From the NCBI GenBank assembly GCA_964036045.1, contig OZ038391.1:44465621-44529620 (forward strand): a stretch of DNA of 64,000 bases, given 5' to 3'. The stretch's first letter is position 1. Each line of letters begins with the position of its first letter. The notes beneath the pieces are model-generated. The model searched no databases and was not told where the DNA came from. It saw only the letters and a list, made by a program, of their open reading frames with translations. Shown here piece by piece: positions 1 through 64,000 of the stretch. The translations under genes were made by a program, and so were the position numbers. The DNA is from Eutreptiella sp. 'Long Island Sound 2002' (lineage: Eukaryota; Euglenozoa; Euglenophyceae; Eutreptiales; Eutreptiaceae).

Positions 1-10
1 CCTGGACCTG

Positions 11-1927
11 GTGTTCTGGGTACGTATCCGACTAGGGGGACGGGAATACCTGGGGGTATTGGATACTGGGGCCACCATATCTATAGTGGCCAAGAAAACC
101 TTACCTTGTGGGAGCCTCAAGAACACCATGACCACCGCGGCTATACGAATGGGGGATGGACATGTGGTGCACAGCTGCGGGGACTGTGAAGTGGGGGTAC
201 CTATGGGCCCCCAAACTATCGCCCATCGGTTCCATATGATGGACACTGAAGCCTTCGACTTTGTATTGGGGAGTGACTTCTTCGTGCAGCACTCCCAGAT
301 ACAATCCCTGACGCTGCAAGCGCCCTACCTCCTCTACGTGGACCACGGCGATGGCAGAGAATCCGTGCCACTGGAGCAGTCTGAGCACACCTCGAGCTAC
401 CTGAGGGTATCGAAGGAGGAGCCCTCGAACATGATGGCGGCCTCCAAAACTGAGGACTATCAACTATTGGGGGAAGTCCTAGATCAAGGTCTGAAGGAGT
501 TGGGTTACTCTAGAGCAGACCTGAGTGCGGAGTTGTTCGCCAGCGACAAGCAACATTTCTTGGACCTTTACTGCAGCAAGGGGAAAAACTGCAGCTACAA
601 ACTTTACTGGCCCTCTTTCGTGATGGCCTACGGGAACCCTAGGTTCAGTGAACTGGAAAAGGTCTTCACCAAGGTGGCCTTGGAACGTTCCCCTATGGTC
701 CTGTGTTCTCCCGATTGGGGAGCCCATGGGGGCAGCGAGTACTGGCGAACCCTCCTGGACAGGCTGACTATCAGCTCTGTTTGGTTACCTGATGAGGCCA
801 TCTACGTGCCTCTGGGGCGTAAGACGCCTATCGGTAAACCCGGATGGGGGATTATGCTGAGCGTGGTGGATGTGGGTCTTACCTCCATCCCCTGGGAGGA
901 GCTGGACTCAACTCTGGTCCAGGCTATTCAACGAGAAAGCGATGGACTCACCCTGGGTGACTTGAAGGATCGACTACGACCTCAAGATGCTATTGAGACT
1001 ATACCCAGAGGAGATGAATACATCGTGACTAACACCAACGCCCCCAACTCTCCCTGCACTGTACCTGTTCTTGATGGAGTCTCTGAGTGTGGACTATCTG
1101 AGCTCCCCAGCTGTATCCACTCAGATGACGAAAATGAGCACGACGCCTTCTTCGTGCAGACATGCGTGGAGGAAGTCGAGAACGCTGAGTACGTCGCCCC
1201 ACTGAAACCCCTACTCTGCATGAGGGTGGAAGACCCCGTGGACGAAGAGCTGGATCCCCGATCCAGGCTAAGGGAGTACGTGGACTCCAAGAGGACGTTG
1301 GTGGCGAAAAAACTATGCTACGCTAAGCCTACCCGCAGCTCATGGCCACTGAAGCAAGGACGTATGAGAGATCTATCCCTATTGAAGGCGGACCTCGAAC
1401 AGAAGATCACCACCTGGCAAAGGGAGGTAGATCTTAAGCTCATGAAGAGCGTGTGGGGTGCCCATGTGAGGAATCCAGAAGAGAGCGACCTCTCAGAGGA
1501 ATGTACATGCAAACCCCCACGAGCGTGCCTCTGTTGCCATCGTCCACCGGAGGTGGTTGAACGAGACCTACTTTATGCATACCAAGGGTTGAAGGATACT
1601 ACCAAGGGCGAAGAGTCGGTGGAGGATCACCTCCCGACGTCTATTACTCAGGGGGCAAGCAACTTACACTCTGACAAGGACATGGAGGACAAGATCAAGC
1701 TATCCGACCCGCGGGTGCAGAAGCTTATAAGGACCTATCTGGAGGTGTTCGGAGAACTACCACCTCCAGCCTCATGTGACAAGCTGGTACAGATGGACCT
1801 CAAGCTGAAACCCGAGTTCGTGGGTCACAAGATCCGGAGGAGACCCTGTCTGGCTCCTAAAGAGCAGTCCGACGAGATTGAGCGACAGATACAAGAATGT
1901 ATCGACGCTGGCCTAGTCCTGGAGTAG
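11..1927 (+). pseudogene. gypsy pol, aspartic protease and linker (A1)
   Basis: The 638-codon open frame begins with a retroviral-type aspartic protease. The active-site motif LDTGATISIVA is near residue 20, and a second hydrophobic motif (FVLGSDFF) follows about 60 residues later. A long linker without a recognised fold follows (residues about 150-500). It holds two CxxC-type pairs near residue 500 (CKPPRACLCC) and leads into the RT N-terminal region (VQMDLKLKPE, about residue 590). The frame ends at a TAG where element A3 has a tyrosine codon, and the RT continues in the same frame. The stop is therefore a nonsense mutation, not the natural end. Gag would lie upstream of the window. Confidence 0.8.
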
Positions 1928-2690
1928 AAGGACGGGGGCTACCCCCACAACTGCAGCCCCTGTTTCCTGGTGGCTAAACCTGGGTCTACAGCCAAACGGC
2001 TGGTAGTGGACTACGGAGAGCTGAACAAGAAAACGCTGAACCACTCAGGGTCCATTCCTAATATGGAGTCTACCCTTGAGAAGATAGCCTCCTGTCGCTA
2101 CAAGACCAAGATGGACAAGAGGAGCGGATTCTGGCAGGTGGACCTGAGCCCCAACGCTCAGGAGCTACTAGCCTTCATCACCCCTCAGGGGAGGGTGTTC
2201 AAGTGGAAGGTCATGCCGTTTGGCGTGGCCAACGCACCCGCTCTATTCCAAGTGCTGATGAACAAGATCCTGTCCATCCTACCACAAAGACCTAAGGTGC
2301 AAGAACTCATATCCTGTGGGGCCCAGATGGAAGCACACATCGACGATGTATGCCTTGGGACCAATACCCGGGGGGATCACCTAATCCTCTTGCATGAGTT
2401 CTTTGCGGTCTGCCAGGAGAACCACACACGACTCAAGCTGGAGAAGTGTGGGTTCATGCAGGACACCATGCAGTACCTGGGGTTTGACGTTGGCTATGGG
2501 TGGAGGACCCCTAGCGGCCTCTAAGGCCAAACCCCTGATCGACGCTAAGGTACGACACGAAGACCCCAAGAAAGGACTTCATGATGTACGCAGTTTCAAT
2601 GGGGCGTGTAACTTCTATCGCCGCCATATCAAAAACTTCACCTACACCAGCGCCATTCTAACGGACCTGATCAAGAAGAGTACTACTTAG
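1928..2690 (+). pseudogene. gypsy reverse transcriptase (A1)
   Basis: RT palm motifs are clear: LVVDYGELNKK, then QVDLSPNAQE (motif A), KVMPFGVANAPALFQ (motif B) and AHIDDVCLGTN (motif C, with HIDD where the family usually has YxDD). The frame follows the upstream protease-linker frame after the TAG at 1925-1927. Near 2510 a small deletion shifts the frame. The thumb and connection then continue in another frame to a TAG at 2688-2690, where element A3 has tryptophan. Reverse transcription of the element RNA would be its role in an intact copy; this copy cannot make a full RT. Confidence 0.85.
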
Positions 2691-3209
2691 CGCTGGGGCC
2701 CACAAGAGCAACAAGCGTTTGACGAGCTGAAAGACAAGGTGGCCAACGCTAAGTCCTTGGGCGTGCCTAGGGCACAAGGGGAGATTATCCTGCTGACCAA
2801 CGCCAGCAATGTGGGCGGTGGTGGAACGTTGTTTCAATTGCAAGCACTAGAGAAGGAGGAGTTCGACTCGGCTAATTCCCAATGGGGGACTGAAGGTCTC
2901 AACCGAGATGGAACTCTCAGGCACAGCTACCCTGACGACAAGTGGGTCCTAGTACCTCTGGGCCACTGGAACTGGAAATGGAACCAGGCCAGGGGGAACT
3001 ACCCCACCTATGAGCAGGAATTGCTCGCGGGTATGCTGGTGCTATCCTCACAAGCAGGACTGTTGGGGACTAACCCTGTGGTCTGGCTGTGCGACCAAGA
3101 GCCGGTCCGCACTTTCCAGAAGGGTCCCCAACCTGAGAAGGCCAAGCTACGGCGCTGGTGGACCTACCTCAGCCAGCTACGGCTGGCGTACACCATATCC
3201 AGGGAGTGA
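2691..3209 (+). pseudogene. gypsy RNase H (A1)
   Basis: The frame after the TAG at 2688-2690 holds the RNase H start ILLTNASNVGGGGTLF, where TNAS replaces the usual TDAS, so the first catalytic aspartate is changed to asparagine. Further family landmarks are NYPTYEQELLAGML (the E and following segment) and VVWLCDQEPV (D). The frame ends at 3209 because of a deletion just before the motif HIQGVKNECADYISR, which lies in the next frame from about 3193. Element A2 keeps that junction in one frame. Confidence 0.8.
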
Positions 3210-4303
3210 AGAACGAGTGTGCAGACTACATCAGCCGCAACAACTTCGAGGCCCTGATTAGTGCCCGGTCTGAAGTGCTGGCTAAGGAGGCGTTCAGCCG
3301 TATGGACGTGCACTTGGACCTCAACATGACCATGATACGCCCCCTGGATGGACTCCAACAATTGGAGTACCTGAAGGAGTTTGGGGATATCTACAAGCGC
3401 CTGGAGAAACGCCTTGAACCCCTCCTGGTCAACCAAGATCAGTGGAAGAGGGACAAGAGCTACCTCTGGCACGGGGACCGCATCCTGGTACCAAGTGACA
3501 GAGTCTCAGTGCTGCTGAAGTGGACCCATGAGTCCAGCGGTCTTGTGGGTGCTGACCGTACCCTGAGGCTATTCAAGCAGTGGTTCCACACTACATGGAC
3601 TGATGACCAACTGCGGAAGACCCTCCAGCCTATCGTGGACAAGTGCCCGTGTAGGTCCTGCAAGGCGGGGGATATCAGGGACAGAGGTCTCTACTCGACC
3701 CTGCCCATCCCACACTGTGGTAACAGTGTTCTCTACGTGGACTACACGGGGATTCCGAAGTTTGGGGGCTATGACCTTGCCCTCGTGGTAACCTGTGGGT
3801 TGACCAGGTTTACCAGGGTGTTCCCATGTACCAAGCACATTACTGGGGAGGAGACTATCAAGATACTGCTGGAGGAGTGGTTTTGTGTCTACGGGGCGCC
3901 CAAGGAGATCAACTTCGATGAGGACATACGAGTACGCTCAGATACCGGCTGGTACAAGAGGGTCCTGAGATCCCTCAATGTCCAGGTGTCTACGGGGATC
4001 CCCTACTCTCACACGAGCAACCCCCTATGTGAGCGACAGATTCGTGTCCTCAAGGAGAATGTAAGGATATGGTGCAAAACTGAACGCACCAGAGGCTGGG
4101 TGAGACTACTCCCCGTCATATCCTTGATGATGAACTCCCAAGAGAGTTCGGCGCCTCGCTACTCGCCCCATGAGCTGCTCCTAGGGCGCCCGGCGTGGTT
4201 CCTACATGCTCCCTATCCAGAAGACACCGATTCTTCCGTGGGTGAGCGGGTCCAAGAGCAACAAGCGAAGGTTGACAGGCCAAGGCTATGCTCCAGAGAG
4301 TAA
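3190..4303 (+). pseudogene. gypsy integrase (A1)
   Basis: After the RNase H tail (HIQGVKNECADY) comes the integrase. The N-terminal zinc-binding segment runs from the HESSGLVGADRT stretch to CPCRSC near 3640-3660. The catalytic triad can be read as D in LYVDYTG, D in the segment FDEDIRVRSDTGW, and E in NPLCERQIRVLKEN. The frame runs to 4303, where a deletion near 4270 removes the link to the C-terminal part. The intact relation is seen in element A2, where the equivalent region reads on into the GPYKI segment. The protein would insert element cDNA into chromatin. Confidence 0.85.
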
Positions 4304-4912
4304 GGGAGCGTCAGTGGAACAAGAAGAACAAGCACCGAGTACCGGCCACCTACCAAGAAGGGGACTGGGTGTTGGTGCACCACAGCCGACTACCCGCCTG
4401 GCCACGCTCTACCAGCGATGAGCCATAATTCGGGCCCTACGATATTTTATCTGTGGATGGACACCGTATACCCGTGCGGTCTTCTCCCCGTCTAGGGGGG
4501 GACCCTGGTGTGCGCTGCTCAGCACCTGAAGCGCTACTATGATCCTGAAGACCTGTGTGGGGAAGAGTGGGAGCTGAACGTCGAGGAAATCGCCGCCCTA
4601 GACCTACAAGGGGCTACCAGCCCTATGGAAGTTGAAGAGGAACTCCCCGACATGAACGCCGAAGAGATGGCTAAGGAGCGCTTCTACCTGGTGAAGTCTG
4701 TCCTACGCCACCGCTATCGCCAGGGTTGGCGCTTCTTCACCCTCTGTGAAGGGTTTGGAGTCAAAGAGGCCACCTGGGAGCCCTTCTCTGCGTGTGTTCT
4801 ACCTGAGGGACGCCTAAACTCAGTTCTGGTAGACTACTTGTCCCAGAACAACCTTGGTGAGTTGCTGATGCTCGCTGAGACGCTTGCCTCCAAGACTAAA
4901 GCTAGGGACTGA
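4304..4912 (+). pseudogene. integrase C-terminal region and chromodomain (A1)
   Basis: From about 4310 to 4500 the integrase tail (VLVHHSRLP-type segment) is present but out of frame. The open stretch 4508-4912 encodes a short chromodomain-like module: SVLRHRYRQGWRFFTL, then ATWEPFSA, matching the pattern of aromatic residues and the ATWEP end of chromoviral chromodomains. In chromoviruses this domain guides integration to particular chromatin. The stop at 4910-4912 is shared in position with elements A2 (18408 end) and B1 (10343 end), so it is the natural end of pol. Confidence 0.75.
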
Positions 4913-5167
4913 ACCTTACCCTTACCTGCCTAAGCGTATGTGTGAGTGTGCTATTCCTAAGGTCCTGAGAGCGAGCCGCAGAAGTGGTGTCCTAATGATA
5001 CCCAAGTCTGCACGCTTGCTAAACTTGGAGGATGGTCTTACCGATGCGACGGGGTACGCCCCGGGTCTCTCCTCCCCTAAGCGCCCAATTTCTGTGCTGG
5101 CACAAAACCTGGGGGGAATACCCAGCGTACTAATCCAGGTATTGTTTTCCCTACCTATCTGTCTACT

Positions 5168-5178
5168 ACAGGGAGGGG
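5168..5178 (+). promoter_or_regulatory. polypurine tract of element A1
   Basis: The purine run ACAGGGAGGGG lies directly before TGGCCAAAGG. The same arrangement is found at the same distance downstream of pol in elements A2 (minus strand, 18142-18153) and B1 (minus strand, 9512-9523). Conservation across two families whose flanks have otherwise diverged supports a plus-strand priming site, with the 3' LTR starting at the following TG (5179). Confidence 0.6.
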
Positions 5179-6150
5179 TGGCCAAAGGCTATGAAGGCTT
5201 GAAAAAGCCTATTTGCTACGATGGCCAAAATGTAGCCTAACCACTGCCACTGCCCACCAACCCCGCTAAAATTGCACGAAAAGGGTGGGACAGTGACAGA
5301 CGCACTACAGGTCCTTCACACCCTACAGTGGCACCATCCTGGTGGGCGAGCACTACTGCAACTGGCTCAATCCCCCACTCAGGACTGAAACTCATACACA
5401 CACGCTCTGCTGGGTGGCGTTGAAGAAGAGGACACGAGCCCTAGCGGCTCACCTGTGAGATTGCAAGAAAACACAGAGCTACTAAGCGTCTGTGGCCTAA
5501 CAGGGACGCCAAAACGCGTTTCCCTGCTAGGGCTTGGAGCAAAGGGGTGCTCTTGTAGCGTGCACAGCGTGGGTGTTGAAGGTGTCGGGCTGCGCTTGCC
5601 ACTCCTGGCTAAGTCGCAGCCAGTTGTTTGTGTGATCGGCGCCGCATATTTTAGCACAGCTTGGGACTTCTCCAGTTCACCCTGACCTTCCCTCCTGAAG
5701 AACAAAGGCAGCTGCAGGAGCGTTTACAGCGGATGAACCAAGACAGACTCCACGTGTTATACGCTTCTCAGTCTGCCTCATAATACGCTGTCGGCAAACG
5801 CCCCTATCAAGCAAGCAAGCTTAAGAAGCTCCACCCGTTCTCTAATGGAACGTAGGGTGGAGCCCCTGGGTACCCTAAACAAGGTTCCGAGTGCGCATTT
5901 CGCCCGGGCCTACCCTGTAATGCGTTTGTGAATGCACGAGCATGCACGAGTTTACTATCAACCTGTGGCAATCACTGTTTTTCCTCCTAACCTTACCCAC
6001 AATCACGAACTCCACCAGGGGGTGGCCCCACCTGGGCTTACCTACCTTACTCACCGCTGGAGAGTGAAGCAAGGTGAGGGAAAAGCGGGACAAAAGCGAG
6101 AAACGACGCTATGCATATGTGTGTATGTCTAATCACCCTGGACTTACCTC
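5179..6150 (+). repeat. probable 3' LTR of element A1
   Basis: It starts with TG right after the polypurine tract. Blocks of it reappear in inverted orientation at about 8580-9511 in element B1: around 5455-5685 against 9000-9252, around 5760-5870 against 8830-8940 (AGCAAGCAAGCTTAAG), and around 6000-6060 against 8650-8680. No matching 5' LTR exists in the window, so this is an inference from position and cross-element conservation. A 3' untranslated region is the alternative. The small open frames in it look non-coding. Confidence 0.5.
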
Positions 6151-8099
6151 TAATCATCTTCAATCCTTCTAATCTATCCCTCTATCGTTTGTTAGCGCTG
6201 CTACAAGGCACGTTCACGAAGACACGAGACAAGCAATGTGCATGCTGCATACGAGACGAGCACACCTGTGGTTTATACCTGATTCATTGAAGGCCTTCTG
6301 TTGATTTTCGAATTCTTGAATCTTGAATTCTTTCTGGCAGTGTGGATGAGATCTTATGTTTTTTTATTAATGTATGTCTCGTCATTTTTGTCATTATACG
6401 TAACATACGTTTATAATCTTATTAAATCTTTTTTTTCCGGCGCTTCGCTAGGAGCCGCTCCTGCGCGCCGCCTTTTTCTGCGTAAGAATTTCTTGATTTA
6501 AAAAATCAAGAGATGACTACAAATTTTATAAAAATGTGTATCTGATGCACAATTGGATTCTGTTCAGGTATGTGGTTTCAGAAACCGTCTAGGCCGTCAT
6601 TTGACAGATTTAGGTGTTGTCGCTTCGCGTTTGCGTGGATTCGTCCCTCATCCTCCCATTCCTCTGTTGTACAGACATTCTCGCAAAGCCTCGCTGAGTA
6701 GGCCCCTGTTCGGGCCGAAAAACGGCAGCAGGAGACTGAACCAGAACCAAGACCCCTCCAAGTGGCAATTCTAATTGAATCAGCACACCCTAGCCCCAGT
6801 ACCAGGACAGGTGTCTCAGTCAGGTTCCATGAGACTTGGGTCGAGCGTCCCATGAGAGTCTGGCATTGGGTTGTGTTACGCTGCACCTTGGAGGGAGGAA
6901 TGCAAATGCATATGGTCTTGGGATGCCCTATTCTAACCCCACCAAGCCACAGGAACCCCTGCAGCGCCAAGAGCGCTGAGTTTTCTGTTGGAAATTGTCA
7001 TTGACAATGCAGCAGGAGTCGCTGGCCATGGTAAAGCGCTTTTTTCCAGTGTTAGGGAAGCTATAGGTATTTTAAGTAGGTGTGGAAACCAAGGAAGGGC
7101 CAAGAGAGAATCCCTTTTTCCTGAAAATGTGACAGTGGTGGCCACCACAGCACAAGGGGGGAGTACCAAAAAGTGCTTTTCCAATGCTTTAGGGTATACT
7201 TTAGTTGTATTAGAGGTGCTCTAAGCACTCATGCATTTTTATCTGAGTATTGGCCCAACCAAAATGGGTGATAACACATTTTGACCTATGAAACCAAACA
7301 CAAAATCAGGATGTTGTGTGGACCCCTTAATTGCCAAGCTATATGCACTAAAATATCTTTTCCTGGGTGACTGAGGCACTGATATACTGAAGGCAGAGCT
7401 TATGAATTTATCTATGTTTTCTCATGAATTCTTAGCTATCGTAGTGGTATGCACCCTAGGGGACTGGGGCACCTCTTTTTGAGAGGTCCTGGGTTCAATA
7501 CCCAGTCAGCCTAGCTAAGTAGGAATATCCCATTTGTCATGGCAGTGACCTCAGCGCCACAAGCCATGCCACCTCAGCACCTATGGGACTCAAAAACAAA
7601 GAGTGCACATCTCAAGATGGCACTGTGGATGAGAGTGAGACCTCGGGGCAGTGTTTCAATCAGTGTTTCTCCAACATGTAAAATATTTCATCCTCAGTTG
7701 CAATGTATGCTAATTGCTCTGGTCTATTGTTGATAGTTGTCTTTATCTAACTCTTTGTGACTGCAGCCCTTCATGCTTTGATCCTGTTTATCTTCTACTT
7801 GCTTATCTCTGGCTTGGGTTATCCTGGATTGGTTATATTTCAACAATAAAACATTTTCCTCAACAAAAACAAGCAGCAGGAACCCTACACCAGCAGCAAG
7901 CAGCAGGAGAGGCACAACAAAAACACAGTGTTGAAATAACTATAAAACGTTCTGCGCAAGCGTGAACAGCTCTAGTAAAAGAAGGTATGACCCGTAGTTC
8001 TCAAAGGTCTAAAAGAAATTTTTGCATAGTTGCATCAAAATTTTCATAAACTTTAAGAAAAAGTATTGAAAATGAACCCATACCACAGAGCAAATGGAC
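6151..8099. other. stretch without a recognisable gene
   Basis: This is moderately AT-rich sequence between the A1 and B1 3' regions. The longest open frames are short and unlike known proteins. I see small inverted repeats near 6490-6512 and 6995-7003 and a tRNA-like fold at 7431-7519. It may be decayed element sequence. Weak similarity between 7750-7830 and the B-family 5' region (about 17340-17450, complement) is suggestive only. Confidence 0.5.
7431..7519 (+). other. tRNA-like fold, possible SINE head
   Basis: A T-arm (CTGGG, loop TTCAATA, CCCAG) fits a B-box (GGTTCAATACC). An anticodon-type arm (ACCTC, 7-base loop TTTTTGA, GAGGT) lies directly upstream, and an A-box-like TAGTGGTATGC precedes it. 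The ends CTTAGCTA and TAGCTAAG are complementary. The spacing between A-box and anticodon arm is too long, and the 3' acceptor strand does not directly follow the T-arm. This is not a normal tRNA; a tRNA-derived SINE or a decayed tRNA gene fits better. Confidence 0.35.
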
Positions 8100-8579
8100 A
8101 ACCCACCTCTGTGGTATGTCAGTGTCATTTCACACGCATGCATTGCGTTCGTGTTGGTTGCTTCGTTAAAATGTTAGGGTAGTCACCGCTGTCTTTGTAG
8201 GGGGTTCGGGTGCTCCTCTCCTTTGCTCTGCACAGGTCGAAACAAAAATGAAAGGTATGCGATGCGAATGGAGCGCGCAGCGCGCACATAGGGTTAGTAT
8301 AGGCGCTGTGGTCGCGATGCATGTGCCCAATTGAGGCATTCACACGCTGTGTCCCTTTCCCTGTGCCCCATTTCACCCTTGCTCCCTCTTCACAGGTAAG
8401 ATAAGAAAGTGCTTGCTCGTATTCTTGTTGCTGTAGCGCTAAAATAGGGTTGCTTAAAACGCTTAGGCTTGTTTTGCGCTGTGTAGTCCGCCATTCTCTC
8501 TCCTCTTTCTGCAGGAAACAAGACAAGGTAAGCATCCATGACACACAGTGCATTAATTGCTTAGGGTGGTTTATAGTTG

Positions 8580-9511
8580 GCCGTAGGTTTGTCTAAGCCC
8601 GTAGCGTTGTTTTGCGCTCGTGTCTTCCTCAGCATTCACATGATGCGTGGTGGGTAAGGTAGGTAAGCCCAGGAGGAGCTCACCTCCTGGTTGAGTCACG
8701 CTGTGCTTGGTTGTTATGGGTTAAATTAGGAGACGGTATGAGGAATTGGAAACCCAGTGCATACCTGTGCATGCATATGACGCATTAAAGGGTAGGCAAT
8801 GCGAAATGCGCACGGTACAACTCTTGTTTAGGCTACCTAGGGACTCCACCCCACGTTCTATAAGACAAAGGGTGGAGTTCCTTAAGCTTGCTTGCTTGCA
8901 CCTGGGTTTGAGGACAGCGTATTATAGGGCTACCTGAGAAACGTATAATGCGTGGAGGTAGTCTTGGTTCCTCAGCCACAAACCCAGGCCATCAGCTTTT
9001 GCTTTACAGGTGGCAAAGTTCAGGGCGATTGGTGCAGTCTCCTTGAGCAGCCCTAAAATATGCTGCGCAGGTCACACAAACAAATAACTGCAACTCAGCC
9101 AGGAGTGGCGAGTGCAGTCCGACTTCACCGCCATCCACGCTGTGCACGCATACTGAGCATGCCTTCGCTCCAAGCCTTGACAGGGAAACGCGTAGTGGCG
9201 TCCCTGTTAGGCCACAGCTGCTTAGTAGCGCTGTGTTCTCTTGCTTTCTCACAGGAGGGTCAGTAGGACCCGTGAGCTCTTTGACAGCAACTCCAAGTAG
9301 CGTGTGTGGGTGTTAGGGTCAGCAGGCCTGGCAGGAGTTGAGTGCAAGTGATGAGTGCTCACCCTGCCTTCGAAGGCCGGTACTGGTGTTAGTGCGTGTA
9401 GTGTAGTGGAGTCTCCTGTCCCGCGTGCTTTCCCACGTGGGCAGGGGAGTGCGTCAGTTTTTGGCCTTTAGCAAAAATGGGCGTTTTGTATGCCCTTAGC
9501 ACACTTGGCCA
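8580..9511 (-). repeat. probable 3' LTR of element B1
   Basis: On the minus strand it starts with TG at 9511, next to the polypurine tract, and shares blocks with 5179-6100 of element A1 as described there. The 5' region of B1 (17205-17973) does not resemble it as far as I can read. Either the LTR pair has diverged beyond recognition, or the B1 5' end is not an LTR. The limit at 8580 is where clear similarity ends. Confidence 0.45.
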
Positions 9512-9523
9512 CCCCTCCCCTCT
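9512..9523 (-). promoter_or_regulatory. polypurine tract of element B1
   Basis: On the minus strand the run AGAGGGGAGGGG stands directly before TGGCCAAG. It is the same signal as at 5168-5178 in A1 and 18142-18153 in A2. Confidence 0.6.
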
Positions 9524-10342
9524 AGTGGGTAGGGCTTTTGCCGTATTCCCCCAAGGATAGGCGCCAGCACAGAAATTGGGCGCCATAGGAGTGGTAATAG
9601 TACCTGATTAAGACCTTCGGTCCGACGTCAGCGAAGCCCGGTCTCCGGGAGCCACGCTGGGTAGAGAAGTGAGACACACACAGACATACGTAGCACAATT
9701 AGGGGTATGGTAAACCCTGTAGGGAAGGGTAGAACCCCATGGGTCTGGACCAGTCAGGGGTCCTAACTGTGGGCTCGCTTGTCCCCAAGGGGGAAAGCCA
9801 CACCTTGCTTCATAACACCTTGCTTGTCATTCCCCCCTGGAGTAGTAAGCCACCGTTCTTTGTTGGCTCCCCAAGGTCATTACATCAGGGCAGTCCCGGT
9901 GCAGCACATGGTCAACAAGGCATACACTCGCTGGGTGGCTCCAAACCTGATAAGCAGCCACCTGGTCCACGCTGGAAACCATAGGCATGGGTCTGCAGGG
10001 CACAGACAGGGTCAGTGCAGTGCTCAGTAAGCAGTGGTCTGTGAAAAGCCAATGGCCTTCGGCCAGGGAGTGGTTGTCACGGGGGGCTAACGGTCCTCTC
10101 CTGCGATGCAATGCGAAGCAGCTGTGACAACTGCTCTTACACACATACACAGGCACATCTGCACAAGAGTGCTCACTGCACCTGTAACGTTAGAACACAG
10201 TCAGTAGACTGACACAGGGAAATTAGTTTTTCCTTTTACGCTGAGACAGAGTCTCAGCACGGGGTAGTAGCTGCCCCTCGTTGTTCTCAACGAAGTAGGT
10301 GCGGATGATGGGGTTGATACTCCCATCTGGTTGTATGAAGGC
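9524..10342 (-). other. 3' untranslated region of element B1
   Basis: This lies between the end of the chromodomain and the polypurine tract. The open frames here are short and show no known motif. I see no second gene of the env type. Confidence 0.5.
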
Positions 10343-11975
10343 TTACATAGGTTCCCAGGTCGCCTCAGATAACCCATAGCCATCCAACAGGGTTAGAAAT
10401 TTCCAGCCCTGTTTATACTCGTGGCGAGCGATAGCTGCAACCACGTAGTAACCATCGACTGCCATCTCATGGGCGGTCATCTCTTTGAGTTCGTCTGCCT
10501 CCTCTGGGCTGGCAGCGTTCTCTAGGTCAATACGCTCAACCTCACTGTCGCTGAGGCGCCAGTCATCCCAGGACAAATCGTAAGGGGAGTGATAGTGCCT
10601 CAACTGTTTAGGTGCACACAGCAGTTCACCACCTAGACGTGGAATCCACCTGACATGGATCCTGGATCCATCTATCCTGATGATACGATAGGGTCCAAAA
10701 AAAAGGGTCCTGTAGGCAGTTACGTGGCCAGGAGGGTAGGCGTAAATGATGAACCAAAACAAGGTCACCAACGTTGAAGCTGGCAGGTCGCCGTAGGCGG
10801 TTCCGCCAGCTCAGTTCATGGTCACAAATGTATCTCAGGTTAGTCCCAGCCTGGTTAGCCATAGACTGCTCGTGTTCCAGCCAATCACCCACAGGGCTCT
10901 TGAAGTCCTCAGGAAAGAGGGTTTTGAAGAACCAAGCAGGTCGCCCTCCATGGAACAGTTCGTGGGGGGTGAAACCCGTAGAAGAGCTCCGCTGTGAGTT
11001 CATGGTCAGCACTGCCCAGGGCACTAGACGTACCCAGTCTTTGGTACGCTCCTGTTTCATCAGGATTCTTAGGTTTTGCTCCACCACACGGTTCTGTCTC
11101 TCACAAAGAGGGTTAGACGTGTGGGTATAGGGCACATCCATGGTTACCTCCACGTTGAGCGCATTTAGCACTTGTTTGTACCACCCAATGTCACTGCGGA
11201 TGCGTACATCTCCATCAGAGTGCACCTGCTTAGGTGCCCCATAGGGTTTGAACCATTGTTCGACCAACATTTTCACAGTCTGCTCACCTGTGATTTTCTT
11301 TTTGCAAGGGAACACACGGGTGAAGCGCCATAGGCCACAGGTGTCCACTAGGCAACTATCGTAGCCGCCGAAGCGAGGTAGGCCGTGGATGAAATCCACA
11401 TAGAGAAGAGAGTTAGCACAATAGGGTATGGGTAAGCTGGAAATCAGTCCCCTATCCCTACTGTCGCTCTGCTTGCTGGCATGACAGCCACAAGCATCCA
11501 CAATGGTCTGCATACGAGACCTCAGTTCAGTCAGGGTTACACTAGAGTAGAAACACTCGCAGAAGAAGTCCACTGAGCGATTAGCGCCAGTGTGACCAGA
11601 GCTGAGATAGGACCACTGTAGGCACCCATCCAGTCGTGCCTCAGGTACAACAATACGGTCCTCGTAGAAGAGGTACTGGTTGTTTTTCTTCCACTGGTGC
11701 CCGTCAATGACACGGGGTTCGAGACCAGTGCTGAGGGTTTGGAGATTTTCTTTATACTCTGACTGATATTCGGTTAGGCTCCAACCCTCCAGGATTCCAG
11801 CAGTGCGCATGGACAGGCCAAGCTGGACATCGATACGCTGGAAAGCCTCTTTGGCGAGCGCCTCAGAGCTCTCACCTTTAAGCGCATTGAAGTTATTGCG
11901 CGATATATAGTCAGATAGTTCATTTTTTATACCGGGGATATGATGAATTGTCAACCTGAACTGGGTCAGGTAAGT
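10343..11975 (-). pseudogene. gypsy integrase and chromodomain (B1)
   Basis: The 442-codon frame (11954-10626) covers the RNase H tail (HHIPGIKNELSDYISR), the integrase zinc region, and the catalytic core with D in LLYVDFIHG, D in VHSDGDVRIRSD and E in NPLCERQNRVVEQN. In-frame TGA at about 11976 replaces a tryptophan codon present in relatives. Near 10740 the frame shifts and the tail continues to 10343 with the chromodomain (ARHEYKQGWKFLTL, SEATWEP). The spacing of integrase to chromodomain matches the A family. Confidence 0.85.
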
Positions 11976-13528
11976 TCACCACCGCTTTAGTTTTGCTTTC
12001 TCTGGTGGTGGGCCCTTCTGAAAAGAGTTCACAGGATCCTGGTCACAGAGCCAGACAATAGGGTTAGATCCCCGGAGTCGGGATTGCGACGAAAGCACCA
12101 ACATACCGGCCAGGAGTTCCTGGTCATAGGTGCTGTAATTGGAACGCGCTGGCTTCCGTTCCCAATTCCAGTGTCCTAGTGGCACCAGCTGGCACTAACT
12201 GGTAGGCTAGTCATGTTTCAAGGAGCCATCACGGTTCAGTCCACTAGTACGATAATGGCAGTTGGTTAGTCCAGCGGGGTTAAGTTTTTGCCATTGGTAG
12301 ATCGTTCCACCACCCCCTACATCACTGGCTTCGGTGATCAGGACTATCTCGCCCTTAGGGTGGGGTACTCCCAGGCAGTTGGAGGAGGACATTTTCTTCT
12401 TCAACTCCTGGAAACACTCCTCCTCTCTGACGGTCCACCTCCAGGGAGTAGTTTTCTTGATTAGGTCAGTGAGGGGGGCAGAGGAGTAGGTAAAATTGTG
12501 GATGTGACGCCTATCAAAGTTACAGGCGCCCACAAAACTCCTCACGTCGTGTAGACCCTTCTTAGGGTCATCGCAAATCTGCATGTCCTGTAGGGGCTGC
12601 ATCTTAGACACGGCTGGTTTCCACCAGCCATACCCCACCTCGAAACCCAAATATTCCATCTCCTCTTTCACAAACTCACATTTTTCAAGTGTGATTCGGA
12701 GATGGTTTTCTTGACAAACAATGAAAGGTTCACGGAGGAGAAGGACATGGTTCTCTTGGGTATTAGTACCCAAACTCACGTCGTCGATCTGGGCTTCCAT
12801 TTCTGCTCCCCGAGAAATCAACTCCTGCACTAGAGGTGTGCGCCTCAGTAAGTACAAAATTTTGTTCATTAGCTCCTGGAAGAGCGCTGGGGCATTGGCC
12901 AACCCGAAAGGCATGACCTTCCACTTAAACACACGACCCCTAGGGGTTGTAAACGCCAGCAGTTCCTGAGTTGCGGCGGTTAGGTCCACCTGCCAGAAAC
13001 CACTGCGTTTGTCGATTTTGGTCTTGTTCCTGCATTTGGCAATATGCTCCAGGGTATTTCCATGTTAGGAATACTCCCTGAGTGGTTCTGGGCTTTCTTG
13101 TTGACCTCACCATAGTCAACAACCAGTCGTAGGGCAGTCGACCCTGGTTTAGCAACCAGGAAATAGGGACTGCAGTGATGGGGGTAATCCCCTTTCTTAT
13201 ATTCCTCCAGGAGGCCAGCATCAATACATTCCTGGATCTGGCGCTCGATTTCTTCAACCTGTTCCTGTGAAGCGGGAGAGGGACGACGCCTCACTCGCGC
13301 CTTTTCAACTTCAGGTTTCAGTTTCAGGTCCATCTGGACCAGTTTTTTACAAGAGAGGGGGGGCGGTAAGGCGCCGAACACCTCCTCATAGGTTAGCAGC
13401 AGTTTCTTCAGTCGGGGGTCAACGTTAAGACTCTCGATTTTCTGCATGAAAATCCTCCTCAGCATGGAGGTTGCTCTTTCCATGTTTTTTTTTCTGTCGA
13501 TCACCAGTTTCGGTAGGCACAGAACCAT
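11976..13528 (-). pseudogene. gypsy RT and RNase H (B1)
   Basis: RT motifs are split over two frames. The N-terminal part (LVVDYGEVNKK, SGSIPNME) is in 13528-12980. The palm core (VMPFGLANAPALFQE, AQIDDVSLGTNT) and the RNase H start (ITEASDVGGGG) are in 12989-12207. A frameshift near 13000 separates them. A stop near 12205 interrupts RNase H, which resumes at 12185-11976 (STYDQELLAGML, VWLCDQDPV). Motif C is QIDD, another variant of the YxDD box. Confidence 0.85.
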
Positions 13529-15006
13529 CGTCCCACTCAGGGGGACATTGCTGCCCGTAGTGGAAAGAATACACTAGGGGTATCTCAGGGTCAGGCAGCT
13601 TGTAGGAATCATCGTCCTCCTCAGACCAAATGGAGGATTTCCAGGTCATTCTGAGGTATTGCAGCCGCTCTTGCCGCTCAATACCTTTGGCCTTCAGGTA
13701 CAACAGCCGTCGGAGTTCCTGAGTGTCATGCTCAGACAGTGGCATGTTATTAGAAGCAGGCCGCGCTAGAGCATCAGGAGTCTGGGCCACGGGTTCACCT
13801 GTGTGCATAGGCTGCATGTGTACCACCGGTTTCCCAACAGGGGAAGTGGGTTCTGAGGTTGACTCTAGGTCTACCTCCTCCAGCAACAGCTGGGCTAGGA
13901 AGGCACTGTGTTTTAGATCAACACAGCGAGGATCTACAGGAGGGATGGTGCTGGCGATCTCAGACAGTTGGTTGTCAGCATCCTCCTTAACAGCTGCAGG
14001 TTCTAGATAGCCATCGGGAGATTCACACCCTGTAAGTGTGGCAGATAGGTGCTCAGGAGATCAATTTTTGAGATCAGAAAGAGTCAGGCCACGATTTTCG
14101 GCCATGACCTCTTTCAGTAGCACCTGATCTAGGTCACACAGGGGTACAGGATTGAGAGATCCATCGACGATGGATAAGAAACTGGCCCACTCAGGGGCCT
14201 GCATAGCTGTGTCTGAGTCCTCAAGCACATAGATGGGACCGTCGGGGGGTTGCACTCTACCCACGGTCATTCGATCTAGCATACGGCGCCAGTAAGCCTG
14301 TTCACCACGGCAGCCCCAGTCAGGGGTGCACATGACAACTCTTCCTCCCTCATAAGCGATCTTGGTTAGAACCTTCGTGAGCAGCGAGAAGGGAGGGTTA
14401 GCATACGCTAGGCCCATTGCTTTCCAGAAGAAACGCAAAGCGTTGTTCAAATGTTTCAAGCAGTACAGCTGCATGATGTGCTGTTGTCGGCTCGCAAACA
14501 ATTCCACCTGGATCTCATCCAGGTTTACCTGTAGGGCCGCCAGTCCATTTTCAAGAACGTGACGGGCCAATCAGTAATTTTCAGTACGATAGTTAGTCTT
14601 GGATGCGTAGCGCAGCCCAGACTCTTTTCGTCCTGACAGCTCAAAGAATACGGAGAAAAGCCCACTCCCAAAGTCGCAGTGCAGAGAAAAGAGGCGCTGG
14701 AGAGACTGCATTTTTACCTGGGGGTTTCTTCGTAGGAAGTCGGTACCAATGACGATGTCAAAGGCGTCGGTGTCCAACACTCTGCACTGTTGGGTCACAG
14801 TTTCGTCGCCCAGGCATACAGTCACATCTACCCCCCCCCAAGGAATGGATGGTACGCCCATCCCCTACTCTTATGGCCACGGTCTTAGCTTTCTTCAAAG
14901 TCTTTAGCAGGCACCAGGCCACTATAGAGAGTGTTGCACCGGCGTCAAGCACCGCTTGAAAAACGAGGATCCAGAAAACCAAGTCCTCCTCTTCGGAGCC
15001 GCCCCC
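13425..15006 (-). pseudogene. gypsy protease and linker (B1)
   Basis: The protease active site is LDAGATLSIVA (DAG instead of DTG), read on the minus strand near 14945. A frameshift in a C run at about 14830-14839 moves the rest of the protease (IVIGTDFLRRN) to the next frame. A stop at 14571 and others follow, and the linker continues (14570-14061, 13886-13425). The linker segment with MCTPDWGCRGE near 14320 matches the A-family segment LCSPDWGAHGG, so the linker itself is conserved across both families and probably has a function. Confidence 0.75.
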
Positions 15007-17204
15007 CTACTCCTCAGCAGGGAATTTGACATCCACCCCTGCAGCCATGAGGGACTTGGCCATCCAGGCCAGTCGCCTCTTCTTGGAGTTATTCCCCTCA
15101 GGGGAGGTGTTATCCCCCTGTCGGCGCTTCTTGGGGTCACCTTCGGCAGGAGGGGGAGTAGCAGCGGGCACTGATGAGCGCCTCTGAGGGTTAGGGGGTC
15201 CACCTTTGCCACCCCCCTTGCCGCCTCCTTTACCACCCTTACCCCCATTCTGGGGGTTTCTTGGGGGTGTTTGGTTCTTCTGGCGTTCAGCTTCCTGCCG
15301 CTTGAGTTTATCACTCTCGCGTTTCTTTATGTGACATTTGTCCTCGTAGTGACGACGTTTGCCACAATAGCCACAGGTGATGGTACACCTGAAATGATGC
15401 TGATGGGTCACAGTTTTCCCATCTTTGGAGTGCTTCTGTCGTTTCATCTGCAGCATACAGCTACTGCGGTGATCGCAGTCAGGGGCATGACAATGTCCTC
15501 CCTTGTCATTGACAGGTTTACAATAGAACAGAGGGGGTGTACCTGCATCAGGTTTGACCTCATTCATGGCACGTAGGTTACCCCTTTCTTTACCACCTCC
15601 CTGGTTGGCGTTAGTGGGATTTTTCGGCCCTTTGCCTTTGCCACGTTCGGGGGTAGGGGTACCACCTCGACCCAAGTGCTTATTGAGGAATTTCTCCATG
15701 TGGGAGTCATTCTCCCTCTCAAGAGCTAGCTCGATCAGCAGGTCCACCAGGTCGTCGTACGAGTGGGTCCGGCTTTTCCTCTCAGAGGTAGCGCGGCAGT
15801 CATCCCACGTACGTTGGGGGATCTTACTCATGAGCCACAAGTGGGGCTCAGTGGCTCCATAGGAGCCCACGTTCATCCGTGAAAATAAATACTATAGGTC
15901 GCACCCGTATTCAGAGACTCGCGCAGCGGAGGGAAACTCAGGGAGCATAGGTAGCTCCGCTATCTGTGTGCGCACACTGAGGTCAGTCTCATAGACTGGG
16001 AATGTTTTCTCCAGTCTTTGGAGTACCTCACCCCATGTTGAACAGGTTTTCACAATCTGTTTCACCTGTTTTTGCCAAATTTCCTTTTGCATGAGCGTTT
16101 CAGCAGTGAACATTTAGTGGCCACATCCACATGGGATTGGCCAGTTAGCAAAAGAAACTCAGCAAATTCTTCTGCTCATTCGGGCAGATTTTTCGGGTCG
16201 AACTCCGGCAATTCTAGCTGGATGTTCGCCTGGGCAATCGGTCTGCCACTCTTCCCACCCCCTGGGGTTAGGCTTGAAGGCGGGGGAGATACGCCGGCAA
16301 GGGGTGCCAGAGCTGACAGCCCTCTTTTCTCAGTCTCAGTCACAGGCACGTCCTGTAATTCAGCAATTGGGACCGTCCTAGCGCGAGGATGAAAAGGGCT
16401 GGCCAAGTGACCTTGGTTAGCAACCTAGACACCCTTGATCTTTTCAGATCATCAGCCAGCGTGCTCAATCCGGGTGAAGGTGAGAGTAGTGCTGGCTTGG
16501 GTAAGGGTTCGGTGATACCCAATTTTGCCTTGACAGCCTCTGACAGAGCTGTCACATCCGGGTCTTCAGATCCGGATAGAAGTTTGGCCAAACGTTCGGC
16601 CGTGCGATCCAGAGCCCCATAGGTGTGCTCTGGGTGAAGAGGATCCAGACTCTTTTCAGGAGCCCTTGAAGTTGTCGGCAGGTCTAAATGCCATGCTCTC
16701 GGGTGCTCGTGTACTCTTGGCCGCCTCGGTAGTGATACTGTGTCCGCCATGTCTGTAGATGGCCCCGAATAAAGGAAGGAACCCATCTCAGTTTGAGGCG
16801 GAGACCCGAGGGCATCAAGAGGTACTTCTCCATCTTCCCCTACGGTGGACTTGTGGTATATCTCGTGGAGCATAAACTCGTCCATTCCTCCTTCATAGGT
16901 CCTCTTGTTCTTCAGGACCACCTCCAAGAACAGTAGAAGAAGAGGCTGGACAGGCCGACCGGGCGATGGAGGCTTCGACTCGCCTGCGGAGCCTTTGCAG
17001 GATGTCCTCACCATGGGCCGCTAAGGTCTCCATGGTTAAAGGGATTATTCTGGGCAGATCTTGGTTCGCCCTTCTGTGCTCTGGATCTTCCTGAGACCCA
17101 GATGCTGCTCTGAGTGGCGGTTCACTCTTTGGGTGGGCTACACTGCCAAGTTGTACTTGTGCACTTCGGATCGGCCAGGTTCTGGAGGACAGTTGCGTGG
17201 ACAT
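15007..17204 (-). pseudogene. gypsy gag with CCHC zinc knuckle (B1)
   Basis: The gag frame starts around 17204 and is broken by frameshifts near 16960, 16405 and 16090 and by nonsense codons near 16176 and 15890 (all judged against element B2). The last part (15876-15007) holds a retroviral zinc knuckle, CGYCGKRRHYEDKC (C-x2-C-x4-H-x4-C), followed by a basic Gly/Lys-rich tail. A further Cys/His cluster precedes it (CHAPDCDHRSSC). Gag would form the particle and bind element RNA. The frame ends just before the protease region. Confidence 0.8.
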
Positions 17205-17973
17205 GTGAAATGTGCTTTTCAGTGTGCTTTTCCTGTGCTTCTGCTCAGAGTCGGTTCGAAAGGAACTCAGTGTTTGCCTCTGCTACCGGAAAGATGTCCC
17301 TGATTAGTGCCCTAGATATTTTGATCAAATCCTGCAGGTTTTTGATATGGAAATTCCAAAACCAAAGCAGCAAGTAGAGCAAGAACAGGATGTGGATCAA
17401 ATCAATGAATAGTTTCAAATCCAGTGTAACACAGAAGGGCTGCAGATAGACAAAGCAGGTATAAATACAAAGATTCAATCACAAAAGGATAAAACAAATG
17501 ATTTTTATATGAAGCCTGGCATGACTCTTGCCTCCCAATTAGCCTCAAGCACTTGTTGGTTAGGAATATGGGGCAAAGGAGTTAGGCCACACTCAGATTA
17601 TGACTTGGCCAAGTAACTGAATTCAGAAACAGTTAAAAAGTAGAACCACAATAAGTGGTAGAAACAATTGAGTATAGGGGTCTTGGGGTGGGAGACCACT
17701 AGGCTTAACCTTCAAGGCCTAAGGCATGAAATGCCTATTTTATTTCGATATGACCTCCATGAAGGAAGATACCTCCGCTCAGTTGAGTGGTAGGAGTGAA
17801 CTTCATGGGGGGGCTAGTGTTATAACCCTAGTTACTTTGAGAAAGTGTACTTAGAGCTTCAAAAGAGGGATAGAAATACTTAAGCAAGTCTTAGCATCAA
17901 CAAAAGGGTTTTAAGGGGGGCTTGGCCTGGATCAAGCCCTCCAAGAAATACATGGCAGTGACTTTTTCTTACT
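17205..17973 (-). repeat. 5' noncoding region of B family, with empty transposon target
   Basis: It is homologous to 47443-47882 plus 54276-54598 of element B2, where the DNA transposon interrupts it. At 17650-17654 the undisturbed target AATAA can be read. A TATA-type sequence (CATATAAAAA, minus strand, near 17505) suits a promoter. The outer end at 17973 (5' AGTAAGAAAAAG on the minus strand) has the same junction at 54598 next to unrelated sequence, so it is a true terminus, although it does not begin with TG as most LTRs do. Confidence 0.6.
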
Positions 17974-18407
17974 CCCACCAGGATGGTGCCACGGCAGAGT
18001 GTGTAGGACCTGTAGTGCGTGTGTCACTGTGCCACCCATTTCCTGCAATTTTAGCGGGGTTGGTGGGCAGTGGCAGTGGTTAGGCTACATTTTGGCCATC
18101 GTAGCAAATAGGCGTTTTCAAGCCTACATTGCTTTTGGCCACCCCTCCCCTGTAGTACTCAGATAGGTAGGGAAAACAATACCTGGTTTAGTATGCTGGG
18201 TATTCCCCCAAGGTTTTGCGCCAGCACAGAAACTGGGCGCTTAGGGGAGGAGAGACCCGGGGCGTACCCCGTGGCACCGGTAAGACATCCTCCAGGTTTA
18301 GCAAGCATGCAGACTTGGGTATAATTAGGACACCATTTCTGCAGCTTGCTCTCAGGACCCTAGGAATAGCACACTCACACATACGCTTAGGCAGGTAAGG
18401 GTAAGGT

Positions 18408-19828
18408 TCAGTCCCTAGCTTTAGTCTTGGAGGCAAGCATCTCAGCGAGCCTCAGCAACTCACCAAAGTTGTTCTGGGACACGTAGTCCACCAGAACTGA
18501 GTTTAGGCATCCCTCAGGTAGTACAAACGCAGAGAAGGGCTCCCAGGTGGCCTCTTCGACTCCAAACCCTTCCCAGAGGGTGAGGAAGCGCCAACCCTGG
18601 CGATAGCGGTGGCGTAGGACAGACTTCACCAGGTAGAGGCCCTCCTTAGCCATCTCCTTGTCGTTCATGTGGGGCAGTTCCCCTTCAACTTCCATAGGGC
18701 TGGCAGCCCACTGTAGGTCTAGGGCGGCAATTTCCTCGTCGTTCAGCTCCCACTCCTCCCCACACAGGTCTTCAGGATCATAGTAGCGCTTCAGGTGCTG
18801 AGCAGCGCACACCAGGGTCCCCCCCTAGACGGGGAGAACACCGCACAGGTATACGGTGTGCATCCACAGATAGAATCTTGTAGGGCCCGAAGTAGGGGTC
18901 ATCGCTGGTAGAGCGTGGCCAGGCGGGTAGTCGGCTGTGGTGCACCAGCACCCGGTCCCCCTCTTGGTAGGTGGCAGGTACCCGGTGCTTGTTCTTCTTG
19001 TTCCACTGACACTCCCTCACTCTCTGGAGCATAGCCTTGGCCTTGTCCACCTTCGCTTGTTGCTCTTGGACCCACTCACCCACAGAAGAATGGGTGTCCT
19101 CGGGATAGGGAGCATGTAGGAACCACGCCGGGCGCCCTAGGAATAGCTCATGGGGCGAGTAGCCAGTCGCCGAACTCTCTTGGGAGTTCATCATCAGGGG
19201 TATGACGGGGAGTAGTCTCACCCAGCCTCTGGTGCGTTCAGTTTTGCACCATATCCTTATTTTCTCCTTGAGGACACGAATCTGTCGCTCACATTGGGGG
19301 TTGCTCGTGTGAGAGTAGGGGATCCCCGTAGACACCTGGACATTGAGGGATCCCAGGACCCTCTTGTACCAGCCGGTATCTGACCGTACTGTTACGTCCT
19401 CATCAGAGATGATCTCCTTGGGCGCCCCATAGACAAAAATCCTCTCCTCCAGGAGTATCTTGATAGTCTCCTCCCCGGTAATGTGCTTGGTACATGGGAA
19501 CACCCTGGTAAACCTGGTCAACCCACAGGTTACCACGAGGGCGAAGTCATAGCCCCCAAACTTAGGCATCTCCGTGTAGTCCACGTACAGAACACTGTTA
19601 GCACAGTGAGGGATGGGCAGGGTCGAGTAGAGACCCCTGTCTCTGATGTCCCCAGGTTTGCAGGATCTACACGGGCACTTGTCTACGAGAGGCTGGAGGG
19701 TCTTTCGCAGTTGGTGATCACCCCACGTAGTGTGGAACCACTGCTTGAATAGCCTCAGGGTACGGTCAGCACCCACAAGACCGCTGGACTCATGGGTCCA
19801 CTTCAGCAGCGCTGCGACTCTATCACTG
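18408..19828 (-). pseudogene. gypsy integrase and chromodomain (A2)
   Basis: A long frame on the minus strand carries the zinc region (HESSGLVGADRT, CPCRSC), the catalytic D in LYVDYTEM, the segment with D in SDEDVTVRSDTGW, and E in NPQCERQIRVLKEK. The C-terminal segment (VLVHHSRLPAWP, GPYKILSVD) is intact. A frame change near 18800 leads to the chromodomain part (SVLRHRYRQGWRFLTL, EATWEP), ending at 18408. It is the best-preserved integrase of the A family here. The N-terminal start is lost to the inversion. Confidence 0.85.
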
Positions 19829-20224
19829 GTCCGCACTTTCCAGAAGGGTCCCCCACCTGAGAAGGCCAAGCTACGGCGCTGGTGGACCTACCTCAGCCAA
19901 CTACGGCTGACGGTACGGCATATCCAGGGAGTGAAGAACGAATGTGCAGACTACATCAGCCGAAAGAACTTCGACGCCCTGATTGGTGCCCGGTCTGAAG
20001 CGCTTGCTAAGGAGGCGTTCAGCCGTATGGACGTACACTTGGACCTCAACATGACTATGATATACCCCCCAGATGGACTCCAACAAGCGGAGTACCTGAA
20101 GGAGGTTGGGGATATCTACAAGCGCCTGGATAAACGCTTGAACCCCTCCTTGTCAACCAAGAACAGTGGAAGAGGGACAAGAGCTACCTCTGGCACGAGG
20201 ACCGCATCGTGGTACCCAGTGACA
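19829..20224 (+). other. inverted segment inside element A2
   Basis: This piece reads on the plus strand (RTFQKGPPPEKAKLRRW, HIQGVKNECADYISR, then the start of integrase) while both flanks of the same element read on the minus strand. In A1 the same sequence is continuous with both flanks (3105-3500). The breakpoints lie at GGTCCGCACTTTCC and at CCAGTGACAGA. It is a simple inversion of about 395 bp that destroys the frame. Confidence 0.8.
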
Positions 20225-20485
20225 GACAAGTTCTTGGTTGCATAGCCAGACCACAGGGTTACTCCCCAACAGTCGTGCCTGAGAGGATAGCACAAGGATT
20301 CCCGCGAGTAATTCCTGCTCATAGGTGGAGTAGTTCCCCCTGGCCTGGTTCCATTTCCAGTTCCAGTGGCCCAGGGGTACTAGGACCCACTTGTCGTCAG
20401 GGTAGCTTCGCTTGAGAGTTCCATCTCGGTTGAGACCTTCAGTCCGCCATTGGGAAATACCCGACTTGAACTCCTCCTTCTCTAC

Positions 20486-22056
20486 TGCTTTTTTTGCACT
20501 GAACGGCGCCTTTTGCGGCTAGCCAGGCCGGGGGGAAAGGCTCTTGCGCCCCAAGCTTTTTCGGGGAGGGGCGGGAGCCTGAAACCAAGTTCAATCGCGT
20601 GCTGAGTACCGCTGCACGTTGCTGTTCTCCTCTGCCATATTACAATGAGACTTGGCAGCCCCGTTATAGACAACCGCAAAGCCGGGGTCTCTGCCTGATT
20701 TCCGAGGGCGGTAGGGTTGCGGCTTGGGGGTCAGAGCATGACGGCTTGAGCACGGGGGGTGGCTTGGAGGAAACCAGGACTCAATTGCAGAAGTGACTAG
20801 TGCGTGCCAGTATGGTAGTGCTGATTGCTTGCGCTGCGTTAGGGCTGTCGATGGCTGGCGCGAGAGAGGCGTGTAAGTGTAGCTTTTTCAAAGAGATGAC
20901 ACGTTGGATGAATGTGAGGACGTTTGTGAGTTTGTGCTCGCGGGGGAGGGGGCGGCTGGTGCGAAGTACCTTGTTATGCGGGGAGAAGGGGTGGAAGCGG
21001 GGGCGGAGGTGGCGAGGGGGGGGGCTGGTCGAGGGGGGGGGAGGGTTTAGACATGTCCCGGGTTGTGAGCGGCCTTTTGGGGGGCGGGGGCTCCGGCTGA
21101 GGCTGGCTCACGGTAGTGCGTTTCAGCAATGGGGGCCGGACTGGCTTAGGGGGCTGGCAGGCGTGTTGCGAGCCTTGTCGTGTGCCGCCGGGGAAGGGGG
21201 GCGGGGGCGCTTTGGAGGCTTGTTTGCAACCTTGTCTGGGAGGGGGGGGGGGGCGCTAGGTGGGGGGGGGTGTGCTGTTGGACGGTGTGTGACGTGCTGT
21301 AAGGCAACCAGGGGCGCCTCCATGGGTTTGGGCCGGTCAGGGGGGTGAGGGGGGCTGGGGGGGGGTGGTCGTTAAGCCATTCCAGCGTGCGGTACAGAGC
21401 ATGGAGGAGCAGGGGAACACGAGCCATCAGGGCGAGGTTTAGGTCATGACAGTGCGCTGGTTTTCTTCGGCCGGAGCAGGGGGTTGTGAGCTTCGTGTAC
21501 AGAGACATAGGGATCAGCCACCGGACGAAATTGCGCCCCTCACCGACGTGTGCGGTCGCGGACCACCATTGGGATACCACCATGGTGAAGGGGGGGCGCC
21601 AGCATTGGATGTAGGTCTGCACCAGGTGTTCGCATGTCGGGCAGTGTGAGACGAAAGAGACAACATCCATTGGGTGTGGGTCGGGGCAAGTGTGGCAATG
21701 GCGAGGGCGTAAGTCGTCGTGGAAAGCAAACGGCGCCACCTTAAAGTTTCACGAGGAACCCACTTGAAAGGGAGGACTTTGCACCATGAAGTGTGGTTGT
21801 AGAAATGGAAGCTGGATGGCACGTGGATGTTTTCGTGTTTGTGGCGAGGGAGAAGGTGCTTGATTGAGGTGGTGGTCACTTTGCGTATGACGGGGAGGGG
21901 GCCTCTGGATATGCACTCTATCAGGGGGGGGGGGGGAGGAGGGAGGGGTCCCAGACCATCACGTTGGCAGCCAACTTTGAGTAAGCATCTGAAATTTCGT
22001 TCCCCACAAATCCGGCGTGGCCCTTGATGCACCCCTAACCCTGGATCATCCCGGGG
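20486..22056 (-). mobile_element. LINE 3' end fragment (L1)
   Basis: On the minus strand it runs from the last RNase H motif (KGHAGFVGNEISD) at about 22030 through a zinc-binding segment (CHTCPDPHPMD then HCPTC, near 21690-21640) to the C-terminus and an A-rich tail (AAAAAAAG) at about 20486. The tail joins the RNase H region of gypsy element A2, so A2 was the target. It is about 96 percent identical by eye to 25746-26230 of the longer LINE copy over the shared 480 bp. RNase H and zinc segment lie in different frames, so this copy is broken. Confidence 0.7.
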
Positions 22057-23300
22057 CGTAGGTTTGAGGTTTGGGGTTTGATTTTGCGGGTACTAGACGC
22101 CTTTCGGCCCCGGGGGGCCACCTGGTCGGGCCAGGTGATATCCTCCCCACCGGGTCCTAGTGGGGGGCCCTCCAAGACGCACCTCCTGCCTGGTGGCGGG
22201 GTCCCCGGGGTTCACAGAGCTCGGAGCCCCGTCCCTCCCTGGCTTCCCCGTTTCGCCACTCCCCGGTCAGTGCATCAATTCGCAGCCGTGGCTGCGGGCG
22301 CTTACCCACTCTGTCGCCCCCCTAATGCGTGGTCGCCCGGGGCGCCGGCGCCGCCGGGCCCGTGCTACTGGCTTGTCGCCAGTGGGACCCCCTTGGGCTG
22401 GCGCGGAGGCTGCCTAGCCTAGGGGTTGGGGCATGGCGCTGTGCGCCACTACTGCCTTGGCGGGTGCGGTGCCCCGTCCGTGTGTGCGCGGCGCTTGCGG
22501 CCGGTTGCGGGGGCTCGGGCCGGTACCTGGTGTTGTGTCTCTCTCGTTTCCCCCTCCCCGCCCCGCGTGTTCCGCGCTGCGTGTGGCGGGCCGTCCCGTC
22601 CGGGTGTCCCATACCCTCCCTCGCTGGTACGCCATTCCACGCGGTCTGTGCGTTCCGCGCGCTCGGTCTGGTTGCCCTTCTGGTAGTCCCCGAGTGTCCC
22701 TTTCGTGTGTGTGCGCTCGCGCTCCCGCGGCGTCCGCTCCCCCCCCCCCTGGGTGGTGTGGTGTGCGCACCTCGCGTGGTCCCGGCACTGGGCGCTGGTA
22801 GGGCCGTTCCACGTGGTCCGTGCCCCTCCGCATGTCCTGCCCCGGTCCCTTGCTCCGTCTGGCGTGCTTGGGGGGGGCGGTCCGGTCCCGGTTCCCCCTT
22901 ACTTGGCTTGGGGTTGTGGGGGTGGCGGTAGGGCGTCCCCGGGGGGGGTGCCTTCTACTGTTGCAAGGGGCGTCTGGGGTCAGGCGCTCCCCCTCCCCCG
23001 ACTGCCCGCCCACTGGGCGGGCTGTTGGGGTCCGCGATCCACGTGTTGTGGGCGCGGGCGTGCGGGTGTGGGGGCCCTTCTCTGTCCCCTCGGCCTGCAC
23101 GGCCTGTGGGGGCTGCGCGCCGCGGGGCGGGTCCGTGGCGTTCGTGTGCCGGGGGGCGGGCTGGGGGGGGGGGGGGCGTGCGCCATGCCCCCCGTTTGTG
23201 CGGCCGGGGGGGGGCCTGTAGGGCGGGGGGTCGCTCTGCCTCGTTCCGTCCCTCTGCCTTCCCTGGGCAGGCAACAAAGCGGGTGTCAATGGCGTTGTGC
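22057..23300 (-). repeat. single GC-rich element with heptamer tail
   Basis: It is homologous to both arms of the 32547-40170 structure. The left end is TTTGAGG, TTTGGGG, then TTTGATTTTGCGGG. Beyond about 22900 it continues into sequence resembling the 209-bp monomers (compare 22980-23130 with the complement of 38820-38930). No real coding region: the open frames are an effect of high GC. Confidence 0.65.
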
Positions 23301-24446
23301 TGTCGATGGGGGGCGTCGCCCCCCATACCACTCCGGTTCGTGCTCACCAGGCTCATCTGGGTGCGATCTGTGCGGCGTCCTGGTGCGTTGGCGCGGGCTC
23401 CCTTGTTCTCCGCGGCCCCCGTGGGAGCCGGCGGCTGGGGCGGGGGGGCGGGTCGCGCTCCGGCTCCTCTCTCGGGCGGGGGGGGGACCATCCCCCCTGC
23501 CTCGGGGGGTGGGGGCCGGGGCCCCCGCGGCTTGCGGGCCGGTGGGGGGGTGGGGGGGGGGGTGTCGCGCCGCGGCCTCCCTGCTCCCCTTCTGGGCGGC
23601 GGCCTGCGGTACTCAATCCTGGCCCCCCTCCTGTCGCCGGCGCGCTCCCTTCCGGCGTGCAGGTGCGGTCGGGGCCGAAGTGCCGCCCCGGGGTGGGGGG
23701 GGGTGAGGGGCGGCCCGTGGACCGCTCCCCTGGGGGCCCTTGCAGACCTGAACCCCCCCTCTGCCCTCCCTGAGTGGGCTGTGGTCACGGGAGGGTCATG
23801 TGGGGCGCGGCCTCCATACTGTTCCGTTGCGCGCGTTGCTCCGGCACGCTAGTGTGGGCTCGCGGGAGCAGGTCCAGCCGCTTCTCCCCCGTCCGCGTCG
23901 CCGTCCCTTCTGGGGGGGGGGGCGTCCCCTCGGCTCCCGGGGGGCGGAGGGCCGCGCCTGTGGCTCCCCAGCTGGGGGGGGTGCGGGGGGGGGGGTGGGG
24001 GGGCTGCCCCCCCGCCCGCTCTTGGGCCTGAGTGGGAGGGGGGGGGGGGAGTGGGGGGGGCCCTCTGATCCCCTGGCGACGCCTCCTGACGGCCGGGGGG
24101 GGGGCTGCATGGCGGTCCCGGCCCCGGGGGCCAGCCATCGGCTGGGGGGTCGCGCCCTTCCCCCGCCCCCCTCTGCCTAGAGCCGGACCCTCGTGCAGGC
24201 CCTCGCTGGGGCCCCTCATCCCCCCGGCCGTCGTCGCGCGGCGCTGGCCGGCCGGGGGCGGCCGTGAGGGTTAGCGGTCAGCGGTTAGCGGGCTGCGGGG
24301 CAGCAGGTTCCCCCCCGCGCTCGTTGTCTCCGCCCTCCCTCCCGCGGGAGGTGGCACGCTCTCCTGCGTCATGCCGTACCGTGGGGGGGGCGTGGGTCGG
24401 GGGGCCCAGCTCCCCCCCCACTTTCTCGCTTCCGCCGTCTGGGCCA
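23301..24446. other. GC-rich sequence without a recognisable gene
   Basis: It is very GC-rich, with many G runs. All six frames are largely open because stop codons are rare at this composition. I find no conserved motif and no match to the satellite monomers. Confidence 0.5.
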
Positions 24447-25745
24447 TCACCTGCGCCGCCGCTTGTGTGGGGGCTGGGGCTGTGGCGGCGGCGGGTTGCG
24501 CCGGCGGTAGAGCCAGTGGGCGAGGGCGCTGCGCAAAGCCCGGGGGAGCCAGTTGTTGGCGTCCGCATCCGTGATGCGGAGCACCGCTCCCCCTTCGAGG
24601 AAGGCCGGCGACGTCGGCTCCCTGTCGGGCCACGCCGCCCGGATCACTGACCTGAGGACCCTCTCATGGTCCTCTGGGGCTGCCCACCCCCCCGGGGGTA
24701 CCTCTCGGTTTTCTCCGTGTCTCCGGAGGAGCACGGCATCGAAGGGCCGGTTCCTCAAACCCCTGGTGGTCCCCTGGTTGGCCCAGCACAACCACCCGTA
24801 CACCTCCCCCACCAGGGGGAGGGCCTCTTCCCCCAGAGGGTCCGGGACCGCGCCCCAGTCCCGGTCCCACGGCCGGCCCCCCTCTGCCCCCCGCGCCGGC
24901 TCCTCTCGCTGCCCCTGTGCCTGCGGCGCCGATGCCGCGCCCCGCCCCCCCTGCGCCGAGGCCATCCGCGCCGGCTCTGCCCTCGGCGCAGGGGGGGCTG
25001 GCTGGTGCCGGGGTCGTGGGGGTTGGGGGGGGACGAGCTCGCCGGCGTCAGGGTCGATGTTGTAGAGGTGGTGGTGGTGGTGGTGGTGGTGGTGGTGGGT
25101 GTGGTGCGCCGGCATCTGTTGGATGCCGGGGGGGATGCACCTCACCGGCTGCACGTCCGGCTGCGGGGGCGCCCCGCTCCCCGCCCCCCTCCCTTCGTCC
25201 CGCCCTCCCCCCTGGGCTCCCATGCCCCGTTCTGCCTGTCCCTTGGGGCCCGCGGCGCCCTTACCCTTGCCCTTAAGCCCCTTTCCAGCCCCCTGCCCGT
25301 GCCGCGGGTCCCGCCCCCCGACCCCCACGCCCTGGTCCGCCCGCTCACCCACCACCCCTCGCCCTGCCCCCTGCACCTGGGCTCCCTGCCCGTGCCCCTG
25401 CGCGCCCTTCCCGTGCCCTGGTCCCTTCCCGGCCCCCTGCCCTGAGTCGCGCCGTCCGCTGCCTGCGCTCTGATCCGGCCCGCTGCTGCGCCCTTGCTCC
25501 CTGCCGCGTGTGCCCTGGCCTGCTCCTTGCGCGCGCTCCTGGGCACTTCCCCTGTCGCCTCCTGCCCCCCGCCCCGCGCTCCCGTGGCTGGCACGCAGCT
25601 CTGCCTGCGCGCCCTCCCCTCCTTCCTGGATCACGCGCCGAGCGTCCCGCTGTCTTTGCAGCTGCAGCAGCGTGACGCCCGGCGGCGAGCGCTCGGGCTC
25701 CGGGGGGCGGACGTGCCGCGCCCGCCCCGGGGGGAAGGGCTTGGG
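24447..25745 (-). CDS. hypothetical Gly/Gln-rich protein with His run, fused to LINE
   Basis: An open frame of about 433 codons enters from the LINE zinc-segment frame at 25799 and leaves LINE sequence at 25745. The first part is Gly, Gln, Ala and Arg-rich, with no predicted fold. A histidine run (10 in a row, encoded by a GGT repeat at about 25070-25096, plus strand) follows. The last 130 residues look like a folded domain (LVGEVYGWLCWANQG, RVLRSVIRAAWPDREP) and end in the basic KRRRR. I do not recognise it. High GC lengthens frames by chance, so the N-terminal part may not be coding; the C-terminal part is the better candidate. Confidence 0.3.
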   Translation of the reverse strand, partial: PKPFPPGRARHVRPPEPERSPPGVTLLQLQRQRDARRVIQEGGEGAQAELRASHGSAGRGAGGDRGSAQERAQGAGQGTRGREQGRSSGPDQSAGSGRRDSGQGAGKGPGHGKGAQGHGQGAQVQGAGRGVVGERADQGVGVGGRDPRHGQGAGKGLKGKGKGAAGPKGQAERGMGAQGGGRDEGRGAGSGAPPQPDVQPVRCIPPGIQQMPAHHTHHHHHHHHHHLYNIDPDAGELVPPQPPRPRHQPAPPAPRAEPARMASAQGGRGAASAPQAQGQREEPARGAEGGRPWDRDWGAVPDPLGEEALPLVGEVYGWLCWANQGTTRGLRNRPFDAVLLRRHGENREVPPGGWAAPEDHERVLRSVIRAAWPDREPTSPAFLEGGAVLRITDADANNWLPRALRSALAHWLYRRRNPPPPQPQPPHKRRRR

Positions 25746-26129
25746 GGGGAATACCACCGTGGTGAAGGGGGGGCGCCAGCATTGGATGTAGGTCTGCACC
25801 AGGGGTGTTCGCGTCTCGGGCAGTGTGAGACGAAAGAGACAACATCCATTGGGTGTGCGTCGGGGCTAGTGTGGCAATGGCGAGGGCGTAAGTTGTCGTG
25901 GAAAGCAAACGGCGCCACCTTAAAGTTTCCGGAGGAACCCACTTGAAAGGGAGGACTTTGCACCATGAAGTGTGGGTGTAGAAATGGAAGCCTGATGGCA
26001 CGTGGATGTTTTCGTGTTTGTGGCGAGGGAGAAGGTGCTTGATTGAGGTGGTGGTCAGTTTTCGTATGACGGGGAGGGGGCCTCTGGATATGCACTCTAT
26101 CAGGGGGGGGGGGGGAAGGAGGGAGGGGT

Positions 26130-28420
26130 CCCAGACCATCACGTTGGCGGCCCACTTTGAGTAAGCATCTGAAATTTCGTTCCCCACAAATCCGGCGTGG
26201 CCCTTGATGCACCCCTAACCCTGGATCATCCCGGGGCGTAGGGAGGCCTGGATGAATTGAAGAGAGGAGTCCCACGTGCCAGCTGGTGAGCGCGATGGGA
26301 AGCCTGGGGGGGTGCTTGGAGAGACAACAGTGACAACGTGGAGGTTGTCCCCGAGTACGGCAAAGGTGAGGTGTGCCTGAGACGCAAGGGCCCATCGTAG
26401 GAACATTATAGCCGCCTACAACTCCGATCCCTCTGAGGATTGGTACGGGGGCGTTTGGCACAGGACCCATCTGGTGCCGTTCGGGAAAAACACGGTGGCT
26501 GCAGACCCCTAGCCCAAGGCGCCCGCTGAGCCATCCAGGTACACACAGGTCGTGTCCGGGGACGATGTGTGGAGGAGGGCACGGGCTGCATCACAACACC
26601 ACTCCTCGAGGTCATCGGGGTCAAGGGAGTGAGGCTCATCTGGGAGCCGGTATAGCTCGCCATGCAGTGACGAACCAAGTAGGACTCCGCCGTGTGGCCC
26701 GGGGGGGGGGGGTTGAGGATGTACTCTTGGGGGTGGAGAAGGGGGGGGGGGTAAGCAGTTCGTTGTGTCCCGCCAGTCGGGGGCGAACAGAAATGGCTGG
26801 GCTTTGGAAGGTGTACTCTTTTTCGTTGCGGTGGAGGCCACGGTCCTTGATGGTGTGAGTGGTGCCGTCCAAGAACTGGAGGGTGGCCGATCCTGTGTGT
26901 ACCCCCGTGACTATTCCTAGGTGGAATCCTAGGTCTTGGGGTGTTCGTTTTAGCCGGTTGCCGAATTTGCTGTATTGTGGTGCTGGGTTGGTGGCTAGGA
27001 ACCGGACCTGGACTTTTTCTTTCGGGAGGAAGAGGGAGGGGGGGCAAGAGGCCCAGAGGCCGGTGCTGTGGTACCGGAGGCCTATGGTGTGGCACGCGTC
27101 CATAACGGTGTCTTGGATTGAATTGCGTCTGGTGGAGATCATTGCTTCGGAAAAAGCCTCGTTTGTTGAGGCCGGGCCATCCCCGTTGAGACATCTGACC
27201 GCGGTGTTCACCAGGGCCATGCAAAGGAAAAACGTGAAGTGGCGGAGTCCCAAGCCTCCCTGGTGGCGGGGGGTGTAGCGGGCCTTAGGAGAGACGAGTC
27301 GGGAAATCCTGTTGGCTTTCTCCAGGGAGCGGTCATGTGCGATATTTTGCCAGATCATGGCCTGGAGGACTCCCAACTCGTTCAGGGCCAGGGGGTGTGC
27401 CATGAGGCGGTAGGAGAGAATAGGGATGAGTTGAACGTTTACTAAGAGTACGTATTCCGAAAGGGTGAGCCGGAGGGGTTGGAGGGTTGTGAAAAATGAG
27501 CGTATCTCCAACTTGGCCAACGCCAGTGTTTGTGCCACGTGGTTGGCGGTGAAGATGTACACCCCTAAGTACTTGTAGCAGCTGTGTGGTTGCCCTGTCT
27601 TCGGGTTGGTTGTTGATAGGGGGGTGCCCGAGGGGGAGGTGAAGGTTCCGGGGGGGGCTGTTCCCATGGCATGGATCTCAGTTTTGCTGAGGTTGAGGTC
27701 AAGACCCCACTCTCTGGCGACTGTGTCGAATAAATTCAAAATTTGCTGTATGCGGTCCCCATCTTCTGATCGATAGAGGAGGTCGTCAACAAAGGCGTGG
27801 CCTGATTCCTGTGGGGAGGGGGGTGCAGTGACGTGAGATGGCAAGACGAAGAGGAGTACGTTCAAGTAGAGGCAGAAAACGATGGGTGACATGGGGCATC
27901 CCTGCCGAACTCCCCTGGTTTGCAGGTGGGAGGAGTGGGTGTGCCCTGACACCACCGGGAAGTCGCGGGGGGCGCGGTACAAGGATTGAATGAGGCTTAC
28001 AAGCGGTGTGGGGAAGTTCAGGCGGGTCAGCACCGTGAAAAGGGTGGTGTGGGGGACGGAGTTGAAAGCCTTATTGAAATCGATGTAAAGGCTGTAGAAT
28101 GCGGCTGATTCCGGAAACGTGGATAAGAGGTTGAAAATGTGGTCTTGGCATCTGCGGTTGGGAAGCCCGCCGAACTGGGTGGGGTGTATGATGGAATGTT
28201 CAATGGCCGCTGCCAGTAGTTCCCGTTTGGCGTGTGTTGCAATTATTTTGTAAACGCTGTTCAGCAATGCTATAGGCCTGTAATTTACGGGGTTCATCAG
28301 GTCCCCTTTCTTGAAAAGCAAGATAATGTTGGCTTCGAGCCATTTCTCGGGCAGCGGCAGGTGGGGGTAGTGGTTGCATACCCTCCAAACGATTTGTTGG
28401 AGGGGGGCGGGGGGAGGCAT
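26130..28420 (-). pseudogene. LINE reverse transcriptase and RNase H (L2)
   Basis: The 594-codon frame 28420-26636 has the LINE RT order: NYRPIALLNSVYKI, QFGGLPNRRCQD, LYIDFNKAFNSV (motif A), TRGVRQGCPMSPIVF (motif B) and AFVDDLLYRS (motif C). RNase H follows: CVYLDGSAG (D), SEGSEL then AAIMFLRWAL (E), AVLGDN (D), and GHAGFVGNEISD (H and D). In-frame TAG codons interrupt RNase H near 26410 and 26217; the second is shared with the fragment at 20486-22056, so both descend from an already damaged copy or the stop is tolerated. The start of this RT frame is a frameshift from the linker, near 28430. Confidence 0.9.
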
Positions 28421-30041
28421 GCAAAGTGCAGTTGTTTGTGAAGTTCCGCCCCCCCGCCTTGTTCCGGAATGATTCCCAGGTAATGTCGGGGAGAGGGCTG
28501 TGTTTTGTGAGTTCAGGGCAGGTGGGGGAGTGTGTGAGCAGGCGATCCACCAGTGCGCTCGGCGGTGTGTACTCGAGGCTGCCCCCCAGGGTGAGGAGCG
28601 TGGAAGAGAAAATAGAGCTCACTTCTTTTGAGGTGGAGACGAGCTGTGTGGTGCCCGGGCGCTTCAGCGTTATGTCTCCGCGTTCCACGGGGTTGAGTGC
28701 CTCATTGATGGTGCGTTTGATCCTAGTTTTCCGCACCAGGCACCGATGGATCTTGGTGGTTGCTGCCTTGCTCACTTTGGTTTCCCACTCCTTGACGTGT
28801 TTGTTGAGCGTGTCCATGGAAGCGGGGTAGCCAGGATGGCTGGGGGGGGGCAGGGAGTTCAGGGACGCTTTGATTTTCTTAACCAGAGCCGAGGAGGTGG
28901 GGTGCGACGGTGTGGTGATAGTGTGGTAGTTGGTCGCTACTTCCTCCGGGACCACGTCTGTGAAGAGCTCTATGTCTGCCGAGCATAAAGATTCGAAATG
29001 GGGGAGGGTAGACTCACACCACCGCGCCAGGGGGGCGAGGGAGTCATGGTGCTTGGAGCGCTCTCGCTCCGTCAGTTTGCGGAAAGCTTTCCTCTTAGTG
29101 GTGGGGGTTTCGGAGAAGGGTGCGGGGGGGACTTGAGAGGTGTATGTGACTGGGTGGTGGTCTTACGTTTTGTCGTCGGTTTGGATGGTTGCGGAGGTGG
29201 CGGCAAAAAATTCTGAGGCCGCTGGGGAGATTAAAATATGGTCGAGGCGGCTGCCGCTTGCCCTGTACGGGGTGGGGTATCCGGAGAAGGACCGCGCGGT
29301 CGGGTGAAAGTGCCGGAAGGTATCGATGAGGCGTGGCGGGTCGCTCGTGACCTGTCTCCGGAACCATGGCCACTCGTTGTCAGTTTGGAGGTTTGCTCCG
29401 TCCAGCTCAGGGCACATTATGCAGTTGGTGTCTCCTCCTAAGACGTGGTCGGGATATTGGTGCATCAGCGGGCGGAGGACGTTTTCAATTTTTGAGCGGT
29501 GGACGTCTGTGCTCGGGGCGTATACCGAGACCAGCAAGGTGGGCGGGGCCCCCGGGAGGGTGAGAATGGCTGCTGCCAGCAGCCCTTCTGTGTCGAGTCG
29601 GGGGAGGGGGGTAATGAAACGGGAGAGCCGAGCGGAGCAGACCAAAACGGACCCGTGTTCGCCTCTGGAGTTCTTGTCCTGGCTGATGTTCGAGACAATG
29701 GTGGCTTTAGTGCCCGAGCCGTAGGCGTATACGTTGGGGAGGATAGGGGTGTGGTTGATTTCTTGGAGGAAGAGGATGTCGAAGTCGTTTTTGAGGTGTC
29801 GGTGAATTTCGCTGCTCACTATAGGTTTCTTCTGCAAGTTGTGGGACAGAAAACGCAGTTCTGAAGGGAGGGGTATTGGGGGGCGGTGAGGCCGTTGGTA
29901 CCCCTTCCGTAGGCGCGTACGGGAACTCGGGGGGGGGCGGGATAGGGGGGGGCTGGGGAGGTGCAGGGGGGTCGGGCTGGCTGGGCTGGCTAAGGCTACG
30001 AAAGTGCAGAATTCGGTCGGCCGGTACCCCGGCCGAGGCAA
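28421..30041 (-). pseudogene. LINE APE-type endonuclease and linker (L2)
   Basis: Endonuclease motifs in order: LSHNLQK (N), LFLQEINH (E), LVSVYAPS, VLGGDTNCI (D and N), and SGSRLDHILIS (S, R, D). The frame stops at a TAA (29163) just before DHHPVTY, which supplies the last catalytic histidine. It continues in the same frame through the linker to about 28430. The TAA is therefore a nonsense mutation. The enzyme nicks target DNA to prime reverse transcription. In another frame directly upstream (30060-29960) a protein-like stretch (KGLDEALASAGVPADR) may be the true N-terminus. Confidence 0.85.
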
Positions 30042-30181
30042 GCGCTTCGTCTAGCCCCTTGCCGGTGATGGGGGAAGCAGTGATTTGGCTAGTGTTTCAC
30101 CGGAACGTGACCTTTGCGTTTTTGGGCAGAGGGGGCTGGGGAGTGCAGGAGGCGGGTACCCGGCCCTCTGGTTTTCGTGGG

Positions 30182-31719
30182 TTAGCTTGCCTGCAGGACG
30201 TGGCGAAGGATTAGAGCGAGCCGAGGGATGGTACGAGGGACAGTTAGCCCAAAGACCTTGTCTTCCCTCCGTCAGGGTATCCCGTGGTGCCACTCGTGGC
30301 GTGCGGCCCCCGTGAGGTCAAGGAGAGAGCGGACAAAGAGGCAGATGGGAAACGAGTCCCCGTTGGACGGGTTTTTGAAGAACATTGTGGTATCCGACTG
30401 GGAGCCGAAAATGGACACCGGGTCGCTTAGCAAGGGGTCGTCCCTGTGGTAGCCGATGCCTTCTCCCGGGAGATACATTGTGCCAGTGATTTGGTTGGGG
30501 GGAGGGTGCAAGAGGCCTAGCCGCTCCAACGCGGCATTGTAAGTTTGGAGGATTGAGGAAAACTCTTCCGGGACCGGGGACGTGGCGGTGACTTTGCCCG
30601 GGCCCAGGTATGCGTGACCGAAGTGTTGGACGGAGCGTCCGTGGTATTTATCCCATGTGTTGTCGTGGAGAACCTTTTTTACCGTTTCCTCTTGGCTCTC
30701 GGAGAATACGTCACGGACGTAATAAAAACCAGTAGGGAGGTGGGGGTCAATTTGTATCTCCGGGGTCGGGGTGGGGGCATCGTGGTCGGGGGGTAGGAGG
30801 GTGGTTGCTTCGCCCCCCAGTGGAGCAAGCAGGGGGACGCCGGTCTCGGACATCTCTTCGATGCGGCTTGCTCCCGGCGTCGGCGTCGCGGCGTCGGTGT
30901 CGTCCGGTGCTGCGTTCCACTCGCTGATACGCTCAGTCAGCCCCGTTGCGGGCCGATCGCGGAGGGCGGAGACAAGCTGGGACATGAAGGCCGTGGACCC
31001 CAAGGCGGCGCCCGCTTGGAGGCGCTGCACGATGGGTTGCTCGTGCTTGGCCACATCCGGGTCCTGGGCGGGGAGGATCTTCACGAGGGCGAGGAGGTTG
31101 CGGTGTAGCGGGGCGGAGGCAGCGTCTCTTTATTTGAAATCAGGCGCTAGCAGCGCGGATTCCTCCTTTTCGTAGACCACGAGGTGGGCCTGTTGGTGCT
31201 CGTAGGGAGGCCGCGTGGGTTCAAACGACACGTAGGGGCCAAGGAACCGCGCTTGGACGGACAAGTTGAGAGCGTGCGCCGTTCTTGGGGCCACTAGGAG
31301 TACGGCGGTCTTCGGGACTTTAGACGAGTCGTGTGAGGGCGGGGCCGGCGTTGTGTGGGCTCGCTCGGGGGCGCCCGAAGGCGCGGACCTTGTGTTGCCG
31401 TCAGATCTTGACGAAAACCGCACCAATTGACCATCTATGCCATGAAAGAGAACAATGCCGCATGAGTGAAAGAAGCGGATGGCTAATGTTTGGACCCCGG
31501 TTTTCATGACGTCGCACGGCGCCCCAGTGGTGTCAATCGCCACGACAAGGGAATCTTTACACCAGAACATCGCTCCTAAGGGCGGTGAGGCACCCCGTCC
31601 TCCGGGTAGGTTGGCGATCATCATGGTGAGCATTTCAGGGGTTGTAGGTCTTTGTTTCTTTCCTTCCGGTCCCTAGCGATCACGGCTTGGTACACTTCGG
31701 TAGTCGGCAAAGCGTGCAT
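30182..31719 (-). pseudogene. AlkB-like Fe(II)/2-oxoglutarate dioxygenase ORF of LINE L2
   Basis: The C-terminal part (about 30720-30190) has the AlkB core. An entry motif MYLPGEGIGYHRDD carries HxD (H-R-D). DTTMFF follows, then ARHEWHHGIP with the distal iron-binding H, and RLALILRH with the RxxxxxR that holds 2-oxoglutarate. An in-frame TGA at 30272-30274 splits the last two motifs, and an in-frame TAA lies near 31130. The N-terminal 180 codons (31633-31130) are unknown. A good start is the ATG at 31717-31719, which overlaps the ORF1 stop by about 40 bases, followed by a frameshift near 31655. AlkB enzymes remove alkyl groups from nucleic acid bases. Here it may protect element RNA or act on target DNA; that is inference. 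Confidence 0.7.
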
Positions 31720-32546
31720 GTCCATTGCAAGCAGTTCTCGGTGAGGAATTGGGCGCACTCGCGGACTCTAATAATGAGCTCGTCGGCAAAGCGGAACGGA
31801 AGTTCCTAATCAAATCGGTAGTAGGCCCAATGCGGGCTCTCAAAAGAAACTCTGTGGCCAAACGGGTAGTAAGCATTCTTCGTGTTCACCGATACGTTTG
31901 CTACCGCTGGAACGAACATTTCGTTCATTAACTTCATGAATGCACGGGCGTCTCCAATTTTGCGTTGTTTTGGTTGTGACTTGTCTCTCTCCTCCGGCGG
32001 TGAAGGCTCATTGTGATCAAGGAACTCTATGCTCACCTCAAACCGTAGTGTTTTGTGCAACCGGAGGTCTCGCACCGTTGGATGGGTGTGCTTGGCGGCA
32101 AAGCGGAAAGGTTCAAACTTAAAATTGATGTCTTCATAGCGGCACCCGTCGAAGGAAGAGGTGTTTAGGAGCAAAGCAACATACGGCATCGTTTGATGGC
32201 CGCTTGTGCGGAACTCGTAGGAGTCTTTGCTGTCCTTTTTGACCTTGTAGGCGTCCCGGAGTTGTGCTCCGTGCATACATACTACGCTAGAAATGTAAGG
32301 GAGGAGTGGAAAAAGGGCGGAAGTTGAGCCTAGCATGCGAAAGGTGGCAGCCACCACTTGAGCGTCCCACGCCGGAACAACGAACCATCCTTTGGGGTCT
32401 TTGTTCTCCTTTTTGGCTTTATCTAGCACGGTTCTTAATTGTTTAGCCCACAGGTTGGCGGTAGCTGGAGACTTCTTGGCTTCGGTTTCAGAGTAGTCCA
32501 ACTCGTACGGCTTTAGGTAGAAGCGCTTGTGTTTGAACAATAGGTT
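31680..32546 (-). pseudogene. LINE ORF1, unknown family (L2, 5' truncated)
   Basis: It is homologous to the plus-strand ORF at 44233-45370. It runs from the junction at 32546 (FKHKRFYLKPYEL) to the TGA at 31680-31682. One in-frame TAG near 31806 replaces a tryptophan of the other copy. The last residues form a Cys cluster (CLQWTCTLCRLPKC), which could bind zinc. I recognise no domain. Its place upstream of the endonuclease-RT ORFs suggests the RNA-binding ORF1 role. Confidence 0.55.
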
Positions 32547-33430
32547 TGAGGTTTGAGGTTTGATTTTGCGGGTACTAGACGCCTTTCGGCCCCGGGGGGC
32601 CACCTGGTCGTGCAAGGTGATATCCTCCCCACCGGGTCCTAGTGGGGGGCCCTCCAAGACGCACCTCCTGCCTGGTGGCGGAGTCCCCCGGGTTCACAGG
32701 GCTCGGAGCCCCGTCCCTCCCTGGCTTCCCCGTTTCGCCACTCCCCGGTCAGTGCGTCAATTCGCAGCCGTGGCTGCGGGCGCTTACCCACTGCGTCGCC
32801 CCCCTAATGCGTGATCGCCCGGGGTGCCGGCGCTGCGGGGCCCGTGCTACTGGCTTGTCGCCAGTGGGACACCCGTGGGCTGGCGCGGAGGCTGCCTAGC
32901 CCTGGGGCTGGTGCGTGGCGCTATGCGCCACTACTGCCTTGGCAGGTGCAGTGCCCTGGTCGTGTGTTTGCGGCGCTCGCGGCCAGATTGGGGGGGTTGG
33001 GGCCGGTGCAGGGTGTTGTGTCTTCCCTGTTTCCCCCTGCCCGCCCCGCGTTTCCTGCGCTGTGTGTGGCGGGCCGTCCTGTCTGGGTGTCCCTTATCCT
33101 CGCTCGCTGGTATGCCATTCCATGCGGTCTGTGCGTTCCGCGGGCTCGGTCCGGTTGCCCTTCTGGTTTTCCCCGCGTGTCCTTTGTGTGTGTGTGCGCT
33201 GGCGCTCTCGCGGCGTCCGCGCCCCCTCCCCTCCCCGGGTTGGTGTGGCGCGCGCACCTCGCGCGGTCCTGGTGCTGGGCGCTGGTAGGGCTGTTCCACT
33301 CCGTCTATGCCCCTCCGCGTGTCCGGCCTCGGTCCCGTGCTCCGTTTGGCTTGCTGGGAGGGCGGCGGCCCGGTCCCGTTTCCCCCTACCTGGCTTGGGG
33401 CTGCGCGCTCCCCGTGGGGTGGGTGCGGGC
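32547..33430 (-). repeat. left arm of the inverted structure
   Basis: It begins with TTTGAGG twice, then TTTGATTTTGCGGG. The body matches 22070-22900 and the complement of 39300-40150 at roughly 90 percent by eye (for example GTACTAGACGCCTTTCGGCC in all three). GC is very high. Confidence 0.75.
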
Positions 33431-36400
33431 GTGGGGACCCGTCACCAACCCCACTACGCGCGCTCTTGCGAGCTGGCCTTGCGCGCTGGCTTGACACGCT
33501 GTAGGGGCGGCACGAGGGCGCCCTGGGGGGGCGCCTTTTCCCTGGGTACGGGGCGCCCGGGCCCGGGCGCTCCCCCATCCCTGACCACTCGTCCTTTCGG
33601 GCGTGCGGCTGGGGCCCACTACCCACTGGCTGTGGGTGCGGGGGGTGCGGGCGCGGGGACCCGTCACCAACCCCACAGCGCGCGCTCTTGCGAGCTGGCT
33701 TTGCGCGCTGTGGGGGCGGTATGAGGGTGCCCGGGGGGGGCGCCTCTTGCCTGGGTGTGGGGCGTCCGGGGTCGGGCGCCTTCCCACCTCCGACCACTCG
33801 TCCTTTCGGGCTTGCGGCCGGGGCCCACTACCCACTGGCTGTGGATGCGGGTGGTGCGGGCATGGGGACCCGTCACCGATCCCACAGCACGCGCTCTTGC
33901 GAGCTGGCTTTGCGCGCTCTGGGGGCGGCATGAGGGTGCCCTGGAAGGGCGCCTCCTGCTTGGGTGTGGGGCGTCCGGGGTCGGGCGCTCTCCCACCCCT
34001 GACCACTCGTCCGTTTGGCCGTGCGACCGGGGCCCACTACCCACTGGCTGTGGGTGCAGGGGGTGCGGGCGTGGGGACCCGTCACCAACCCCACAGCGCG
34101 CACTCTTGCGAGCTGGCTTTGCGCGCTGTGGGGGCGGCATGAGGGTGCCCGGGGGGGGCACCTCCTGCCTGGGTGTCGGGCGTCCGGGGTCGGGCGCTCT
34201 CCCACCCCCGGCCACTCGTCGGTTCGGGCGTGCGACCGGGGCCCACTACCCACTGGGTGTGGGTGCGGGGGATGGGGCCGTGGGGACCCGTCACCAACCC
34301 TACAGCGCGCGCTCTTGCGAGCTGGCTTTGCACGCTGTGGGGGCGGCATGAGGGTACCCAGGGGGGCCGCCTCTTGCCTGGGTGTGCAGCGTCCGGGGAC
34401 GGGCGCTCTCCCACCCCCGACCTCTCGACCGTTCGGGCGTGCGGCCGGGGCCCACTACCCACTGGTTGTGGGTGCGGGGGATGCGGGCGTGGGGACCCGT
34501 CACCAACCCCACAGCGCGCGCTCTTGCGAGCTGGCTTTGCGCGCTGTGGGGGCGGCACGAGGGCGCCCGGGGGGGGCGCCTCTTGCCTGGGTGTGGGGCG
34601 TCCGGGGACGGGCGCTCCCCCACCCCCGACCTCTCGTCCATTCGGGCGTGCGGCCGGGGCCCACTACCCACTGGCTGTGGGTGCGGGGGGTGTGGCCGTG
34701 GGGACCCGTCACCAACCCCACAGCGCGCGCTCTTGCGAGCTGGCTTTGCGCGCTGTGGGGGCGGCATAGGGGTGCCCAGGGGGGGCGCCTCTTGCCTGGT
34801 GTGGGGCGTCCGGGGACGGGCGCTCTCCCATCCCCGACCTCTCGTCCATTCGGGCGTGCGGCCGGGGCCCACTACCCACTGGTTGTGGGTGCGGGGGATG
34901 CGGGCGTGGGGACCCGTCACCAACCCCACAGCACGCGCTCTTGCGACCTGGCTTTGTGCGCTGTGGGGGCGGCATGAGGGTGCCCGGGGGGGGCGCCTCT
35001 TGCCTGGGTGTGGGGCATCCGGGGACGGGTGCTCTCCCACTCCCGACCTCTCGTCCGTTAGGGCGTGCGGCCGGGGCCCACTATCCACTGGTTGTGGGTG
35101 CGTGGGGTGCGGGCGTGGGGACCCGTCACCAACCCCACAGCGCGCGCTCTTGCGAGCTGGCTTTGGGCGCTGTGGGGGCGGCATGAGGGTGCCCGGGGGG
35201 GCGCCTCTTGCCTGGGTGTGGGGCACTCGGGGACGGGCGCTCTGCCACCCCCGACCTCTCGTCCTTTCGGGCGTGCGGCCGGGGCCGACTACCCACTGGC
35301 TGTGGGTGCGGGGGGTGCGGGCGTGGGGACCCGTCACCAACCCCACAGCGTGCGCTCTTGCGAGCTGGCTTTGCGCGCTTTGGGGGTGGCACGAGAGCGC
35401 CCGGGGGGGGCGCCTCTTGCCTGGGTGTGGGGCGGCCGGGGACGGGCGCTCTCCCAACCCCGCCTTCTCCTCCATTTGGGCGTACCGCCGGGGCCCACTA
35501 CCCACTGGCTGTGGGTGCGGGGGCTGCGGCCGTGGGGACCCGTCACCAACCCCACAGCGCGCGCTCTTGCGAGCTGGCTTTGCGCGCTGTGGGGGCGGCA
35601 TAAGGGTGCCTGGAGGGGGCGCCTCTTGCCTGGGTGTGGGGCGTCCGCAGACGGGCGCTCTCCCACCCCCGACCTCTCGTCCGTTCGGGCGTGCGGCCGG
35701 GGCTCACTACCCACTGGCTGTGGGTGCGGGGGCTGCGGGCATGGGGACCCGTCACCAACCCCACAGCGCGCGCTCTTGCGAACTGGCTTTGCGCGCTGTC
35801 GGGGCGGCATGAGGGTGCCCGGGGGGGGCGCCTGTTGACTGGGTGTGGAGCGTCCGGGGACGGGTGCTCTCCCGGCCCCGATCTCTCGTCCGTTCGGGCG
35901 TGCGGCCGGGGCCCACTACCCACTGGCTGTCGGTGTGTCGGGTGCGGGCGTGGGGACCCGTCACCAACCCCACAGCGCGGGCTCTTGCGAGCTGGCTTTT
36001 GGCGCTGTGGGGGCGGCATGAGGGTGCCCGGGGGGGGCGCCTCTTGCTTGGGTGTGGGGCATTCGGGGACGGGGGCTCTCCCACCCCCGACCTCTCGTCC
36101 GTTCGGGCGTGCGGCCGGGGCCCACTACCCACTGGCTGTGGGTGCGGGGGGTGCGGGCGTGGGGACCCGTCACCAACCCCACAGCGTGCGCTCTTGCGAG
36201 CTGGCTTTGCGCGCTTTGGGGGCGGCATGAGGGCGCCCGGGGGGGGCGCCTCTTGCCTGGGTGTGGGGCGTCCGGGGACGGGCGCTCTCCCACCCCCGAC
36301 TTCTCGTCCATTCGGGCGTACCGCCGGGGCCCACTACCCACTGGCTGTGGGTGCGGGGGCTGCGGCCGTGGGGACCCGTCACCAACCCCACAGCGCGCGT

Positions 36401-38098
36401 TCTTGCGAGCTGGCTTTGCGCGCTGTGCGGGCGGCATAAGGGTGCCCAGGGGGGACGCCTCTTGCCTGGGTGTGGGGCGTCCGGGGACGGGCGCTCTCCC
36501 GACCCCGACCTCTCGTCCGTTCGGGCGTGCGGCCGGGGCCCACTACCCACTGGCTGTGGGTGCGGGGGATGCGGTCGTGGGGACCCGTCACCAACCCCAC
36601 AGCGCGCACTCTTGCGAGCTGGCTTTGCGCGCTGTGGGGGCGGCATGAGGGTGCCCGGGGGGGGCACCTCCTGCCTGGGTGTCGGGCGTCCGGGGTCGGG
36701 CGCTCTCCCACCCCCGGCCACTCGTCCGTTCGGGCGTGCGACCGGGGCCCACTACCCACTGGGTGTGGGTGCGGGGGATGCGGCCGTGGGGACCCGTCAC
36801 CAACCCTACAGCGCGCGCTCTTGCGAGCTGGCTTTGCACGCTGTGGGGGCGGCATGAGGGTACCCAGGGGGGCCGCCTCTTGCCTGGGTGTGCAGCGTCC
36901 GGGGACGGGCGCTCTCCCACCCCCGACCTCTCGACCGTTCGGGCGTGCGGCCGGGGCCCACTACCCACTGGCTGTGGGTGCGGGGGGTGCTGGCGTGGGG
37001 ACCCGCCACAAACCCCACAGCATGCGCTCTTGCGAGCTGGCTTTGCGCGCTGTGGGGGCGGCACGAGGGCGCACGGGGGGGGCGCCTCTTGCCTGGGTGT
37101 GGGGCGTCCGGGGACGGGCGCTCTCCCACCCCCGACCTCTCGTCCTTTCGGGCGTGCGGCCGGGGCCCACTACCCACTGACTGTGGCTGCGGGGGGTGCG
37201 GCCGTCGGGACCCGTCACCAACCCCACAGCGCGCGCTCTTGCGAGCTGGCTTTGCGCGCTGTGGGGGCGGCACAATGGTGCCCGGGGGGGGCGTCCGGGG
37301 ACGGGCGCTCTCCCACTCCCGACCTCCCATCCGTTCGGGCGTGCGGCCGGGGCCCACTACCCACTGGCTGTGGGTGCGGCGGATGCGGGCCCGGGGACCC
37401 GTGACCAACCCCACAGCGCGCGCTCTTGCGAGCTGGCTTTGGGCGCTGTGGGGAAGGCATGAGGGTGCAGGGGGGGGGCGCCTCTTGCCTGGGTGTGGGG
37501 CATCCGGGGACGGGTGCTCTCCCACCCCCGACCTCTCGTCCGTTCGAGCACCGGCCGGGGCCCACTACCCACTGGCTGTGGGTCCGGGGGGTGCGGGCGT
37601 GGGGACCCGTCACCAACCCCGCAGCGCGCGCTCTTGCATGCTGTGGTGGCGGCATGAGCATTACCCGGGGGGGCGCCTCTTGCCTGGGTGTGGGGCGTCC
37701 GGGGACGGGCGCTCTCCCAGCCCTGACCTCTCGTCCGTTGGGGCGTGCGGCCGGGGCCCACTACCCACTGGCTGTGGGTGCGGGGGGGGCGGGCGTGGGG
37801 ACCCGTCACCAACCCCACAACGCGCGCTCTTGCGAGCTGGCTTTGCGCGCTGTGGGGGCGGCATGAGGGTGCCCGGGGGGGGCGCCCCTTGCCTGGGTGT
37901 GGGGCGTCCGGGGATGGGCGCTCTCCCACCCCCAACCTCTCGTCCGTTCCGGCGTGCGGCCGGGGCCCACTACCCACTGGCTGTGGTTGCGGGGGGTGCG
38001 GGCGTGAGGACCCGTCAGCAACCCCACAGCGCGCGCTCTTGCGTGCTGCGGGGGCGGCATGAGGGTGCCCGGGGGGGGGCGCCTCTTGCCTGGGTGTC
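33431..38098 (+). repeat. 209-bp satellite array, about 22 monomers
   Basis: The monomer starts, for example, at GTGGGGACCCGTCACCAACC, and homologous points recur every 209 bp (35634, 35843, 36052, 36261, 36470, 36679, 36888). A few monomers near 37260-37680 are shortened. Since 209 is not a multiple of three, the very long open frames through it on both strands rotate frame at each unit; they reflect lack of stops, not coding. A higher-order pattern exists: the block 34147-34437 recurs at 36651-36941, about twelve monomers later. Confidence 0.9.
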
Positions 38099-39300
38099 TG
38101 ACCTCAGACGCCCCCCACAATGGTGCAAAGCACCCCCCCCGGGGACGCCCTTCCGCCACCCCCACAGCGAGCAACGCCGGCCCGCAAGGGCGCACGCTGT
38201 GGGGCCGGTGCTGGGTCCCCACGCCCGCACCGACCGCACCCGGGACACACGGGTTGCGGAACCCTGGCTGCCCGCTCCAGAGGACGGGCGGCCGGGGGAG
38301 GGACAGCGCCTGACACCAGACCCCCCTCACAACGGTGGCAGGCCACCCCCCCCGGGGACGGCCCCCCACCAACCCCACGGCACGCAGCCCCCACAGGGCA
38401 TGCAGGGCAAGGGGACACTGTTGGGCCCCCACACCAACACACCCGCGCCCACAGCACGTGGGTGGCGGACCCGAACAGCCCGCCCAGTCGGCGGGCAGTC
38501 GGGGGAGGGGGAGCGTCTGACCTCAGACGCCCCTCACAATGGTGGAAGGCACCCCCCCCGGGGACGCCCTTCCGCCACCCCCACAGCGAGCAACGCCGGC
38601 CCGCAAGGACGCACGCTGTGGGGCCGGTGCTGGGTCCTCAGGCCCGCACCGACCGCACCCGGGACACACGGGTCGCGGAACCCTGGCTGCCCGCTCCAGA
38701 GGACGGGCGGCCGGGGGAGGGACAGCGCCTGACACCAGACGCCCCTCACAACGGTGGCAGGCCACCCCCACCGGGCACGGCCCCCCACCACCCCCGCGGC
38801 ACGCAGCCCCCACAGGGCATGCAGGCAGAGGGGACAGTGTTGGGCCCCCACACCAACACACCCGCGCCCACAGCACGTGGGTGGCGGACCCCAACAGCCC
38901 GCTCAGTGGGCGGGCAGTCGGCGGAGGGACAGTGCCTGACCTCAGACGCCCCTCACAATGGTGGAAGGCACCCCCCCCGGGGACGCCCTTCCGCCACCCC
39001 CACAGCGAGCAACGCCGGGCCGCAAGGGCGCACGCTATGGGGCTGGTGCTGGGTCCCCACGCCCGCACCGACCGCACCCGGGACACATGGGTCGCGGAAC
39101 CCTGGCTACCCGCTCCAGAGGACGGGCGGTCGGGGGAGGGACAGCGCCTGACACCAGACGCCCCTCACAACAGTGGCGGGCCACACCCCCCCGGGGACGG
39201 CCCCCCACCACCCCCGCGGCACGCAGCCCCCACAGGGCATGCAGGCCAAGGGGACAGTGTTGGGCCCCCACACCCACACGCCCGCGCCCATAGCACGTGG
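38099..39300 (-). repeat. inverted satellite array, alternating monomer pair
   Basis: Units of about 419 bp start at 38100, 38519 and 38938 (ACCTCAGACGCCCCTCACAA). Each is a pair of diverged half-units of about 209 bp, the second starting ACACCAGACGCC. The segment CCCCCACAGCGAGCAACGCC is the complement counterpart of the monomers in the first array, so both arrays share origin and run in opposite directions. The turn lies at about 38098, in CTGGGTGTC followed by TGACCTCAGA. Confidence 0.8.
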
Positions 39301-40170
39301 GTGGCGGACAGCCCCAAGCCAGGTAGGGGGGAACCGGGACCGGAGCGCCCCCCCCTCAAGCACGCCAGACGGAGCAAGGGACCGGGGCAGGACACGCGGA
39401 GGGGCACGGACAACTCGAAACGGCCCTACCAGCGCCCAGTGCCGGGAACGCGCGAGGTGCGCACGCCACACCACCCAGGGGGGGGGGAGCGGACGCCGCG
39501 GGAGCGCGGGCGCACACACACGCAAAGGGCACGCGGGGACTACCAGAAGGGCAACCAGACCGAGCACGCGGAACGCACAGACCGCCTGGAATGGCGTACC
39601 AGCGAGCGAGGGTAAGGGACACCCGGACGGGACGGCCCGCCACACGCAGCGCGGGACACGCGGGGCGCGAAGTGGGAAACGGGAGAGACACAACACCAGG
39701 AACCGGCCCGAGCCCCCTGAACCTGCCGCAAGCGCCGCGCACACACGGACGGGGCACTGCACCCGCCAACGCAGCAGTGGCGCACTGCGCCACGCCCCAA
39801 CCCCTAGGCTCGGCAGCCTCTGCGCCAGCCTAAGGGGGTCCCACTGGCGACAAGCCAGTAGCACGGGCCCGGCGGCGCCGGCGCCCCGGGCGACCACGCA
39901 TTAGGGGGGCGACGCGGTGGGTAAGCGCCCGCAGTCACGGCTGCGAATTGATGCACTGACCGGGGAGTGGCGAAACGGGGAAGCCAGGGAGGGACGGGGC
40001 TTCGAGCCCTGTGAACCCGGGGGACTCCGCCACCAGGCAGGAGGTGCGTCTTGGAGTGCCCCCCACTAGGACCCGGTTGGGAGGATATCACCTGGCCCGA
40101 CCAGGTGGCCCCCTGGGGCCGAAAGGCGTCTAGTACCCGCAAAATCAAACCTCAAACCTCAAACCTCAAA
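39300..40170 (+). repeat. right arm of the inverted structure
   Basis: It is the complement of the left arm. It ends with CGCAAAATCAAACC followed by CTCAAAC heptamers, three full copies, so heptamer number differs among the three known ends (22057, 32547, 40170). The next base belongs to gypsy element A3. Confidence 0.75.
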
Positions 40171-41140
40171 CCTGGCAGGGTCTTCGAGCTACTGGCTGAC
40201 CTGGATCACTGGGCTGGACGACTGACGCCCGGTTCCTGCGGCAGCGACGGCATGCTTTTCTGGTTGGTGGCTCAGCTCCCTTGGGAACTATGGGACGAGT
40301 GCCGGTCAACGGCAGAGCGCAAGGCTAGAGCCCTGAACTACGAGGATTTGTCTGTGCTACTCTTGGAGCTGGCGTTGGACAAAGAAAGCGACCAGCACCT
40401 GAACCCCTACCGTCCTGGAGGAGGTGGCTCTGGAAGCCATGGCAAGGGGTGCCAAGGACCCAGCTCTGGACAGGGGATTACCCCCAAGCACCCCAGTATA
40501 ATGGACAATGTCAAGGAGCTCTTCTGGTGTGACGCCAGAGATGAGCAAGGCCACCTGCAGCACGCCCCTGACTGCGAGCAGCGAGACTGCTTCGTAGTCC
40601 AAGGGAAGAAGCAGGAGACCAACACCGGCGCCAAGGCTAAGATCTGGATCACTACAGGTGTACTATCACCTGTGCCTTCTGTGGGAAGAGGAAGCACTAC
40701 GAGGATGAGTGCTACCACAAGCAGCGCCTGTCGGCGAAGCTGAAGGGCGAGGATCCTGGCAAAGGCCCCTCGCAAGGGCGGTGGCAAGGGCAACGGCAAC
40801 GACTCCGGCAAGGGCAAGTCGAAAGGACGTGGAAAAGGACAAGACAAGAGCCAAGGTGGACCAGGAGGAGGCACTAACCGCCAGCCAGACAAGGACAACA
40901 AGAACCCGGACAAGAACGGAGGGAACCCCTATTCCTAATCCAGGGGGGAACTCCGAGCCCTCTGGAGGGCAGTCTGGTCCTACCACACGCTCGCAAACTC
41001 AGGCCCAGCGAGAGCAAGGGGCCAAGTGTGAGCATGAAGGTGGTGATGACGGCAACGCCAAGAAGAGAAGCCGTTTCATGAGGATGGCCCGCAAACGGCT
41101 GAACAAGGGGTTCGAGGTGACCTGTCCTGCGGAGTTCTGA
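40171..41140 (+). pseudogene. gypsy gag C-terminal part (A3)
   Basis: It matches B1 and B2 gag in the segment PWELWDECRSTAERKAR. The zinc knuckle CAFCGKRKHYEDEC is at about 40674-40715, in a different frame from the upstream part; a small deletion near 40645 explains it. After the knuckle comes a basic and Gly/Gln-rich tail. The stop at 41138-41140 comes shortly before the protease frame, so gag and pol are separated by about 28 bases and probably need recoding or reinitiation in a live element. Confidence 0.75.
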
Positions 41141-41167
41141 CGGCGACGCTCCGGTTGGGCCCTGGAC

Positions 41168-43068
41168 TTGGTGTTCTTGGTAAATATCCGACTAGGGGGA
41201 CATGAATACCTGGGTGTACTGGATACTGGAGGCACCATATTTATAGTGGCCAAGAAAGCTTTACCTTGTGGGAGCCTGAAGAACACCATGACCACCGCGG
41301 CTATACGAATGGGGGATGGGCATGTGGTGCACAGCTGCGGGGGCTGTGAAGTGGAGGTACCAATGGGCTCCCGAACTATCGCCCATTGGTTCTATGTGAT
41401 GGACACGGAGGCCTTCGACTTTGTACTGGGGACTGACTTCTTCGTGCAGCACTCCCAGATGCAATCCCTGACGCTGCAAGCGCCCTACCTCCTCTACGGG
41501 GACCACGGCAATGGCAGAGAGTCGGTGCCACTGGAGCAGTCGGAGTATACCTCGGCTACCAGAGGGTATCGAAGGGGGAGCCCTCACAATGATGGCGGCC
41601 TCCAAGACTGAGGACTATCAACTAATGGGGGAAGTCCTAGACCAAGGTCTGAAGGAGTTGGGTTATTCCAGAGAAGACCTGAGCGTGTAGTTGTTCGCCA
41701 GCGACAAGCAACATGTCTTGGACCTTTACTGCAGCAAGGGGAAAAACTGCAGCTACAAACCTTACTGGCCCTCTTTCGGGATGGCCTACAGTAACCCCAG
41801 GTTCAGTGAACTGGGGAAGGTCTTGACCAAGGTGGCTCTGGAACGTTCCCGTATGGTCCTGTGTTCCCCCGATTGGGGAGCCCATGGGGGCAACGAGTAC
41901 TTGCGAACCCGCCTGGACAGGCTGACTATCAGCTCTGTTCGGTTACCTGATCAGGCCATCTACGTGCCTCTGGGGCGGAAGACGCCCATCGGGAAACCCG
42001 GATGGGGAAGTATGCTCAGCGTGGTGGATGGGGGTCTTACCTCCATCCCCTGGGAGGACCTGGACTCAACTCTTGTCGAGGCTATACAACGAGAGAGTGA
42101 TGGACTCACCCTGGGTGACTTGAAGGATTGACTATGACCTCAAGATGCTATTGAGACTATACCAGGGGGAGATGAATACGTTGTGACTAACACCAATGCC
42201 CCGACCTCTCCTTGCCATGTACCTGTTCCTGATGGAGTCTCTGAGTGTGGACTATTCGAGCTCCCCAGCTCTATCCACTCAGATGGCAAAACTGAGCATG
42301 ACGCCTTCTTCGTGCAGACATGCGTGGAGGAAGTGGATAACGCCGAGTACGTCGCCCCACTGAAACCCCTACTCTCTATGAGGGTGGAAGACCCCGTGGA
42401 CGAAGAGCTGGACCCCCGATGCAGGGTACGGGAGTAGGTGGACTCCAAGAGGAGGTTGGTGGCGAAAAAGCTATGCTACGCTAAGCCTACCCGCAGCTCA
42501 TGGCCACTGAAGCAAGGACGTATGGGAGATCTATCCCAATCGAAGGAGGACCTCGAAAAGAGATCACCACCTGGCAAAGGGAGGTAGATCTTGAGCTCAT
42601 GAAGAGCGTGTGGGGTGCCCATGGGAGGACCCCAGAGGAGGATGACCTCTCGGAGGAACGTGTATGTGAACCCCCTCAAGTGTGCCTATGTTGCCATCGT
42701 CCACCGGAGGTGGTTGAACGAGACCTACTATACGCCTACCAAGGGTTGAAGGATACTACCAAGGGCGAAGAGTCCGTGGAGGATCACCTCCCGACGTGTA
42801 TACTCAGGGGGCAAGCAACTAACACTCTGACGAGGACATGGAGGACAAGATCAAGCTATTGGACCCGCGGGTGCAGACACTTATAAGAACCTATGTGGAG
42901 GTGTTCGGGGAACTACCACCCCCAGCTGCATGTGACAAGCTGGTACAGATGGACCTCAAGCTGAAACCCGAGTTCGTGGGTCACAAGATCCGGAGAAGAT
43001 CCTATCCGGCTCCTAACGAACAGGCCGACGAGATTGAGGGACAGATACAAGAATGTATCCACGCCTAG
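41168..43068 (+). pseudogene. gypsy protease and linker (A3)
   Basis: The protease site is LDTGGTIFIVA, with DTGG in place of the usual DTGA/S. A frameshift near 41555 and nonsense codons at 41688-41690, 42129-42131 and 42435-42437 break the linker; A1 has sense codons there. The frame 42838-43068 contains the start of RT (VQMDLKLKPE). Confidence 0.8.
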
Positions 43069-44005
43069 TCCTGGAGTACAAGGACGGGGACTACCCCCAA
43101 CACTGCAGCCCCTGTTTCCTGGTGGCTAAACCTGGGTCTACAGCCAAACGGCTGGTAGTGGACTACGGAGAGCTGAACAAGAAAATGCTGAACCACTCAG
43201 GGTCCATTCCTAATATGGAGTCTACCCTTGAGAAGATAGCCTCCTGTCGCTACAAGGCCAAGATGGAAAAGAGGAGCGGATTCTGGCAGGTGGACCTGAC
43301 GCCCAACGCTCAGGAGCTACTAGCCTTCATCAGCCCTCAGGGGAGGGTGTTCAAGTGGAAGGTCATGCCGTTTGGCGTGGCCAACGCACCCGCTCTATTC
43401 CAAGAGCTGATGAACAAGATCTTGTCCATCCTACGACGAAGACCCAAGGTGCAAGAACTCATATCCCTTGGGGCCCAGATGGAAGCACACATCGATGATG
43501 TATGCCTCGGGACCAATACCCAGGAGGATCACCTAATCCTCTTGGGTGAGTTCATTGCGGTCTGCCAGCAGAACCACACACGACTCAAGCTGGAGAAGTG
43601 TGAGTTCATGCAGGAGAACATGCAGTACCTGGGGTTTGAGGTTGGCTATGGGTGGTTGACCTCAGCGGCCTCTAAGGCCAAACCCCTGATGGACGCTAAG
43701 GTACGACATGAAGACCCCAAGAAAGCACTCCATGATGTACGCAGTTTCATTGGGGCGTGCAACTTCTACCGTCGCCATACCAAAAACTTCACCTACACCA
43801 GCGCCATTCTGACGGACCTGATCAAGAAGAGTACTACTTGGCGCTGGGGCCGACAAGAGCAACAAGCGTTTGATGAGCTCAAAAACAAGGTGGCCAATGC
43901 TAAGTGCTTGGGGTGCCTAGAGCACAAGGTGAGATTATCCTGGTAACCGACGCCAGCAATGTGGACGGTGGTGGAATGTTGTTCCATAGGCAAGCACTAG
44001 AGAAA
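43053..44005 (+). pseudogene. gypsy RT and start of RNase H (A3)
   Basis: At 297 codons this is the longest unbroken RT of the A family here: LVVDYGELNKK, QVDLTPNAQELLAF, KVMPFGVANAPALFQ, AHIDDVCLGTNT, GFEVGYGW. Motif C is HIDD as in A1, so the histidine is a family trait and not a mutation of one copy. RNase H breaks off after VTDASNVDGGG-type sequence at about 43970-44005, where LINE sequence starts; here the first D of RNase H (GACGCC) is present, unlike A1. Confidence 0.85.
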
Positions 44006-44008
44006 GAG

Positions 44009-44232
44009 GACACTTTCTGAGTGTCTATTTTTTTTCGATTGACCCTCAGCATTTTGTTGATGGATCCACCAGTAGTCCAGGCTATTCGGTGATTGGTGAA
44101 AATCCTAGGCTGTTCAAGTTCTGGAGCCTTTGCCGTAGTTTTCTGATCATCACCTCCATTCCCGAGGCAAAATTTACGCTCGCCACCTTTCAATGAACAC
44201 CCAACCGCCTTTTCGTTCATCCCGAGAGCATC
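44009..44232 (+). other. probable 5' untranslated region of the LINE
   Basis: This is unique sequence between the gypsy junction and the ORF1 start, including a T run (44030-44037). A short frame from an ATG at 44193 ends after 25 codons and is probably not the gene. Confidence 0.4.
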
Positions 44233-45370
44233 ATGAATTTCACCCTATTTGGAAGCTCCAAAGCCGCTGATGACGGCCTTTCAACGCTATTTAACTGTTC
44301 TCCGTCGCACCTCTTTCAAGAACACCAAGCCACAGATTCGCCGTTACAAACACGCTTTCCATCACGCCAATTCGAGGCCGTTGAAGGCAAAATGTTTGAC
44401 ACACGCCAACGCATTTTTGTTCCCGAAGTCTACCGCCGTCTACAAAACTACTCCGGGTTTTACCTGGATGTGGAAGGCACCGATATTCAATCCGTCTTTG
44501 TTGGGAGCACCTCCACGGATATCCTAGACCGAGGCAGGGTCTCTTCCGTTGCACACAATAACTACAACGAGCTTGAAAAGCTATCGTTCAAACACAAGCG
44601 CTTCTACCTAAAGCCGTACGAGTTGGACTACTCTCAAACCGAAGCCAAGAAGTCTCCAGCTACCGCCAACCTGTGGGCTAAACAATTAAGAACCGTGCTA
44701 GATAAAGCCAAAGAGGAGAACAAAGACCTCAAAGGATGGTTCGTTGTTCCGGCGTGGGACGCTCAAGTGGTGGCTGCCACCTTTCGCATGCTAGGCTCAA
44801 CTTCCGCCCTTTTTCCACTCCTCCCTTACATTTCTAGCGTAGTATGTATGCACGGAGCACAACTTCGGGACGCCTACAAGGTCAAAAAGGACGGCAAAGA
44901 CTCCTACGAGTTCCGCACAAGCGGCCATCAAACGATGCCGTATGTTGCTTTGCTCCTAAACACCTCTTCCTTCGACGGGTGCCGCTATGAAGACATCAAT
45001 TTTAAGTTTGAACCTTTCCGCTTTGCCGCCAAGCACACCCATCCAACGGTGCGAGACCTCAGGTTGCACAAAACACTACGGTTTGAGGTGAGCATAGAGT
45101 TCCTTGATCGCATTGAGCCTTCACCGCCGGAGGAGAGAGACAAGTCACAACCAAAACAACGCAAAATTGGAGACACCCGTGCATTCATGAAGTTAATGAA
45201 CGAAATGTTCGTCCCCGCGCTAGCAAACATATCGGTGAACACCAAGAATGCTTACTACCTGTTTGGCCACATAGTTCCTTCTGAGAGCTCGCATTGGGCT
45301 TACTACCGATTTGATTGGGAACTCCCATCCCGCTTTGCCGACAAGCTCATGTTTAAAGTCCGCGAGTGCG
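44233..45370 (+). CDS. LINE ORF1, unknown family, fuller copy
   Basis: The frame opens at ATG 44233 and is uninterrupted through the region shared with 31806-32546 (about 95 percent identical by eye), ending in shared sequence at VREC near 45370. An internal ATG at 44391 (MFDTRQRIFV) is a plausible alternative start, because the sequence before it is less protein-like and other frames are open there too. No known domain: there are conserved-looking segments (GWFVVPAWDAQVVAATF, ADKLMFKVREC), a basic tract (KSQPKQRKIGD), and no signal peptide. The open frame runs on to 45723 through foreign GC-rich DNA, so the natural C-terminal Cys cluster is lost. Confidence 0.6.
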
Positions 45371-45702
45371 ACCAAAGCCGGAGGGACCCGCCAGGGACAA
45401 CCCCATCGCGGGGCCCCGAACGGGTACGACGCGGAGCGCGCCCAGCGCCCTTGCCTCGGCAGGGGCCAGCGGCAGGCACAATGACCCCGTTTCTCGGCCG
45501 GCCTCCACGTGCCCCGCGCAGCCACCCAGTAAAGCCAGGGGCGACAGCCCCCGGGGTGGGGGAAGGCAGCACAGCAACGGAAAAGCTGACCGGAGCACTG
45601 AGGGCGACCGGACCGGACGAGGAGCGGCGCACCGACGCGGGGCCACGAGGCACGCCAGAGAGGCACGCCGCCGGCCACAACCACGGCACGAGGACAGGTG
45701 CC
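45371..45702. other. GC-rich filler between LINE and gypsy sequence
   Basis: At 45371 homology to the other LINE copy stops; at 45703 (TGTCATTGACAGG) homology to gypsy gag begins on the other strand. The 330 bp between have high GC and no match that I can see elsewhere in the window. Confidence 0.5.
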
Positions 45703-45849
45703 AAGGTGTCATTGACAGGTTAGCAGTAGAACAGGGGGGCTGTACCTGCATCAGGTTTAACCTCATTCATGGCATGTAGGTTACCCCTCCCTTTACCACC
45801 TCCCTGGTTGGTGTTAGTGGGATTTTTAGGCCCTTTCCCTTCGCCACGT

Positions 45850-47442
45850 TCAGGGGTAGGGGTACCACCTCGACCCAACTGCTTCTTGAGGAATTTCCTC
45901 TGATCCGGGAGTCCGGGAGTCATTCTCTCTCTCAAGAGCTAGCTCAATCAAGAGGTCCACCAGTTCATCGTACGAGTGGGTCCTGCTCTTCCACTCAGAG
46001 GTGGAGCGGCAATCATCCCACGTACGTTGGGGGATCTTACTCAAGAGCCACAGGTGGGGCTCAGTGGCTCCGTAGAAGCCCAAGTTCATCCTCAAAAACA
46101 AGTACTCCAAGTCGCACACATATTCAGAAATTCGCGCAGCGGATGGAAACTCAGGGAGCATAGGTAGCTCCTCGATGTATGTGCGTACGCTTAGGTCAGT
46201 CTCATAGACTGGGAATGTTTTCTCCAACCTGAGGAGTACCTGTGCCCAGGTAGAACAGGTTTTCACAATCTGTTTCACCTGTTTTTGCAAAAATTTCTTT
46301 TTGCATGAGCGTTTCAGCAGTGAGCATTTGGTGGCCACATCCACATGAGATTGGCCGGTCAGCAAAAGGAACTCTGCAAATTCTTCTGCCCATTCGGGCA
46401 GATTTTTGGGGTCGAACTCCGGCAGGTCCAGCTGGATGTTCGCCTGGGCAATAGGTCTGCCCGTCTTCCCACCCCCCGGAGTTAGGCCTGAAGGCGACAC
46501 GCAGGCAAGAGGTGCCAGGGCTGACAGCCCTCTTTTCTCAATCCCTGTGACAGGCACGTCCTGTAGTTCAGCCATAGGCACTGTCCTGGCACGGGGGTGA
46601 AAGGGGCTGGGGCAGGTGACCTTAGGCAACAGCCTTGAGACCCTTGATCTCTTAAGATCTTCGGCCAGGGTACTCAGTCCGGGAGAGGGGGAGGACAACT
46701 CTGGCCTGGGTAAAGGTTCTGCAATACCCAGTTTCGCCTTAATGGCCTCCGATAGGGCCGTCACATCTGGATCCTCTGATCCAGACACGAGCTTGGCCAG
46801 CAGTTCGGCCGTATGATCCAGGGCACCGTAGGTTGGCCTTGGATGATGATGTTCCTCAACTCAAGTTGGGCCTACTTCGGGAGCCCTTCGGGTTGGACAA
46901 CATGCTCTTGGATACTCGGGGCTCGGTCGTCTTGGCAGGGATGCTGTCTCGGCTCTGTCGGACGGCGGGCCAGAGTGCGCGTAGGACCCTAGGTCTGTAG
47001 GTGGTCTGGATCCATGTACTGCCAATGGCTCCTCTCCATCTTCTCCACGAATGGATTTGTAGTACTCGTCATGGAGGATGTATTCATCCATTTTCTTCCT
47101 TAGTTCCTCATACTCCTCAGGGCCTTCAATCGCTGTTGAGGATGAAGCCGGACAGTTGGATCTGGATACTGAGGCTGCTACACGCCTGTGGAGATGACTG
47201 AAGCTGTCTCCACCGTGGGCCGCTAAGGCTTCGCTGGTGAGGCCTTTTTTTTCTTCTGCCCTTCTGCGTTCTGGATCTCCTTGGGACCCAGATGCGCCAC
47301 TGAAATGTTGTGGAGCTCGGTAAGGTGGTTCACTCATAAGGTGGGCCATGCTGCCCCTTTGCACTTGGACAGTTCTGATGGGCCAGGTCCTGACGCTTGG
47401 CGTGGACATGATGAACTTGTTGTTGAGCTTTGTGTGCTGCAC
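45850..47442 (-). pseudogene. gypsy gag, 5' part (B2)
   Basis: The frame starts at ATG 47442 (193 codons) and resumes at 46788-45850 (312 codons) after a break near 46860. It is better preserved than B1 gag. Landmarks: LPEFDPKNLPEWAEEFAEF, ATKCSLLKRSCKKKF, and WDDCRSTSEWKSRTHS. The zinc knuckle lies beyond the truncation. This copy shows which codons are broken in B1. Confidence 0.8.
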
Positions 47443-47882
47443 TTCTTCTCAGGGTCGGTTCAAAAGGTCACAAGGGACTGTCTCTGCTACCGGAAAGATG
47501 TCCTTGATTTATGCCCTAGATATTTTGATGAAATCCTGCAGGTTTTGTAGTTGAAAACCCAAACCAAAGCAGCAAGTAGAGCAAGAACAGGATGTGGATC
47601 AAATCAATGATTGGTTTAGGAATCCAGTGTAACACAGAAGGGCTGCAGATAGACAAAGCAGGTTTATACACAAAGATTCAATCACAAATGGATAATACAA
47701 AAGATTTTATATGAAAATTGGTCTTACTGTTGCCTCAGAGATAGCATTAGGCACTTCATGTGCACTCCTTTGGGTGAAATGGTGCTGGTTGGGAATGTGG
47801 GGCATAGATGTCAGGACCACACAGAAAATGACTTGGCCAAGCAACTGAATTCAGAAATAGTTACAAAGTAGGACCACAATAA
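47443..47882 (-). repeat. 5' noncoding region of B2, gag-side part
   Basis: It matches 17205-17654. A TATA-type sequence (CATATAAAA, minus strand, near 47710) is conserved with B1. It ends with AATAA, the left target duplication of the inserted transposon. Confidence 0.7.
47878..47882. repeat. left target-site duplication AATAA
   Basis: AATAA stands next to the left inverted repeat; its partner is at 54276-54280. Confidence 0.9.
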
Positions 47883-47911
47883 CTTAGGCGGCTCAAGTTG
47901 CATGGTCAAAA
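47883..47911 (+). repeat. left terminal inverted repeat
   Basis: 29 bp, an exact complement of 54247-54275. It starts CTTAGGCGG and ends GGTCAAAA. Confidence 0.92.
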
Positions 47912-47953
47912 TGCGCCCAAAACTGCCTCTCCACGGCACTGCGAAAAAATAGT

Positions 47954-48381
47954 CCTTTTGGGGGGGACGTAAAACGCAAGAACCAAAAATCCCGTGAGAA
48001 GCAATTAACTGGTCCATTTTCCTTTATTTTCAACAAAACCCACTGCCCGGGAAAAAGATTTATTTCCACCAAATGAACTTCTTTTTTGGGAAAACCACGA
48101 CTTTTTGTTTCCTCTACCATTTATGCTTTGCAAAAAAAACACTTGTGAGCTTTCAATATTCTGGAAAACCAGTTTTTGAAAACCATGTTGCACGCAGCAC
48201 CACAGGAAGCACTTTTTGGTACCACTTCTTTGCGCGAGGCCTCGCGCAAACACCAACACAACAGCGCAATAAAATGCATCACAGAGAAAAATGTGCCGCA
48301 CAAGGTGACAGCATAAAGGTCGTCGAAGAGGAATGCATAGCGCGAGCCCTCGCGCATAATATATCAGAACAAGCGAAGAAA
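47954..48381 (-). other. 3' flank of gene B
   Basis: No gene. Two palindromes (48230, 48338), and an A/T-rich stretch (48005-48140) that could hold the poly(A) signal of gene B. Confidence 0.5.
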
Positions 48382-51166
48382 TTACTCTTTCTTCGGAACA
48401 GTTTGCATCTTAGAACCCATAGCCTTAGCAACGGACGTGTTATCCTTAGGAGGTGGCTTTGCGGGCGCGCTTCTTGGTTGGGACTGACGGCCTGGCTGCT
48501 TGAATGGAGCTCGGGCCCCGGTTTCCTCGCACCTCGGCTTCGCTGCCACTTTCTTCGCTGCCTTGCCCTGGGAGACCTGCGCTTCCTCCTCCTCTTCTTC
48601 CTCGCTCCCCTCCTCTTCATCCCCATCGCTCTCGTCGGATTCTGCACCGGTAACTGACTTCGCTGCCTGAGGCTTGGAGGCAGTCTTCTTCTTCTTGGGG
48701 GCTGGTTCCCCACCAGTAGACTTCCGCTTTGCAGGGGCCAGTGCTTCTGCAGCTTGACCTTTCTCAACAGTCTCTTCCTCCTTCGGCGACAACGCCTCAT
48801 AACCCACCTTGTCATCGCAAACCCAAAGGGGAATACCAAGGTTTGCCCAGTTGGCTTGCTGGTCCCAATCAACAAACGCGTGCAGTTTCGACTCTGGTGT
48901 CAATACATGGTTCAACTGAGTCTGCACTCTGTTGACCCCATCGGAGAGATTGTCGGAGGTAACACCAAGAAGGTACATGCGAGAATCCAGCTCCACGGAC
49001 GCCATCTTGCACACCAGATCCGGCTGATGATCAATGAACACAAACGCAGGCTTGAAGGTCTTATCCTGCTTCAGGTGAAAGAGGTGAGTGTCGAAATACC
49101 ACATAAGCGTCGTTATCGGAAGGTGACCGCCAAATTCAACAGGATCCATCTCCTCTACTTGAGGAGGTCCAAACGTCAGATATTTCGGAATCTGCAATGA
49201 GGGAGAAGTTATTGCGCGAGGCCTCGCGCAAAGAGCGAACGTAATGAGGGAATTATACCTTTCTCGACCAACTATTCGGTGACGCAATCAGCAACCAGCG
49301 AACGTCAAACGTTGTAAGATCCCCTGCAAGCTTCAGTTTGACTGGCCAACTGAAGATGGGAATAAGCAACATGTGGCCAATGCGCGGCGCGTTGAAATCA
49401 TCGTTGAGACGCCTCTCTGTTTCCGTTTCCAGCACGTTGAACATGTTCTCAGCAACAGTTTTGGAGCCGCAGATAAGGGTATCGGCACGCGCCATCTCTT
49501 CATACAGCTAGGCTGGGCACATCGTCTCAGGAGCAAGATGTTCAAATATGTCGCCGTTGATGATAATCAGGTTCTTGTCAATCTCCATGAAGCGCTTCGG
49601 GGGTTCCTGGTTCAACGCTGCAATTCGGGTCGCCTTAACTGTGATAGTCTGACTTGACAATGATGGATCCTGCTGTTCCACTGTCTTGAAGTCACCAGTA
49701 ACGCCAGCAGGTGGGGGGACCACACGGCTCTTGGTAGGCTCTTGACCCAGGAGTTTTTGGACGTTGAGGATTTTCAGGGGGGCGGGTTTGCCTTTCTCTG
49801 CCACCTGCCACAGTGGTGCGCGAATCATGGATTTCCATGCCGGCCATGGACCGCGACTTTTGCCTTCAGACCCACGCCAATAGCCCCATGTACCAAGAGT
49901 CACCTTCAGGGCAGACCTTCCAAGTGCAGCAACCTCTTTGCGGGTCCGCATGTCTTTGGCTAAACAACAGAAATGGAGAAAGTGCGGCGCACTGATGCAG
50001 AAATGGAACCCAAGTCGCGTCGAGGGTACACACTGCTCTCAGGTCGAACGTACTGGCCGTTGTGCGGGTGGTCAAGATGCATTGAGACCCACTGCTCAAG
50101 GATGATGTCGTCAAACGAATTCTGCAAGGATTTAAGGGTTGTTTTTTCTTCCTGCATCACTTCTGCCACTTTGTTGTAGAATTCGGGCAAGAGGATCCCG
50201 TCCAGTTTCTTCAGCGCGTTCTTCGTGACTTTCTCCCCTTTGTCGTGGAACTTCTGCAGACCTTTCACAGCTTCCGGCCAGCATAGTAGGCAAACGTCAT
50301 AAAATCTTTCCACAATTGATACGTTTTGTCCTGACAATGACAACGTTATGCGCGAGGCCTCGCGCAACGAAGAGCGCCGAAACAACGATTAATGAACATA
50401 CGAATTGACCAGGTTGCTTCAGTTCAGCGGTTGGAACCAGGGCACTCATCTGCACAGCATCCACAATGGCGATCTTGAGATTGCTGTACGTGTCAGGTAG
50501 GCCTCGCCGCCGCTGATCTTCAACACATCGAATCAAGTTATTTGCTGCCTCATACAGCGGAATTGGCTCAACGTCTTGTGCGCTTCCTTGTGCTTGTCCC
50601 GCCAGCTTTGCACGGAAGGCCCACGGTGTCGTAGGCTTTAGAATATCGGCGATGCATGTAGTATGCCAGTGCTGCAGATCTAGACACGCGGTACGTCGCT
50701 TCTCCCGAATCTTCGCAACCGCTTCCACGCTGTGCTGTCCAGATACACACCAATAATCGCCATCTGCAATATGAGACACGTCTTTGCGCGAGGGCTCGCG
50801 CAACGAGAAGAGCGAAAAGTCGGTTGGTAACATACTATTATCTTCCCACAGAACCACGTGTAATGGGCCTGTTGGCGATGCTGCTTCGAGTGACTCAATA
50901 CGCTTCTGCAGTAACTTCGCATCTCTCCGTCTGATCTGCCCCTTCGTCTTCTCCTGGTCGATTCTCACGTTGTCGAGCTCAACCTCCACCTGCCTCCCGT
51001 CCAGTTTCAGGTGGTCCTCGATGTCAGTACCCAAGGTTAAGCCAGGATCTGGTGTTTCCTTCTTCTTACGCCCCTTCTTTGGTGTTCCAGCCTCCGATCC
51101 TGAGGTCCCAGGGTCATAGTCGGTATCTTCTCCTTCCTCGGCTGTTTTTTCGGCGTGGCTTGCCAT
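48382..51166 (-). CDS. spliced gene with ParB/Srx-like domain (gene B of the transposon)
   Basis: The start is ATG 51166, followed by an acidic and Lys-rich N-terminus (KKGRKKKETPDPG). After a basic helical segment comes a ParB/Srx-like core: LHVVLWEDN, then across intron 1 NGDYWCVSGQHSVEAVAKI, where GQHS stands for the GQHR box of ParB. Three short introns (50764-50835, 50331-50401, 49192-49258) each hold the palindrome. The middle (FHDKGEKVTKNALKKLDG; INGDIFEHLAPETM) is less clear; the last piece faintly recalls the start of N4/N6 DNA methyltransferases that often follow ParB domains, but no DPPY box is seen. The tail is acidic, then basic (PKKKKTAS, possible nuclear signal), and stops at TAA 48382-48384. 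Odd points: an in-frame TAG at 49508-49510, a frame change near 49960, and a phase problem at intron 2. This copy may be damaged, or my exon model is incomplete there. Confidence 0.6.
49192..49258 (-). other. intron 3 of gene B with palindrome
   Basis: 67 bp, GTATAATTCC to CATTGCAG. Splicing joins SPNSWSRK to IPKYLTF in phase. The palindrome is at 49212-49231. All three introns share CGCTCTT just before the palindrome on the minus strand. Confidence 0.75.
50331..50401 (-). other. intron 2 of gene B with palindrome
   Basis: About 71 bp, GTATGTTCAT to ATTGTCAG. The palindrome is at 50348-50367. With this donor the next exon enters a frame that stops early; using the GT a few bases upstream would enter the long open frame (CLLCWPEAVKGLQKF). 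The donor choice is not settled. Confidence 0.55.
50764..50835 (-). other. intron 1 of gene B with palindrome
   Basis: 72 bp, GTATGTTACC to ATATTGCAG. It has a length divisible by three and no stop, so the unspliced frame stays open; splicing joins LWEDN to NGDYW and restores the ParB motif. The palindrome copy (50784-50803, one mismatch) is in its centre. Confidence 0.75.
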
Positions 51167-51402
51167 TCTGCGATAAGAAGAAAGCCTGTATTGAAGGAAA
51201 CCATAACATTAAAAATGGGTAAAATCGTCGTCGATAATGCATATGTGGGGTGCTTTTAGCGAATACGAGTACAGTATGGTTGAGAATGCAAGACTGAAGG
51301 GGCACGCCACTGTTTTTGACTGACAACCTTGCGTGAGGCCTCGCGCAAGAGAGGGGGTGTACTAACCTGTTGTTTCATGCTGTTTGCGCGAGGCCTCGCG
51401 CA

Positions 51403-53387
51403 TCACTGCATGTTACCCAATCTTCTTCGAACGTTTCGCAGCGTGTCAGCCTCTCTCTGTTCCTCCAACACACTGCGTTGGGGGATCAGCTCCGACAGTT
51501 TTCGCTTGAAACCAGCCTTAAGTGGCCCATGCTGTGTTAGCACCAACAACACAGACACAAGGACTTGTTTGTAGTGGTTAGAACCCTTTGGAATTAGAAG
51601 AGACGGTGGAAAGTTAGGTACACCCCTGCGCGGCCAATGCGCCTGAATTGCACAAGTAGGTTCAGCACACCACCTAACCCAAGGCACATATACACGCTCT
51701 GCGTTCAACTAAGCAGTTAACCGCTGACGCACGGAATTGACAAAGGAATTGGGGATTTTACAGACGTTCACCCTGTGACCTTCTTTGCGGATAGTGATGA
51801 GCTGATACAGATCGTCAACATCTTCAATGGTTACTGCACCTCTGTTCTGGCCCTTCTTTGTCACAAGGCTGTAAGCAGACTTTCGCAAAATTCCTCGGCA
51901 AAAGCCTGTCCAGGCATGGCTGAGTGCCACGCAGTGTGGCACAATAGCGCAGTTGCAACAGTGCGTTCGTATTTTAAAAGTGTGTCCCCCATGTTCAAAC
52001 GGTCTAACAGACACATAACAATCTGCAATCCCTCAGAAGCAAAAACACCCGTGTTGGCTGTCTCCCCAGCCCAATTGCACTGCCTAACGAGGTGTCCCAG
52101 GTACAGTAACATGGGACAGTATTGTGTTAACAGAACCTGCATGGCCTTACACACAGCGTAACGAAGGCGACTTCGCCAATTTGCAGGACGTGCCAGCTCA
52201 AGGGAACGACATTTTCGGTTAAGGCGCCGTATGTGGAGGCCCATACCCAACAGCAGTGCACCAACAGTTATCTCCATTGTAATCAGCTTGGGAAAACAGG
52301 GGACTGTGTCACCGCTGCGCAACAAACCCTTACGGAAAAAAGTCACGATCGGCCAAAATGAGCGAAACGTTTGTGTAACGAAAAATTTGTACGCGTGCCA
52401 GAAACCATATAATATAGGGTGTGAACGCAAAAAAAGCCGGACGTTGCAACCCGTTGTTTTTTCACCGTACATCATCTTACAAATGCGGTAATGGATGTTC
52501 TCATCACATAAGACAGGGACAACTGGTCGGCTGTGCTGCGCCAAGTCCCCAGTAAATTGCAATAGGTTAGAAAGCGATAGGTTGCCGCTTATCTTTTCTT
52601 TGCTTAGACAAAGGGGTCGCCAATGTGGTCTCTTGGCAGGTACAGGGCGAATAATGTCAAGCGGTGCCCTAATGTTTCGCACAACAGGTCGCGTGCTTGC
52701 AAATCCTAGATCCTGCAGGATACGTGCAAACGTTCCCTCGGTGTTTCCTAGCATGCGTGCAACAATAGGAACACGCCGTTCAAGGTCTTCCAGGCTAGGA
52801 TGACCATGCCAGTAGCGCAGTGCATCCTTGAGTAGCAACACAGCCAACGATGTTGCGTTCAGGCTTTTGTCGTTTTTGTTAGGATTTGTGGTAAACTGTT
52901 TGTTGTACCAGTTGTCCATCCACCACACAACCCACTGTTGGTAAATTTTGTCCCATGTAGTCTGTAACCTGACTACGGCCTTCTCCTTCAACGAAGGTGC
53001 GCTGTATCGCGCCAGACCTGACCTTGCTAAAATGCGACGCTGCGCCCTACTTCCCTCTACCGCAACAACTGACTTCGGTTTTCCCTGGTATGGAACTGCG
53101 CGGTGGCGCATCAGCAAATAGAGGCGCCGGGCCTCCTCTATCAAAACACCAACCCATCTCTCCCCTTCTGCCGCAATCGCCTTTTCAACGCTGCAACGTG
53201 TCCGTTCATTTTTGCGCAGACGCAGAAAAAACACAAACAACAATCGCGCGCCCTCGTCCCCCTGTTTTAGCCCTTCCCACAGTTCTTCTGCCGTGTGGTA
53301 CGGCGGTTCCTCTGAGCAAACATCGCGGAAAACTCCGGATGCTGCGGCCACTGTCTTCTCAAGGTCCACCTCTTTTCGCAGGGGCAT
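51403..53387 (-). CDS. unknown large protein, candidate transposase (gene A of the transposon)
   Basis: ATG 53387 opens 508 codons to 51861. Two further open pieces follow in another frame: 51709-52014, ending in a TAG, and then 51403-51708; both look protein-like (GAVTIEDVDDLYQLI; LKAGFKRKLSELIPQR). A frameshift near 51885 or an unrecognised intron would join them. There is a basic N-terminal half (SRAQRRILARSGLARY), a striking aromatic stretch (WVVWWMDNWYNKQFTTNPNK), then a region with hydrophobic segments. I cannot find a DDE/D or tyrosine-recombinase triad. As the largest gene of a complete transposon it is the candidate transposase; that is inference from position only. The last piece ends beside palindrome 51384-51403. 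Confidence 0.55.
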
Positions 53388-54194
53388 TGTTGCTGTAAAG
53401 AATAATTGCGTAACTGTATCTGCGTAAAAATCGCTGTTTGAAAAACTTTCTTGATTTGAAACATCAATCTGTCACTCAGTTTTCGCGCGACCGATTATTC
53501 TGTGATTCGCTTGTCGCATGCACCATTTTCGGTTACCTCTAACTGTCTGGTGATCCCACATTTCACTAGTTAATCCTGATTGTGGTACCCAGTTGCGGCG
53601 CGCTTCCATCGCTGTTGGGCAGTGAAGTCCGCGGTGACCACAGTATGAAAACCGGAGATGCCGGCGGGACCTTTATGGGCGCCCATGCAGCAGCGCCGCA
53701 TCAAGGGAACGTACATACTGTGTAGTTGGTTGATCTGTCCAATTTTGGCTTTTATGAACGCTTGTGACCCCTATTGCGCGAGGCCTCGCGCAATGATAAC
53801 CGAAACTTTAATGTTTTTCATGCGCCGTTCCATGCGCGAGGCCTCGCGCTTGAAACTGCAGTTGGTTCCGGAACATTTATGCTTTTCAAGATTCTTGGGT
53901 TCACCATTGTTGCAGTTTATTCGTTAATAGATCTACCTCTATCACGCAATCCTGATAATGGTACCAAGTTACGTGTACAAATACGACAGCGTTCCATTTT
54001 TCGACAACCTGCCTAATGCGTTGTGCTGTAGCACGTTAATCTGACACAAATGAACGTCTTTGCGCGAGGCCTCGCGCAAAGAATGGCCACCAAACAATAC
54101 TTTTCCCTGTCTCGCCCATGGGACACATCATTCTTATAGAAATATTGAATCCACCATACTTGTTTGCGACGCTTTTCAAATATCCATCACAACA
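53388..54194 (-). promoter_or_regulatory. upstream region of gene A
   Basis: An 800-bp stretch between the start of gene A and the right inverted repeat, without a convincing gene. It contains three palindromes (53774, 53832, 54060), two of them only 38 bp apart. It is the natural place for a promoter and for binding sites of an element-encoded protein. Confidence 0.4.
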
Positions 54195-54246
54195 ACTATT
54201 TTTCGCTGCCTTTGGAAACCTGTCATTTTCCTACGTTTTCCTTCGT

Positions 54247-54275
54247 TTTTGACCATGCAACTTGAGCCGCCTAAG
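54247..54275 (-). repeat. right terminal inverted repeat
   Basis: 29 bp, an exact complement of 47883-47911. It ends CCGCCTAAG. Confidence 0.92.
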
Positions 54276-54280
54276 AATAA
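54276..54280. repeat. right target-site duplication AATAA
   Basis: AATAA is followed by GTGGTAGAAAC, as in the empty site 17650-17665. Confidence 0.9.
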
Positions 54281-54598
54281 GTGGTAGAAACAATTGAGTA
54301 TAGGGGTCTTGGGGTGGGAGACTACTAGGCTTAACCTTCAAGGCCTAAAGCATGAAGTGCCTATTTTATTTCGGTATATCCTCCATGAAGGAAGGTACCT
54401 CCGCTCAGTTGAGTGGTAGGGGTAAACTTCATGGGGGGCTAGGGTCACAACCCTAGTTACTCTGAGAAAGTGTACTTTAGGCAACAAAAGAGAGATAAAA
54501 ACACTTAAGTTTGTCTTAGCATCAACAAAAGGATTTTAAGGAAGGCTTGGCTTGGATCAAGCCCTCCAAGAAAGAGATGGCAGTGACTTTTTCTTACT
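54281..54598 (-). repeat. 5' noncoding region of B2, distal part
   Basis: It matches 17655-17973, closely by eye. It ends with TTCTTACT at 54598, where the YR element begins. Confidence 0.75.
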
Positions 54599-56233
54599 AA
54601 AACTTTTGGAAATGGTGTCTGCGGGGTTCCACTGTGACGGTACATAGGTTAACTTAAGCATGATCCCCAACCAGCGTAGTGTTTGTTGTATCCCCCTTAC
54701 CGTCGTGGCCCCATCTCGGTGGTGGATCTTTGTCTTCTTTTTGAGCGCCAGATGCACCTGCTGCCTTCTCCTGTACGCCGCCATCTTGACCGCTCGCTCC
54801 ACTGCCTGCAGCTCCGCCGCTTGCTGGTTCCGTACTGCCTTGGGGCACTCCCACACTCGCACTCCTGCCTCCTGAAACCATAAACCGACCAGGTACGTGT
54901 TCTCGTATTCTGCTGCATCCACATACATGTCGATGTCGTTTGCGGCTGTAGTTCTTCGCGCCCACAAGGGCCCCATTACGGACGCCAGCGCTTCCGCCAG
55001 TGCCCGCAGTACCTTCGGCGGTGTGGCCCACACATCATCCACGCCAAGGCCCCACCTGTATGTGGTCCTATTTGACGGGCTGGCCTGTCTGCCCACGCCA
55101 ATTTTTCCATGCGTCTCATGTCCTTCTGGCTGCAACCCATGGTCGCCAGCTTCAGCCACAAGGCCACCATGCCGGCAGTGTACGGCGCTGAGGATTGGAT
55201 CGTCCAATGCCTTCCATCCAGGCTCTTCCCCATCCACTCGATTGTGTTCGTGGGCTCCAACTGGGACTTGGGACTGCATATCCAGCCGTCACGCTCCAGC
55301 AACTCCCGTAGTTGTAATCCTGCTGCCCCTACCTCCGTCTTGTCATATCCATACACCAGCACGTCGGCGACGAATTGTATCGGTCGTATCCCCGGCATGT
55401 GGAACTTCTGTAGCGTCGTTCTCAGCAGTTCTGTTGCCATCAGGGGACCGTGTGTCCACCCGAACGGCAGGCTGTAAACCCCCACACCCTGCCTTGGGAC
55501 CCGATTTTTATCGTGCCCCTCTCCTGCTCCGGCATCCAGCATGACCAAAACATGTTCGCCACGTCTAGTTTGCAGAAACATATGGCCTTACCCTTGCCCG
55601 CCGCCTCTCGGAACGTTTCTCCCGAGTCCTCAAGTGTGGGCAGTTGCAGTGGCGTACTCGGCCGTTGGCATCGCTTGTTCAACGGGACCATGTTTGTGAT
55701 TAAGGACCCCCTTTCCTGGGACTTTGGTTTGGTGAACGCCTTGGCATTCGGTAGCCTCCCGTCAGCGATCTCGTTCGCAAGCCGTCCTTGTGAATGCGCT
55801 GGACCATCGCCGCCAAGGCCGGGTCTCGGCTTGCTTTCTGGACCGCTGCATTCTCATGAGCCTCTCCCCAGCTGCAGGGCTTGTGCGTATGCCACATCTC
55901 CTCACGGATGTCCACTCTGCCAGCTACTCCAAGGCCTTTGCTCGCCGTCTCCACCCACACTTGGCCCCGACTCTGGTCGCCATCCTTGTTGCCCTTGGGG
56001 CTGACATCCCCTGTCGGCCATACGTCCCATGGCTCCGTCTCGTCGTCCCGGAGTGCCTGCAGCACCGATGTGAAATTCTGTTCCGCCTCCTCCTGCTGTG
56101 GGCCCGTCCCGGCTCTTTGACCCACCCTGACTGTCAGATCTCGCAACAGCCCACTGATCATCTCCGGTTTGCTCCACTGCCGCGCCATACGCTCCGCCAC
56201 TTCCTCCGTCAGCTGCTCCATGTCCACCCCCAT
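54599..56233 (-). pseudogene. RT and RNase H of the YR element
   Basis: RT pieces lie in three frames. There is a leading part (56233-55700). Motif A (FCKLDVANMFWSCWMP) is in 55691-55440. Then VYSLPFGWTHGPLMA (motif B) and QFVADVLVYGYD (motif C, with VADV where a second D is expected) are in 55581-54976. RNase H is in 55279-54600: DIDMYVDAAEY (D), QQAAELQAVERAV (E) and the typical end YVPSQWNPADTISK. The two frame changes (near 55500 and 55060) and the changed catalytic box show an inactive copy. The open frame runs on into B2 sequence to 54557. Confidence 0.75.
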
Positions 56234-56586
56234 CTCATCCTTGTTCCTCGGTTTCGTATTGCAGAGGCATAGGCCTCCACAGCTGGAATATATGGCCCCT
56301 CTGAGGCGCCGTGACTAGGTATCCCCAAGGTGGGGCCCCGTCTGCTTCAGTCCCGTCGGGCATCGCCAGCAGCTGCTAGTCTGCCGCGCAAGGCTCTCCG
56401 CATCCTCGCTTTGTCCCACATTGCTCCTCCTCTCCGTATTCACGTGTCGTTCTCTTCCCCAATACTCTCCTCCTGGCTTGATGTATTCTCCATCGGGACT
56501 CAGAGCAATCAGTAGAGCATGTCGGCATACCTGGGCCTGACGCATCTCCGTCCCCTGCGCTGCTGCCTTGAGTTCCGTAGTCGTCC

Positions 56587-58158
56587 TCAGAAACCCTCCG
56601 CGCTGACCTCCATCTCTTGGCATGGCTCAGCCTTCATGTGCACTTCGTGGGCATCCTCGCATCGTCTGTCGTTTCCGGTCCGGTCTTCGCTTGTTGCCTG
56701 ATCGACTGCTTCCCGTTCATGCTTGGCCACGTCCGCCCCATTTGCCACCGTCTCCTCCGGAGCTGTGGCGGCCTCCGCTGCGCCCGCTCTTCCATTGTCG
56801 CCGTCGGCGTCCATCTTCTTCTCCCCGTCCGCCCACTCGTCTACGTCGATGATCTCGATGGGTCTTGCACCATGTCCCGCCGTTCCTTCGTCCGCCCGTG
56901 GTTCACCTCCTTGCTCAAGGCCTGTACCAGGCACAAGTTCGGCATCTCGTCCCATTTCCTTTTGTGCGGCATCCTGCATGCTCCGGTTCTCGGCTTCTCT
57001 TCGGGGTTCTTCGTGATCTGAATTGTCTTGGTCGCATCCCCCATCCTGATCGTCCAGGTCTTCGTCGTTGTCGGACTCGTTGTCCACCTCCTGAGGAGTG
57101 GCAGGGCAGGCAAACGTTTGGACCGTAGGAGGGGTCTGGTTCCTTTTTCTCCCAAGATCCCATGCGAATGCATCCCTATGCCACAGCTCCTTGACCGGAA
57201 TCCAAGTCCATTCACAGTCACGCGTCAAGTGCCCCGAGTCACCCACTGGTGATGGAAGGAGGACACTGAATGGCATCTTCCATGACGGTGGGTGTGCCGC
57301 GTATCGTGCAGCTTGCCTTGGTGTCCGCCAACGGGCCCATAGTGCCAAGGCCTGCAGGGATCCTCCCAGCGCCCTGAAGCATGCTGCCCCCATGCATTTC
57401 CACGGGTGCCATCCCAAGAGGCCGCACTCCGTACCTGTGAACAGTTCAGTCTGTAACTTCCGTGGGGCATCGGGTCCTCCCGGGATGAATATGTTCTCGT
57501 CGTGCTGGTGTGGCCGCCCGTGCGTGTAGAGCCAATTCCGCCACCGTTCCCAAAATGGTGGTATGGGCTGGGCACACATCTCCTTGGCCACTTTGTAGTC
57601 GAAGAACACCAGCCACCCCTTGTGTGCCAGCCAGCCCCATCGTAGTTGTGCGACGTCTGATATCCTGAGGCAGATGGTGAATGCCATCCCGACGGCAAAG
57701 AACACCCTTGCCCAAGCCCAGTGCACCCTCCTCTCTGCCAGTGTTTGAAAGTCGGCCACTGTCACCCATACTCGGGGCCTGTCTTCCGCCTTGGCCATCT
57801 TGCCGATTGCTCTGAGTTGCAGCCGGTGTAATTCTGTGACGGAGGCCCGTATGAGTTTGAGTTTCTCCAGCATTCGTATCCCCGCCACCAGGTTGTTTGC
57901 CGCCGAGTAGCCTCGTTTGCGTAGTGCCAGTACTGCGAACCGCCGTTGAATCGCCACCGCCAATGGTTCGTCGGTGCCGCACCCTCGCAACGCCGTTCGT
58001 ACCTGTTGCATGCATGTCGCCGATGAGCTGGCCTCCACCCCACGGATCGCCATCGCCGTACCCACTGTTCCCCACTCCTCTGTCCTGGCGTGCATGACGA
58101 CATCGTGGGCCTGCCAGGTCTCGGCCACCGTGGCCCCCATGTCCGGCCCCAGCGCCAC
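56587..58158 (-). CDS. tyrosine recombinase of the YR element
   Basis: An intact frame of 523 codons. The N-terminal helical domain (about residues 40-130) precedes the catalytic domain: R165 in CLRISDVAQLRWG, H251 and K254 in GWHPWKCMGAACF (H-x-x-K rather than H-x-x-R), and ALWARWRTPRQAARYA with the likely nucleophile Y286. The last 200 residues are very acidic (DNESDNDEDLDDQDGG) and have no fold. The enzyme would join the circular cDNA to the target without a target duplication. An ATG at 58158 is the first in frame. It is the only full-length enzyme ORF of this element. Confidence 0.8.
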   Translation of the reverse strand: MALGPDMGATVAETWQAHDVVMHARTEEWGTVGTAMAIRGVEASSSATCMQQVRTALRGCGTDEPLAVAIQRRFAVLALRKRGYSAANNLVAGIRMLEKLKLIRASVTELHRLQLRAIGKMAKAEDRPRVWVTVADFQTLAERRVHWAWARVFFAVGMAFTICLRISDVAQLRWGWLAHKGWLVFFDYKVAKEMCAQPIPPFWERWRNWLYTHGRPHQHDENIFIPGGPDAPRKLQTELFTGTECGLLGWHPWKCMGAACFRALGGSLQALALWARWRTPRQAARYAAHPPSWKMPFSVLLPSPVGDSGHLTRDCEWTWIPVKELWHRDAFAWDLGRKRNQTPPTVQTFACPATPQEVDNESDNDEDLDDQDGGCDQDNSDHEEPRREAENRSMQDAAQKEMGRDAELVPGTGLEQGGEPRADEGTAGHGARPIEIIDVDEWADGEKKMDADGDNGRAGAAEAATAPEETVANGADVAKHEREAVDQATSEDRTGNDRRCEDAHEVHMKAEPCQEMEVSAEGF

Positions 58159-58474
58159 CTTCGGTCCAGCCCCGACTCCGCTGAGCTCCTGTCATTGCTG
58201 TTGGCTTGGGTCTAGTGCCCGCGATTGCAGCAAAACCTGTACCATGCGGAGAACGGCATCATCCGAGCCCTCCCGTTGTCCGCCCGCCTCCCCCTCCTGT
58301 CCGACCGGTGTCGCTGGCTGTGGCAACAGGGATACCCTCCCCTGTGCCCCACATGGGAACATCTCCAAGTGCAGCTGCCCGGAGCGCCTGCACTTCGCGG
58401 GGGGCGGACCATTCAGGTCGAAGGTCCACCCCTTGTTACTAATCATCATGGTCTGGTCACCCACCTATGATATT

Positions 58475-59377
58475 TTAGCCTGGATGTGTGGTTGGTTCAG
58501 GGTGCCTGTCAGTGCTGCCTGCGGGCAATTTCTGGCCCAGTGCCCAATCTGGCCGCAGACGAAACACTGGCCCCCCCCCCACCGGGGTCCCCATGATCTG
58601 TTGTCCTCCTAGAGTGTTGATCGCTCTGCCCAGCGGCGCCCCCGGTGCTGCTTGTGTTCCCGGATTTCCTGCACCTTGCACTTGCTGCGGTATTGGCATG
58701 TGGGAATTTCGTCCCTGCCTTTTGTTTCTCAACTCCTCATGCACGACCGTCCATATTGTTGTTGACAATTCATGGGCGTCCCACTGTGGGTCTTTCTTGG
58801 AGTACGTCATCAGTCCAACCGCCAGGGTCTGCATCCATTGATATGGCAATGTCTCCGCCAGCACCCGTTCCAGTTCTTGTTTCGTCAGTCTCGGTATAGC
58901 CGCCGCTCTTAGTCTTTCATTCTCCAGTTTCGTTGCCGCCAGGAGTTGTACAAACTCTGCCACTTCATGCGTCGCCAAACTGCCGACTGCCGGTGATGGT
59001 GGTCTTGTGATCTCTGTTCCCGCATTGCTTTGCCCCATTCCCTGAGTCTCATCAGGCACAAACCTTTTATTCACGTAGTCAGGCACCAGGCTCTTCCGGA
59101 TCGCATAGCAGCGCAGCGCAATGAGGAAGGTGTTCTTGTCCAGGTGGCCGACATCAATCTGCCCCGCGAAGTCGGTCACCACATCTGCACCCACCTGCAG
59201 GTCCACAATTCTCTCCTGCTCCTCAATCAACCATTCGCCGCTCCTCTCCTGGTACTCCTGTTGGCCCTGGATTGTCTCGAATGGGCCAAGCACCCACATC
59301 CTGAACTTGGCCAGCCCCGGGTCAGGTCCTGAATTGCCCACCACCGGGTTCTTGTCTTGTTCCATAGTCTCAAACAT
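58475..59377 (-). CDS. gag-like protein of the YR element
   Basis: A 300-codon frame from ATG 59377. The body (EVAEFVQLLAATKLENERL, YQWMQTLAVGLMTYSKKD) is helical and Gln-rich near the end. A retroviral zinc knuckle, CFVCGQIGHWARNC, is encoded at 58522-58566 but in the next frame: a C10 run at 58571-58580 separates it from the gag frame. A one-base slip there would fuse the knuckle to gag. Sequencing or copying error in the run is likely, and programmed slippage is possible. Confidence 0.65.
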   Translation of the reverse strand: MFETMEQDKNPVVGNSGPDPGLAKFRMWVLGPFETIQGQQEYQERSGEWLIEEQERIVDLQVGADVVTDFAGQIDVGHLDKNTFLIALRCYAIRKSLVPDYVNKRFVPDETQGMGQSNAGTEITRPPSPAVGSLATHEVAEFVQLLAATKLENERLRAAAIPRLTKQELERVLAETLPYQWMQTLAVGLMTYSKKDPQWDAHELSTTIWTVVHEELRNKRQGRNSHMPIPQQVQGAGNPGTQAAPGAPLGRAINTLGGQQIMGTPVGGGPVFRLRPDWALGQKLPAGSTDRHPEPTTHPG

Positions 59378-59400
59378 TTATGTGTTCACCCAATGGTAGC

Positions 59401-61404
59401 GCACCCGGGGAGGCCAAGAAAAACAGTAAGCACTATGGACAAAACGTATGTTTTTGGCAAAACATCGGTTAACCAGAAAAACATGGAAGTGACGGTCTCC
59501 CGGGGGGGGGGGGGGGGATTGCAAGGGGTGGGTGTTTGCAGGGGGGCCATGAGGCAACGTTTGCAGGGGGGGGGGGGGGGTTGTGCTGAGGTGAGACCAA
59601 ATTCAGACGACATAGTGGATGGGGGGCGATGGGGCAGGGAAAGAGGTTTGTGCAGAAAGTCATTGAACCAAGGCGCTAGAGAGGCTGATTACAAGATGTA
59701 TGTAGAAAAAGCCAATTTCTTATTTCAGGCCTCTTGTACCCCCCCCCCCCCCCTCCCCTGTCCTAACATGGGCCAGGTTCTGGTTCAGGGGGCCAAAATG
59801 AACACCAAGTCACCGTGTGTGGACAAGCCTGTGTTACCGCACAGCACGAACCACGGAACACATGTTGCAGACATAAGACAGCTCTGCCTCTCAGAAAATG
59901 ATAGTACAAAGCATCTCTTTATGTGCACAACCCAGGTACCACTCAATTGCTTGCATTCTGATGGACAGGCACCAAATAGAACCCCTTGCCAACCTTGCGC
60001 CTCATCTTGAAGAGTTGGACAGGGTTGTGGCACGGACTCATTCTGGTATGTGACAGGCAGCCTGGTAGTGACAAGAGAATTGTTAATGACTACAAAAGGG
60101 TGTCCAATAGGCCAGCATACACCCCAGAACACAAGAGCACATGGAATTAGAGGTACACCAAGATTTTTTGACAAACATATTGACCCTCCTCGCAGCCTAC
60201 AACCCACATTCTCTGTTGGGGGGCGTTCTCACACAGCGCACGCACATCGCAGGCACAGCGCCAATTATTATGGTGTTTACTCCGGGAACACCTCTGAAAA
60301 CCACCCAGCTAAAGAAGCATCCATGAGGGGTGCAAAACAGCCGGCTTTTTGCACAGCGTGCGTACAGTGCACGGTGCGCCCCCTTGAATTGGAACTGCAA
60401 AATTGATCGTCAGGGTTGAAGCCTGTGTTAGGTCAAGAGGGATCGAGAAGCAACGGATACTCAGCTACTGATATAGCTTCCGTGACACAGGCTATACGGT
60501 CACCGCTCAAACCAGTGCTGAATGCTGCCTTGAGTTCACCCATTGGGCTATCGAATATTGCACATGGTGGCTTGAGTCAGCTCATCCCCCTCCCTCAGAA
60601 CCCGGTCAGCAGCTTGCTTCCACATCAACTATGGCTACAACTCAGCCACCCCTTCCCCCTTTTTGAGCACAGCTGTACCGACTACGCTGGACAGCGATTC
60701 ATCTGAGTCGCTCTCATGGGCACTGTCAGTGGTGTCAGTGCTACCAGCTCTATCTTCTGAAGTATGTCGTGGCTGATTCAACCCGCATCCGAGGCATGTA
60801 ACATATCTGTACTGTGACTAACATCCATTTCTTGCAGCCCCAACTCTACCTCGATGTCCCGCACTAATCTGTCCACTCGCAGCTGAACTAGCGATTCTGC
60901 AGCACTGCCCCCCTGGTCAGCTTTTTCCCACATGTGAAGGGGCAAGGGGTGGGGGGCGCGGGGGCGGGGAAAGAGTGTGTGACCCTTTGAGTGCCAGTGT
61001 CACATGACGCTAGAATGCACAGCGCAGAAAGTAAAAATTGGTTGGAGAATGGGGAAGATATTGGTGAGGATTTTTGAAAATGCCTCATTTATGCCAAGCA
61101 AATCACAGTACACATTTGACAACCTGGGGCAAACATTGAAAGGAAAATTTCTTCTGGGCATTCGACAACACAAGGTGCCAAGAACATCATTTTTGGGAGC
61201 AATTGCGAAAGGCATTTTTCCAAGCGCCCCCCCCGCCTTCCTAACAGCAAGGCATAGTAGTGGGTGAATCATATTTGCAAAAAAAATAGACAAAAAAAAG
61301 GCACTCAGAAACTCGAGAATTGCATTCAATCCCTCATGCAAGTGCACCAGCTACATCAAGCACATCACCTGCATCTTCAAGTTCCTGGACTGAGCTGTCC
61401 ATGG
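59401..61404. other. stretch without a convincing gene; long G and C runs
   Basis: G16 at 59502-59517, G15 at 59566-59580 and C15 at 59739-59753. The first two follow repeats of TTGCA plus G run. Several frames of 60-200 codons are open (the longest, 59357-60010, plus strand, spans the G runs) but none shows a known motif. Part of it may be the 5' region of the YR element. Confidence 0.45.
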
Positions 61405-63852
61405 TCCTTTGGCTCTACAATCAGATGCAAGAAGACAGTGTGCACCGAAGCATTCAACATGGCTAATCAGGTGGCCACAGTCCTCAAATCTGAGACAATC
61501 AATTTATTTGGACCTTGAAAGATGTTCACGCCAACTCAACTTGATTGGAGATGTCCTGATGACAGAAACAATGCCCGAGCATCTGAGTTGGATTCTGTGG
61601 ACACAGCAAGAAGACCTGCTGCTGCACTTTTTTTTTTCCGGTTCAGACCTTGGTAAGCTGGCAAAGCCCGCGTACCAGATGGCACTTGAGAGAATTCTCG
61701 GAATCAGGGAACTTCGAGTGTCCCACAGCTCAGTGTGGTAGCGGACATGACACGTAGTCAGGGTGAGCTAAACCAGAAGATGCAGCGGGAACTGCCAGGC
61801 CCACAGGCTGCCGTAAAATGGAATGAAACAATGCGCAACACAACTTGGCAGCATGCAGATGCATCAAGGGATGGAGGGAAAGCTGCTAGAAATGATTTGC
61901 AAAAGCAGCAACCCTATGGAATAATGAACCTGACAAAATGAGACATACCTAGGAAATTAGCAACTTTGAAAACACACAGATGGGCAATGATATGATTTGC
62001 TGCCAGAACTGAGGCGGAAAGTAGGAGGTGGCAACTTTGTTTTGAAGCCAAACATCCCACAACAGCACACAAACGCCCAAAAGGAGCCCAGAAGGACACT
62101 GTACATCAACTTGCCAACTCATGTGAAACGATGAATGAGGACAGACGATCCAGCATGAATTTGCAAAGAGGGCAAAATGTCCGTGGCTGCTATGGATGCG
62201 GCATCAGCTCCTGCCAACTGTCCTTTGGCTCTACAATCAGATGCAAGAAGACAGTGTGCACCGAAGCATTCAACATGGCTAATCAGGTGGCCACAGTCCT
62301 CAAATCTGAGACAATCAATTTATTTGGACCTTGAAAGATGTTCACGCCAACTCAACTTGATTGGAGATGTCCTGATGACAGAAACAATGCCCGAGCATCT
62401 GAGTTGGATTCTGTGGACACAGCAAGAAGACCTGCTGCTGCACTTTTTTTTTCCGGTTCAGACCTTGGTAAGCTGGCAAAGCCCGCGTACCAGATGGCAC
62501 TTGAGAGAATTCTCGGAATCAGGGAACTTCGAGTGTCCCACAGCTCAGTGTGGTAGCGGACATGACACGTAGTCAGGGTGAGCTAAACCAGAAGATGCAG
62601 CGGGAACTGCCAGGCCCACGGGCTGCCGTAAAATGGAATGAAACAATGCGCAACACAACTTGGCAGCATGCAGATGCATCAAGGGATGGAGGGAAAGCTG
62701 CTAGAAATGATTTGCAAAAGCAGCAACCCTATGGAATAATGAACCTGACAAAATGAGACATACCTAGGAAATTAGCAACTTTGAAAACACACAGATGGGC
62801 AATGATATGATTTGCTGCCAGAACTGAGGCGGAAAGTAGGAGGTGGCAACTTTGTTTTGAAGCCAAACATCCCACAACAGCACACAAACGCCCAAAAGGA
62901 GCCCAGAAGGACACTGTACATCAACTTGCCAACTCATGTGAAACGATGAATGAGGACAGACGATCCAGCATGAATTTGCAAAGAGGGCAAAATGTCCGTG
63001 GCTGCTATGGATGCGGCATCAGCTCCTGCCAACTGTCCTTTGGCTCTACAATCAGATGCAAGAAGACAGTGTGCACCGAAGCATTCAACATGGCTAATCA
63101 GGTGGCCACAGTCCTCAAATCTGAGACAATCAATTTATTTGGACCTTGAAAGATGTTCACGCCAACTCAACTTGATTGGAGATGTCCTGATGACAGAAAC
63201 AATGCCCGAGCATCTGAGTTGGATTCTGTGGACACAGCAAGAAGACCTGCTGCTGCACTTTTTTTTTTCCGGTTCAGACCTTGGTAAGCTGGCAAAGCCC
63301 GCGTACCAGATGGCACTTGAGAGAATTCTCGGAATCAGGGAACTTCGAGTGTCCCACAGCTCAGTGTGGTAGCGGACATGACACGTAGTCAGGGTGAGCT
63401 AAACCAGAAGATGCAGCGGGAACTGCCAGGCCCACAGGCTGTCGTAAAATGGAATGAAACAATGCGCAACACAACTTGGCAGCATGCAGATGCATCAAGG
63501 GATGGAGGGAAAGCTGCTAGAAATGATTTGCAAAAGCAGCAACCCTATGGAATAATGAACCTGACAAAATGAGACATACCTAGGAAATTAGCAACTTTGA
63601 AAACACACAGATGGGCAATGATATGATTTGCTGCCAGAACTGAGGCGGAAAGTAGGAGGTGGCAACTTTGTTTTGAAGCCAAACATCCCACAACAGCACA
63701 CAAACGCCCAAAAGGAGCCCAGAAGGACACTGTACATCAACTTGCCAACTCATGTGAAACGATGAATGAGGACAGACGATCCAGCATGAATTTGCAAAGA
63801 GGGCAAAATGTCCGTGGCTGCTATGGATGCGGCATCAGCTCCTGCCAACTGT
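61405..63852 (+). repeat. three tandem copies of an 815-bp unit
   Basis: Copies at 61405-62220, 62221-63035 and 63036-63852, nearly identical. The differences that I see are the T-run length (61628-61637 and equivalents), A/G at one site, and C/T at one site in copy 3. The unit begins TCCTTTGGCTCTACAATCAG and ends TCAGCTCCTGCCAACTG. Frames inside a unit are short (61-131 codons); the frame change between copies at the T run argues against a long coding role. The near identity points to recent duplication, or to assembly of a collapsed repeat. Confidence 0.9.
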
Positions 63853-63901
63853 GCAAAACATATGTGATTTGCAATAATTGCTACCTTCAGAACGCCATGT
63901 G
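63660..63901 (+). pseudogene. possible Cys-rich C-terminal exon
   Basis: At the end of the third copy the frame continues into unique sequence with CYGCGISSCQLCK then ICNNCYLQN and a stop at 63899-63901. The Cys spacing resembles zinc-binding tails such as those at the end of piggyBac-type transposases, but nothing else supports that. The preceding TTTGCTGCCAG at about 63630 could be a 3' splice site. In copies 1 and 2 the duplication cuts the Cys cluster in half, which suggests that copy 3 has the original end. Confidence 0.3.
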
Positions 63902-64000
63902 AAAAATCTTGCTCTGAAGATGCAGATTCCTACAATACTCTGTTTTTCATGTGCTGAACCTTGCGCCCAAGGAAGCTCTCAACACTATCCCAGATCAGGG
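63902..64000. other. unannotated right edge
   Basis: Unique sequence after the Cys-rich frame; nothing recognised. Confidence 0.4.

Follow-up and report, generated by a model that had tools for sequence, protein, structure and literature searches.

Dispersed palindromes as putative cis-acting binding sites in a two-gene DNA transposon of Eutreptiella

Described systems and their likeness to the Eutreptiella element

ParB–parS systems combine binding of ParB to its site with CTP-dependent spreading of the protein. Introners and repetitive hairpin elements are short, hairpin-forming repeats of introns and noncoding DNA. En/Spm transposons have two products, a transposase and the DNA-binding protein TnpA, and many short cis motifs; passengers that retain the cis sequences are moved. 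In the element described in the account cited here, the motifs are subterminal, the terminal inverted repeat (TIR) starts with CACTA and the target site duplication (TSD) is 3 bp long (PMC2613891). The VANDAL21/VANC21 system of Arabidopsis uses a family-specific short motif of noncoding regions, including introns and upstream regions, which is bound by the element's protein and exists in subfamily variants. As presented in the two reports cited, the VANC21 motifs are 9 bp long, keep a single orientation and form dense, fast-changing tandem repeats (PMC5735166, PMC10398659). Transposons with ParB plus methyltransferase proteins have been reported from algae (PMC12477816).

The transposon described here lies in a 64,000-nucleotide stretch of contig OZ038391.1 of Eutreptiella sp. 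'Long Island Sound 2002', referred to as the window. Measured against the cited account, it resembles En/Spm in carrying many copies of a short motif near its ends, and in the retention of this motif in passengers. It differs in its TIR (CTTAG), its 5-bp TSD, the lack of a CACTA transposase match in Pfam, and the presence of perfect palindromes also within introns and between genes. With VANDAL/VANC, as far as those reports describe it, it shares a family-specific motif in noncoding regions including introns; unlike the VANC21 motifs, the sites are palindromes of 16–20 bp, ten in number, dispersed, and constant in number with similar end distance in two families. As in ParB–parS, several palindromic sites are clustered on one element, and one of its genes, gene A, looks ParB-like by eye. 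Unlike in the algal transposons, gene A has no ParB or methyltransferase match, and the part of that account concerned (PMC12477816) mentions no motif array. Introners and hairpin elements are likewise short repeated, hairpin-capable sequences of introns and noncoding DNA, but here the sequence is restricted to one element type, the introns are older than the palindrome, and end distances are similar. On the best reading, the palindromes would work like the TnpA motifs of En/Spm or the motifs of VANDAL/VANC.

Palindromes, termini and genes of the element

The palindrome is a 20-mer, TTGCGCGAGGCCTCGCGCAA. It occurs ten times with 0–3 mismatches in the 64,000 bases of the window, both strands considered, and there is no eleventh copy. 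Four copies are exact, four have one mismatch and two have three, against an expectation of 0.00 (largest count 0 in 100 dinucleotide shuffles). Perfect palindromes of 16–26 bp are present at seven of the ten sites, the longest in this element spanning 54057–54082 (26 bp). The sites are dispersed, with spacings of 55 to 2,390 bp, and do not form tandem repeats; the outermost fall within a subterminal inverted repeat. Coding sequence is avoided: none of the 160 core bases is coding in this element, which belongs to family 1, nor is any core base coding in family 2. Random placement of ten cores in the element would miss all coding sequence with P = 3.2e-6. The 20-mer at 51384–51403 touches the gene B stop codon by its last base only. 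Both the confinement of ten copies to one element within 64 kb and their avoidance of coding exons, as claimed in the earlier note, are borne out. Since the window consists mostly of repeats, absence elsewhere in 64 kb says little alone, and a genome search is the real control.

Table 1. Features of the transposon, numbered from the first base of the window.
Feature	Position	Strand	Remark
Whole DNA transposon, two genes, 6,393 bp	47883..54275		TIRs and TSD; copy L039 has the same length and is 96.8% identical
TSD left, 5 bp, AATAA	47878..47882		duplication flanking element
TSD right, 5 bp, AATAA	54276..54280		duplication flanking element
Left TIR, 29 bp, CTTAGGCGG...	47883..47911	+	100% complementary to right arm
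Right TIR, 29 bp	54247..54275	-	inverted match to left arm
Gene A, five exons	48382..51166	-	832 aa in copy L039
Intron 4 of gene A, 67 nt, with palindrome	49192..49258	-	
Intron 3 of gene A, 74 nt, without palindrome	49960..50033	-	family 2 intron 3 has one
Intron 2 of gene A, 71 nt, with palindrome	50331..50401	-	
Intron 1 of gene A, 72 nt, with palindrome	50764..50835	-	homologous family 2 intron without palindrome
Gene B, one exon	51403..53387	-	661 aa in copy P0001; presumed transposase
Palindrome 1 (exact)	48230..48249		core 349 bp from left end
Palindrome 2 (3 mismatches)	48338..48357		3' flank of gene A
Palindrome 3 (exact)	49212..49231		intron 4 of gene A
Palindrome 4 (1 mismatch)	50348..50367		intron 2 of gene A
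Palindrome 5 (1 mismatch)	50784..50803		intron 1 of gene A
Palindrome 6 (1 mismatch)	51329..51348		between genes B and A
Palindrome 7 (1 mismatch)	51384..51403		starts at last base of gene B stop codon
Palindrome 8 (exact)	53774..53793		5' flank of gene B
Palindrome 9 (3 mismatches)	53832..53851		5' flank of gene B
Palindrome 10 (exact)	54060..54079		core 198 bp from right end

The palindrome was found at 13,886 places in the genome with up to two mismatches, and its reversed pattern at 1. The exact 18-mer core occurs 10,135 times, the reversed control 0 times. Within the first 20 exact-site clusters on C1, element- or passenger-like stretches account for all 39 exact 20-mers and, when up to three mismatches are allowed, for 93 of 94 cores; both isolated 18-mer places that were inspected (2/2) are also inside elements. 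Among the sequences sampled, comparison shows that the palindrome is confined to such elements. The earlier note had named equal density in unrelated genes, or absence from other copies of the transposon, as refuting; both comparisons came out the opposite way, with strong enrichment in these transposons and with the palindrome present in other copies. The exact 20-mer has no match in IMG/VR and a single one among GTDB genomes, on a Bosea contig, which is taken as chance; the core 18-mer does not occur in the paper texts searched.

The transposon is abundant. The family 1 TIR is found at 1,741 + 1,656 places with up to two mismatches (control 0), and ends number about 3,400 and 2,400 in this genome for the two TIR types, passengers counted in. 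A 5-bp TSD flanks seven of eight elements with both ends, the exception (L018) being an inverted duplication, and it is also seen at L039, L042 and L043. Each gene of the window copy is disrupted by one frameshift plus one in-frame TAG codon, which in gene A lie near 50.28 kb and at 49508–49510, respectively. Gene B matches no Pfam family above cut-off, the CACTA transposase domain included; a weak helix-turn-helix match (HTH_18, E 0.057) reaches 14.2 bits, below its cut-off of 33.6. No DNA-binding family passes cut-off in protein A or B. Protein B has no match in IMG/VR or in phages, and its AlphaFold models reach pLDDT 36 (15 sequences) and 33 (25 sequences). Because none of the profile libraries used returned a match above cut-off for the presumed transposase, the element may represent a transposon group outside their coverage. 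An Rfam search of 47000–55500 returned a single U4 match under the gathering score (E 0.27), which is put down to chance.

A second family, gene-less passengers and rival readings

A second family encodes proteins 36.5% (A) and 46% (B) identical to those of family 1, and its TIRs are partly alike. It carries exactly ten palindromes with the compartment split of family 1, 3-2-3-2. The palindrome is lacking from intron 3 in family 1 and from intron 1 in family 2, so that a site was gained or lost between the families. Two further element types, NA1 and NA2, are called gene-less by their lack of similarity to the autonomous elements. NA1 is about 1.7 kb long with the family 1 TIR and, once TIR and sites are masked, has no match to family 1. 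NA2 has 1,212 bp and the family 2 TIR; its masked matches to family 2 cover only 21–27 bp (E 0.002–0.007). Both share TIR and TSD length with their autonomous partners, as expected of MITE-like passengers, and TIR plus palindromes are nearly all that they have in common with them.

The spacing of the cores from the ends is similar throughout. Distances from one end and from the other are 198 and 349, 457 bp in family 1, 199 and 346, 504 bp in family 2, 201–202 and 346–347, 502–503 bp in NA2, and 208 and 377, 483 bp in NA1. At edge position 10 of the palindrome arms, family 1 has A in 15 and T in 5 cases, family 2 C in 19 and T in 1, an NA1 copy (L006) A in 5 and T in 3, and NA2 C in 12 of 12. 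Comparison at the sequence level shows that the bases beside the core vary by family and track TIR type, while the core is constant; it likewise shows equal compartments, similar end distances and retention in gene-less passengers. The elements might instead have captured, for their expression or placement, the site of a transcription factor, insulator or chromatin protein of the host. An 18-bp core identical in two families whose own proteins are 36–46% identical and whose TIRs agree only partly would fit this. This reading is unlikely: none of the 39 exact sites lies outside elements, the edges are family-specific and follow TIR type, and the end distances are similar in passengers that have no genes.

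Sequence variation at the sites speaks in part for and in part against the binding-site reading. In its favour, in one copy that is 77% identical (L010), 4 of 120 site bases differ compared with 248 of 1,030 other flank bases; leaving out the two sites used to retrieve that locus, the figure is 4 of 80. Counting against it, in eleven family 2 loci chosen by protein and not by palindrome, sites vary only slightly less than other noncoding sequence, at 13 of 1,070 bases (1.2%) versus 271 of 13,003 (2.1%), with 1.7% in introns and 1.6% in coding sequence, and gapped bases number 10 for the sites versus 60; in our view most of this variation is decay after insertion. Across L006–L025 the divergence is 32/1,314 in sites versus 625/9,425 in flanks, a comparison biased by the choice of loci by exact palindrome. 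Among 144 distinct sites there are 0 compensatory and 64 one-sided changes, a weak count since many copies are probably dead, and 22 of the 64 fall in the central pair.

An RNA hairpin that directs splicing or 3' end formation of element transcripts, or affects their stability, could draw on that last figure, as the central pair would be the loop. The palindrome is also the main helix of the predicted folds in three of four gene A introns, and sites sit closely behind stop codons in both families (51384 and 48338 in family 1). Such a role is nevertheless quite improbable, and the earlier suggestion of hairpin processing signals is disfavoured: passengers without genes retain the sites at similar end distances, intron 3 of family 1 and intron 1 of family 2 do without one, whole-intron energies are undistinctive (-14.7, -16.0 and -12.2 with a palindrome, -11.7 without), compensatory changes are lacking among the 144 sites, and the outermost sites lie within the subterminal inverted repeat. 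A cruciform or single-strand DNA hairpin, read in recombination, replication or end processing, is very improbable. It would suit perfect palindromes that have no spacer and are in some cases extended, to 26 bp in the window element, 30 bp in family 2 and still longer in NA1. It is at odds with the lack of compensatory changes and with flanking bases that differ between families in sequence, not just in pairing.

The introns of gene A speak to a fourth reading, in which a tiny mobile palindrome or introner spread within the transposon and created introns. The same word recurs in three introns; introns 1 and 2 are alike outside the palindrome beyond all of 2,000 shuffles, and the pairs 1/4 and 2/4 show likeness at P 0.016 and 0.011; and introns 1 and 3 differ between families by the gain or loss of a site. 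Yet the number of sites per compartment is equal in both families, and no target duplication was seen by eye at palindrome sites. Between the families, all four introns correspond in residue position and phase whether or not they hold a palindrome, so the palindrome did not make them. The introner or mini-parasite was rejected on this ground, the palindrome shifting between homologous introns, and is left with almost no probability. A small parasite of the transposon, as once proposed, is also disfavoured by the equal site numbers per compartment in families with proteins 36–46% identical.

A candidate reader encoded by the element

The palindromes probably act in cis, as sites bound by the element's own machinery, a reading drawn from sequence comparison. 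A protein encoded by the transposon, most simply a homodimer, would bind them as double-stranded DNA. The sites closest to the ends, at about 200 bp from one terminus and 350 bp from the other, would help to assemble the moving complex, on autonomous and passenger copies alike. The internal sites would occupy sequence free to change (introns, the gap between the genes, flanks) and extend the array over the full length of the element, which could serve cooperative loading, control of silencing or self-recognition. We infer protein binding, an element-encoded binder and a role in transposition from the pattern of sites. As a guess, with a slight lean, protein A would be the palindrome binder rather than B, which would then act at the TIR.

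The earlier note had proposed sites for an element-encoded protein, with a ParB-like product as natural candidate. The first part is well supported by comparison of passengers, edges and end distances; the candidate has no profile match. The N-terminal part of gene A looks ParB-like by eye (GPL-V--WED-DG---V-GQH--E). Pfam gave no family above cut-off, and even with E values up to 10 allowed, no ParB family appeared in Pfam, NCBIfam or PHROGs. PHROGs returned two families of unknown function (E 0.21 and 0.26), PDB sequences gave no significant match, and a piece of family 2 protein A had none in plasmids. A ParB identity is not supported by these searches in Pfam, PHROGs, NCBIfam and PDB.

A more far-reaching version of the binding-site reading is offered tentatively, as rather doubtful. 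A two-protein eukaryotic transposon would label its full length, one protein loading at ten palindromes dispersed over its noncoding sequence as ParB does at parS and joining the end-bound transposase through the sites at ~200/350 bp, and the array would serve both transposition and self-recognition versus silencing. The cis-acting code of this abundant transposon can be read off the sequence alone: two families and two passenger types all combine a TIR with palindromes placed at set distances. This offers material for testing co-evolution of a transposon accessory protein with its sites, and for asking why sites persist in introns and whether eukaryotes have transposons that mark themselves over their whole length with a palindrome array.

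Two observations count against the binding-site reading. It does not explain the likeness of introns 1 and 2 outside the palindrome. In addition, the core stays unchanged between families whose proteins are 36–46% identical; a reader that co-evolves with its sites would not require such constancy, so there is scope for a reader of host origin.

Ten palindromes in a two-gene transposon

The transposon in the window, the type of family 1, is 6,393 bp long, bounded by perfect terminal inverted repeats (TIRs) of 29 bp and flanked by a 5-bp duplication, AATAA. It carries two genes, B and A. The earlier note's claim that copies of one palindrome are confined to this element is borne out. TTGCGCGAGGCCTCGCGCAA occurs ten times with 0–3 mismatches, always within 48230–54079 and nowhere else in the 64,000 bases (0.00 expected); four copies are exact, four have one mismatch and two have three. 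Following the genes from 5' to 3', the 5' flank of B holds three, the B–A gap two, introns 1, 2 and 4 of A one each, and the 3' flank of A two. Coding exons are avoided, as had also been claimed: none of the 160 bases in the palindrome cores (their central parts) is coding in the window element (P = 3.2e-6 under random placement), and the first 20-mer of the B–A gap begins on the last base of the gene B stop codon. The outermost two palindromes fall inside a 47-bp subterminal inverted repeat (83%).

Read outward from the centre, the window element's twenty half-sites yield CCTCGCGCA. Positions 2–4 and 6–8 do not vary, and agreement is 18/20 at position 1, 19/20 at position 5 and 18/20 at position 9. 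Position 10 is A or T, with little beyond it.

Both genes of the window copy have decayed: each carries a frameshift, in A near 50.28 kb, and an in-frame TAG. The B product, taken from a copy elsewhere (database protein P0001), has 661 aa. Another copy of the element, L039, has a stop-free gene A of 832 aa, spliced as in the window except that intron 1 is 73 nt long. No Pfam family scores above cut-off for protein A or B. Below it come a weak helix-turn-helix hit for the B product (HTH_18, E 0.057) and weak hits in the acidic tail of the family 2 A protein, Myc_N being the best (E 0.0054). Outside the palindrome, the likeness between introns 1 and 2 of gene A exceeds that in every one of 2,000 shuffles.

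Features of the window (positions in the window)
Feature	Position	Strand	Remarks
TIR	47883–47911		perfect, 29 bp
TIR	54247–54275		perfect, 29 bp
Gene A	48382–51166	minus	four short introns: 72, 71, 74, 67 nt
Gene A, intron 1	50764–50835	minus	
Gene A, intron 2	50331–50401	minus	
Gene A, TAG	49508–49510	minus	decayed copy
Gene B	51403–53387	minus	intronless
ORFs	26636–30050		LINE endonuclease and reverse transcriptase look, by eye; adjoin next ORF
ORF	30272–31129	minus	weak 2OG-FeII oxygenase (AlkB-type) match, E 0.0084, below cut-off
Overlapping ORFs	about 33000–38700		several frames, ends every ~209 bp, like a long GC-rich tandem array
Long ORF	56587–58191	minus	resembles DIRS-like element tyrosine recombinase, by eye; Pfam gives nothing up to E 0.1
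ORF pair	61996–62334, 62811–63149		same translation in both, 815-bp offset; recently duplicated in tandem

Genomic distribution and conservation of the palindrome

When up to two mismatches are allowed, the palindrome has 13,886 matches across the 2.28-Gb genome and its reversed control a single one. The 18-mer TGCGCGAGGCCTCGCGCA has 10,135 exact places, its reversed control 0. The family 1 TIR, with two mismatches or fewer, has 1,741 + 1,656 matches (control 0); the TIR of a related family 2 has 1,230 + 1,211 (controls 1 and 0). The enrichment inside related transposons that the earlier note had raised was seen on contig C1, where the first 20 clusters of exact matches to the 20-mer take in 39 of 50 listed places. 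All 39 exact 20-mers lie in stretches like the element or like a gene-less passenger, the passenger yardstick (L022) being itself one of the sampled loci. So do 93 of the 94 cores that have three mismatches or fewer; the sole exception straddles the end of such a stretch. Both isolated 18-mer places examined are within elements. The sites also recur in other copies of the transposon, as shown by four database proteins whose sequences extend into noncoding DNA: P0114 and P0120 each show both B–A gap palindromes, P0068 has the palindrome in intron 4 of A, and P0121 has a degenerate version there. One sampled element (L018:2537–7474) is an inverted pair of halves, its flanks are inverted as well, and it lacks a target duplication; probably either the locus underwent an inverted duplication or the structure arose in assembly.

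A deletion derivative (L010), from a subfamily with 77% identity to the window element, differs at 4/120 palindrome bases versus 248/1,030 in the flanks, or at 4/80 site bases once the two exact palindromes used to retrieve the locus are set aside. In the remaining copies, 32 of 1,314 palindrome bases have changed versus 625 of 9,425 in the flanks, but the comparison is biased because these loci were chosen by an exact palindrome. Eleven family 2 loci chosen by protein show 1.2% divergence in palindromes versus 2.1% in the rest of their noncoding DNA, where 60 bases are gapped, compared with 10 in the palindromes; so small a difference is expected if most changes post-date insertion. The 144 distinct palindromes hold 64 one-sided changes (22 in the central pair; 23 of the 64 are CpG transitions) and no compensatory pairs. 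This absence mildly disfavours a hairpin, one alternative reading of the palindrome.

Palindrome edges and distances to the ends

Family 2 was reached through a protein cluster (P0123) 46% identical to B, which led to twelve loci (68 of 8,464 first-look candidates were scored). A full element of 6,861 bp was assembled from two overlapping stretches of one contig (L038 and L027). Its TIR, CTTAGCCCACGCAAACTGCACCC, has CTTAG and scattered bases in common with that of family 1, and it contains exactly ten palindromes, split 3-2-3-2 as in family 1. Its gene A encodes 879 aa across four introns, and the two A proteins share 300 identities over 821 aligned residues. The introns are homologous (residue/phase 110/1, 231/0, 330/1 and 563/0 in family 1; 113/1, 234/0, 335/1 and 567/0 in family 2). 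Palindromes occupy introns 2, 3 and 4 in family 2 (not 1) and 1, 2 and 4 in family 1, so the introns predate some of their palindromes. Judged from the one full family 2 element, intronic palindromes appear to be gained or lost with their number in gene A constant at three. Two pairs of family 2 copies (L030/L031 and L033/L035; C5, about 3.79–3.83 Mb) share the same flank beyond the right end and lie ~30.7 kb apart, probably through segmental duplication.

Two gene-less passengers carry these TIRs and palindromes. NA1, with the family 1 TIR, is present in 6 of the 20 sampled loci (about 1.7 kb in L006, L009, L021 and L022, 1.3 kb in L019, partial in L024). It has up to four palindromes and 5-bp duplications at all five loci retaining both ends. 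It resembles the window element at TIR and palindromes only; with these masked, the comparison gives zero matches. NA2, with the family 2 type of TIR, is represented by two complete 1,212-bp copies (L042 and L043; duplications AGCCA and TATAA), each with three palindromes. Outside these and the TIR, it has only weak 21–27-bp matches to family 2. In the right part of the four longer NA1 copies, the palindrome nearest one end grows into a much longer imperfect palindrome, with the form CAATGGACTG..CAGTCCATTG in L006.

Core positions 1–9 are identical between the families; the edges, the bases beside the core, follow the TIR. Position 10 is A15/T5 in family 1 and C19/T1 in family 2; position 11 is T18/A2 in family 2 and without clear preference in family 1. 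In NA2, position 10 is C and position 11 is T in all 12 arms, and the L006 copy of NA1 has A5/T3 at position 10. Across the four kinds of element, edge type tracks TIR type without exception. Distances to the ends are similar too.

Distances from cores to element ends (bp)
Element	End 5' of B to first core	Last core to opposite end	Last-but-one core to opposite end
Family 1	198	349	457
Family 2	199	346	504
NA2	201–202	346–347	502–503
NA1 (copy L022)	208	377	483

The second core lies 426 bp from the end 5' of B in family 1 and 425 bp in family 2. NA2 and family 2 distances are within 3 bp of each other despite unrelated intervening DNA. This agreement is the strongest sign that palindromes and ends act together.

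A putative reader and its nearest parallels

A reader is proposed that would recognize the palindrome core and edge and work together with the TIR. Since passengers without A and B carry palindromes, it would act in trans. Extracts of published accounts describe the known cases nearest in mode of working. The subterminal repeats that go with TnpA are cis-determinants of En/Spm excision, for which TnpA is required along with TnpD (PMC2613891), and VANC21 binds a short motif in noncoding VANDAL21 DNA, introns included (PMC5735166). By analogy with VANC, the internal palindromes in introns and the B–A gap may serve a second use along the element. The element belongs to neither En/Spm nor VANDAL21, from which its ends, duplication length and proteins differ. 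The earlier note had named a ParB-like gene product as a natural candidate for the binding protein; profiles give no support for such a character in the gene A product. A protein combining ParB and methyltransferase is described, in an extract, from an Ectocarpus transposon, with relatives reported in green and red algal transposons (PMC12477816), and bears on gene A as a lead only.
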